Source: Candidatus Sumerlaeota bacterium (GTDB lineage: Bacteria > Sumerlaeota > Sumerlaeia > JADFCT01). Taken from it: 40,475 bases of DNA. Position 1 is the first letter of the stretch. Each line of letters begins with the position of its first letter. The notes under the pieces were generated by a model. The model saw nothing but the letters and a program-made list of their open reading frames with translations, made no database searches and was not told the origin of the DNA. Shown here piece after piece: positions 1 through 40,475 of this stretch. The stretch covers positions 1 through 40,475 of the forward strand of contig JAPLSP010000493.1 of the NCBI GenBank assembly GCA_026398575.1, given 5' to 3'. Made by a program: the position numbers and the translations under genes.

Positions 1-1
1 G

Positions 2-148
2 GAGAAGGACCTTCGCAAATGCAGGGATTTGGATCGTCTTGGATTTCATGAGATATCTCATCTTTATAAACAGGCACTATTAATCTTCTCGGAGACTGAA
101 CCGAGAGACAAGTCTAAGGACAAGCAGTCGCTAGCCTCTCCGCTATGA
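2..148 (+). CDS. 3' end of an unrecognised gene (partial)
   Basis: The first frame is open from the window edge to a TGA at 146-148 and gives 48 residues ending SLASPL. The composition is charged and protein-like (KDLRKCRDLDRLGF near the start), with no domain I recognise. The start lies outside the window. It is on the same strand as the ABC exporter that follows almost 1 kb later, so it could belong to the same locus, but the long repeat-filled gap argues against one operon. It could also be a chance open frame. Confidence 0.35.
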   Translation, partial: EKDLRKCRDLDRLGFHEISHLYKQALLIFSETEPRDKSKDKQSLASPL

Positions 149-644
149 TCTACCGACAGATTGCGTCAGCTTATCGGACGTTCCCCAAGCAAACTACACA
201 AGCAAATTCCCAGAAACTGTCATGCCGGTCAACCTCGTTATGGGATTAATGATCAATTGCTGTCAACGCTCGAATTTTGGCCCACCTTGATCAGAAATCA
301 GAGAATTGGATATACATCAGCAAGCCTCAACTCATGATAACTAAGTTCGTTACGAAGTATTACTTGGGTTGCATTTGTAGCATTCTCCCAAAAACATGAA
401 TGAATTCGTTTGAGTGATTGATGTGAAATGACTTGCAGATTTGCGAGTGAAACATGTTCTTAAAGAAAAAGTTGCTGCTATTTTTAAGAAAAGCCTCCTT
501 GACTTGGCGAGAGGACCTGAAGCAAATTAATCCGAAGGAATGCGGATAGGTTATTATCGCGCGCCGAACGACAACATGTTGTCGTTCATCTCTACAACTG
601 GCTTCGATATTCCCATGACGCATTTAGATGCTACTTCTATTTCG
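149..644. other. Intergenic stretch without a convincing gene
   Basis: About 500 bases, clearly more AT-rich than the flanking genes. Only very short frames of about 20 codons occur on the plus strand (for example from 222) and none has a good ribosome binding site. I looked here for a RiPP precursor because of the exporter downstream and saw none. Confidence 0.5.
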
Positions 645-881
645 GAAGCGGCGCCAACCCCGAAGGGGTTGAATTTGAGTAGCCCCCGGTGGCAACCGGT
701 GGGATGCATCCATGTAACCTCACCAACTCCGGAGGGATTGAACCCGTGTTATGACGAATTTGAGCTGACATTATTGGTTCAACCCCTTCAGGGTTGGCCC
801 CAGTAGTTGAATCGCTTACCCACCGGTTGCCACCGGGGGCTACTCAAATTCAACCCCTCCGGGGTTGTTGGCGCTTCTTGG
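645..881. repeat. Large nested inverted repeat (CCGGTGGCAACCGGTGG type)
   Basis: The left arm, about 645-703, and the right arm, about 819-881, are near-perfect reverse complements over about 58 bases. Both contain the box CACCGGTTGCCACCGG, a CTACTCAAATTCAACCCC segment and a GGGGTT/AACCCC hairpin. Inside the loop a second inverted pair occurs (about 720-747 and 776-800, sharing CAACTCCGGAGGG-like and CCCTTCAGGGTTGG-like boxes). The block could fold into a long branched cruciform or RNA hairpin. Similar boxes recur in genomes of several environmental phyla; whether this copy belongs to a mobile REP-like family cannot be told from one copy. Confidence 0.85.
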
Positions 882-934
882 AATAAGAATGGCGTCTAAC
901 GATGTCATGGAAATTTAGAATGCGAGTATTAATC

Positions 935-975
935 GCCGCGAAGCGGCATATTTTTTCAAACGGAGTTTGAAAAAA
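935..975. other. Two adjacent perfect hairpins upstream of the ABC exporter
   Basis: GCCGC-GAA-GCGGC at 935-947 is followed by an 11-bp perfect stem, TTTTTTCAAAC-GGA-GTTTGAAAAAA, at 951-975. The second could act as a bidirectional terminator or transcript-end structure between the repeat block and the exporter gene that starts about 160 bases later. No run of U follows on the plus strand, so the terminator role is uncertain. Confidence 0.5.
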
Positions 976-1133
976 TCCTAGTTGTTTAGGAGGGCTTGCC
1001 AACTATTTGGTTATCCATCCTGAGGAAACACATCTCTCAATTCCTCGTGCAATCCCTCAAGAAAAATTCCTTGGGGATAAAATGCGGCTGTGGAATTGCG
1101 TAAGTTTATGTTGTAGCCGATCTGAGACAATGC

Positions 1134-2954
1134 ATGCTTAAGCAATTGACAGCAGTAAAGTCGCGAACGCATGACATTCTGCGGACTTTGTCGCTGATAT
1201 GGCAAGTGGCGCCATATTGGACACAGGCCACTCTCGCCTTGGTCGTACTGCAAGGGCTTCTCCCTTTGGCCGCGCTTTACGCGATTAAAAAGGTGGTTGA
1301 CACCGTCACCGTCGGGGCTCAGGGACAGGATCCTGACGTCATGCGCCATCTCATTTTTTGGATCGCGTTTGCCGGCGGCGTTGCGCTCCTTGTCGCCTTG
1401 TGCCGCTCGCTCTCAGAGATCGTGAGCGAGGCGCAAGCTTTCATCGTCCGCGAGGCCATGACGGATCTCGTCCACAAGCAATCCGTTTCGCTCGATTTGG
1501 CCCACTATGAGACGGCCAGCTATCGCGATATGATGTACCGCGCGCAGCAGGAGGCGCCCTTCCGCCCGCTCGCCATTCTCACAAGCCTCACGCAGATCGC
1601 TCAGTCCGCTGTGTCCTTGATGGGCATCACCGCATTGTTCCTCACGCTTAGCATTCCTCTGACGCTGCTCCTGGTGTGCTGCACGCTTCCAGGCGGCTTG
1701 CTCCGATTTGCCTTCTCGCGACGAATGCGCGACCTGCAGCGCCGGCAAACCGCAAATGAGCGCTTGTCATATTTCTATCACTATTTCTTGACGGCAGAAT
1801 ACTCCGCAAAGGAACTTAAACTATTCAATCTGGGCTCGCTTTTCCGCAAGCGCTACAACGACCTGCGCGCGTTATTGCGTGGCGAGCAGATGCGGACTAT
1901 CCGCAAGCGGTCGTTTGCGGATTTCATCGGTCAGGGAATCGCAACCATCGTTCTGTTTGTCTGCCTGGGCAACATCGCCCTTTCGGCCTTGCGCGGCGCC
2001 ATTACGCTTGGCGCCATGGTCATGTACTATCAAGCCTTTCAGACCGGCTTGAGCCAGCTGCAAATCCTGATGCGAAGCGTCGCCCAATTGTTTGAGCACT
2101 GCCTGTTCCTCGAGAATTTTTACCAGTTTCTCGATCTTAAACCGGCTATCGTCGCAAAGACGCCTGTTCAAATTGCGCCCATCAAGCCCGTGCGTGGCAT
2201 TCGTTTTCACGACGTTCATTTCCGCTATCCCGGCCGCGACTGCGACGCGCTGCAGGGCATTGATCTGGAAATCGTTCCGGGTCAGGTGATCGCGCTCGTC
2301 GGCGCCAATGGCTCCGGAAAGTCCACCATCGCCAAGTTGATTCCGCGCCTTTATGACCCGAGCTCGGGCAAGATCACCATTGACGGCATTGATCTGCGTG
2401 ACTTGGATCCGGATGACTGGCGCCGCAGGATCAGCGCCGTTTTTCAAGACTTTTTCCAATACCCGCTCAGCGCGCTCGACAACATCCGCTTCGGTGATGT
2501 CAACCGCCCACCGGAGCCGCAAGCCATTGCCCGGGCCGCCCATGCCGCCGGCGCAGACAATTTGATAGAAGGGCTCCCCAATAAATATGATACTATTCTC
2601 GGCAACGCTTATAGCAATGGGCATGAACTGAGTGGGGGCGAGTGGCAGAAAGTAGCAGTGGCCCGCGCTTATTTCCGCGATTCGGATATGGTGATCCTCG
2701 ACGAGCCAAGCAGCGCGCTCGATCCCCTGGCCGAAATGGAGCTGTTCCAGCGATTCCGCGAACTCATCGACGGCAAAAGCGCCATGCTCATCAGCCACCG
2801 CTTCTCCACTGTCCAGATGGCTGATTATATTTACGTGCTCGATCACGGCCAAATCCTCGAGCGAGGCACGCATCGCGACCTGCTCAAACTCGACGGTATT
2901 TACGCCCGATTCTACAACGCGCAAGCGTCAAAATTCCAAAATGCGGCGGCTTAG
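1134..2954 (+). CDS. ABC exporter, fused permease and ATPase
   Basis: A 606-residue half-transporter of the type that works as a homodimer in the inner membrane and exports peptides, lipids or drugs. The N-terminal half (about 25-320) has several hydrophobic helices. The ATPase domain follows: Walker A GANGSGKST at about 390-398, signature LSGGEWQK at about 499, Walker B VILDEPSSALD at about 520-530, and the switch histidine in SHRFSTV at about 554. The Q-loop reads AVFQDFFQYP. No strong ribosome binding site precedes the ATG. The next gene starts 11 bases later and is a PF14907-type nucleotidyltransferase; this pairing is common in lasso-peptide and related RiPP loci, which suggests but does not prove a peptide export role. 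Confidence 0.93.
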   Translation: MLKQLTAVKSRTHDILRTLSLIWQVAPYWTQATLALVVLQGLLPLAALYAIKKVVDTVTVGAQGQDPDVMRHLIFWIAFAGGVALLVALCRSLSEIVSEAQAFIVREAMTDLVHKQSVSLDLAHYETASYRDMMYRAQQEAPFRPLAILTSLTQIAQSAVSLMGITALFLTLSIPLTLLLVCCTLPGGLLRFAFSRRMRDLQRRQTANERLSYFYHYFLTAEYSAKELKLFNLGSLFRKRYNDLRALLRGEQMRTIRKRSFADFIGQGIATIVLFVCLGNIALSALRGAITLGAMVMYYQAFQTGLSQLQILMRSVAQLFEHCLFLENFYQFLDLKPAIVAKTPVQIAPIKPVRGIRFHDVHFRYPGRDCDALQGIDLEIVPGQVIALVGANGSGKSTIAKLIPRLYDPSSGKITIDGIDLRDLDPDDWRRRISAVFQDFFQYPLSALDNIRFGDVNRPPEPQAIARAAHAAGADNLIEGLPNKYDTILGNAYSNGHELSGGEWQKVAVARAYFRDSDMVILDEPSSALDPLAEMELFQRFRELIDGKSAMLISHRFSTVQMADYIYVLDHGQILERGTHRDLLKLDGIYARFYNAQASKFQNAAA

Positions 2955-2965
2955 CGAAAAAAGAT

Positions 2966-4324
2966 ATGACCCAGAACTCATCAACGATGAATGAAACGCC
3001 GGTTCAACAATTTGTCGCACAGACGTGCGAAACGGGAGAGGATTTGCTCAAGTGCCTGCGGGCGACATTGGGCGACGCCGAGGCGTTGAGCGATCTCTCT
3101 GCCTTCACGCCGGAAAAGTGGACGCGCGTGGCCGATATGGCCACTAAATCCTGCCTATCCCCGCTGCTCTTTCGTTGCCTGCCCATCACCAATCCCTCCT
3201 TGGGAATTCCCAAAGGCATCATCACCCGCTGGTTCCGCGAACACCTCATCAGCCTGTCATGGAATAATAAGCTGTACCAGCATCTCGAGGAGGCGCTGGC
3301 CGTCTTCAACCGCGAGGGCGTGCCCGTCATGCTGCTCAAGGGCGTTCACTTGATGGACAATCTCTACGCCGAGCGAGGCATGCGCTCGGTCGGCGACATC
3401 GACATCCTGATTCAAACCGGCGGCGATAAAAAGAAGGCTATGGAGAGAACCACGCGCCTGATGCGCGAATTGGGCTATACCTTGGTCACCTCCGCGCTCA
3501 TCGAGGATCCAATTCATACCTCGTATGTGCACTCAAAGAGTGATGTCATGGTTGAGGTTCATTTCGAACTGGAAACCGATACCCCCGTCCAACTCAACCC
3601 TTCGCTTCTCTGGGAGGGGAGCCTGCCGATTACAATCGGAAATCAAAGCGCCCGGTCGCTCGCGCCCGAGCAATTACTGGTTCACCTTAGCTTTCATTTA
3701 GTGCATCATCTCATCGCAGTTTTTCTGTTTCCGCCAGTCCTGCGATCCCTCTATGACATCGCCCTTTTGCTGCGCCGCCAATCCGATCGGATTAATTGGG
3801 AGCGGGTAGAACAGATTCTCCAAAATGCCAAAGGAGAAAAATCATTCTACACTGCAATGGCGCTTTCGGAAAAAATGCTTGGCGCCGCCATGCCGGAACA
3901 TGTGAAGCGCGCTATGAGTCATCTGGAGGACTCCCGATCGCTCCAGTTCGACGCTCTCAAGAAGCACATCTTCTTCTCATGTGAGCGTGAGTTTATGGAT
4001 ACTCGAATCCCCAAATTCATGCGCTCCTCTATCATGGCCAATCGTACCAGCCCTTTCTCCGGATTTCTCAATCGCGTGTTTGTGTCAAGGGAGGAACTCG
4101 CCCGCAGGTACGGCCGCAACGCTCGTTGGTATTCAACTTGCTGGAAATACTTGCTGCATTTCACCATGCTGCTCAGGAATAAGTCCCATTTCGGCGCCTT
4201 GATTTTCAAAAGCGAGGCAAACAATCTTTCCGCGCATTACCGGAATCTTGCCATCGTCAGGGAACGGTTGGGAATGCAGCCTTACGGCGCAGGCAGACCA
4301 TCGGAACACGACACGCTGGAATAG
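2966..4324 (+). CDS. Nucleotidyltransferase-fold protein (PF14907-like)
   Basis: A 452-residue protein of the 'uncharacterised nucleotidyltransferase' family. The core reads VPVMLLKGVHLMDNLY and then RSVGDIDILI, with the paired metal-binding aspartates at D144 and D146, followed by the EVHFEL strand expected in this fold. Family members are frequent in lasso-peptide and other RiPP clusters, where some are thought to modify the product. The gene begins 11 bases after the ABC exporter and is surely co-transcribed with it. No precursor peptide, protease or cyclase gene is visible nearby, so the substrate is unknown. Confidence 0.85.
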   Translation: MTQNSSTMNETPVQQFVAQTCETGEDLLKCLRATLGDAEALSDLSAFTPEKWTRVADMATKSCLSPLLFRCLPITNPSLGIPKGIITRWFREHLISLSWNNKLYQHLEEALAVFNREGVPVMLLKGVHLMDNLYAERGMRSVGDIDILIQTGGDKKKAMERTTRLMRELGYTLVTSALIEDPIHTSYVHSKSDVMVEVHFELETDTPVQLNPSLLWEGSLPITIGNQSARSLAPEQLLVHLSFHLVHHLIAVFLFPPVLRSLYDIALLLRRQSDRINWERVEQILQNAKGEKSFYTAMALSEKMLGAAMPEHVKRAMSHLEDSRSLQFDALKKHIFFSCEREFMDTRIPKFMRSSIMANRTSPFSGFLNRVFVSREELARRYGRNARWYSTCWKYLLHFTMLLRNKSHFGALIFKSEANNLSAHYRNLAIVRERLGMQPYGAGRPSEHDTLE

Positions 4325-4517
4325 CATAAATGAAAAAGACAGGATCGGCTTTTTCAGGCTTGGAAGGCAGCGCATCCAGTTTGGCGCGCAGGGAATCGGC
4401 CACGAGGCTCCAATCCTGCTGCGGCGCCTTTAATGCATTTTCCGGCCAAATTTCTGTTATCAGATATTCGCGGCGCTGATCAATCTCATCTTGCGCAGCA
4501 TAGCCACAAAGCTTCCT
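4257..4517 (-). pseudogene. Possible gene remnant on the minus strand
   Basis: Between the two convergent genes a minus-strand frame is open for 86 codons without a good start codon. Its middle (about 4330-4470) reads like a soluble protein, with DQRREYLITEIWPENALKAP and SLRAKLDALPSKPEKADPVF. It runs on into the antisense of the nucleotidyltransferase gene, where it stops. It may be the decayed tail of a gene once downstream of the DUF3472 gene. The rest of the 330-base gap shows nothing. Confidence 0.2.
4332..4355 (+). terminator. Possible weak terminator after the exporter operon
   Basis: A 7-bp inverted repeat, GAAAAAG and CTTTTTC, separated by 10 bases lies 7 bases after the stop of the nucleotidyltransferase gene. 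The stem is AT-rich and the T run is part of the stem, so it is a weak candidate. Confidence 0.25.
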
Positions 4518-4651
4518 TCAAATGAAGACCATAAGGTTGGGGGCTCAAATCTCTCCGGGCGCGCCATCTATGTTTCCTGAAGCCGTCAGTTTGTTGCGAT
4601 TGCTTGTTCTTGTCGCAGTGTTCTGCCTGCCGGGCAACGCTGCTTCTGTTT

Positions 4652-6031
4652 TCAGGGATTCTTTGCCGGCGATTCCGGTGGCGTCAGCGCGGGCAATTGC
4701 GGCAGCGCTGGCAGCTGCGGCAACGCTATCTCCGGCGCCTTGTCAATGGCCGGGCGGGTGAATTTTTCGCCGTATTTGGTGTATCCCTCCACGAATCCTC
4801 CGGAGGAGAGGAAGAACTGTCCATTCTCGACGCCCATAAAGCGATCCAGGCGGTCCCCTTTGCCTGTCGGATCATGACTGAAACTGGCTGTCGTGAGCTC
4901 GATCCATTTTCCTTTATCGTCGCGAATCCATTGATTGCCAAACAGCGCCTTGCGGCGCAGGTTGCCGTTGCTCCCGCCGAAATTCTCGCTGAAGCTGTAA
5001 AGGCCGCGCAGGTAACTGCCATCCTTGGGCGCCTTCCAGCTGGAGATCAGCATCCATTGCCGCTTGTCGGGATGAAAATAGTAGCCCGAATAAATGGTGT
5101 GCATCGCGTCCACCGGTTTGGCGGTAACAATAAAGCGCTGCGCTTCGCCCGTCTTCCATAAATAAGTCAAATGGCTGTGTCCGCCCGTGCCTTCATTTCC
5201 GAAATCGCCTGTATAAACGCCTTCGCCTTTGGCGATGAGCGTCACGCGGTCTTCAGCGCCGACTTTCTTGCGATCAACACCTTCGCCGCCGCTGTCCCAC
5301 ACGCTGAAAATGATGCGGCGTTCCGTCGGGCTGTTGACCTGCATGCCGAAATACCCGCGATGCCAGCCGCAGGCTTCGTAGTAGGTCCAGAGCGGATCGG
5401 CCACCGCGGTCACCTCGCAATAAAACGCTTCAACGTTTATTCCCTTCGTCGTTGGAAAGGCAAGATGCACCGAGGCTGTATTCCGGCGCGGTTTGAGATT
5501 GAAATGGGCGTCTTTCGCGGCCGGGCCGTCGAGGATGAGCACCTCGAGGTCGCCAAAAGGGCGCCCTTTTTCATTCAAGGATTCGAGCTCGAAGCGCACA
5601 TAGCCCGTCTGCGCAATGGCAAACTGCCCGAAGCTCGCCGTGACAGCGGACGCTCCCGCGCCTTTGACGGTGGCTTCGCGCGATTGCGCGGCGCTTGCGC
5701 GCGCTTGCGCAGCGCGTTCACGCGATTGTGTGGCGCCTTCGCCGGGCTGGTTGGCGACCGTCAGACGCAGCTTGGAGACGGCGCCATCCGGCAGGCGCAG
5801 AGCCACCGAACACTCGATCGAGCCCGATGATTTAATATCGCCGAACCACAACACCCTGATCGCAGGATCTTTCCACCCTGTGACGCCCGCTTGCGAAACC
5901 CTTGCGCTTTCGGGATTAGGATCGAGGTAGGCGGTGGCGGCGGGAATACGCAGTTGCGTTCCCTCCGCGCCAATGGCCGAAGCCGCCAATTCCGCGATGA
6001 TCGCCAGGATCATGACTCCTAATGATTTCAT
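4652..6031 (-). CDS. Secreted DUF3472/DUF5077-type protein
   Basis: A 459-residue protein with a hydrophobic N-terminal signal (LGVMILAIIAELAASAIGA). The N-terminal part, about 25-190, resembles DUF5077 (carbohydrate-binding-like beta domain). The part from about 195 to 430 has the DUF3472 pattern, including TYYEACGWHRGYFGMQVNS and FSVWDSG, then GGHSHLTYLW. The molecular role is not known; members occur in polysaccharide-degrading PVC and Bacteroidetes bacteria. A low-complexity Ala/Gln/Arg/Ser insert (about 98-130) and a C-terminal LPQLPA repeat look like local repeat expansions. The start ATG has GAGGA five bases upstream, and galactokinase ends 7 bases before it, so the two form an operon. 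Confidence 0.82.
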   Translation of the reverse strand: MKSLGVMILAIIAELAASAIGAEGTQLRIPAATAYLDPNPESARVSQAGVTGWKDPAIRVLWFGDIKSSGSIECSVALRLPDGAVSKLRLTVANQPGEGATQSRERAAQARASAAQSREATVKGAGASAVTASFGQFAIAQTGYVRFELESLNEKGRPFGDLEVLILDGPAAKDAHFNLKPRRNTASVHLAFPTTKGINVEAFYCEVTAVADPLWTYYEACGWHRGYFGMQVNSPTERRIIFSVWDSGGEGVDRKKVGAEDRVTLIAKGEGVYTGDFGNEGTGGHSHLTYLWKTGEAQRFIVTAKPVDAMHTIYSGYYFHPDKRQWMLISSWKAPKDGSYLRGLYSFSENFGGSNGNLRRKALFGNQWIRDDKGKWIELTTASFSHDPTGKGDRLDRFMGVENGQFFLSSGGFVEGYTKYGEKFTRPAIDKAPEIALPQLPALPQLPALTPPESPAKNP

Positions 6032-6038
6032 GTTGTCC

Positions 6039-7211
6039 TCAATCCACCGACACGCGGCACGCCCCTTGCGAGGGTTGGGAAAAATAGATCGCCGGTTTCA
6101 GCCGGCGGGGTTGAAAATATTGTTCGGTGACGCGCGCGCGGAATGACTCGACTGCGGCGTCGCGCACAAGGTGAACGGCGCATCCGCCGAATCCCGCTCC
6201 TGTCATTCGCGAACCCAGGACGCCTTCGCATTCCCCGCCGATCCGGCACAAGGCGTCCAAGTCTTCGCAGCTGACCTCATAATCGTCGCGCAGACTGGCG
6301 TGCGATTGATTCATAAGCGCGCCAAAGCCGGCCATGTCATTAGTCCGCAGAGCGGCGCCAGCCTGCAAAACGCGCGCGTTTTCATGAACGACGTGGCGGC
6401 AGCGGCGCCGCAGCATCTCGGGCAGGCGCGCTCCGGCTTGCGCGAATTCCTCGCACGAGATATCGCGCAACGCCCGTACTGCGCGTCCCAGCGCCGCGCC
6501 CAGCGCGGCGACGCCTTCCTCGCATTCGCGCCGCCGCTCGGCGTAGGCCGACGCTGCCAGCGTCCGCTTGCGCCGCGTGTTGCAGATGATGATCTGCGAA
6601 TCGCCGAAATTCAGCGGAATCCGCTCATACGTGAAGGCGCGGCAATCAATCAGCAGCGCGCTGCTGCTCGTGCCCAGCGTGCTGATGAATTGATCCATGA
6701 CCCCGCACGGCACCCCGACGAATTCATTTTCCGCCTGGCGCGCCAGGCAGATCTTCTCCAAATGCCCCATCCCCAAATTTTCGAGCTCGCAAAAAGCCGT
6801 CAAGACTGCCAGCTCCAGCGCAGCCGAGCTCGACAAGCCCGCGCCGCGCGGCACGTCGCCCGTGATCATCAAATCCGCGCCATCCAGCGTGTAGCCGGAT
6901 TTGAAGATCATATCCGCCACCCCTGCCACATATTTCGCCCACAAGGGGCCATCCGCGGGAAAGGGATCGCCAATTGTCAGCCAAACGGTCTTGCTGAAAT
7001 CCGTTGAAAACAGCTGCAGGCGACGGTCCGAACGCGCCACAGCGGCGACGGCCACGTCGAAATTCACCGTCATCGGCAAAACAAAGCCGCCATTATAGTC
7101 GGTATGCTCGCCGATCAGGTTGACGCGTCCCGGCGCTCGTGTGACAACGTCGGGGCGCCGCCCAAACTGACGCGCGCATCTTGCCGCCAGCATCTTCAGA
7201 TTAACCGCCAT
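6039..7211 (-). CDS. galK: Galactokinase
   Basis: GHMP kinase that phosphorylates D-galactose to galactose-1-phosphate in the Leloir pathway. All three family motifs are present: the galactokinase signature PGRVNLIGEHTDYNGG at about 27-41, the ATP-binding GDVPRGAGLSSSAA near 118, and GSRMTGAGFGGCAV near the C terminus. From the chosen ATG (MAVNLKML) it has 390 residues, the usual length. An in-frame ATG ten codons upstream lies at the edge of the repeat array and is less likely. No other gal genes are in the window; the downstream partner is the secreted DUF3472 protein. Confidence 0.95.
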   Translation of the reverse strand: MAVNLKMLAARCARQFGRRPDVVTRAPGRVNLIGEHTDYNGGFVLPMTVNFDVAVAAVARSDRRLQLFSTDFSKTVWLTIGDPFPADGPLWAKYVAGVADMIFKSGYTLDGADLMITGDVPRGAGLSSSAALELAVLTAFCELENLGMGHLEKICLARQAENEFVGVPCGVMDQFISTLGTSSSALLIDCRAFTYERIPLNFGDSQIIICNTRRKRTLAASAYAERRRECEEGVAALGAALGRAVRALRDISCEEFAQAGARLPEMLRRRCRHVVHENARVLQAGAALRTNDMAGFGALMNQSHASLRDDYEVSCEDLDALCRIGGECEGVLGSRMTGAGFGGCAVHLVRDAAVESFRARVTEQYFQPRRLKPAIYFSQPSQGACRVSVD

Positions 7212-7230
7212 CCCCCATCTCCCACTGAAA

Positions 7231-7441
7231 ATATCCAACATTCAATATCCAACCGAGAATGTCCAATGTCCAACAGGGAATGCCCAATGTCCAAGGAAAG
7301 AGGCGAAAGTCAAATATCTTACGCGGAGCTTTGTTGGAGATTGGGAATTCCCTGTTGGAAATTGGGAATTCCCTGTTGGACATTGGAAATTCTCTGTTGG
7401 ATATTGGACATTGGATATTGGACATTGGATATTGATTATTG
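7231..7441. repeat. TTGGACA/TTGGATA heptamer arrays as inverted arms around a core
   Basis: The left arm (about 7231-7292) carries units of TGTCCAA/TATCCAA; the right arm (about 7333-7441) carries the reverse complement, TTGGACA/TTGGATA, in part with longer units such as TTGGGAATTCCCTG. Between them is a unique core of about 40 bases. It fills the space between galK and the acidic-protein gene and could form a very long stem. Confidence 0.85.
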
Positions 7442-7448
7442 GCCTTTA

Positions 7449-8162
7449 TCACTCCTCGTCCGCATCCTCAAATCTTTCCGCTCCGCCTTTTTTCTTGCGC
7501 CGCTTGTGTCCCATTCCATCGTCGTCCTCGATTACTTCTTCCTCTTCCTCATAGCGATCCTGGCCGAAAGGCCGCTCCTCAAATTCTTCCAGTTCCTCCG
7601 GCTCGGCCTCATCCGTTGTCATGAACATCTTGCCCTTGTCATCAACCCCGTATGAAATCCAGACGCCGCCATCGGGATTATACACACGCGCCTCGGCTTC
7701 CTCCAGCGCGTCCAGTTCATCGAAGATCAGGCTCCAGAACTCGCGAGCGATCTCCTCGGCCAGGGATTCGTCGTCTCCCAGCGGCAGCACGGACAGACGC
7801 GAGCTGCCATAGTAGTCATAAGCCGCCGCCACCGCCACCGCTTCGCCATCCACGTCGCCGGCGCGGGTGACGATCAACGGCGCGCAAAAGCCGGCGCCTT
7901 CATATTCGCCCTCGTTCGCCGTTATCACGCCGAATAAGAACGATAGCCGCGCCAGGACGACCGCGGCGTCTGCTTCGCCCACTTTGTCAATCGCATCCGG
8001 GAACCGCTGACGCATCGCCTTGTCGTTCCAGACTTGTTCGATCGTGTGCAGGGGCGATTCCTCTTTGACGATCGTATGCGCGTCGTAACCCAGCGCTTCC
8101 AGTTCCTCGCTCGCCAGGTCCAGCGCGAAGCTGAATTCCTCGTATGTCACATTCGCGGCCAT
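7449..8162 (-). CDS. Acidic protein of unknown function
   Basis: A 237-residue protein I do not recognise. Residues 1-165 look globular (GYDAHTIVKEESPLHTIEQV; AVAVAAAYDYYGSSRLSV), and the tail is a highly acidic run (EEFEERPFGQDRYEEEEEV) followed by a basic patch HKRRKKKGG and a final EDADEE. There is no signal peptide or membrane segment. The ATG has a strong GAGGAGGG site. It lies about 155 bases downstream of the phage gp36-like gene on the same strand, so it might be the last gene of the head cassette or an unrelated host gene. Confidence 0.7.
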   Translation of the reverse strand: MAANVTYEEFSFALDLASEELEALGYDAHTIVKEESPLHTIEQVWNDKAMRQRFPDAIDKVGEADAAVVLARLSFLFGVITANEGEYEGAGFCAPLIVTRAGDVDGEAVAVAAAYDYYGSSRLSVLPLGDDESLAEEIAREFWSLIFDELDALEEAEARVYNPDGGVWISYGVDDKGKMFMTTDEAEPEELEEFEERPFGQDRYEEEEEVIEDDDGMGHKRRKKKGGAERFEDADEE

Positions 8163-8192
8163 AAAGACCCTCCTCTCGGCATTGAAACGGCG

Positions 8193-8208
8193 CCCAATTT
8201 AAATTGGG
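8193..8208. promoter_or_regulatory. 16-bp perfect palindrome upstream of the acidic-protein gene
   Basis: CCCAATTTAAATTGGG lies 30 bases before the start codon of the acidic-protein gene. It has the form of an operator site for a dimeric regulator, but no cognate regulator can be named. Confidence 0.3.
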
Positions 8209-8318
8209 GGAGATGCAAGGCGCGCTGAATCATTTGTCGTGCGAGGGAATAGGCAATGAAGCCCGGCGATGCAACCTAAAAAATGGAGTGACCGCTGCAA
8301 AACATGCGCCGCAACCGG

Positions 8319-8741
8319 CTAGTATTCCGCCATTCCTTCGGCATCGAAGGTCCGCGCCTGGCCGCGGCGCGTGTTTTCAGACAACGCCGCCGGGGAGAGC
8401 GGAGTCCCCTCAGGAAGATTGGCTTTTCCTGATGCCAGGGCCTCCAGCATCTGCCGTGCTTCCTGCGCCAGGAGCCGGAAATTATCCGGAGGCGTCGTTT
8501 GCCTGCGGGCATAAAGCCGCTCCAGCGCCAGTATTGCGCTCAGATAGAGGATCGCGTCTGGCGCCGATTCAAGCGGAACTACATAGCGTCCAGCAAGGCG
8601 GGCATTGATTTCGGCGTCGGTGTCAGAGATTGCGGCGGTGATGACAGTTTCATCCACAACGCTATCGCCATCGTCATCCGCAAGTGCGATCACCGCGTCC
8701 GCGCCAAGACGCGCTACAAGGTCATCAAGTGAGCTATACAT
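8319..8741 (-). CDS. Phage gp36-like protein (DUF1320)
   Basis: A 140-residue protein resembling the Mu gp36/DUF1320 family, a small protein of Mu-like head and head-tail connection modules. Typical features: an N-terminal YSSLDDLVARLGADAVIALADDD, then INARLAGRYVVPL with a DAILYLSAILALERLYARR helix. The ATG has AAAGGA seven bases upstream. It is the last recognisable phage gene in the minus-strand cassette and is separated from the capsid gene by a repeat array of nearly 300 bases, which is not normal for a phage operon. Confidence 0.78.
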   Translation of the reverse strand: MYSSLDDLVARLGADAVIALADDDGDSVVDETVITAAISDTDAEINARLAGRYVVPLESAPDAILYLSAILALERLYARRQTTPPDNFRLLAQEARQMLEALASGKANLPEGTPLSPAALSENTRRGQARTFDAEGMAEY

Positions 8742-8767
8742 GATCTATTCCTTTCATTAGGAAAGCA

Positions 8768-9022
8768 GGAGTCGGGGGTTAGGGACCAGGGGTCGGGGGT
8801 CGGGGATTACGGTTTGCGGTTTACGGTTTACGGTTTACGGTTTACGGACTGCGGATTACGGATTGAAGCAAAGCAGCGCGCATCCAAAATCTGAAATTGC
8901 CAGGGCATAACCTTTGCCGATAACGCCTGCTTTGCTCCAATCCGCAATCCGCAATCCGCAATCCGCAATCCCTTATCCCCGCCCCCTGATCCCCAACCCC
9001 TGACCCCCGACCCCTGACCTCT
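8768..9022. repeat. Concentric heptamer-armed palindrome, copy 1
   Basis: Layers from outside in: GGGGTCG-type units on the left (8768-8806) against CCCCTGA/CCCCGAC units on the right (8976-9022); GGTTTAC/GGATTAC units (8807-8864) against GCAATCC units (8939-8971); and an 82-base core, 8861-8942, that starts GATTGAAGCAAAGCAG and ends CTGCTTTGCTCCAATC, itself an inverted pair. The core also holds the small hairpin GGCA..TGCC. A second core copy of identical length lies on the other side of the capsid gene. Confidence 0.88.
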
Positions 9023-9030
9023 AGCGACTG

Positions 9031-9969
9031 CTAGGCCACCGCGCTCTTCCACAAATACCCCGCCCCCGCGGCGATCAGTTTGTGGTCGTAGTACTTCTGG
9101 ACGCGCAGCACGTCGGCTTTGCGGCGGTCTTCGCGCCAAACCTCGACGATCCGGCCCGCCACGCTGCCGGGCGCCGCCGTCCACAGGAAGGTATAGGCCA
9201 GCGAGACGGTCTTGAGGCCCGGACGCGGCGGCGTGTAGCACAGCAGGGCATCCTTGCCCCAGACGTACGACATCGAAGCCGTCTGGCCCTCGGCGGCCGT
9301 GTTCTTTTGGGCGCGCGGAACCAGGAGGCGCTCAACGTCGAACAATTCGGCCAGCACGTTCGGCGTGGCGATGCCCATGCGGACGTATTGGATGCGCTCC
9401 ACCACCTTCGGGTGCATCCGCACCGCGGCATAAACCTGGTATGGCAGCACGAGCGTGTTGGGCATCACGGACGCAGCGGCCAGGATCGTCGCCTTCTGCG
9501 CCTCGACCGCCGCCACCGGATCGCTGTCCGGATCGTCCCACTGATTGTCGCCCGAGAGCGTGTCGCCGGGGATGTCCGCGCTGTTGTGGATGGCGTCCGC
9601 GAGTTCGATTTCGCGATTCAGTTCGATCTTGCTCGTCAGGAACTCGGTGCGGTCAATGTCCACCTGAATCGCCGGATCGCTGTTTTCGCGCTCCTCATCG
9701 GGGATCACCGATTCCAGGGCGTGATCCTCGCAGAAATAGGAGTCCGAGGTCAGCGCGTAGTCCACGGCGTTGGCTTCGGACCCCGGCGCACGCCGGTCGT
9801 CGCTGGCGCGGAATTTTTCGCGCTCCGCGTCGTGGATAAAGTACTTGTCGCTTTGCTTGCGGACGCTGACAGCCGGCGCGATCAAGTCGGCGATCACGTC
9901 CGCATTGCGATAGGCGACGCTGACATTGGTCAGGGCCGCGTCAATATGCACCTGGGAAGTCTCAGGCAT
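9031..9969 (-). CDS. Phage major capsid protein
   Basis: A 312-residue protein with the pattern of a tailed-phage (HK97-fold type) major head protein found in Mu-like modules. The N terminus reads VSVAYRNADVIADLIAPAVSV and KQSDKYFIHD. A middle segment has LSGDNQWDDPDSDPVAAVE, followed by NTLVLPYQVYAAVRMHPKVV and GKDALLCYTPPRPGLKT. The fold is inferred from family resemblance. The ATG has AAAGGAGA, as expected for a highly expressed phage gene. The gene is intact. It is bracketed by two copies of the same heptamer-armed hairpin. No packaging or tail gene is within the window. Confidence 0.85.
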   Translation of the reverse strand: MPETSQVHIDAALTNVSVAYRNADVIADLIAPAVSVRKQSDKYFIHDAEREKFRASDDRRAPGSEANAVDYALTSDSYFCEDHALESVIPDEERENSDPAIQVDIDRTEFLTSKIELNREIELADAIHNSADIPGDTLSGDNQWDDPDSDPVAAVEAQKATILAAASVMPNTLVLPYQVYAAVRMHPKVVERIQYVRMGIATPNVLAELFDVERLLVPRAQKNTAAEGQTASMSYVWGKDALLCYTPPRPGLKTVSLAYTFLWTAAPGSVAGRIVEVWREDRRKADVLRVQKYYDHKLIAAGAGYLWKSAVA

Positions 9970-9998
9970 GCTTCTTGTCTCCTTTCAGATTTTTTGCC

Positions 9999-10232
9999 TC
10001 AAATTTCAAATTTCAAATTTCAGATTACGGATTACGGATTACGGATTGCGGATTGCGGATTGAAGCAAAGCAGTGCGTATCTGCTATCTGAAACTGCCAA
10101 GGCATAACCTCTGCCAATAACGCCCGCTTTGCTCCAATCCGCAATCCGCAATCCGCAATCCGTAATTTTCCAACTCGGAACTCGGAACCCGGAACTCGGA
10201 ACCCGGAATTCGGAACTCGGAACTCGGAACTG
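9999..10232. repeat. Heptamer-armed palindrome, copy 2
   Basis: CAAATTT units at 9999-10022; GGATTAC/GGATTGC units at 10024-10062; an 82-base core at 10058-10139; inverse GCAATCC units to about 10164; then GGAACTC/GGAACCC units at about 10172-10230. The core aligns without gaps to the copy at 8861-8942, with 11 differences by my count, 9 of them transitions. Both copies have the same orientation. Confidence 0.88.
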
Positions 10233-10235
10233 GGT

Positions 10236-10628
10236 TTACGGCGCGATGCGTTCGTGCAGCGCGATGAAGACTTCGATGATGTCGCCATCGCCCGTCGAAG
10301 CCGTCTCGGCGAATCCCAGCACCTTGACTTTGGTGTTCGTCGTTTCGTTGGCGATGGCCTTGACCTTGCCCGTCGCATCCGCCACGTTGACCGGCGCGCC
10401 CACCGCGACGACGCCGGCAGCCTCCACGCGCGCCACGCCCGCCTTGCGGATGCTGACGTTGCGATACTGATCTTGGGCGTGCGTGGTGACGCCCAGGATG
10501 TGGTCGGCATTCTGCCCGCTGGGTACCACGCATTCGCCCGCGTTCGTTCCCTGCGCCACCACACGGAAAGCCGAAACGCCGCCGCTCTGCATGACCGTGT
10601 AGGCCTTGTCCAGGATGTAGTGTGACAT
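10236..10628 (-). CDS. Capsid decoration (cement) protein, DUF2190-like
   Basis: A 130-residue, beta-rich protein similar to DUF2190 proteins, which bind the outside of phage capsids and stabilise them. It has small repeated GxxV elements (KAGVARVEAAGVVAVGAPVN; TGKVKAIANETTNTKVKVLG) and ends in IIEVFIALHERIAP. The start has AAAGGAGGAGAAG just before the ATG. It sits between protease/scaffold and major capsid genes, the usual place. Confidence 0.78.
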   Translation of the reverse strand: MSHYILDKAYTVMQSGGVSAFRVVAQGTNAGECVVPSGQNADHILGVTTHAQDQYRNVSIRKAGVARVEAAGVVAVGAPVNVADATGKVKAIANETTNTKVKVLGFAETASTGDGDIIEVFIALHERIAP

Positions 10629-10651
10629 CTTCTCCTCCTTTATGTATTTGG

Positions 10652-10796
10652 TGATTCGTGATTCGTGATTCGTGGCTCGTGATTTGTGGTTCGCGATCCC
10701 AAATTCCAGGCCATTGAACTCAGAACTCGGAACTATGAACTCAGAACTCGGAACTATGAACTATGAACTCGGAACTGGGAACCGTGAACTCGGAAC
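10652..10796. repeat. GATTCGT and GAACTCG/GAACTAT heptamer arrays
   Basis: The array from 10652 to about 10696 repeats GATTCGT; a second from about 10717 to 10796 repeats GAACTCG, GAACTAT and variants. They fill the gap between the decoration and protease genes and touch the stop codon of the latter. Confidence 0.88.
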
Positions 10797-11975
10797 TCAC
10801 GCCTGCCGCGCGGCCTGGCAGAGCGCTTCGGCGTAGCTCAATCGCGCGTCGCTCTCGCGCAGCGATAAAGCCCGTTGATGAAGGTTGATCGAAGCCGAAG
10901 AAACCGGCGCCGCCGATCCGGTGGACGGCAGCGAAGATTCCGCAAATGAGATTTTTCCCGACGGCGCCGCAGCCGTTTCGCTCATTGGCGCCAACGCCGG
11001 AAGCGTTTGCAGAAATGACTCGAACCATTCCAGCGGCGTCAGACCGCTTTTTTCCCTCAACGGCTCCGCGCAGGGATTGGCGGGGGCGTCATTGAGCGTC
11101 ATCATGAACTCGGCGATGCCCGCCCGTTCCCATGCGGGAACAATCCGCCCTTCTTCGATCAAGCGCTGGCAGCAGCGGGTCGCCCGTTCGCGCCGCGTCT
11201 CCTCTTCCATTGCCGCAAGGTCCGATTGCAGCCGCGTTTTCTGCTCGTTGAGAAGAGCGATCTCTTCGCGCAGCGATGAATGCCCGGCGCTGTCGCCGCT
11301 GTCTGCATCGTCCTTGTCTAGGCAGCCGGGGTCGCTGCCCGCCTCGCTGTTTGTGACTTTCTCGTCTTCGCCGCTTGCGACGGCGCATCCTTCGCTGCTT
11401 GCGTCTTCGGCGCCTCCTCCGCCGGCGCCTCCGCCGCCATCGCGGACGACGTTCTTATTGCTTTGCTTTTCGGCCTCGTTGTTGTCCTTGCCGTCGTTGT
11501 TGTCCTTCGTCAGCTGGCCTGCCTCTTCCGCAAATTGTTCCGTCGTCTTTTCCGATTGCTCGTCAAAGCCATACGCCTCGTATTCGCTCTGCTCGGAAAA
11601 GACGGGATCGGCCAGGCCCTTGACCTCGGGAGCGCAGGCCCCTAAGAAACTGATCGCCCGCAGATAGGGCCGCCCGGTAGCCTTGAAGCTGCGATAGATT
11701 TCAATGCTGCGTTTGCGGAACGCTCCGGACCGGATCAGATTGAGAAACTCCCCGCTCAAGTCCTTGAGCGTCGCCACCAGGACTTCGCCCCGCCGCGCCA
11801 GCGAGTGAACCCATCCAAACGCCGGCCCGGATTGCGCATGATCCACCGTGACGGGCGCTTCGTGGAGCGACAGCGTATAGTCGCTGCACAACGCGTCCAG
11901 ATCCTCGGTGCGATACGCCCCTTTCGCCCCATAATCTCCCGCCCGAAAAACCTCCACTTCCAAAAATGAACCCAT
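10797..11975 (-). CDS. Phage head maturation protease / scaffold (Mu gpI-like)
   Basis: A 392-residue protein. Residues 1-130 resemble the Mu I-type prohead protease domain: FRAGDYGAKGAYRTEDLDAL, then EAPVTVDHAQSGPAFGWV with a histidine, and GAFRKRSIEIYRSF with a candidate catalytic serine. About 150-215 is a low-complexity acidic, Gly-rich linker. About 215-260 is a coiled coil (LREEIALLNEQKTRLQSDLA), as expected for an internal scaffold, and the C-terminal motif is LSYAEALCQAAR. The ATG has AAAGGAGG. Protease and scaffold in one chain is the norm for this family. Confidence 0.75.
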   Translation of the reverse strand: MGSFLEVEVFRAGDYGAKGAYRTEDLDALCSDYTLSLHEAPVTVDHAQSGPAFGWVHSLARRGEVLVATLKDLSGEFLNLIRSGAFRKRSIEIYRSFKATGRPYLRAISFLGACAPEVKGLADPVFSEQSEYEAYGFDEQSEKTTEQFAEEAGQLTKDNNDGKDNNEAEKQSNKNVVRDGGGGAGGGGAEDASSEGCAVASGEDEKVTNSEAGSDPGCLDKDDADSGDSAGHSSLREEIALLNEQKTRLQSDLAAMEEETRRERATRCCQRLIEEGRIVPAWERAGIAEFMMTLNDAPANPCAEPLREKSGLTPLEWFESFLQTLPALAPMSETAAAPSGKISFAESSLPSTGSAAPVSSASINLHQRALSLRESDARLSYAEALCQAARQA

Positions 11976-12014
11976 TCAACGCCTCCTTTCAAAATTGATT
12001 CCGTGTCTCAATCG

Positions 12015-12112
12015 TCCGTGCCAGTCCGTGCCAGTCCGTGTCAGTCCTTGTCCGTCCACCCCTGACCACCGACCCCTGACCCCTGACCCCCTGACCCCCG
12101 ACCCCTGCTTTA
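12015..12112. repeat. CCGTGCCAGT decamer and GACCCCT heptamer arrays
   Basis: About 12015-12055 repeats the 10-base unit CCGTGCCAGT with decay, followed by GACCCCT/GACCCCC/GACCACC units to 12108. They fill the gap between the portal pseudogene and the protease gene. Confidence 0.85.
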
Positions 12113-13385
12113 TTATTTTCCCATTTCCTTGACTTCCGTCTCCGCTTGTTTCTCGGCGGCAACCTGGCCTTGGATCACTGGCAGGTCGCGCTGCGCTCCA
12201 TCCTTGGGGCGGTCGGCGGGCGAGTGCGTGGGACTGTCGCCCCATGACACGCGCGGCAATCCCAGCGCGGCGCGCACCTCGTTGATCGTCAGGACGCCAT
12301 ACTGCAGGTGATACTGATAGAGATTGCGGTCGTCGAAGCTGAGCGCGCGCTCGCCCGGCGCCGGCGCGGGGCGGCCATAGCGCTGATAGAAATATTCCGC
12401 CGACAGCGGCACTCCGAGAGCGACCAGACGCTTGTCTATGTCCGCCTGTTCGCTGAGGTTCTCGTCTTTGGAGGTGTCAATCGTCCATTGCGGCGCGGCC
12501 ACGAGCGGGCCGAAGTTGAAGTCCACGATCCATCGGATCAGCTGCCCGCTAATCACATCCATCAGCGCCCGGTTCCCGATACGTGCCCGCCGTGCCCTGT
12601 CGCTGCGCTTCAAGCAGTTCGATCGCCACACTGTCGGGGATCGCCACGCCGGCGTCGTGCCGGATGCTGTCAATCACCTCCAGCAAGCGATCCTGTTCCT
12701 CCCGCGTGGCGCCGGGGCGATAGCGCGCCACCACGGTGGGAGATCCAAAGCGTTCGTTGTAAGCCACCCAAAACTTGAGATTGTTTTTCTTGAACCAGTA
12801 ATACCAGTAGGCCTTCTCGCAGAGGCCCTGACCGTAGGGATTGTCGTTGCGGGCGTTGAAGGCGAGGATGAGAAACTTGCGGTCGGGCACGGCGGCGCCT
12901 TCGGACGCCGGATTGTCCGCAAGGCGCAGGCGTCCAGCGTCATCGAAGCGGAATCGCCCGGCATAGCGGCTGCGAATCGCCTCGGGAACCAGCGCGCCAT
13001 CGCGCCGCGCCCAGATCACCTCGGAAATCGCGATGCCCTTGCCAAGCGCATCGAGCATCTGAGCCAGCGCGCCGTCGAAATCGTGAATCGCCGCGAGCGT
13101 CTGCTCGACGAAGCGAGCCATCGCGCGTCCCGGCTCGTCTTGCGAAGCCGGAACGATCTTCCGCGCCCGGCTCAATACGCCGTTCTTGCGCGTTTGGAGG
13201 ACCGAGAACAGATGCCCGTCCTTGTCTTCCATCTCGTTGAAAAGATCATACAACCCCGTCCGCCCGCGATACGGCGCTCCGGCCGCACGCAGAAAATTGA
13301 CGGGCGAATCGTCTCCCGCGTAGTAGCCGGACCAAATCGCCGGCTGGCGCGGTGCCACCTCGTGAAATACCGGAATTGGCGCCAT
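12113..13385 (-). pseudogene. Phage portal protein (Mu gp29/DUF935-like), frameshifted
   Basis: The first frame starts at an ATG (MAPIPVFHEV) preceded by AAGGAG and has portal features: NEMEDKDGHLFSVLQTRK, FDGALAQMLDALGKGIAISE, NPYGQGLCEKAYWYYWFKK and ERFGSPTVVARY. It ends EPGADGCD soon after AIPDSVAIELLEAQRQGTAG. The continuation is in another frame from about NRALMDVISGQLIRWIVDFN to the end. The switch lies at about 12575-12581, and the whole locus is 1273 bases, 424 codons plus one base, so a single extra base explains it. Either a real inactivating mutation or an assembly error. Confidence 0.8.
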
Positions 13386-13598
13386 GTTTAGGGGAACTCC
13401 TTGGCGGAATCGTTGTGCGCGTGGGGGGCGATGTAAGCGCCCCTTCAAGGTATCCGAGGGCATTCAGTATCGCTGCAATGCTCCCGTCGCCCCTTGTCTT
13501 GCGCGCGGCCCTAACCAACGCCAATGCGCTCAAAAAATCAATTCCCCACGGGACGCTTCGCGCTGCTTCCAGGCATTAGAAGGCAAAGATGATTTTCA

Positions 13599-13651
13599 GG
13601 CAGAATCATTGAGGGCAGAATCATTATGATTCTGCCCTCAATAATTCTGCC
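13599..13651. repeat. 53-bp twin-box palindrome, copy 1
   Basis: Two direct GGCAGAATCATT boxes are followed by their inverse, giving a nearly perfect 53-bp palindrome. It is almost identical to 15027-15079; I see one difference near the right end. The two copies lie on either side of the polysaccharide deacetylase gene. Confidence 0.92.
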
Positions 13652-13705
13652 TGCAATTATGCGCGTTTGCTTGACAATTGAAAGCCGCCCGCTTCTCTAA
13701 TAATT

Positions 13706-13742
13706 TTACCTGAATGGTTCCGGCTCCGCCGGGTTATGGTAA
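13706..13742. repeat. REP-like hairpin TTACC..CCGGCTCCGCCGG..GGTAA
   Basis: The outer arms TTACC and GGTAA enclose CCGG-CTCCG-CCGG. Small palindromes with this GGTTCCGGCTCCGCCGGGTTA type are common as dispersed repeats in some genomes. The rest of the roughly 490-base gap between portal and deacetylase genes holds the 53-bp palindrome, a short tandem repeat and no convincing gene. Confidence 0.5.
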
Positions 13743-13753
13743 GAAATATTTTT

Positions 13754-13785
13754 CTGACCCTAAATCTTCCTGACCCTAAATCTTC
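13754..13785. repeat. 16-nt tandem repeat, two copies
   Basis: CTGACCCTAAATCTTC occurs twice head to tail, followed by a partial third copy (CTGACT). It lies about 90 bases upstream of the deacetylase start. Confidence 0.8.
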
Positions 13786-13877
13786 CTGACTGATAATCAA
13801 TGCGGGTTTTGCCGTTGACTGTGCGCGCCGGCTTCCTATATTTGCCTCGCCTCTCTTTCTCAAGGAATCCCCTCTCC

Positions 13878-14945
13878 ATGCCACTGATCTCCTGCTCCAA
13901 CGCGGCAAATCGCCTGCAAATCGTCCTGCTGTGCATTTCAATCAGCGTATTATCTTCTTCTCAATATGCCGCCGCAGCCGATGACTGGGGCGAAACGAAT
14001 ATCGCCCGCTGGAAAAACGACGCGCAGGCCGCTGTCTCCCTGACCTTTGACGACAATGGTTTGACCCGCCGCGATGCCATCAAGGTCCTGGACCGCTTTG
14101 GCCTGAAAGCCACCTTTTTTGTGATTACAGATGACCTGAACGAAGTTACAAAGCCGATGTTCCGGATGATTAGCGACGGCGGACATGAGGTTGCCAGCCA
14201 TACATCGCATCACTACTTCCTCGCCAAGATTCCGGCGGCCACCCTCGAAAAGGAATTGGTGGATTCCAAACGCTATCTTGAAAAATTCACCAGCCAGCCG
14301 TGCGTTTGTCTGGCCTATCCTTATGGCAGCGTCAACGCCGCGGTGCGCGCCGCAACCATGAAGCACTATCTCTCGGCGCGCGGAACCGGATCGGGCGACA
14401 ATCCGCCGGAAGCGATCAATCTGGCCTGCCTGCGCCGCAATCACACGCCCGCCAAGCGCGTGGCGGACGAGGATTTCATCGCCCTGTTGGATGAGTATGT
14501 GCGCCGCGAGGTTTCCATCGGCGGATGGGCCATCGAAATGTTCCACAACGTTATGCCCTACAACGATGAACTCCACGTCTCCTCGACCACATTGGCTGCT
14601 CATTGCGAGCATCTGACGTCGGATTCGTTGGGGCAGTTATGGATCGCGCCTCAAGGCGTCGTCACCCGCTACTACCTTGAAGCGCAGGCTACTTCAATCA
14701 CAGTGCTGTCGTATGGACGGCATGTCCGCAGCATCCAGCTCAAGTCCAGCCTCGATCCTGTTCTCTTCAATTGCCCGTTGACGCTCATCACGCGGATTCC
14801 TGCGGAATGGGCGCGCGCAAATATCGCCATCGAGCAGGCCGGTCAGGCTCTACCCCGCGCCATTCATCTCTATGACGAGTACGCCCTCGCGCTCTATGAC
14901 GCCCTCCCCGCCGCCGGCCCCGTCCGCATTATCATAAAACCCTAA
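13878..14945 (+). CDS. Secreted polysaccharide deacetylase (NodB domain)
   Basis: Metal-dependent carbohydrate esterase (CE4 type) that removes acetyl groups from a polysaccharide outside the cytoplasm. The chosen start, MPLISCSNAANRL, has AAGGA at suitable spacing and gives a signal peptide (LQIVLLCISISVLSSSQYAAAA). NodB motifs: LTFDDN with D58/D59; SHTSHH with H108 and H112 as metal ligands; and AYPYGSVN as motif 3. The C-terminal part (from about 245) is a beta-rich extension. The 355-residue length is usual. It stands alone between two palindromes, the only plus-strand gene in the region. Confidence 0.88.
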   Translation: MPLISCSNAANRLQIVLLCISISVLSSSQYAAAADDWGETNIARWKNDAQAAVSLTFDDNGLTRRDAIKVLDRFGLKATFFVITDDLNEVTKPMFRMISDGGHEVASHTSHHYFLAKIPAATLEKELVDSKRYLEKFTSQPCVCLAYPYGSVNAAVRAATMKHYLSARGTGSGDNPPEAINLACLRRNHTPAKRVADEDFIALLDEYVRREVSIGGWAIEMFHNVMPYNDELHVSSTTLAAHCEHLTSDSLGQLWIAPQGVVTRYYLEAQATSITVLSYGRHVRSIQLKSSLDPVLFNCPLTLITRIPAEWARANIAIEQAGQALPRAIHLYDEYALALYDALPAAGPVRIIIKP

Positions 14946-15026
14946 CCTGACAGAGCCGCAAGCATTCAGGCAAAATTTGCCAATAGGTGGATGTCCTTCA
15001 ATTTTGAAAAAACGCGCATAAAAAAA

Positions 15027-15079
15027 GGCAGAATCATTGAGGGCAGAATCATTATGATTCTGCCCTCAATGATTCTGCC
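15027..15079. repeat. 53-bp twin-box palindrome, copy 2
   Basis: Same element as 13599-13651, with GGCAGAATCATT boxes and their inverse; also followed by TGCAA as in copy 1. It lies about 80 bases after the deacetylase stop and could serve as a terminator hairpin or be a small non-autonomous mobile element. Confidence 0.92.
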
Positions 15080-15166
15080 TGCAAATCGCTTTATAGCTAA
15101 AGTTAGCGCGGCAAGGGTGCAATCAAACAGGCAACAATTTCCAATCACCAATTACAAATCCGCAAT

Positions 15167-15217
15167 CATCAATCTCAAATCTCAAATCTCAAATCTCAAA
15201 TTTCAAATCGTCAATCC
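15167..15217. repeat. CAAATCT heptamer array
   Basis: About five TCAAATC/CAAATCT units with decayed ends, directly abutting the stop codon of the B12 radical SAM gene on the minus strand. Confidence 0.8.
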
Positions 15218-16819
15218 TCACACTCCCGGCGCCACCGGCAGGCAAATACCAGCCGAAGCGGAATCGCGGAAGGCGCGCTGACGCCATCTCACATGCCGCC
15301 GTCTCGCGCATTCCACCAGTGGACGCCAAACCGCGCGCGTCAGACGCAGCCGTATGAGCGTCGGCCAGAGGAAATTCATTTTCTTATAGAGAAGGCTCAT
15401 CGCAAGATAGCCCGGAATCGCCACCGCCGCCGCAGGCCGCCGCCGCCAGATCGAGCGCAGTGAAAAAATCCTCCGGTAGCACCATGCATAGCCTTCTTCG
15501 AGCTGCGCCGGCGTCAAGTGGCGCGGAAGAAAAACCGCATGGCCGGTGTCATATAACTCCCAGTTGCGGTGCAGCAGCCGTCCCTCGGCCTCCATCCGTC
15601 GGAAAAGCGGCGTGCCGGGGTAGGGCGTAAGGATATGGAACGTCGCGCATTCCAGCCGGTTGTCCTCGATCCATCGCGCCGTCCGCTCGAAGATGTCCGG
15701 GCGGTCATGATCGAATCCAAAGACAAAACTGCCGTTCACCTGAATGCTTTGATCGTGAAAGACCTTCACCAGACGCGCATAGTCCTCGGGATTGGCGCCG
15801 CGCTTATGGGCGTCGCGCAGATTTTCTTCGGTCAGCGATTCGAATCCCACAAAAACGCCTGTGCAACCCGCCAGCGCCATCTCGCGCACCAGCTCGGGAT
15901 CGCCGGCGACGTCCAGCGTCACCGCCGCGCTCCAAATCTTATCGAGCGGACGCAGCGCCCGGCACAGCGCGCGCAAATATTCCGGGTCGGTGCTCAGATT
16001 GTTATCGGTGAAGACGGCGTACGGTTCGCCCGTCGCCGCGAACTCCTGCGCGACCTGGGCGGCGTCTTTTCGCTGATAAGGCATTTCGAGCCCGCGCGTC
16101 GAGAGGTAACAGAAATCGCAGCGATTGCGGCAGCCGCGCGAAGCGATCAAACTGGCAGCCGTCAAAAAATCGCGCCGGTCGAGCGCCTCGCGTCGGACCG
16201 GCGGCGCCTCGCAATAGGGCTTGCGATAATCGCCTTCATAGCGCGCCTTCAGATTGCCGTGTTCGGCGTTGCGCAAAATTTCCGGCCACGCTTGCGTCCC
16301 CTCGCCCACGCATATCGCATCGCAATGGGCCGCGGCCTCCTCAGGACAGCCAATCACATGCGGTCCGCCGAGAACCACCATCGCGCCGCGCCGGCGATAC
16401 CAGCGGCTCAGGCGATAAGCCCGCCGCGCAAAGGTCAGATGAACCGTGATCCCGACGACCTGCGGAAACGGCTCGCACGGCGGCGGCCCTTGCAGCAGAT
16501 TCTCATCCCAGACTCGCACGGTCCATTCCGGGGGCGTCGCCCCCGCCAGAGCCGTCAGCGCCTGCGACGGCGTCAACACATGCTTGCCGAAACTCCCGTT
16601 CGGGTCCTTGCGATAGAAGGGATTGATAAGCAGCGCATAGCGCGGCGTCGGCGCCTGAGTTTCCCGCCGCTCATCCAGCTTCGGCGCCACCCGCATCGCG
16701 CGCGGATACCACAGCCAACGGCTTGTTCTCGATCCCATGCCAGCAGGTGATTTATCCAGCGCGGCTTTGAGCGCTTTCAGCCGCCTGTTCAGCGATTTGC
16801 GGCACAAAAAGAAAGGCAT
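15218..16819 (-). CDS. B12-binding radical SAM protein
   Basis: A 533-residue protein with an N-terminal cobalamin-binding-like domain (YALLINPFYR, then VVGITVHLTFARRAYRL and VVLGGPHVIGCPEEA, about 60-175) and a radical SAM core with the iron-sulfur motif CRNRCDFC (C230, C234, C237). Later motifs are VFTDNNLS, GCTGVFVGFESL and FGFDHDRPDIFERT. These enzymes carry out methylations or other radical steps on lipids, sugars or natural products. The ATG has GAGGAA. It is the last gene of the five-gene minus-strand cluster, so a glycan or lipid substrate is likely. The C terminus is basic with a hydrophobic stretch. Confidence 0.88.
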   Translation of the reverse strand: MPFFLCRKSLNRRLKALKAALDKSPAGMGSRTSRWLWYPRAMRVAPKLDERRETQAPTPRYALLINPFYRKDPNGSFGKHVLTPSQALTALAGATPPEWTVRVWDENLLQGPPPCEPFPQVVGITVHLTFARRAYRLSRWYRRRGAMVVLGGPHVIGCPEEAAAHCDAICVGEGTQAWPEILRNAEHGNLKARYEGDYRKPYCEAPPVRREALDRRDFLTAASLIASRGCRNRCDFCYLSTRGLEMPYQRKDAAQVAQEFAATGEPYAVFTDNNLSTDPEYLRALCRALRPLDKIWSAAVTLDVAGDPELVREMALAGCTGVFVGFESLTEENLRDAHKRGANPEDYARLVKVFHDQSIQVNGSFVFGFDHDRPDIFERTARWIEDNRLECATFHILTPYPGTPLFRRMEAEGRLLHRNWELYDTGHAVFLPRHLTPAQLEEGYAWCYRRIFSLRSIWRRRPAAAVAIPGYLAMSLLYKKMNFLWPTLIRLRLTRAVWRPLVECARRRHVRWRQRAFRDSASAGICLPVAPGV

Positions 16820-16843
16820 AGCTTCCTCGTTTCAGTAGGTTGT

Positions 16844-16881
16844 CATTTTACATTTTACATTTCTCATTTTCCATTTTATAT
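16844..16881. repeat. CATTTTA heptamer array at the end of the kinase-like gene
   Basis: CATTTTA, CATTTTA, CATTTCT, CATTTTC, CATTTTA units in a row. The stop codon of the preceding gene lies inside the array, so its last ten or so residues (YKMENEKCKM) are encoded by repeat units. Confidence 0.8.
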
Positions 16882-17681
16882 TCGGTTGCGGCCTGCCGCA
16901 CTAAGAGTTGTGTCATCTGCATGTATTTTCGCCTGCTCAACGGCGCCTGAGCCAGACGATAGATCATGGGGCCATACTGCACATGGCTGATCTGTCGCAG
17001 CATTTCCTCCCATACTTCATCGCAGGCATAGCTCTCCCTGGCCTTATGGCAAAGCGCCGGCCAGCAGGTTTCATCCAGATAGAAGGCGGATGAAGATATC
17101 AACGCGCGCAAATCGTCCGCATGGCGCCAGCTATTTGTCTGGTTCCCATCATGGACCATCTCAAAATCTATCCATACGGCACAGTTTCTGGCAAGGTTAC
17201 AGATCACGTTTTTTGCAGTGGCGTCCCCATGGCTGAATGACTGGTCTATGCCATCCAATCTGCGGATTCTCTTCTGATGAATATCTGCCAGGCTTCTTGC
17301 GCAAATCCCCAAAGCGTCCATCTTGCGCTGCATGCCGTAATCGCGCGAAGCCAGAATCGCGCTCAAAGGCGCCCCGTCCAAGGCGCGCTCCGCCTGCCAG
17401 CCCTTTTCGCTCTTCAGAATCTCAGCGCCGCAAATCCCTTCAAGAACGCGCGATTGCCAAATGCGCGCATCAGCCGCGTACAGCGCGCTGACATTGGCCC
17501 GGCATGCCGCAAGCAGAAGATTCCCCGCGAATACCAGCAGCCCGGCATACCATTTCCTTTTCTTTTCATAAATCGCTGCGCCATCCCGATCCGTCTTTCT
17601 GATCGTGTTCAGCGGCGTCTGGGACAGGAGCGAACCCAGCGCAAGACTTATCTGGTATGGAAGCGCAGCCGGCAAAGGCAT
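16848..17681 (-). CDS. Phosphotransferase, sugar/LPS-kinase-like
   Basis: A 277-residue protein with the catalytic core of the aminoglycoside/Kdo-kinase-like phosphotransferase fold: SHGDATAKNVI (H151, D153, N158) and the metal-binding WIDFEMVHD (D172). It probably phosphorylates a sugar or lipid-sugar intermediate. A hydrophobic stretch near 45-60 may contact the membrane. The start has AAGGGAG and lies 15 bases after the GT2 stop. The C-terminal tail is made of heptamer repeat units and probably is not part of the ancestral protein. Confidence 0.68.
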   Translation of the reverse strand: MPLPAALPYQISLALGSLLSQTPLNTIRKTDRDGAAIYEKKRKWYAGLLVFAGNLLLAACRANVSALYAADARIWQSRVLEGICGAEILKSEKGWQAERALDGAPLSAILASRDYGMQRKMDALGICARSLADIHQKRIRRLDGIDQSFSHGDATAKNVICNLARNCAVWIDFEMVHDGNQTNSWRHADDLRALISSSAFYLDETCWPALCHKARESYACDEVWEEMLRQISHVQYGPMIYRLAQAPLSRRKYMQMTQLLVRQAATEYKMENEKCKM

Positions 17682-17696
17682 GTCATGGCTCCCTTC

Positions 17697-18467
17697 TCAT
17701 TCCGCCAGCTTGTGGCGAAAGTGATCCCCATAGTTGACTCGACCGCTCGGATGGGCAATCGCCCATAAATATTTGCAGAGAACCCGCAGATACCCAAAGC
17801 GTTGCAGCTCCATACGGCGGTTGGAACTGAGCGCCGTCAATGTCTGGTCATAGGCCACTCTCTTGGAATCGAGACGATAGAGTCCAGCCAGAATAGGCCA
17901 TTCCTCACCGATCTCGACCGTCTCGTCAAAAGGGCCGAATCGGTCGAACGCATCACGGGTGCAAAACATGAACGCGGGCATGGCCTTGGCGCGCGCCAGC
18001 GGCAGCCTTCGAACTTGATTCCAGAATGACCACCAAGCCAGAGCGCGCCATCCACCTTCCAGTGAAGCCAGGCGGGTGATTCCCGCCCCAATCCCCCTGT
18101 CATTGCAGAGATGGTCAATACGGGAAAATGCATCGAGCGGCGCGCGCGTATCGGCGTCCATAAATATCAAGATGCGCCCGCTGGACACAGACGCTCCATA
18201 ATTGCGGGCGCAGGGAGCTCGGAGACGAGGGCAAACCTCATAACGCACGCCATAGTTCTCAACAAAGGGAGCGACTACCAAAGCCGTGCGATCCGTGCTG
18301 ACATTATCGCATACGATCAACTCGATGGGCGTCTGCGCCAAATGTGGCGTTGCCGAATCGTGCCGCGAGTATTGGGCCGCCGCGCGCAGGAGGCTCTCGA
18401 TCGCCTGGGCAATCATGGCCTCCTCATTGCGAGCAGGAATAATTACGGAGAACTTTTTCTCGATCAT
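17697..18467 (-). CDS. Family 2 glycosyltransferase
   Basis: A 256-residue GT-A fold enzyme. From MIEKKFSVIIPARNEE it has the nucleotide-binding region, LIVCDNVSTDRT at 50-61 and the metal-binding DAD at D104-D106, then a later EIGEEWPILAGL as acceptor-site element. A start 28 codons upstream would overlap the methyltransferase gene and reads unlike the family, so it was rejected. It lies in the deacetylase-methyltransferase-GT2-kinase-radical SAM operon and probably adds a sugar to a lipid carrier. Confidence 0.87.
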   Translation of the reverse strand: MIEKKFSVIIPARNEEAMIAQAIESLLRAAAQYSRHDSATPHLAQTPIELIVCDNVSTDRTALVVAPFVENYGVRYEVCPRLRAPCARNYGASVSSGRILIFMDADTRAPLDAFSRIDHLCNDRGIGAGITRLASLEGGWRALAWWSFWNQVRRLPLARAKAMPAFMFCTRDAFDRFGPFDETVEIGEEWPILAGLYRLDSKRVAYDQTLTALSSNRRMELQRFGYLRVLCKYLWAIAHPSGRVNYGDHFRHKLAE

Positions 18468-18505
18468 GAGAGTAGGTTCCAGCCTTTCCCAAGGAATCTG
18501 ACCTG

Positions 18506-19105
18506 TCAGACCAGCACATAGAGATCCCGGCTTAGCGGCAGACCGGCCCACTGCCGTTCTTCATGCTCCGCAATGGAAAAACCGGCGCACTGAAACAATC
18601 CGGCCAGTTCTTCGGGTTTGAAAAAGCGCCGCGGCTTCAAAGAGAACTCCGCATCCGGAATCCAGCCGCACCTTTTAGCAGTATGAAATGCGATTCTCCC
18701 TTGAAACAGCTCCCTGAGGCGCAGAAGCCCGCGACACAAGCGCCCACGATAGGTGGACTGAATTACAATCGTCTTCCCGCGGACGATGCGCCGAATTTCT
18801 TTCATCAACTGTTCCGTCCGTTCCGTATATTGCAGCACAAAAAAAAGCAAAACACAGTCGAAAGAGTCCGTGACAAACGGCAGTTCCCCGTCGCCAAAGA
18901 GGACTGGCGCCGCTCCGGTCGTGTTCATGCGCGTAACGTCCGCTTCAAACAAACGCAGACTGCTTCTTTTCCGCAAGGCTTCGGCGTTGTGACCCGTGCC
19001 CGCGCCGATGTCCAGTGCTCGGCCAGCGCTCGGCAGATACGGCATGATGCGATCAGCCAGCGCCGCTGCGCGCCGTTTCAACATCCAATCGAACACGTAT
19101 TTCAT
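18506..19105 (-). CDS. SAM-dependent methyltransferase
   Basis: A class I methyltransferase of 199 residues from MKYVFDWML, with the SAM-binding motif ALDIGAGTGHNA at 30-41, LRLFEADVTR and the later motif DSFDCVLLFFVLQY. The ATG has AAGGAG about 10 bases upstream. Its start overlaps the end of the DUF2334 gene by 53 bases, which implies translational coupling. The substrate is unknown; the neighbours suggest a glycolipid or envelope product. Confidence 0.85.
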   Translation of the reverse strand: MKYVFDWMLKRRAAALADRIMPYLPSAGRALDIGAGTGHNAEALRKRSSLRLFEADVTRMNTTGAAPVLFGDGELPFVTDSFDCVLLFFVLQYTERTEQLMKEIRRIVRGKTIVIQSTYRGRLCRGLLRLRELFQGRIAFHTAKRCGWIPDAEFSLKPRRFFKPEELAGLFQCAGFSIAEHEERQWAGLPLSRDLYVLV

Positions 19106-19841
19106 CTTCGTTCTTCTCCTTCCGCATGGCGCCGATTTCCTCGAACAGCGCAGGTTGGGCCCCTTGCGACAGGAGCCGTTCAATAAACGTGATTGCGCGC
19201 TTGAGGAATCCTCGCCTGACGTCAAGCGGATGAATCACGACGCATGGAATAGCCCGTCTGTTGATCTTCTGGCGCAGGCGTCCGGCAAATTCACCGGCGA
19301 TGCCCAGAGCGGATATGCGCCCCCAATCCCAAGATAATGTTGCCAACGGTATGCCTCCGCCGTCTGCCCGCTGAATGCTGCCATAGTTGGCGCAGAATAG
19401 GTATCCCGCTTCCCAAATTGCATGGCGCGAACCCGCGCTCAATCGCCAAGACGGCGCGATGAATCCGGCAATCGGCGCCCCAAACGCCGACTGCAAAATA
19501 GCCTGGCCAGTCCTCATTCGCTGAAGCGCTTCCTGCCCGCTCAGGGCTGCGAATTCGTCGCTGTGCCTTGTCAACGCTGATATAACGCCACATCCCTGGT
19601 CCCGTTCATGCGTGTACCCATGCTGCAATATCTCCTCTGAGTTTCCTTTGATACATTGGATCAACTCGCGATCCTCTGCGCTCCAGGACTGTCCATGAAA
19701 ACGCGGAACGGCTGCCAGACTGACGCGCGGTCCCACGAGAGAGTTCAGACTCTGTAGTATCGTGGCGATCTCCCCGGCATAAAGAGGCGCCACGTCATGG
19801 ACGGATACCACAAAAGGCTGGCGGTATGATGCGTGTTTCAT
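19053..19841 (-). CDS. DUF2334-type polysaccharide deacetylase-like protein
   Basis: A 262-residue protein of the NodB-like superfamily. It has VVSVHDVAP (metal-site Asp/His) and ILQHGYTHER (HGYTH, the second metal motif), then GFIAPSWRLS and CVVIHPLDVRRG. The start at MKHASYRQ has GGAAGG at good spacing; two earlier ATGs are less likely. It is the first gene of the five-gene cluster and likely deacetylates a sugar, perhaps a GlcNAc-lipid, before the later steps. Confidence 0.82.
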   Translation of the reverse strand: MKHASYRQPFVVSVHDVAPLYAGEIATILQSLNSLVGPRVSLAAVPRFHGQSWSAEDRELIQCIKGNSEEILQHGYTHERDQGCGVISALTRHSDEFAALSGQEALQRMRTGQAILQSAFGAPIAGFIAPSWRLSAGSRHAIWEAGYLFCANYGSIQRADGGGIPLATLSWDWGRISALGIAGEFAGRLRQKINRRAIPCVVIHPLDVRRGFLKRAITFIERLLSQGAQPALFEEIGAMRKEKNEDEIRVRLDVETARSGAG

Positions 19842-20026
19842 TGTTCGGAAGCCTTCCATGAACCTTTTCATATCGGCCAATTCGTCCTGCCATGCAGGTG
19901 GTAATGATCTGGCAGTGTAAGCCTCCTCTTGGGATAAAGCTTGAAGCCTGTCACAAATCCAAATGCGCGATAGTCAGGATACAAAGAACTTTGCATAACA
20001 GAGTAAAAGCCCAAAAATTTTTGCTT

Positions 20027-20443
20027 CTATGCTGGCGCCCATCCGTGCGGCGCGGACTTAGGGCGCGAGGAAGCGGACTTCGATTCCTTTACCGCCGCGA
20101 CGCGCGCGGCTTCGGAGTCGCGCACCACCTGCTCGAGCGCCGCAAGATATTCGATGAAACGAACGCGTCCCTCGGGCGTCAACCGAACCAACGTCTGCGG
20201 GCGGCGGTTATGAAAACTCTTCCAGATTTGCGCCAGGCCGGCTTCCTCCAGTATCTGCAAATGCCGGCTCAGATTGCCGTCCGTCAGCGAGCACAACTCC
20301 TTGAGCTCGGTGAATATCAGCCCCTCCGGATGCGTCATGAGCGACGTCAATATCCCCAGCCGCGCCTTCTCGTGCATGACGCGGTCCAGTCCTTCGTAAG
20401 AGTAGCGCCCTCGCGGGGCGTCCGATGTTTTTGTCTTTGACAT
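20027..20443 (-). CDS. Winged-helix transcriptional regulator
   Basis: A 138-residue DNA-binding protein. The core is GLDRVMHEKARLGILTSL, LIFTELKELCSLTDGNLSRH (the recognition helix region) and LVRLTPEGRVRFIEYLAALE, as in the HTH_34/ArsR-like regulators that are often paired with a membrane protein gene. The ATG has GGAGGAGGA. It lies 18 bases after the membrane protein gene. An inverted repeat over the operon promoter suggests autoregulation. The C-terminal Ala/Ser/Lys-rich tail is probably disordered. Confidence 0.87.
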   Translation of the reverse strand: MSKTKTSDAPRGRYSYEGLDRVMHEKARLGILTSLMTHPEGLIFTELKELCSLTDGNLSRHLQILEEAGLAQIWKSFHNRRPQTLVRLTPEGRVRFIEYLAALEQVVRDSEAARVAAVKESKSASSRPKSAPHGWAPA

Positions 20444-20461
20444 CCTGTCCTCCTCCAATTC

Positions 20462-21070
20462 TCATGCCTTGCTCTTTCTCTCCAGGTTCCAATATAGAAT
20501 CGCCGCCGTCAGCAACTGCCCGATGCCGAACGTCAATCCCATCGTCCAGGGCCAGAGCGCCTTCTCGCCGTCCGCAATGGCCAGGACCAGCGCGCCCGCG
20601 CACACATAATATAGCGCGGCATAGCCGATATGCCGCGGGAGATATGGACGGGAAGCGAAGATGCACAGTCCGCCCAAAATCGCCCAGGCGCCGGGAAGCA
20701 GGGCGACAATCTCGCGGCTGCGCAAGGCCAGACCCGCCGTCAACAGAATCCCGGCGACGCACACCGGCGTGATCTGCCCGAAAACAGTCAGAGTCTTTTG
20801 CATCGCCCAGCGGTTGGGATGCCTCCAATAGGCATAGGCCATGCTACCGCAGATGATGAGAGCGACAACCCCGGCGACGCACAGCCAGTAGATGACGAAA
20901 GGAAGCGGGCTTTGCGCGGCGCCAATCACGAACGGCTGCGCCGCCGCAGCCGCGAAACCAAGTAATCCCGTCAATGCCACGGGAATGGCGCGGAATTCGC
21001 GGAATACCTCGGCCTTGGCCAGGTGGGCGTGAATCTCGGCGATCTGTTCCAATGCTTCGTCAACTTCCAT
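20462..21070 (-). CDS. Integral membrane protein paired with the regulator
   Basis: A 202-residue protein with a soluble N-terminal helix (VDEALEQIAEIHAHLAKAEV) and about six membrane segments, the first from about 29 (VALTGLLGFAAAAAQPFV) and the last near 180 (GIGQLLTAAILYW). The function is unknown; such proteins commonly sit next to HTH_34-type regulators. The ATG has GAGGAGG. Promoter elements are visible just upstream, so this is the first gene of the two-gene operon. Confidence 0.8.
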   Translation of the reverse strand: MEVDEALEQIAEIHAHLAKAEVFREFRAIPVALTGLLGFAAAAAQPFVIGAAQSPLPFVIYWLCVAGVVALIICGSMAYAYWRHPNRWAMQKTLTVFGQITPVCVAGILLTAGLALRSREIVALLPGAWAILGGLCIFASRPYLPRHIGYAALYYVCAGALVLAIADGEKALWPWTMGLTFGIGQLLTAAILYWNLERKSKA

Positions 21071-21101
21071 GGCCGCGCCTCCTCAAGCGTCAATGGACAT
21101 G

Positions 21102-21144
21102 ATTTTAGCAAATAACTTTGCAATGTCAAGTTAAAATTTTGACA
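21102..21144 (-). promoter_or_regulatory. Promoter with overlapping inverted repeat for the regulator operon
   Basis: On the minus strand TTGACA (21124-21129) and TAAAAT (21102-21107) are separated by 16 bases, a good sigma-70 promoter about 30 bases before the start codon. The -35 box is one arm of an inverted repeat, TGTCAA-N9-TTGACA, at 21124-21144, which could be the operator of the winged-helix regulator encoded by the same operon. Confidence 0.6.
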
Positions 21145-21169
21145 AATTGTGAGATTTTTTGGGAGAGGT

Positions 21170-21225
21170 AGTGGACATGGTGGACCCGGCGGACTGGGTG
21201 GAACAAGTGGACTGAGCGGCGTACA
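21170..21225. repeat. GTGGACNNN nonamer array
   Basis: About six decayed 9-base units of the form GTGGACNNN in the gap between the divergent regulator operon and the transporter gene. The rest of the gap, to 21310, is also repetitive (GTGGCAGTT). Confidence 0.65.
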
Positions 21226-21338
21226 ACCTGGAATGAATTGTTTCAACGGGCCGCCAACCGTCGGTGGCCGTTCTTGTGGCAGTTGTGGCAGTTGGTGGCT
21301 TGACAGCCGGGGGCAGCTTACAATAAACAAACGCGCTT

Positions 21339-22688
21339 ATGACTGGATTCTTGAAGCCAGCCGCCTTTATAGAGCGTCTCCCTGCTGATCGCATTGATCC
21401 CAGCTATAAGCGGCTGCGCATCCAGGTTTTTGCCGGGATCTTTGTCGGCTATGCCGCCTACTACCTGGTGCGAAACAATTTCGCCCTGGCCATTCCCGAC
21501 ATCCTCGAAGAGCATCCCGAGTATTCCAAGGCCAAGCTCGGCATGGCGATGACGGGGCTTTCCATCGCCTATGGCGTCTCGAAGTTTCTCCTGGGCTCGG
21601 TTTCCGACCGAAGCAACCCGCGGTGGTTTCTGCCGTTGGGCCTGCTGATATCATGTGGCATCCTTGCGACTTGCGGCCTTTGGAAGGGCATCTATGCGTC
21701 GCTGATCGCCATCATCGCGCTGCAAACGCTCAACGGCGCCGCGCAGGGCATGGGCTGGCCGCCTTGTGGCAAGACGATGGTGCATTGGTTTTGCACGCGC
21801 GAACGCGGCGTCATCGTTTCGTTCTGGAATGTCGCGCACAATGTCGGCGGCGGGCTGGTCGCCAGTCTTGCGCTGCTGGGCGTGACGCTTTGTCACGACT
21901 GGGGCGCCAAGTTCTACTTCAACGCCTCCGTGGCCGCCATCGTCGCCGTCGGCGCCTGGTTCCTGCTGCGCGATACGCCGCAGTCCTGCGGGCTGCCGCC
22001 GATCGAGGAGTACAAGAACGATTATCCGCCCGATTATTCGGCGGACCATGAGCGCACGTTTACATTCAGAGAGATCTTTTTTCAGCACGTTCTCAGCAAC
22101 AAATTCCTCTGGGCCATTGCGTTCGCGAATGCCTTTGTCTATTTCGTGCGCTATGGCGTGGTCAACTGGATCCCCACCTATCTGCAGACTGCCAAAAAGT
22201 TTTCGTTCCAGGACTCCAGCCTGGGATGGGCGCTTTATGAATATGCCGCCATTCCCGGCACGATCGTCTGCGGCTGGATGTCGGACAAGGTCTTCAAGGG
22301 CCGGCGCGCTCCTGCTACCATTCTGTTCATGGCGCTGACGCTGGTGGCCGTGCTGGTCTATTGGAGCAATATCAACGGCCCGCTGTGGCTCGATTACGTC
22401 ACGCTCGTCGCCATCGGCTTTCTGATTTATGGTCCGATCATGATCATCGGCCTGCACGCGCTCGATCTCGTGCCCAAAAAGGCGGCGGGCACGGCCGCGG
22501 GCTTCACTGGGTTCTTTGGCTATGTATTCGGCTCGGCCGTTTCGGGGACGGGCGTCGGCTGGATCGCCGACCACTGGGGCTGGCATGGCGTGTTCATCAC
22601 AATGGTCGCGTGCTGCGTGCTGACCATAGCGTTCAGCGCGCTGACGCTGGGGCACAAGGCCCGTAGCGAAACCCGCACAGGAAAATAA
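21339..22688 (+). CDS. Organophosphate:phosphate antiporter (GlpT/UhpT family)
   Basis: A 449-residue major facilitator protein of the OPA family, which exchanges glycerol-3-phosphate or sugar phosphates for phosphate. The N-terminal half has YYLVRNNFALAIPD, matching the family's conserved YxxRxNF region with its arginine, then GVSKFLLGSVSDRSNPR, GAAQGMGWPPCGKTMVHWF and RGVIVSFWNVAHNVGGG. The C-terminal half has VNWIPTYL and DLVPKKAAGTAAGFTGFFGY. About 12 membrane segments. There is no clear ribosome site before the ATG. It stands alone, so the exact substrate is open; GlpT-like is the best guess. Confidence 0.87.
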   Translation: MTGFLKPAAFIERLPADRIDPSYKRLRIQVFAGIFVGYAAYYLVRNNFALAIPDILEEHPEYSKAKLGMAMTGLSIAYGVSKFLLGSVSDRSNPRWFLPLGLLISCGILATCGLWKGIYASLIAIIALQTLNGAAQGMGWPPCGKTMVHWFCTRERGVIVSFWNVAHNVGGGLVASLALLGVTLCHDWGAKFYFNASVAAIVAVGAWFLLRDTPQSCGLPPIEEYKNDYPPDYSADHERTFTFREIFFQHVLSNKFLWAIAFANAFVYFVRYGVVNWIPTYLQTAKKFSFQDSSLGWALYEYAAIPGTIVCGWMSDKVFKGRRAPATILFMALTLVAVLVYWSNINGPLWLDYVTLVAIGFLIYGPIMIIGLHALDLVPKKAAGTAAGFTGFFGYVFGSAVSGTGVGWIADHWGWHGVFITMVACCVLTIAFSALTLGHKARSETRTGK

Positions 22689-22734
22689 TAGCGCGCGCGA
22701 AACTTGCCGTCGGCCGATCATTGCTCTATCCGCG

Positions 22735-23694
22735 TCATCGCGCTTTGGATGAAATACGAGCTTGGCCGGAAGAAGCGTTTATCATCAGACTGGAGCAATC
22801 CACGGCCTCGAATTCCGAGCCTTTGACCTTGCGGAATTCATCCACCAGGCTTCCAGCCCAGCCGGGGTCCGGCGCGCCGCTGATGAACCAGTTGCTGCCG
22901 TTATCGGCGAGGATGAGCCCGTATTTCTTCATCGCCTTGAGCAGGACCTGCGCCTGCGGCGAAAACTTGGACACATCGAACGAAGCCTTCAAGCGGAAGC
23001 GCTGTCCCATCGGCGGCAGGTTCGCGTCGGTTTTCGAGGAAGCAAAATGAGTCGCCGGCCAGACATAAGCGCGCTTAGTCCTCACACACGTGAATCGCAA
23101 CGCATGCTTGATCTCGCCGGAGGTCACTTCATCGAAGCGCGCCAGACCGGGCAGCACCGGCAGTCCCGCCGCGTCCGCCGAAGTCCAGCCTTGGGGCCGC
23201 TGCTTGTTCGATTTTAAATCGAAGATAGCGCCCGATCCCGCTTTCCAACTGCCATCGGGTTGCGGATAGGAACTCCAGGTCTCGTAGAGTTTGCAGTTGT
23301 CGCGATCCAGAACCAGCACATGCCGGTCGCCTTTGCTTTTCGGTCCGCCCTCGATCTGCGCATTCGGCGGAATCGGATACGGACCCGGATCGCTTTCACC
23401 CGCATATTCAAACGTCATCTTCACCTTCGGCTGATTGCCCCCAACGATGACATAAGGAATTCCCATCGGCGCGCCCTCCCACTGACCCGCGCCGAAATCC
23501 GGATGCAGCCCCGTGTTCGCGCCGATGCTCTTGATATAGTCCGCCGAATGCCCATCCACCGGCAGAGCATCCACTGGCGTGTTCCAAACATTATCGGCGG
23601 GAAACATCGGACATCCGCCAAGAGTCTGAGCATGAACCGCGCCCGCCAAACCCAGCCAACAAAATCCGCAAAAAGCAGCGGCAATCCGCATCAT
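22735..23694 (-). CDS. Secreted protein of unknown function
   Basis: A 319-residue protein with a signal peptide (IAAAFCGFCWLGLAGAVHAQ). The mature part begins CPMFPADNVWNTPVDALPVD and includes GLHPDFGAGQWEGAPMGIPY and KGDRHVLVLDRDNCKLYETW. I recall similar 'NVWNTPVD...LHPDFG' proteins in soil bacteria but no function. It ends convergently with the transporter. Its position after the GH1 gene suggests an extracellular carbohydrate context, which is inference only. Confidence 0.72.
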   Translation of the reverse strand: MMRIAAAFCGFCWLGLAGAVHAQTLGGCPMFPADNVWNTPVDALPVDGHSADYIKSIGANTGLHPDFGAGQWEGAPMGIPYVIVGGNQPKVKMTFEYAGESDPGPYPIPPNAQIEGGPKSKGDRHVLVLDRDNCKLYETWSSYPQPDGSWKAGSGAIFDLKSNKQRPQGWTSADAAGLPVLPGLARFDEVTSGEIKHALRFTCVRTKRAYVWPATHFASSKTDANLPPMGQRFRLKASFDVSKFSPQAQVLLKAMKKYGLILADNGSNWFISGAPDPGWAGSLVDEFRKVKGSEFEAVDCSSLMINASSGQARISSKAR

Positions 23695-23740
23695 GGCGAT
23701 TCGCTTCCGTTAATATTTTTCGCTTCAATAGCTGTTTAGC

Positions 23741-23782
23741 CCGACAGTCCGACCGGTCCGACTAGTCCGACGCGTCCGACTG
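23741..23782. repeat. GTCCGACNN nonamer array
   Basis: Four to five units, GTCCGACCG, GTCCGACTA, GTCCGACGC, GTCCGACTG, between the GH1 gene and the secreted protein gene. Confidence 0.8.
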
Positions 23783-23792
23783 CCCCCCAGTT

Positions 23793-25124
23793 TTATTTCG
23801 CCGAAGCCGCAATCAACCGCCGATACCACTCAAAGCTGGCCTTGGGAATTCGCTGTTGCGTTTCATAATTCACATAGACAATTCCAAACCGCTTCGAATA
23901 ACCATAAGCCCATTCGAAGTTATCCATGAACGACCAGACGAAATATCCCTTGATCGCCGGCGACTCGGCCGCCGCGCGCGACAGCCCCTTCAGGTATGAG
24001 CGCAGATATTCAACGCGCGCAAAGTCCTCGACCTTGCCGTCCGCGTTGATCGCGTCATCAAACGCGCAGCCGTTTTCCGTGATGTAGATTTCCTTCGGCG
24101 CATACAGCTCGCGCGTGAAGCGGCAGGCCCAATAGAGGCAATCGGGATTGATTGGCCAATCCATCCCCGTGCGCGGAAAATGGCGCTCATAGCCGATGGG
24201 CTCTTTTCCCGCGCGCACCGCGCCGCTCCAGCAGCAGTACAGATTCAATCCGAGATAATCCATCGGCGCGTTGATGACTTTCAGATCCCCATCCGTCACA
24301 TCCGGAACGTCTTTGCCCAACTCCTTCCACTGCGCCTCGGGATAAGCGCCCTTGAATACCGGGTCCAGCATCCAGCCATTGATCTTACTGTAAAACGCCC
24401 GCGCCGCCTCGACGTCGGCGTTCTCCTCGCTGAAAGGCTCGGCCAGTCCGGGGTTGTGCACCAGCCCGACGCGCACGGGCCGCCCCGCATTCGCCCTCAC
24501 CGCCTGCACAGCGAGCCCATGCGCCAGCAACGTGTGATGATTCACCTGCCGGATGACCTTCTCCGGTTCCTTGCAGCCCGGCGCATGAACGCCCGAGCGA
24601 TGCCCCAGGTCCACGATGCACGGCATCTCGTTCAGCGTCATCCAGTTCTCGACGCGATCGCCGAGCCGCCTGGCCACCGCCGCGCAGTACTCGCCGAAAT
24701 GCAGCGGCGTCGAGCGCATGCGCCAGCCGCCGCTGTCTTCGAGCGCCTGCGGCAGGTCCCAGTGATACAGCGTCAACCACGGCTGAATCCCGCGCGCCAG
24801 CAGCCCATCCACGAGGCGGCTGTAAAAATCCAATCCCTTCGGGTTGATCGCGCCCTTGCCTTCGGGGAAGACGCGCGGCCACGCCACCGAGAAGCGATAC
24901 GCCTTGACGCCCAGCGACTTCATCAGATCAAGGTCGCTCTCCCAGCGATGATAATGATCGCACGAAACCGCCCCCGACTGCCCGCCCCAGACCGCGCCCG
25001 GCTTGGCGCAAAACGTATCCCAGATGCTCGCCCCGCGCCCATCCTCCTTCGCTGCGCCTTCGATCTGATACGAAGCCGTAGCCGCGCCCCATAGAAAATC
25101 TTTCGGGAAAGACAAGGGATTCAT
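23793..25124 (-). CDS. Family 1 glycoside hydrolase (beta-glucosidase)
   Basis: A retaining beta-glycosidase of GH1, 443 residues from MNPLSFPKDFLWGAATASYQ. The acid/base glutamate is in WMTLNE (E166) and the nucleophile in YITENG (E350); the family's YGYSKRFGIVYVNYETQ C-terminal region is intact. There is no signal peptide, so it is cytoplasmic and probably splits disaccharides or glycosides after uptake. The ATG has GGAGG; a TTG four codons upstream was rejected. It begins 20 bases after a DUF433 gene, probably in one transcript. Confidence 0.94.
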   Translation of the reverse strand: MNPLSFPKDFLWGAATASYQIEGAAKEDGRGASIWDTFCAKPGAVWGGQSGAVSCDHYHRWESDLDLMKSLGVKAYRFSVAWPRVFPEGKGAINPKGLDFYSRLVDGLLARGIQPWLTLYHWDLPQALEDSGGWRMRSTPLHFGEYCAAVARRLGDRVENWMTLNEMPCIVDLGHRSGVHAPGCKEPEKVIRQVNHHTLLAHGLAVQAVRANAGRPVRVGLVHNPGLAEPFSEENADVEAARAFYSKINGWMLDPVFKGAYPEAQWKELGKDVPDVTDGDLKVINAPMDYLGLNLYCCWSGAVRAGKEPIGYERHFPRTGMDWPINPDCLYWACRFTRELYAPKEIYITENGCAFDDAINADGKVEDFARVEYLRSYLKGLSRAAAESPAIKGYFVWSFMDNFEWAYGYSKRFGIVYVNYETQQRIPKASFEWYRRLIAASAK

Positions 25125-25144
25125 GCGCTCCTCCAACGTATAGT

Positions 25145-25348
25145 TTAATTCAATTGCGCCGCCGCGTATTCCAAAGCTTGGCGGATATCCTCATCTTCCA
25201 ACTCCGGATATTCTTTTATCAGCGCAGTCCGGTCAGGATAAAGCGCCAAGGCCTCCAATACGCGCCGCACAGTTAAGCGCATGTCTCGAATACAAGGTTG
25301 GCCGTTCAGAATGGATGGATTTTCTGTGATGCGGTCGAAAGACATCAT
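25145..25348 (-). CDS. DUF433 antitoxin-like protein
   Basis: A 67-residue protein with the DUF433 pattern: FDRITENPSILNGQPCIRDM, then LTVRRVLEALALYP and LEDEDIRQALEYAA. DUF433 proteins are HTH-type antitoxins usually followed by a DUF5615 (Mut7-C-like) toxin gene. Here the next gene is a beta-glucosidase, so the partner is missing. The start is uncertain: MMSFDRI is used, with an alternative ATG 12 codons upstream. Confidence 0.82.
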   Translation of the reverse strand: MMSFDRITENPSILNGQPCIRDMRLTVRRVLEALALYPDRTALIKEYPELEDEDIRQALEYAAAQLN

Positions 25349-25432
25349 AATATCATCTCGCGCTGTGAAATTTATGGCAATCATACATCCTGACAGAATA
25401 ATGGCAAGCCCGAATTCTGCTCAATCGTTTCT

Positions 25433-26428
25433 TCAAAGGCTGGATTGTCCATGCCACTTCTCAATCACCGCGTCCATCTGCCGGTCTTTTTCCGGAACGA
25501 TTTTTTTGCGCGTGGGATCTTCATTCAGCCATGCGACGGTTTCGCGCAGGATTTGGCGCAGCGATTTCTTTGCTTCGAATTCGGGGACGAAGCGCTTGAT
25601 CTTGGCGTTGTCGAAAACGGCGTGGTTCGACTTGTCGCCTTTCAGCGGGCCTTCGTATTCGGGAAACTCCTTGGCGATGAAATCCGTCGGGATGTGGACG
25701 ATCTCGGGCGCGCGGCCAAGCGCCAGGCCGATTTCGTAATAAATGACATTCCACGTCAGCGGCTGGTCGCTCGTGATGTGGAACGCTTCGCCGATGGTCT
25801 TCTCATTGCCTAGCAGCCCAGCCAACCCAATCGCGAAATCGGATGACGCCGTCAGCGTCCAGAGCGTCTGGCCGTCGTCTGGAACAACGACCGGGCGCCC
25901 CGCGAGGATGCGCGACGCGACGGTGAAATCCGATGACCCTCCGAACGCCGTCGGAATCCAGCCCATCCCGAGAGTATGCGAAGGCCGTACGATCGTAACC
26001 GGAAAATCCGCGCCGCAAGCCGACAGCAGCCAGCGCTCGCACTCTTCTTTGCGGCGGGCGTATTCCCAGAAGCGGTTGCCGAGCGGTGTCGTTTCCGTCA
26101 GCGGCAGTTTACCCGACGGCGGCTTCTCATAAACCGTCGTGCTGCTGATGAAGACGTATTGCCCCATTCGCCCGCGCAACGCTTGATATGCAATCTCGCA
26201 GTCTTCTTTTTTGTAGGCGATGAAATCAATCACGGCGTCGCCGCGCCACTGCGCCACCGCCGCGCAAAATCCTTCGCGATCATGCCGGTCGGCCTGAATG
26301 CGCCCATAGCCCGCTGGGATAGGGGAGCGTCCGCGCGTTACAAGCGTAACGCGATGGCCGCGCTCGCGCAGCAGCGCTGCCACGTCTGTCGAAATATTAC
26401 CGGTTCCGCCGAGAATGAGGATGTCCAC
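25433..26428 (-). CDS. NAD-dependent epimerase/dehydratase (extended SDR)
   Basis: A 331-residue Rossmann-fold protein. The NAD(P) motif is LILGGTGNIS at 4-13; the active-site region has VFISSTTVYE with Ser/Thr, and the YARRKEECE segment supplies the Tyr-x3-Lys-like position (here YxxxK: Y129 to K133). The later FHITSDQPLTWNVIYYEIG is typical of CSP41-like atypical epimerases. It starts with GTG, preceded by AAGGG. It follows the YgiT-type gene by 16 bases. It probably acts on a nucleotide sugar or another sugar substrate. Confidence 0.85.
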   Translation of the reverse strand: MDILILGGTGNISTDVAALLRERGHRVTLVTRGRSPIPAGYGRIQADRHDREGFCAAVAQWRGDAVIDFIAYKKEDCEIAYQALRGRMGQYVFISSTTVYEKPPSGKLPLTETTPLGNRFWEYARRKEECERWLLSACGADFPVTIVRPSHTLGMGWIPTAFGGSSDFTVASRILAGRPVVVPDDGQTLWTLTASSDFAIGLAGLLGNEKTIGEAFHITSDQPLTWNVIYYEIGLALGRAPEIVHIPTDFIAKEFPEYEGPLKGDKSNHAVFDNAKIKRFVPEFEAKKSLRQILRETVAWLNEDPTRKKIVPEKDRQMDAVIEKWHGQSSL

Positions 26429-26444
26429 TGATTACCCTTGTCAA

Positions 26445-26669
26445 TCAGGCGTATTCAAATAAGGGAATCACTTTTTCTGGTTTTGATTTACTGCGCATCA
26501 GTTTGTCGAGATGCCTGACTGTCTCAGTGGACAGCAGCGTGTCGCCGCAAATCGAACAGACTTCAGCTGGAACATGGTTAAAAACCAGGACATCGTTTTT
26601 ATGCCTGACCGTATGGAGGATAGTCGTGTTTTCATATTCCCCAGGGCAACCTTGAATACTGCATTTCAT
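26445..26669 (-). CDS. YgiT-type zinc-finger antitoxin-like protein
   Basis: A 74-residue protein starting MKCSIQGCPGEY, with CxxxxC and CSICG zinc-binding pairs (C3, C8, C37 and C40), then LLSTETVRHLDKLMRSK. This is the N-terminal zinc domain of MqsA/YgiT-like antitoxins. Its ATG overlaps the stop of the DUF4258 gene in an ATGA, a typical toxin-antitoxin arrangement. The start has AAGGAGG at good spacing, which excludes the longer frame. Confidence 0.88.
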   Translation of the reverse strand: MKCSIQGCPGEYENTTILHTVRHKNDVLVFNHVPAEVCSICGDTLLSTETVRHLDKLMRSKSKPEKVIPLFEYA

Positions 26670-26998
26670 GTCGTTGGCCTCCTTTGCGTGGGTGTGACCC
26701 ATTTGGGTGGCAATGGCTCATAAACAGTAATGATGACTATGTATTCTAGCGATGTGGTGCATACGATATGCAAAGGTCTATTTTCCTTAGTTATTCCATA
26801 AATCAAGCAACATGGACCACGCTTATGTTCTGAATAATTTTCCAATACATCGCCGTTCGTAAGCGCTTCCAAGATTTCATCAGGGCCAATATTTTCATCC
26901 GCCATTTCCTGATGCGCATGAACTGTAAAGCGAACTCTCCCTTGCGTCAATCGCTCAAATACATGCGCTCTGATTGCTTCCGTTGAATGATCATCCAT
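26666..26998 (-). CDS. DUF4258 toxin-like protein
   Basis: A 110-residue protein of the DUF4258 family (RelE/MqsR-like fold), usually encoded directly before a YgiT-type zinc-finger gene. Key segments are RFTVHAHQEMADENIGPDEI and the SEHKRGPCCLIYGITKENRP strand pair. The ATG is two bases after the TAA of the beta-helix protein gene, with GGGAG inside the end of that gene, so its translation is tied to the long minus-strand transcript. The family is thought to be an mRNA interferase; this copy is untested. Confidence 0.86.
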   Translation of the reverse strand: MDDHSTEAIRAHVFERLTQGRVRFTVHAHQEMADENIGPDEILEALTNGDVLENYSEHKRGPCCLIYGITKENRPLHIVCTTSLEYIVIITVYEPLPPKWVTPTQRRPTT

Positions 26999-26999
26999 A

Positions 27000-28961
27000 T
27001 TATCTGACTCCCGCCTTGCTTACATCAATCGCCGTGATCCCCAGCGCTTTGGCAGGCGACTGCGGCGCGAACTTGACTACGCCGTTCTTATATTCCACCA
27101 GCATCGGATCGCTCAGCGAATTTTCTTTGCCAGGTTGCAGCGGCAATGATTCCTTCTTGGAATAATCCTTGAATTTCTGCGCCTCCACCTTTCCCGCCGC
27201 GCTGTAGAAAATGTTGCCTGTCATCGTCGAGACGCCGTCAATGCTTTCAATCCGGATCGCGCCGCCTGCTTGGATGATGTTCTTTTCCAGGACGTGTTCG
27301 GTGGACTTGGGAAAGGTCAGTTTCAAGTCGCCTGTGGTGATGAAGACGTTGCCTCGGATCGTATTGTTCTTGGCCATGTGGTTGTGCGAGGGACGCTCGA
27401 TGTTGACCGACAGGTTTCCCTCCACGAGGCACCCTTCGCTGCGCTCGTCGAGATAATACGCCGAGGCGCCGTAGCCGCCCGTTTCGGGGATGTCGCGGAT
27501 GAAGTTGCCGCGCAGGACGGTGTTCTTTCCCGCGAAGATATAAATGCCGCCGCCGTCGTGCAGTTCGAGCATGGCGTGATAAATCAGATTGCTCTCGACG
27601 CGCGATCCTTCGCCCGCGCCGTTGATCGCCGTGTAGGGGGTTTCGTGGATTTCATTGTGGGCAATGAGCGAGTTCTTGCCGCCGCCGAAAATCCCCATCG
27701 CGCTGGGATATGCGCGCCCGACGTCGTGAACGTGGTTGTCCGTGATCTGCGTCTGCGCGCCGCCCCACTTGACGCCGTTCGCGCCGGTGTGGTGGACGTG
27801 GCAGCGTTCGATCCGCAAACCGTCGCTATCCCACGAATTGACGCCCTGCCCGCCCACATTGAAAACCTCCAAAGCGCTCAAGCGGCAATCGCGCGTTTGC
27901 GCGAGCGAGATCGCCCCGCCGAAAGCGCCGGCGCCGAATCCGCCCGCCTTGAGTAGCGTCGTGCTGAGCGTAAACGCGATGCCTTCAATCGCGATGTCGT
28001 GCGCCGGCTTGTCCTTCGCGCCCTGCACGCGGATGATCGTCTCGACGGTTGGCGCGAGGACTTCGGCCTTCGCCATGTCTTCTCCCGGCAGCGGCCAATA
28101 AACCGCCTTCCCAGCCGCGCGGTCCAGATACCACTGCCCCGGCGTTGTCATGCCTTCGCGCAAATTCCAGACTACGTATTTCTTGACGCCGAAGGCGCCC
28201 GCCGGATGCCCGAGCGGACTCGAAAAGACGAGCGCGTGCGAAGTCGGATTCACCGCCTTGACGCCTATCATGGACTCGTCCCACATGTGATAGACCGTGA
28301 CCTCGGCGTTCTTCGGCTCGAACCATGATCCCAGGTCTTCGGGCTTGAAAAGCATCGTCGTCAATTCTTCCGAGGTTGGCTTGCGCTTCCATCCGCCGCC
28401 CGTCGTGCTCATCCACGGCACGTCGAATTTGCTCAAATGCGTGAACGTTCCCTTTTCGGGCAATCGCGCCCGCGAACACATCCGCCCATTGACGACCAGC
28501 AATCGGAAATCCCACTTGCCTGCCGCGACATCCGCCAGCGCCGCCGCCCAGAATTTATCGCCGTCCTTCTGCCATCCCGTGATGCGCCGCCCTCCGATAA
28601 ACGCCGGTTTCTCGCCCGCCGCCGCCCGCAGTGTCAGGCCATTGTCGCGCGCGTCGAGCGTCACAGTTTGACTGAAAAAATACTGCCCGCCCTGCGCAAC
28701 AATCTCGCGCGGCTTGTCCGACGGCCGTTTGCGCGCCGCATCCCGCGCTGCCTCCAGCGTAGCCAGAGGTCCGTCGCTGCCGGCGGCGTTCGGTTTCGCA
28801 ATCCGCCCGGACCAAGAGTCATTCCCTTGTTGCGAAATATAAATCAGATTGGCATTCTCTTGCGCTGCCAGATGCCGCTCCTGCGCTGAAGAGCATAATA
28901 AAAAAGCGCTTGCGAGAACAATGAATCGAAGCCATGTAGACGCAGAAGAAAATGCTACCAT
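27000..28961 (-). CDS. Secreted right-handed beta-helix protein (GH141-like)
   Basis: A 653-residue protein with a signal peptide (FIVLASAFLLCSSAQ). The mature start, NLIYISQQGNDSWSGR followed by DGPLATLEAARDAAR, is typical of GH141-like and related parallel beta-helix proteins. Residues 340-560 carry repeated coils rich in NxI, GGGIY and GNVF turns: LHDGGGIYIFAGKNTVLRGN, DERSEGCLVEGN. The family includes fucosidase and xylanase activities, so a plant- or algal-polysaccharide role is likely. The ATG has AAAGGA. It leads the minus-strand series DUF4258, YgiT, epimerase, DUF433, GH1. Confidence 0.82.
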   Translation of the reverse strand: MVAFSSASTWLRFIVLASAFLLCSSAQERHLAAQENANLIYISQQGNDSWSGRIAKPNAAGSDGPLATLEAARDAARKRPSDKPREIVAQGGQYFFSQTVTLDARDNGLTLRAAAGEKPAFIGGRRITGWQKDGDKFWAAALADVAAGKWDFRLLVVNGRMCSRARLPEKGTFTHLSKFDVPWMSTTGGGWKRKPTSEELTTMLFKPEDLGSWFEPKNAEVTVYHMWDESMIGVKAVNPTSHALVFSSPLGHPAGAFGVKKYVVWNLREGMTTPGQWYLDRAAGKAVYWPLPGEDMAKAEVLAPTVETIIRVQGAKDKPAHDIAIEGIAFTLSTTLLKAGGFGAGAFGGAISLAQTRDCRLSALEVFNVGGQGVNSWDSDGLRIERCHVHHTGANGVKWGGAQTQITDNHVHDVGRAYPSAMGIFGGGKNSLIAHNEIHETPYTAINGAGEGSRVESNLIYHAMLELHDGGGIYIFAGKNTVLRGNFIRDIPETGGYGASAYYLDERSEGCLVEGNLSVNIERPSHNHMAKNNTIRGNVFITTGDLKLTFPKSTEHVLEKNIIQAGGAIRIESIDGVSTMTGNIFYSAAGKVEAQKFKDYSKKESLPLQPGKENSLSDPMLVEYKNGVVKFAPQSPAKALGITAIDVSKAGVR

Positions 28962-29054
28962 AAATATCTTCCTTTTGAGGAGGAATTGGCAAAGCGCTCA
29001 TGCATATATGGCGCTCGATGAAAAACTATTTTGAATTAATTCGGCTCTATTGGA

Positions 29055-29318
29055 TCAGCAAAAATAGCGTTCATATTCGTCATGACCGCCAATCCAAAAC
29101 CAAGTGATGGTGTCGGCCTTTAAGATGCCCACGGCGCGATGTGAGAGCGTGATTCTTACAGACCAGATATTTTCTTCATCATTGATGCATTTGAAATGCA
29201 GGGAGGGATGGAAGGGATTTTGTGCCCACAGACGATATGCTTTGCGCGCGCCGCGCCTGGCTTCCTCGCTTAATGACCGATAAGCGGTCCAGAAAGAGGG
29301 CAAAGTTGCGGAATTCAT
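29055..29318 (-). CDS. ParE/RelE-type toxin
   Basis: An 87-residue protein of the RelE/ParE superfamily. Key segments are FWTAYRSLSEEARRGARKAY, NPFHPSLHFKCI and the C-terminal TWFWIGGHDEYERYF. Its start overlaps the upstream antitoxin's stop in an ATGA. These toxins cut mRNA at the ribosome or block gyrase; which applies cannot be told. Confidence 0.87.
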   Translation of the reverse strand: MNSATLPSFWTAYRSLSEEARRGARKAYRLWAQNPFHPSLHFKCINDEENIWSVRITLSHRAVGILKADTITWFWIGGHDEYERYFC

Positions 29319-29545
29319 AATTTGCCATAATCGAAGGGTTTCGCCAATCCGGCGGCAATTTCCTGCTTTGCACGGCGTGCGGCAGTGACCAATTGCGGTT
29401 GAGTCTTTTGGAATAGCTCATCCCACTGCATCTCCTGCTGCATTTCCTCTAGATACTCTCGGAAATGCTCGACGGCCTGTTCTTGTTTCGATTCAGGCAG
29501 AGATTCCACCATTTTTGCCAGAGTGGCGGCGGCGGTTGAAGACAT
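29315..29545 (-). CDS. Antitoxin partner of the ParE/RelE-type toxin
   Basis: A 76-residue, largely helical and charged protein (LAKMVESLPESKQEQAVEHF, then REYLEEMQQEMQWDELFQKT) ending in FDYGKL. No DNA-binding domain is obvious. It is encoded just upstream of, and overlapping, the toxin gene. A promoter is visible upstream. Confidence 0.8.
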   Translation of the reverse strand: MSSTAAATLAKMVESLPESKQEQAVEHFREYLEEMQQEMQWDELFQKTQPQLVTAARRAKQEIAAGLAKPFDYGKL

Positions 29546-29583
29546 AATCGGAAGCCTTTCTTCTCATCGTTTTCCTAAAAGGA

Positions 29584-29613
29584 ATTATATATTCTGAATT
29601 CTCTGCCAGACAA
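29584..29613 (-). promoter_or_regulatory. Promoter of the ParE/RelE-type toxin-antitoxin pair
   Basis: On the minus strand TTGTCT (29608-29613) and TATAAT (29584-29589) are spaced by 18 bases, about 40 bases before the antitoxin ATG; AGAAAGG precedes that ATG. Confidence 0.6.
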
Positions 29614-29691
29614 GTCCAAAAACAACTGTGAAAAAGCGAGCGTACGCCGAAAATTCTTCTCGAATGGGAATTGGCTATCGGACATTGGCCA

Positions 29692-30720
29692 TTAGCTGCA
29701 CTGCCCATAATTCACCGGCTGCAACGATTTCTCTTGAAAAACTTTCTGCCACTGGCCGCTCATCATTGACTTATATTCCACTTCCCAATGATACCCCACG
29801 CGCAACGGGCCGAATTCGGCGGCGATGGGCGGATCGCCCGGAAGTGGTTTGCCGGGATGGCAGCAGATTTCGAGAACGTTCGGACGCTGTCCCATCGCTC
29901 CCATCGCTCCCATCGTTCCCATCTCTCCCATATCTCCCATCTCTTCCATCATTCCCTGCGCTCTCTGCGCTTTCAGCCAGGCACGGAAGTTCTCTGCGGT
30001 GAAACGCGGGCCGTGATCCGCAACGCCCCAGAGCGCATCTGGCCAGCGCACGTTTGGGTTCGCGCGATGAAACCGGCTCCAAAACCATAGCAGCCGCGCG
30101 CGCATTGCCCCGGCGTTCCAGCGCGTCAGCGGCGTCCACTCCACCACGCGCCGCGCCCAGCGGATGCCATGCCGCTCGGCCAGTCGCAGCGCGATGGGCA
30201 TCAGGCGCGGCCAGGAATGAATATGCTTCTCGCTGTCCACGTGCGTGAGCGTGAACCCCGTCTCCAAAAGGTGTTCGATCTGCCGTCCCCATTCGAGTTC
30301 GACTTCTTTCAGATTGAGCGAGCGCGTCGCATAGCGCAGGAATAATTTTTTGTAGTTGCCGAGCAACAATCCATCCGCTCCCACCAGCGTCGGAATCTCC
30401 GACGGCGGCGAAACCGGCTTCCCGCGCAGCAGATTCAAATGAGCTCCAAAGCCCACTACAAATTGCGGATTGCGAATTGCGGATTGCGGATTCTCGGAAC
30501 TCGGAACCCGGAACTCGGAACTGGGCCTCTGCAACTCGGAACTCGGAACTCGGAACTCGGAACTCGCAAGCGCGAGCGCCTCTTTCAGGAAGGGGCCATT
30601 GGCCATCAGCGACGCGCTCGTAACAACACCCGCTGCGGCGCCATCCTCCACGGCGCGTTGAACGGCCGGATGCAGACCAAGGTCATCTACATTAATAATA
30701 AGTTTTATGGCTGGGGGCAT
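29692..30720 (-). CDS. YdjC/ChbG-family carbohydrate deacetylase with in-frame repeat inserts
   Basis: A 342-residue enzyme of the YdjC family, metal-dependent deacetylases of chito-oligosaccharides or lipid-linked sugars (HpnK is a relative). The catalytic start is IINVDDLGLHPAVQRAV with D12/D13; GAHLNLLRG gives the metal His (H94) and HVDSEKHIHSWP the third region. Between LKEALALA and VVGFGAHLNL, where relatives have a short loop, about 34 residues (53-86) are heptamer translations (SSEFRVP, AIRNPQ). Another insert near 258-280 is a run of MGEMGTMGAMGAMG. The last residues lie in a further repeat. Activity cannot be judged; all metal motifs remain. Confidence 0.85.
   Translation of the reverse strand: MPPAIKLIINVDDLGLHPAVQRAVEDGAAAGVVTSASLMANGPFLKEALALASSEFRVPSSELQRPSSEFRVPSSENPQSAIRNPQFVVGFGAHLNLLRGKPVSPPSEIPTLVGADGLLLGNYKKLFLRYATRSLNLKEVELEWGRQIEHLLETGFTLTHVDSEKHIHSWPRLMPIALRLAERHGIRWARRVVEWTPLTRWNAGAMRARLLWFWSRFHRANPNVRWPDALWGVADHGPRFTAENFRAWLKAQRAQGMMEEMGDMGEMGTMGAMGAMGQRPNVLEICCHPGKPLPGDPPIAAEFGPLRVGYHWEVEYKSMMSGQWQKVFQEKSLQPVNYGQCS
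29891..29954. repeat. CCCATCNNT nonamer array inside the YdjC-type gene
   Basis: About seven units (CCCATCGCT, CCCATCGTT, CCCATCTCT, CCCATATCT) in a row, read on the minus strand as a Met-Gly-x repeat. A 9-base unit keeps the reading frame whatever the copy number. Confidence 0.9.
30461..30566. repeat. GGATTGC and GGAACTC heptamer arrays inside the YdjC-type gene
   Basis: About five GGATTGC-type units followed by about ten GGAACTC-type units. Read on the minus strand they give AIRNPQS and SSEFRVP peptides with no stop. Three units (21 bases) keep frame; gain or loss of one or two units would shift it. Confidence 0.92.
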
Positions 30721-30813
30721 GACGGAAGCCGCCTAAGTACGTATTTTTGCGCATAAGATAGCATAAGATTATCGCGAATACCTATGCTCCAGGAATTTCA
30801 TGCGGCTTGGAGC

Positions 30814-30922
30814 GGCGCCAGCATTTGGAGTGCGGTTGCTTGCTGCCGCTTTAGCTACGCCAAGCTTATAGATCATGGAAGCAAAAGCGGCAGCAAGCGA
30901 CCGCACTCCAAATGCTGGCGCC
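30814..30922. repeat. 39-bp inverted repeat with 31-base loop
   Basis: The arms at 30814-30852 and 30884-30922 match with one mismatch (a possible GU pair); they hold GGCGCCAGCATTTGGAGTGC and CTTGCTGCCGCTTT. The element lies in the 314-base gap between the divergent YdjC-type start and the HicB-like stop; the rest of the gap holds nothing I recognise apart from a possible decayed toxin (about 30960-31034). Confidence 0.92.
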
Positions 30923-31034
30923 ACTTCTGAGCACACTGCTTTCATTCCTTCGGCAAAAATACGTGATAGTAATTCTGAATCAGAACACTAAGTAACCATA
31001 GCCAATTCGATCCCTCAATTTCCGCAGGACGTTA

Positions 31035-31217
31035 TTACAGTTCAGCAATGCGATGGACACCTGGAATGCTGCCATCCGCAATCTCTTGATAAATATCCTT
31101 CAGATTTTCTTGAAGATCCTCCAGACTTTCACCTTGTGTCATATAGTCAGGATATTCCTCCAAATATCCCAGCCACATATCCTCATTCCGCCAATAACTA
31201 TATTGAAGTGTTTTCAT
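31035..31217 (-). CDS. HicB-like antitoxin
   Basis: A 60-residue protein with the short HicB fold: MKTLQYSYWRNEDMWLGYLE, YPDYMTQGESLEDLQENLKD and IYQEIADG. No C-terminal DNA-binding domain is present, typical of the short form. Its ATG overlaps the stop of the preceding ribbon-helix-helix gene (ATGA). The HicA toxin normally encoded next to it is absent. Confidence 0.85.
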   Translation of the reverse strand: MKTLQYSYWRNEDMWLGYLEEYPDYMTQGESLEDLQENLKDIYQEIADGSIPGVHRIAEL

Positions 31218-31468
31218 TGCCATAGCTCTTTATCAATCTTACGCTGCTCCTTGATGCTGTCCATCATCTGCTGGCATTGTTGATCGTCCCAAATGCCAAA
31301 ATACTTATCCAAATCGTGATATTCAACCGGCGAAGACGAACCACTGCCAACGGCTTGGCGCAGCGTCTCCGCCGCGAAGCGATCCATGCTCATCGAACGG
31401 CGCCGGGCGGCCTTTTTCAAAAGAGCCACTGTCTCGGCATCAAGACCTCTGATAGTAATCGCTGGCAT
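31214..31468 (-). CDS. Ribbon-helix-helix antitoxin (VapB-like)
   Basis: An 84-residue protein starting MPAITIRGLDAETVALLKKA, with the RHH fold RRRSMSMDRFAAETLRQAV. The tail, YHDLDKYFGIW and then KEQRKIDKELW, matches VapB/FitA-like antitoxins that partner PIN-domain VapC toxins. Instead of VapC, a HicB-like gene follows with an ATGA overlap. An earlier ATG ten codons upstream is possible but less like the family. Confidence 0.8.
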   Translation of the reverse strand: MPAITIRGLDAETVALLKKAARRRSMSMDRFAAETLRQAVGSGSSSPVEYHDLDKYFGIWDDQQCQQMMDSIKEQRKIDKELWQ

Positions 31469-31617
31469 CGGTTTGTTTCTGTTCTCCGTGGACATCAAGC
31501 AACCAACGATTTGATGCTGGCGTTAGGCGCCATCCGATGCAAGCCAATTGCGATGTAGTCCAATATCCTTGGGAGCGCTATTCGTTTTCTGAAATCGAAA
31601 GCCGAATATCGAAGCGC

Positions 31618-32349
31618 TTACTCAAAGACATAAAAATCCCTCAGCACCCGGCGCCAAAGCCATCGCTCCGTCGCCCAAGCGGCAAAAAGTAACACCAAGT
31701 TGCTTAAAACACATCCCCAAGCACAAGCAGGAAAAGGAAAAATGCGATCCAAAGCCTGCAAAAGCCAAAACGGGCATACCGCAGTCAATGCTCCTCCAAC
31801 AAATGGGATAAGAATGCTCCATCCGGAGCGTTCGCCGCCGTGCAACTGGTTCCGAGCCAAGAGCCAGAGAACACTCCGAGCGATCAAAAGATTAATGTAT
31901 CCTATAAGCAGGCACACGAAACACCCAAGAACTTCTTCCCTGGAAGCGACACTCATGTAAAACAACATCAGCAATGCCATGAGTGGAAAGCAAACACGCA
32001 GAGGAAACAACATGCGCAAAATCGGAACATGTAGTGCTGAGACAAGGCATTCGTTCGCAGTCAAAGTCGTAATCGCCCATTCCTCGCGCCGTGCGCAATT
32101 CATAATATAGCAAATGCGCGGCGCAAACCGGCATTGAAGCCAGATTGCCCCGGAAGCGCTCGCTGCAGGCGGAAGGAGAAACACTATCTCATCCCACACA
32201 TCCACCTGAAGAGAAACCGACAGCCCATAAAGGATAGCGCACGTCAGTCCTGTTATGGCGGAATAATCCGCCACATACTGCCACCCGCTCTCGGCCACAA
32301 TTGAGCGGGTACCGAAACCCTTCTTCGACTCTTGAATCACAAAACGCAT
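31618..32349 (-). CDS. Membrane protein of unknown function
   Basis: A 243-residue protein with about six hydrophobic segments (for example ITGLTCAILYGLSVSL, VCFPLMALLMLFYMSV and VLGCFVCLLIGYINLL). The segment REEWAITTLTANECLVSALHVP resembles the coupling region of ABC-2-type permeases, but no ATPase is adjacent. It starts 18 bases after the B12 radical SAM gene and is likely co-transcribed with it. Confidence 0.6.
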   Translation of the reverse strand: MRFVIQESKKGFGTRSIVAESGWQYVADYSAITGLTCAILYGLSVSLQVDVWDEIVFLLPPAASASGAIWLQCRFAPRICYIMNCARREEWAITTLTANECLVSALHVPILRMLFPLRVCFPLMALLMLFYMSVASREEVLGCFVCLLIGYINLLIARSVLWLLARNQLHGGERSGWSILIPFVGGALTAVCPFWLLQALDRIFPFPACAWGCVLSNLVLLFAAWATERWLWRRVLRDFYVFE

Positions 32350-32367
32350 ACGTTTATGACCGGGTGA

Positions 32368-34020
32368 TTATTTCCCCAACGTCGCAATGATATTCCATCC
32401 CGCCTTCAGCCTTGCCGTGAGATCGCCCAGGCTTCGGATCGAGAACAGCTCCTTCACCAGCCGCCAAGGGCGCAGATAAAACGCACGCATCGCCATCCGT
32501 TGCGCACGCATCAATTCCTCCGGTGACAGCTCGTCCGCCTGCATCACCGCCGAGCCTTCTTCCTCGTAGGCGTCCCAGTCGTCCGTGGTCAGCCAGCCGC
32601 GCTCCAAAGCCTGGCCATAGAGTTCCGTTCCTGGGAACGGCGTGGCGACGTGGAAGTTGACGTAGTCGGGATTGATGTCTTTGGCGAAGGCGATCGAGCG
32701 CCGCACGGTCTCCCACGTCTCGCCCGGCAGACCCAGGATGAAGTACGCCATTGATTTCAACCCCGCCTGCCGCGTCAGCGCGATGGCTTGGCGCGATTGC
32801 TCGAGCGTGATGCCCTTGCGCGTGGCTTTCAAGATCGCCGGATCGCCCGACTCGATTCCATACGAGACCATCAGGCATCCGGCCTGCTTCATCGCGCGCA
32901 GCAATTCCAAATCCACCGCATCCACCCGGCTGTTGGCGATCCATTTGATCCGCAAACCCTCGTCGCGAATCGCGTTGCACAATTGCATCGCCCAGGCGCG
33001 GTTGAGTGTGAAGGAATCAGTCATGAAGACGATATTGCGGATGCCGAGCTCCTGATTGATCTGGCGCAATTCCGCGATCACATTTTCCACGGCGCGTGTC
33101 CGCACCTTGCGCCCCCAGACGCCCCCCGCGCGGCAAAAAGTGCACGGCCACGGACACCCGCGCGTCGGGATCACCGTGGCAAACGGTCCGTCCGAAAAAA
33201 AAGGCATTCGATAAGCCTGATTCGGCAGCAGGCGCCGCGCCGGAAGGGGATAGGAGTCCAGGTCGTTGGTCGGAAGCCGCGAATGACTGTAGGAAATTGA
33301 CGATTGACGATTGACGATTGACGATTCCCGCTTCGCGATTGCGGATTGCGAATTGCGGATTACGGATTGCTCTTCGGCTCTCGCTCCTTGCCCTTCGCTG
33401 CTCGGAACTCCGGGAGGAGAACTCGGAACTCGGAACTCGGAACTCGGAACTCCGGGAAAGGAACTCGGAACTCGGAACTCGGAACTCGGAACTGCAACCG
33501 TGGTTGCCCGCCACGCCAATCCAGGCGCCTCCGCAAGCGTCTCATCCGGATGCTCGCGCACGCGCGCCACACCTTCACGCTCCACCACCGTCAGCAATTC
33601 CGCCAGCGTTTCTTCCGCTTCATTGATGATGACCAGGTCGGCGTGGCTGTCGCGCAGACTTTCCTCCGGCAATGCCGAGACGTGTGTTCCCGTCCAGGCG
33701 ATCAGCGCGTTCGTCAGTTCGCGCAGCCGCCCGATGACCGCTACGTCATTTTTGAAAGTCGGCGTCGAAGTGGCAGCGACGATGACATCCGGCTGCCATT
33801 CCGTCGCCTCCCGCTCCACTGCTGCGATACCGCCGTCCGAAGCCATTCCGTCAATGATGCGCGCCTCATGTCCGCCTTGCTCGGCCATCGCCGCCAGGTA
33901 TGCCAGTCCCGTCTGCGGCCATAGTTCGCCCGCCACGGCGCGTCGTCCGCAACGCCCAATCTCCTTCATATATCGAGCCCCCGACAGCGCAGGGGGATTG
34001 ATGAGCAAAACCTTGAGCAT
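32368..34020 (-). CDS. B12-binding radical SAM protein with repeat-expanded linker
   Basis: A 550-residue enzyme: cobalamin-binding domain (VLLINPPALSGARYMKEIGR; WTGTHVSALPEES) at 1-170, and a radical SAM core with CPWPCTFC (C289, C293, C296), then GCLMVSYGIESGD and SMAYFILGLPGETWETV. Between LAWRATT and RLPTNDLDSYPLPA, residues about 176-247 are built from heptamer repeats (SSEFRVPSS, SVIRNSQSAI, SSIVNRQSSI). The catalytic parts are intact and in frame on both sides, so the insert is tolerated as an inter-domain linker. It is probably a methyltransferase or oxidative enzyme in lipid or natural-product synthesis. Confidence 0.87.
   Translation of the reverse strand: MLKVLLINPPALSGARYMKEIGRCGRRAVAGELWPQTGLAYLAAMAEQGGHEARIIDGMASDGGIAAVEREATEWQPDVIVAATSTPTFKNDVAVIGRLRELTNALIAWTGTHVSALPEESLRDSHADLVIINEAEETLAELLTVVEREGVARVREHPDETLAEAPGLAWRATTVAVPSSEFRVPSSFPGVPSSEFRVPSSPPGVPSSEGQGARAEEQSVIRNSQSAIAKRESSIVNRQSSISYSHSRLPTNDLDSYPLPARRLLPNQAYRMPFFSDGPFATVIPTRGCPWPCTFCRAGGVWGRKVRTRAVENVIAELRQINQELGIRNIVFMTDSFTLNRAWAMQLCNAIRDEGLRIKWIANSRVDAVDLELLRAMKQAGCLMVSYGIESGDPAILKATRKGITLEQSRQAIALTRQAGLKSMAYFILGLPGETWETVRRSIAFAKDINPDYVNFHVATPFPGTELYGQALERGWLTTDDWDAYEEEGSAVMQADELSPEELMRAQRMAMRAFYLRPWRLVKELFSIRSLGDLTARLKAGWNIIATLGK
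33299..33494. repeat. GACGATT, GGATTGC and GGAACTC arrays inside the radical SAM gene
   Basis: About four GACGATT units (33299-33327), four to five GGATTGC/GGATTAC units (33339-33369) and about eleven GGAACTC units in two blocks split by GGGAGGAG- and GGGAAAGG-like breaks (33402-33494). All are stop-free in the sense direction. Confidence 0.92.
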
Positions 34021-34233
34021 ATCTGATAGCGCTTCTATTCCTTTGATTTTCAGTCTGAGCCAATCTATTACGCATTTTTGGCCAAGCGCTTGCAGTCTGA
34101 TTCCATCCGCCCGGCGTGGTCAAGGATCGTCTTTCAAGGATCGTCTTTCCGCTTGCTCTCCGCCGCGCGTGAGTTCTACTCTAATGCATGATGTTTGATG
34201 CCAAGAAGGCGCATCTTGATAATCGGAAAAAAA

Positions 34234-34476
34234 ATGAGAGCAATTGATTGCCAAGTCATGATAGACAAAAGCCATAAAGCCTCGTTTCAATTCCCTGAGG
34301 ATATTGATCCTGGCGTGCGCCATGTGCTGATCGTTCTCGATACTGGCAGTGAAGAGGATAGTTCATCAGAGGCGCCTCAAACGGAATTGGACACTGCCGC
34401 GCTCATGGCCGCTTCAGAAAGCAGCATCGCCTTTTGGGATAACCCGAAGGATAATGAGGTGTGGGATCATGTATGA
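34234..34476 (+). CDS. Antitoxin-like small protein upstream of a MazF remnant
   Basis: An 80-residue protein starting MRAIDCQVMIDKSHKASFQF, with an acidic C-terminal half ending IAFWDNPKDNEVWDHV. This FWDNPxD tail is common in small antitoxins of MazEF-like or VapBC-like pairs. The start has a purine-rich GGAAAAAAA; upstream ATGs are possible. Its stop overlaps the start of the MazF-like gene by 8 bases. Confidence 0.72.
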   Translation: MRAIDCQVMIDKSHKASFQFPEDIDPGVRHVLIVLDTGSEEDSSSEAPQTELDTAALMAASESSIAFWDNPKDNEVWDHV

Positions 34477-34591
34477 GCAACGAGACATCGTCCTTGTCCC
34501 CGTCCCCTTCACCGATCTGTCATCCATGAAACGCCGGCCGGTTCTGGGCATATTTCAGCCCAGCTACCTTGGCTCGCATGAAGAAATCTGA
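34469..34591 (+). pseudogene. MazF/PemK-type toxin, truncated
   Basis: The 40-residue frame starts MYEQRDIVLVPVPFTDLSSM and continues KRRPVLGIFQPSYLGSHEEI, the conserved N-terminal third of MazF/PemK mRNA interferases (usually about 110 residues), then meets a TGA. The stop is within the first bases of an inverted-repeat element at 34588-34685. I cannot find the missing part of the toxin beyond the element. Confidence 0.82.
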
Positions 34592-34685
34592 CAAAATAAT
34601 GTGCGACAAAATAATAACACAAAGCTTTCCTGCCTGGCTCAACAACAATGTGTTTTCATTGTTTTGTCAGACATTATTTTGTCAG
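34588..34685. repeat. Twin-box inverted repeat (CTGACAAAATAATG type)
   Basis: The left arm (about 34588-34620) has two tandem boxes, CTGACAAAATAATGT and GCGACAAAATAAT; the right arm (about 34650-34685) has the inverse boxes. The plan, two direct boxes then two inverse boxes, is the same as that of the 53-bp palindromes, but with a different sequence and a loop of about 30 bases. Confidence 0.85.
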
Positions 34686-34903
34686 AATAGGCGCCGCGTC
34701 CTGCCGGTAGCTGCCTTGGGATGCGCCCGCCGGTTCTTATCCTTTCAAAATCAAGCCATAACAGAAAATCCGAAGAATGCTATAAGCTTGTGGCTAAAAT
34801 GGCCGATAAGATTATTTCAGGCAATTTCAGGCAAACAAGCCAGACATAGAGGCATGGTTCTTATGAATGCAAAAACGGATTAGTTATATAGTATTGCCTA
34901 TGC
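34686..34903. other. Intergenic stretch before the methionine operon
   Basis: No gene recognised. A plus-strand frame runs to 34883 without homology I can name. It is probably the decayed remainder of the locus that held the MazF-type toxin. Confidence 0.4.
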
Positions 34904-34931
34904 TTGACATGCATTTAGGCTGTGCTAAGTT
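34904..34931 (+). promoter_or_regulatory. Candidate promoter of the metYX operon
   Basis: TTGACA at 34904-34909 and TAAGTT at 34926-34931 with a 16-base spacer, about 75 bases upstream of the metY start. The -10 box is weak. The leader is too short for a known SAM riboswitch and I see no such fold. Confidence 0.4.
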
Positions 34932-35007
34932 GATATTTAACAACGTTTTATTTGCTATATACTATTGACAGAGCAAAAGACATCAAGGTTGTGAAAGGTC
35001 TATTTCC

Positions 35008-36300
35008 ATGTCCAGAAACTATCGTCTGGAAACGCTTTGCCTCCACGCCGGCTATGCGGGCGATCCGGTGACTCATGCCTGCGGGACGCCGGTTTATCGC
35101 ACTTCCGCGTATCATTTCCGCGACACGCAGCACGCCGCCGATCTGTTTGCCCTGAAGGAATTGGGCAATATATATACGCGTCTGATGAACCCGACGCAGG
35201 ATATCCTCGAACAGCGCATGGCCGCGCTCGAAGGCGGCGCCGCCGCGCTGGCGCTGGCCTCCGGCACCAGCGCCGTTCACTACGCCATCATCAACGTCTG
35301 CCGGCAGGGCGATGAGATCGTCGCTTCGAGCAACCTTTACGGCGGCACCTATACCATGTTCGACTGCATTCATCCGCAGTTCGGCATCAAAACCGTTTTC
35401 GCGGAGCCGCATGATCCGGAGAATTTCGCCAAAGCCATCACGCCGAAGACCAAGATGATCTTCATCGAAACCATCGGCAACCCCACGCTCTACGTCCCGG
35501 ATTTCCAGGCCATCGCCACGATTGCTCACGCGCATGGGCTTCCCCTCGTCGTTGACAGCACCTTTACGCCGCCGCCGGTGTTCCGCCCGCTGGAATGCGG
35601 CGCCGACATCGTCATCCACTCGCTGACCAAGTGGCTCGGCGGACACGGCATCGGCATCGGCGGCATCGTCGTGGATTCGGGCAAGTTCGACTGGACGAGC
35701 GACAAGTTCCCGCTCTTCAACGAGCCCGATCCCAGCTATCACGGCCTGCGCTATGCGCGCGACCTGGGGCCGCTCAATCCGCTGGCCTTCATCCTGCGCA
35801 TGAGGCTCGTGCCGCTGCGGAACCTCGGCGCCTGCATTTCGCCGGATAACGCCTGGATGTTTTTGCAGGGGATCGAAACCTTGCCTCTGCGGATGAAGCG
35901 CCATTGCGAAAACGCCTCGATCGTTGCAAAGCATCTTCAGGCGCACAACAAAGTCGAATGGGTGCGCTATCCCGGCCTGCCGGACGATCCGGCGGCCGCC
36001 AACGCCTACCGGTATTTCTCGAACGGTTTCGGCGGCATGGTGGTCTTCGGCATCAAGGGCGGCGCGGCGGCGGGCGCCAAGTTCATCAACGCCCTGCAAC
36101 TCTTTGCCCACGTGGCCAACGTCGGCGACGCCAAGAGCCTGGCGATCCATCCGGCCAGCACCACCCATTCGCAGCTCAGTCCGCAGCAGCAGCTCGAAGC
36201 GGGCGTGGAACCGGGTCTGGTGCGCCTTTCCATCGGCATCGAACACATTGACGATATTTTGGAAGATATCAATACCGCGCTGGAGGCATCGCAAAAATGA
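35008..36300 (+). CDS. metY: O-acetylhomoserine sulfhydrylase
   Basis: A PLP enzyme of 430 residues that makes homocysteine from O-acetylhomoserine and sulfide (direct sulfhydrylation). It has the Cys/Met-metabolism fold: NIYTRLMNPTQDILEQRMAA, ALASGTSAVHYA, VVDSTFTPP with D183, and SLTKWLGGHG with the PLP lysine K208; the C-terminal VGDAKSLAIHPASTTHSQLS is characteristic. It overlaps metX by 4 bases (ATGA) and is the first gene of the operon. Confidence 0.95.
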   Translation: MSRNYRLETLCLHAGYAGDPVTHACGTPVYRTSAYHFRDTQHAADLFALKELGNIYTRLMNPTQDILEQRMAALEGGAAALALASGTSAVHYAIINVCRQGDEIVASSNLYGGTYTMFDCIHPQFGIKTVFAEPHDPENFAKAITPKTKMIFIETIGNPTLYVPDFQAIATIAHAHGLPLVVDSTFTPPPVFRPLECGADIVIHSLTKWLGGHGIGIGGIVVDSGKFDWTSDKFPLFNEPDPSYHGLRYARDLGPLNPLAFILRMRLVPLRNLGACISPDNAWMFLQGIETLPLRMKRHCENASIVAKHLQAHNKVEWVRYPGLPDDPAAANAYRYFSNGFGGMVVFGIKGGAAAGAKFINALQLFAHVANVGDAKSLAIHPASTTHSQLSPQQQLEAGVEPGLVRLSIGIEHIDDILEDINTALEASQK

Positions 36301-37493
36301 AAGGTGTAGGCGTCGTTCAAACACAATTCGCGGACGTGGCCGCGCCGGAAAATCCATTCGATCTGGAAAACGGCGGCCAGCTTAAAAAAGTCACCGTCGC
36401 CTACGAGACGTATGGCAAGCTCAATGCCGCGCGCTCGAACGCGATCCTCGTTTTTCATGCCCTGACCGGCAGCGCACACGCCGCCGGCATCAATCACTAT
36501 GCCAACTTCCCCAAGGATACCGCGCTTACCGGCGCGATCTGGAACGATGAGTGCGAAGTCGGGTGGTGGGACAGCTTCATCGGATCGGGGCGCGCCTTCG
36601 ACTCCGACAAGTATTTCATCGTCAGCGCCAACCATCTGGGGAGCTGCTACGGCACGACCGGCCCGGCCTCCATTGATCCCGACTCGGGAAAGCCTTACGG
36701 CAGCCGCTTCCCCGACGTGACGGTGGGCGACATCGTCCGGATGCACATCAAACTGCTGGATCATCTGGGCATCGAGTGCGTGCTGGCGGTTGTCGGCGGC
36801 TCGCTGGGCGGAATGCTGGCGATGGATTTCGCCCTGCAGGCGCCGGCCCGCGTGCGCCTGGTCATTCCGCTGGCCTCCGGAGTCTATACGCCGGCGCTGA
36901 CGCGCGTCCTGAACTTCGAGCAGCTGTTCGCCATCCAGGAAGACCGGAACTACAACCGTGGCGACTACTACAGCGGGCCGCATCCCTATCATGGCCTCGT
37001 CCTGGCGCGCATGATCGGACACAAGACCTTCGTCTCGCTCGATGTCATGCAGGAGCGCGCCAAGGGATACATCATCCAGGACGACAACGACCTCAAGGGC
37101 TATCGCATGAGGCATCAGATCGAATCCTACATGCTGCACCAGGGCAAGAAATTCGCCAAGCGCTTCGACGCCAACAGCTATGTGCGCATTCTGACCGCCT
37201 GGCAGAGCTTTGACCTGGCGCAGACTTATGGCAACGGCAATCTGGTCAATGCCTTCCATGCCTCGCTCAATCACCGCTACCTGATCATCTCGATTGATTC
37301 GGACGTGTGTTTCTGGCCCGAAGAACAGGCCCTCGTCGCACGCTCGCTGCAAATGGCCGGGGTGGATTATCGCTATGTCACCGTCCATTCGGACAAGGGG
37401 CACGATTCATTCCTGATCGAACCGGAGCTTTATACGCCGTTGCTGAGCTACAGCCTGGCCGAGGAAAGCATGAAAATCGAATCGGCCAAGTAG
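36297..37493 (+). CDS. metX: Homoserine O-acetyltransferase
   Basis: An alpha/beta hydrolase-fold acyltransferase of 398 residues that acylates L-homoserine, feeding metY. The catalytic triad is visible: S169 in VVGGSLGGM, D336 in ISIDSDVCF and H369 in DKGHDSFL. The N terminus has VTVAYETYGKLN and FHALTGSAHA as in MetX. The acyl donor (acetyl- or succinyl-CoA) cannot be fixed by eye; coupling to metY favours acetyl. The hybrid kinase gene starts four bases after its stop. Confidence 0.95.
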   Translation: MKGVGVVQTQFADVAAPENPFDLENGGQLKKVTVAYETYGKLNAARSNAILVFHALTGSAHAAGINHYANFPKDTALTGAIWNDECEVGWWDSFIGSGRAFDSDKYFIVSANHLGSCYGTTGPASIDPDSGKPYGSRFPDVTVGDIVRMHIKLLDHLGIECVLAVVGGSLGGMLAMDFALQAPARVRLVIPLASGVYTPALTRVLNFEQLFAIQEDRNYNRGDYYSGPHPYHGLVLARMIGHKTFVSLDVMQERAKGYIIQDDNDLKGYRMRHQIESYMLHQGKKFAKRFDANSYVRILTAWQSFDLAQTYGNGNLVNAFHASLNHRYLIISIDSDVCFWPEEQALVARSLQMAGVDYRYVTVHSDKGHDSFLIEPELYTPLLSYSLAEESMKIESAK

Positions 37494-37497
37494 TGAG

Positions 37498-40236
37498 ATG
37501 GAAGCCATGCCAATGAATATCAGCCAAACCGATGAAAGCGGCGCGCGCGTCTTCCATCTTTCGGGCGCGATGACGGCTGACATCCTGCCGGAACTGGCCC
37601 GTGCCGTGGCTCAAGCCGAACGCTCGGGCATCGAGCGCATCTGGTTCGATATGCAAGGTATCCAGTTTCTCGATTCGCGCGCCGTCGGCGCCTTGCTCGG
37701 ATGGCACCGGCATTTCTCGACCCGCGCCGTTGATTTCCGGCTGAAAAACGTTCCCCCGGCCGCCGTCGAAATCCTCAAAATTCTCAATCTCGATCACCTC
37801 CTGAACCTGGAAGCCATGCCCGCGGACCTTAGCGATCTGGTCCGCGCCCAGGCCGAGGCGCTTTGGGCTTCGCATGAATACTCCGAGCAAATCGTCAACG
37901 CCCTGGGCGCCGGCCTGGTGGGATTGAATCAGGAAGGCACGATTCTTTTCGTCAATGACATGGCCGAGCAATTCATCGGGCGCAAGGAACAGGACCTGAT
38001 CGGACAGCCCTGGCGCCAGGCCGTGTGGGTCAGGCACAGCGCGGGGCGCCTCATTCCGCCCGATCAATGCCCGCTGCTGGCCGTGGCGCGCGGCGAGCAG
38101 CCGGCGCTGCACGAGGAGATGTATCTGAGCCTGCACGCCGAAGGCCCGTGGACGGCTATCCATGTCACCGCCAAGGCCATCCAAAGCAATGGCAAGGCCG
38201 TCGGCGCCGTCATCGGGTTGCTGGATATCACCGAACACAAGCGTGAGGAAGAACGCATCGCCGAGCGCGAGGCGTTCAATTTCGCCCTCTTCCAGCATAA
38301 TCCGCTCGAGATCATTATCGTGGACCGCGAAGGCCGCGTCGTCAAATCCAACAAAGCCATGCGCCAGTCCGGACGGCCCCTGCCCGGATTGGGGCAGATC
38401 ATGTTCAAAGACTATGACGCCGAATACGAAGTCAATATGCATTGGGAGCTGATCGAGTGCATCCGCACGGGGCGCGCAAAGGAATTTCCCGATCAGCGAT
38501 GCGGAGGCCGCTATCTGACCGTGGCCATCTCGCCCTTCGCTTATGGCGCCATCATCGCCTTGCGCGACGTGACCGAGACCCGCAAAGCCGCCGAACGCAT
38601 GGCCCGCCTCAACGAGTGCTTCATGAGCTTGGGGCCCGACAGCGCCGATAACATCAACCGGCTCGTCGCGCTGGGCGGACATCAACTCGGCGCCGCCTGC
38701 GCCTTCTATTACCGCCTCGCCGGCGCCCAGCTCCAGGCCATCGGACGATGGAATATTCCCCTCGACGCCGCCAAGGAGATCGCCTTCGATCAATCCATCG
38801 CCAAGGAAGCGATGGCTTGGAAAGGCAAGGCGCCCTTCATCCTGCACGATCTCGCGCATACGCGTCTGGCCCTTCAACACCCGGACGATTGCCTCCTGAA
38901 GATGCAAACGTTTGTCGGCCAGGTGGTCAAAATCGGCGACAAGAGCGCCGGCGTGCTTTGCGCCTTTTTCCGCGATCAAGTCAATCCCTGCGAGAACGAC
39001 CAGCGGCTTTTCGGCGTCCTGGCCTCGGCCGTTGCCACCGAAGAAAAACGCTGGCAGGCCGAAAAAGAAAGCCTGGAACTCCAGGAAAACCTCCGCCTGG
39101 CGCAGCGCATCGAATCGCTGGGGCGCCTGGCCACCGGCGTCGCGCACGATTTCAACAACCTGCTGACCGTCATGTCCTGCTCGAGCGAAACGCTGCTGAC
39201 CGCCCGCGGCAAAGATGAAGTCGTCGCGCGCGTGGCCGAGCGCATCAACAAAGCCGCCGCCTCGGGCGCCAAGCTCACGCGCCAGCTGTTGGCCTTCGGA
39301 CGCAAGCAAACCCAGCAGCTCAAAGTCATCCTCATCAACGACGTCATTTCCGGCCTCGAAAACATGCTCCGCCGCACCATCACCGAAAGCGTCGAACTCT
39401 TCTGCCGGCTGGCGCCCGATCTCAAGGCCGTCAAAGCCGATCCCGCCCTTCTCGAACAGATCATCCTCAATCTCGTGGTCAACGCCCGCGACGCCATGCC
39501 CGACGGCGGACGCATCATCATTGAAACAACCAACGCCCATCCCGGAACCCCTGAATTGCGCCGCCGCCGGCCGATTCTGACGGGCGGATTTGTCCAGATG
39601 TCCGTCATGGATACCGGCCACGGCATGGACCTCCTCACGCGCGAACGCATCTTCGAGCCTTTCTTCACCACCAAAGACAAAGGCAAAGGCACGGGCCTCG
39701 GGCTTGCCACGGTCTATAGCATCGTCCAGCAAAGCGGCGGATTCGTGACCGTCGAAAGCGAACTGGGCAAAGGCGCCACCTTCCGCATCTTCCTGCCGTC
39801 CGTCGAAGAAGCCGTCGAGCCGGAAATGCCGACCCCGCTGCCCAAACCCATGGCCCCCGCCGTCGAAACCGTCCTCGTCGTCGAAGACGAAGAAATCATC
39901 CGCGAACTGATCGTCGAAATCCTCAGCAAACACGGCTACACCGTCTATACCGCCAACAACGGCCAGGAAGGCCTGGACCTCTTCGGCCATCTCAAAAAAC
40001 CCATCCACCTCCTCCTGACCGACGTCGTCATGCCCAAAATGGGCGGCATCGAACTGGCCAAGCGCATCCGCCGGACCACCCCGGACATCAAAGTCCTCTA
40101 CACTTCCGGCTACACCCATCGCGTCCTGCGTCCCGAAGAAGCCATAGACCCCGAAATCGCCTTCCTCGAAAAACCCTTCACCGAAAGCATGCTCCTCGCC
40201 GCCATCCGCCGCGCCCTCGAAAGCGTCAAAGCCTGA
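37498..40236 (+). CDS. Hybrid histidine kinase, STAS-PAS-PAS-GAF-HisKA-HATPase-REC
   Basis: A 912-residue cytoplasmic sensor kinase; there are no membrane segments. Order: STAS domain at about 8-110 with FLDSRAVGALLGW (S60 at the usual phosphorylation place); PAS at about 125-255 (ALGAGLVGLNQEGTILFVN, ending DITEHKREEE); a second PAS at 265-360; GAF-like at 375-515; HisKA with GVAHDFNNLL (H550); ATPase with NLVVNARDAM, DTGHGM, FEPFFTTK and GKGTGLGLAT; receiver at about 790-905 with D842 in LLTDVVMPKMGG. It lies 4 bases after metX and so is likely in the methionine operon. Later ATGs at 37507 and 37513 are possible starts. Confidence 0.9.
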   Translation: MEAMPMNISQTDESGARVFHLSGAMTADILPELARAVAQAERSGIERIWFDMQGIQFLDSRAVGALLGWHRHFSTRAVDFRLKNVPPAAVEILKILNLDHLLNLEAMPADLSDLVRAQAEALWASHEYSEQIVNALGAGLVGLNQEGTILFVNDMAEQFIGRKEQDLIGQPWRQAVWVRHSAGRLIPPDQCPLLAVARGEQPALHEEMYLSLHAEGPWTAIHVTAKAIQSNGKAVGAVIGLLDITEHKREEERIAEREAFNFALFQHNPLEIIIVDREGRVVKSNKAMRQSGRPLPGLGQIMFKDYDAEYEVNMHWELIECIRTGRAKEFPDQRCGGRYLTVAISPFAYGAIIALRDVTETRKAAERMARLNECFMSLGPDSADNINRLVALGGHQLGAACAFYYRLAGAQLQAIGRWNIPLDAAKEIAFDQSIAKEAMAWKGKAPFILHDLAHTRLALQHPDDCLLKMQTFVGQVVKIGDKSAGVLCAFFRDQVNPCENDQRLFGVLASAVATEEKRWQAEKESLELQENLRLAQRIESLGRLATGVAHDFNNLLTVMSCSSETLLTARGKDEVVARVAERINKAAASGAKLTRQLLAFGRKQTQQLKVILINDVISGLENMLRRTITESVELFCRLAPDLKAVKADPALLEQIILNLVVNARDAMPDGGRIIIETTNAHPGTPELRRRRPILTGGFVQMSVMDTGHGMDLLTRERIFEPFFTTKDKGKGTGLGLATVYSIVQQSGGFVTVESELGKGATFRIFLPSVEEAVEPEMPTPLPKPMAPAVETVLVVEDEEIIRELIVEILSKHGYTVYTANNGQEGLDLFGHLKKPIHLLLTDVVMPKMGGIELAKRIRRTTPDIKVLYTSGYTHRVLRPEEAIDPEIAFLEKPFTESMLLAAIRRALESVKA

Positions 40237-40263
40237 AGCAAAGGCTTGGCAAGGAATTGCGGG

Positions 40264-40407
40264 ATGAAAATTGAAAAGCCATTGTTGGATTTGGTCAATC
40301 TAATTCGGTATGCCTTTAGCCGCGCAAAATGGGTACATAAAATTCTGTTCGGCACAGGCAGCGAAGGCAAGGCGAAAACATCCTGCGGCGCGTGGATGAC
40401 GCGGTAA
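40264..40407 (+). CDS. Small open frame after the kinase, doubtful
   Basis: A 47-codon frame from an ATG 28 bases after the kinase stop, MKIEKPLLDLVNLIRYAFSR, with a weak GGAA upstream. No family recognised; it may be chance. Confidence 0.15.
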   Translation: MKIEKPLLDLVNLIRYAFSRAKWVHKILFGTGSEGKAKTSCGAWMTR

Positions 40408-40428
40408 TGAACGAACAGGGATGACTCG

Positions 40429-40475
40429 ATGGTAGTCTGGCAAGACAATAAAGAAGAGGCGAGTTTAATCGCTGC
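40429..40475 (+). CDS. Possible start of a gene running off the window
   Basis: ATG followed by VVWQDNKEEASLIAA without a stop to the window end; ACAGGGATGACTCG precedes it. Too short to identify. Confidence 0.2.
   Translation, partial: MVVWQDNKEEASLIA

Follow-up and report, generated by a model that had tools for sequence, protein, structure and literature searches.

Two related heptamer-armed hairpins with a common 82-nt core lie directly 3' of adjoining phage-derived genes in a Sumerlaeota contig

The stretch of Candidatus Sumerlaeota DNA analyzed here (40,475 nt in all, referred to as the window) carries two hairpins with tandem heptamer arms, one on each side of a phage-type capsid gene, which raises the question of what these hairpins are, how they came to have the same core and whether they act in the transcript. 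The initial annotation regarded them as a defined, perhaps mobile or RNA-forming element rather than a product of slippage alone. Both hairpins, named HP1 and HP2 (Table 1), are related to each other and lie directly 3' of adjoining phage-derived genes. As annotated, their 82-nt cores aligned without a gap in the same orientation, with 71 of 82 positions identical and nine of the 11 differences being transitions (blastn E 2e-22 among the sequences compared), and in both copies the arms were of the GGATTGC/GGATTAC type on the left and of the GCAATCC type on the right. The description of each core as an inverted pair was accurate for copy 1, but the right half of copy 2 reads CCGCTTTGCTCCAATC, one base off. 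An outer layer of GGGGTCG-type and CCCCGAC-type units belonged to copy 1 only, as stated; copy 2 had AAATTTC units on the left and AACTCGG units on the right, which do not pair with each other. The best ungapped inverted-repeat scores of the two hairpins were 24 and 35 (maximum 11 in 200 base shuffles of each), and RNA folding gave z values of -12.68 for HP1 and -10.56 for HP2, with none of 200 dinucleotide shuffles equally stable. The core ends in 16-nt imperfect terminal inverted repeats. A G-quadruplex motif, seen as a motif in the sequence only, was present in the outer arms of HP1 and absent from HP2. No intrinsic terminator was detected on the minus strand at either hairpin in a scan limited to loops of 3-8 nt, which places long hairpins outside its scope. 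The sense reading frame of the core is open, and four of the 11 differences were at third positions by hand count, which is no excess.

Table 1. Coordinates of HP1, HP2, their parts and neighboring features in the window.
Feature	Position	Strand	Remark
Heptamer-armed hairpin, CAATGTC/TTGGACA units, different core	7230..7442		
Head-tail adaptor gene, downstream of HP1	8319..8741	-	phrog_195
HP1, whole	8766..9023	- (sense strand)	starts 7 nt past capsid stop codon
HP1 outer arm, GGGGTCG-type units	8766..8805		
HP1 inner arm, TTTACGG/GGATTAC units	8806..8860		
82-nt core, copy 1 (HP1)	8861..8942	-	
HP1 inner arm, CAATCCG units	8938..8973		
HP1 outer arm, CCCCGAC/CCCCTGA units	8974..9023		G-quadruplex motif, capsid-sense strand
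Major capsid protein gene, between hairpins	9031..9969	-	phrog_1005
HP2, whole	9995..10234	-	abuts stop codon of gene 10236-10628
HP2 arm, AAATTTC then GATTACG/GATTGCG units	9997..10057		
82-nt core, copy 2 (HP2)	10058..10139	-	
HP2 inner arm, CAATCCG units	10135..10166		
HP2 outer array, AACTCGG units	10172..10232		unpaired with opposite side's outer layer
Head scaffolding-like gene, upstream of capsid gene	10236..10628	-	phrog_673
Heptamer arrays GTGATTC, GAACTCG, next gap upstream; no inverted pair	10643..10798		
Solitary CCCCTGA-type heptamer array	12058..12107		

The gene between the hairpins was confirmed as a major capsid protein gene by its profile match (E 1.9e-84), and HP1 and HP2 occupy consecutive gaps of a phage-derived cluster transcribed from the minus strand, in which portal (two frames), protease, head scaffolding-like, capsid and adaptor genes were identified. 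Terminase, tail and integrase genes were not found among the 19 window proteins compared with PHROGs and the 19 compared with Pfam. Two overlapping frames carry the portal gene (12113-13463), with profile parts 44-296 and 346-421, a split that indicates either decay or an assembly error. The phage module looks partial or decayed. The capsid protein had 829 relatives (E up to 0.001), and the named ones among the best 120 came from Candidatus Sumerlaeota (up to 70%). This was also the nearest organism-named relative of the homoserine O-acetyltransferase at 36297-37493 (58%), and the first organism-named match of the radical SAM protein at 15218-16819 came from Gemmataceae (70%). Perhaps the capsid and homoserine acetyltransferase genes belong to a vertically kept, gene-transfer-agent-like cluster; a literature search found no paper on Sumerlaeota with tandem repeats or gene transfer agents. 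For a relative of each protein (P0013 and P0247) the same longest contig of 87,972 bases is listed, which would fit linkage of the two genes in those relatives also.

Heptamer arrays were not confined to the surroundings of the capsid gene. With a codon-scored gene call, the window contained 11 non-coding heptamer arrays in 6 of its 20 gaps of at least 60 nt. The hairpins do flank the capsid gene as annotated, but arrays also fill other gaps, and only the 82-nt core is peculiar to the pair. Among IMG/VR loci with related capsid genes, arrays occupied 12 of 15 gaps in L126, 11 of 15 in L171, 8 of 15 in L125, 8 of 13 in L140, 7 of 14 in L122 and 9 of 14 in L164. Among the 83 loci examined (window included), 8 had at least four non-coding arrays (array-rich loci) and 71 had none; thus, such arrays are a habit of some lineages. 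A capsid-specific element was rejected: in the 8 array-rich loci, 9 of 16 capsid-flanking gaps had an array, compared with 65 of 167 gaps overall, and both flanking gaps were occupied in three of the eight (the right-hand hairpin of L122 is not counted by the array criterion). In the window and L118-L199 (83 loci), arrays of period 7 reached 1.42 per kb of non-coding DNA versus 0.082 per kb of coding DNA; periods 5, 6 and 8-12 gave 0.01-0.30 per kb non-coding, and period 14, a multiple of 7, gave 1.15.

Several other repeats were observed in the window and its relatives. GATTGCG-type arrays adjoin GAACTCG-type arrays at three distant gaps (33337-33493, 30462-30566 and 10135-10231, the last in inverse orientation), two of which are outside the phage genes. 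A polysaccharide deacetylase gene (13800-14945) lies between two 78-nt inverted repeats (13591-13668 and 15010-15087) that are 91% complementary, and each of these repeats holds its own near-perfect hairpin with GGCAGAATCATT stretches. Further long inverted repeats, in which no tandem array was called, are located at 645-877 and 30811-30925, with arms 93% complementary. At about 6547-6595 of L202, and also in L201, a GGATTGC array continues directly into a Shine-Dalgarno-like stretch and an ATG. No heptamer array was called in L120:1-500, the closest IMG/VR capsid relative (70%), where the gaps show, by eye, repeats about 8-9 nt long of the type CCGACTAA/ACGGACATA.

The orientation of the arrays followed the direction of transcription. 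In the window and 82 loci, the sense strand was mostly the G-rich one in arrays nearer the upstream stop (47:14, P 2.7e-5) and mostly the C-rich one in those nearer the downstream start (35:16, P 0.011; Fisher test on the two counts, 1.4e-6). A second set of 56 loci, selected solely for the presence of three GGATTGC units, gave 44:10 after stops and 30:12 before starts (2.7e-7). These P values are too small, since both arms of a hairpin were counted and some loci share contigs or stretches. In the window alone, arrays were G-rich 4:1 after stops (with one further array lacking skew) and C-rich 3:0 before starts. Taken singly, L125, L126, L140 and L164 followed the rule clearly, L171 did so weakly (7:3 and 5:6) and L122 not at all (2:2 and 3:3). 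The first, poorer gene caller placed spurious ORFs over many arrays and gave the same direction (20:9 and 18:10, P 0.06 and 0.18); the codon-scored caller was used for the final strand and pairing counts. Stop-proximal arrays began at a median of 6 nt past the stop codon. In hairpins, the G-rich arm came first on the sense strand in 25:6 and 11:2 cases, and in 2:0 in the window. Reverse-complement heptamers were found in 20 of 49 adjacent array pairs of the same gap versus 45 of 821 pairs from different gaps (P 9e-12), and the excess was weak in the second set (7 of 21 versus 22 of 184). A strict array-consensus test called none of five window pairs inverted, because the arrays of the window mix units. 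Enriched 6-mers in hairpin cores provided nothing usable. The strand rule suggests, without proving it, that the hairpins act in the RNA copy.

The core itself was found nowhere else in the collections searched. Three sequence patterns (35, 22 and 21 bases long) and one gapped stem pattern were run against IMG/VR, and none of the four had a match; an arm-to-core junction query matched nine stretches, none of which contained the core. In 145 IMG/VR loci, with the window copies as positive control, the best other blastn match was 28 nt (E 0.091), and there was no third copy in the window. A covariance model recovered only the two window copies from 83 sources on either strand, and in 63 further loci it gave six weak matches (E 0.009-0.49). 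The five inspected (all except that in L210) proved to be hairpins or arrays of heptamers whose cores differ, or a GC-rich stretch that looks coding. Among 145 genomes drawn from the phylum of a genome labelled Verrucomicrobia, the longest match was 33 nt, and the 28-33-nt matches in two of them (E 6.5e-4 and 0.007) are close to chance for that many genomes. In a phage collection, positions 8700-10260 matched two records, both inside the capsid gene, and the core of copy 1 had no match in a plasmid collection; the matches listed for a 16-base query against genome contigs resembled chance hits. A 45-nt match (82%) in L083 was discounted, as it contains the 16 bases used to select that locus. 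Within the IMG/VR, phage, plasmid and one-phylum genome searches, the core therefore occurs only here, an outcome that the initial annotation had itself held to speak against its proposal. Its suggestion of mobility was unsupported: no third copy in the searches, no target-site duplication by eye and no transposase in a Pfam scan of 19 window proteins.

On the other hand, the core was copied as a unit, and to that extent the view of a defined element rather than slippage alone was borne out. The best segment common to HP1 and HP2 was 142 nt long (8828-8969 and 10025-10166; 88.7% identity), and both of its ends fell within or at the end of heptamer arrays. Comparable copies were present in relatives. 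L171 contained copied hairpin parts at 7132-7214 and 7775-7859 (89.5%), its hairpins sharing a single arm plus a portion of the core, L122 had two like hairpins around its capsid gene (8155-8214 and 9242-9301; 80%), and inverted hairpin copies were found within L126 and L140; in most copied hairpins of relatives, the arms were alike and the cores differed. Together with these copies, the location of the segment ends in arrays would favor exchange between arrays over transposition.

Three other explanations were weighed against these data. We consider it rather unlikely that the hairpins are functionless products of slippage, in which arrays expand wherever a gap tolerates them, template switching at the replication fork creates their inverted partners and the core was copied by chance between two adjacent gaps. 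Such an origin agrees with the layered, unequal arms and the unpaired outer layers of HP2, with the lineage-bound distribution of arrays and with the account of the Xanthomonas repeats, whose text identifies no regulatory role (PMC4692102). It also agrees with the lack of wobble bias: other hairpins showed no sense-strand wobble excess (G.U versus A.C 25:21, P 0.66, and 4:11, P 0.12; 26:33, P 0.43, in an earlier count with ORFs of the first-caller type; the window had 7:3, P 0.34), and RNA-level selection for paired arms is thus not shown. However, a strand rule of opposite sign at stops and starts is unexpected from neutral slippage or from a strand-wide mutation bias, and the core stem was left unchanged (0 of 30 stem versus 11 of 52 other positions differing, P 0.006; with a 32-nt stem, 1 of 32 versus 10 of 50, P 0.04). 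A non-autonomous mobile element of MITE or REP type, with 16-nt inverted ends and a transposase elsewhere in the genome, could account for a discrete core with near-perfect inverted ends in two same-orientation copies. We regard it as very unlikely, given that no further copy was present in the window, the IMG/VR patterns, the 145 IMG/VR loci or the 145 one-phylum genomes, that target duplication was not seen by eye, and that the arrays on the two flanks run in inverse orientation, an arrangement that insertion into a single array would not produce.

The remaining alternative is a new structured regulatory RNA, specific to the capsid operon, in which a three-way-junction core sits on a long heptamer stem. 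Every one of the 31 pairs in the copy 1 sense-strand fold was also a standard pair in copy 2 (62 of 62 cells when both copies are counted), with four of the 11 differences changing one side of a pair, all pairs being kept, and seven falling in loops. When 11 like changes were placed at random, the share of trials keeping every pair was 0.0019 (0.0033 with the 4-nt run as one event, 0.013 with interior-only changes), or about 0.008 for the best P when the four fold-preservation tests are considered. Preservation was limited to the sense strand: the antisense strand had 3 of 28 pairs broken (P 0.37; antisense reversed, P 0.48). The idea of an RNA-forming core is consistent with this, but the covariation proposed as a check is missing from the two copies, which show no compensatory (two-sided) change, and two sequences are all there is. 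In the reverse test, copy 2 had a different best fold, of which 3 of 30 pairs were broken in copy 1 (P 0.40); the inner helices have four pairs each, the core interior alone folded no better than shuffles, and Rfam gave no match at gathering score and only below-threshold microRNA models. Selection on the core as RNA is possible, judging from the two sequences, and the capsid-operon-specific regulator seems quite improbable. Hardly less improbable is a wider version, in which the core would be a structured RNA with a three-way junction (a 23-pair stem and two 4-pair side hairpins) on an extendable heptamer stem. Selection would maintain it on the capsid-sense strand, copying would have brought it to one stop codon after another in the phage-derived operon, and it would represent, in this one lineage, a widespread and unnamed class of 3'-end hairpins with heptamer arms set by the direction of transcription.

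Our preferred reading is that HP1 and HP2 are local copies of a hairpin whose kind is known and whose core is new, and that any action they have would be in the transcript; taken as a whole, we consider it somewhat probable. Its first part, that they are locally copied intergenic hairpins of a loosely known kind, is highly probable. Given the arms, common core, position, strand rule and array-bound segment ends observed here, the structure would be one of convergent heptamer arrays between same-direction genes, with the G-rich arm just past the upstream stop and the C-rich arm before the next start. Recombination between similar heptamer arrays, or template switching between them, may have carried the core from one gap to the next over 1.2 kb, and slippage would have reshaped each arm. 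A role of such a hairpin in the transcript is plausible, though less than probable. In that role, it could act as a roadblock directly behind the terminating ribosome, which might mark and protect the message of the upstream gene at its 3' end and set it apart from the gene that follows. For HP1, a quadruplex might form first in the G-rich arm, which would then pair with the C-rich arm. Against such a role, the portal gene in two frames implies that the phage module may be decayed and need no regulation. The common core indicates that a heptamer-armed hairpin can be copied into another gap in one piece. With the strand rule present in phage-derived contigs, a role at the transcript level becomes testable.

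Other tandem heptamers are the STRR heptamers of cyanobacteria, and BIMEs are grouped with REP elements as intergenic palindromes. Calothrix heptanucleotides are mentioned in PMC4692102; STRR heptamers resemble HP1 and HP2 as tandem heptamers, and the accounts consulted describe no paired hairpins with a common core for them. REP palindromes, for which mRNA stabilisation is among the hypothesised roles, share with HP1 and HP2 both their intergenic palindromic nature and the mechanism proposed here, as far as the account in PMC3733652 goes. However, REP/BIME elements are 20-40 bp long and without heptamer arms, and their GTAG/CGTC tag or its complements were absent from both cores. The terminal inverted repeats of the cores are MITE-like. 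MITEs occur in many dispersed copies with target-site duplication; here there are two copies in 40 kb, with none elsewhere in our searches. The TAACTGA heptamers of Beggiatoaceae, Cyanobacteria and Bacteroidetes, with a suggested post-transcriptional role, are likewise intergenic and tandem; according to the relevant text of PMC4679880, they are direct repeats built from a single invariant unit, most of which, in the main genome, lie just upstream of starts, with one indirect repeat only, in contrast with the inverted, mixed units of HP1 and HP2. In a literature search on heptameric repeats with hairpins in Planctomycetes/Verrucomicrobia, the term 'heptameric repeats' occurred in none of the best 12 of 36 results.

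The closest counterpart calls for a correction to the initial annotation, which knew of no named family with this plan. In the sections of Rehm et al. (2015) that concern us (PMC4692102), GGGNATC-type heptamers are described in Xanthomonas and Nostoc, with convergent pairs of arrays between aligned genes in Xanthomonas (70 convergent inverted pairs among 186 repeats in Xcc, 75 among 183 in Xac) and few paired repeats in Nostoc. Those repeats are spread over the whole genome; in the window, arrays lie in 6 of 20 gaps. Past stop codons, the G-rich strand of these repeats is the sense strand, and before starts the reverse holds; in Xac most are transcribed, and that text leaves the role of such arrays, common in some bacteria, open. 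The hairpins studied here agree with them, as described there, in their 7-nt period, intergenic position between aligned genes, proximity to stops (mostly within 50 nt), strand rule and convergent stem-loop pairs; the quadruplex motif is present in the outer arms of HP1 and absent from HP2. In place of the unit GGGNATC/GGGGAYT, the units here are GGATTGC, GGATTAC, TTTACGG, GGGGTCG and AACTCGG, and HP1 and HP2 are therefore of the same kind as those pairs and not members of that repeat family. They also differ from the published repeats, as far as these sections go, in their layered compound arms, common 82-nt semi-palindromic core, phage-derived genes and Sumerlaeota-like contig. The general plan is thus already known; new are the common core and the strand rule in a new, phage-contig setting.
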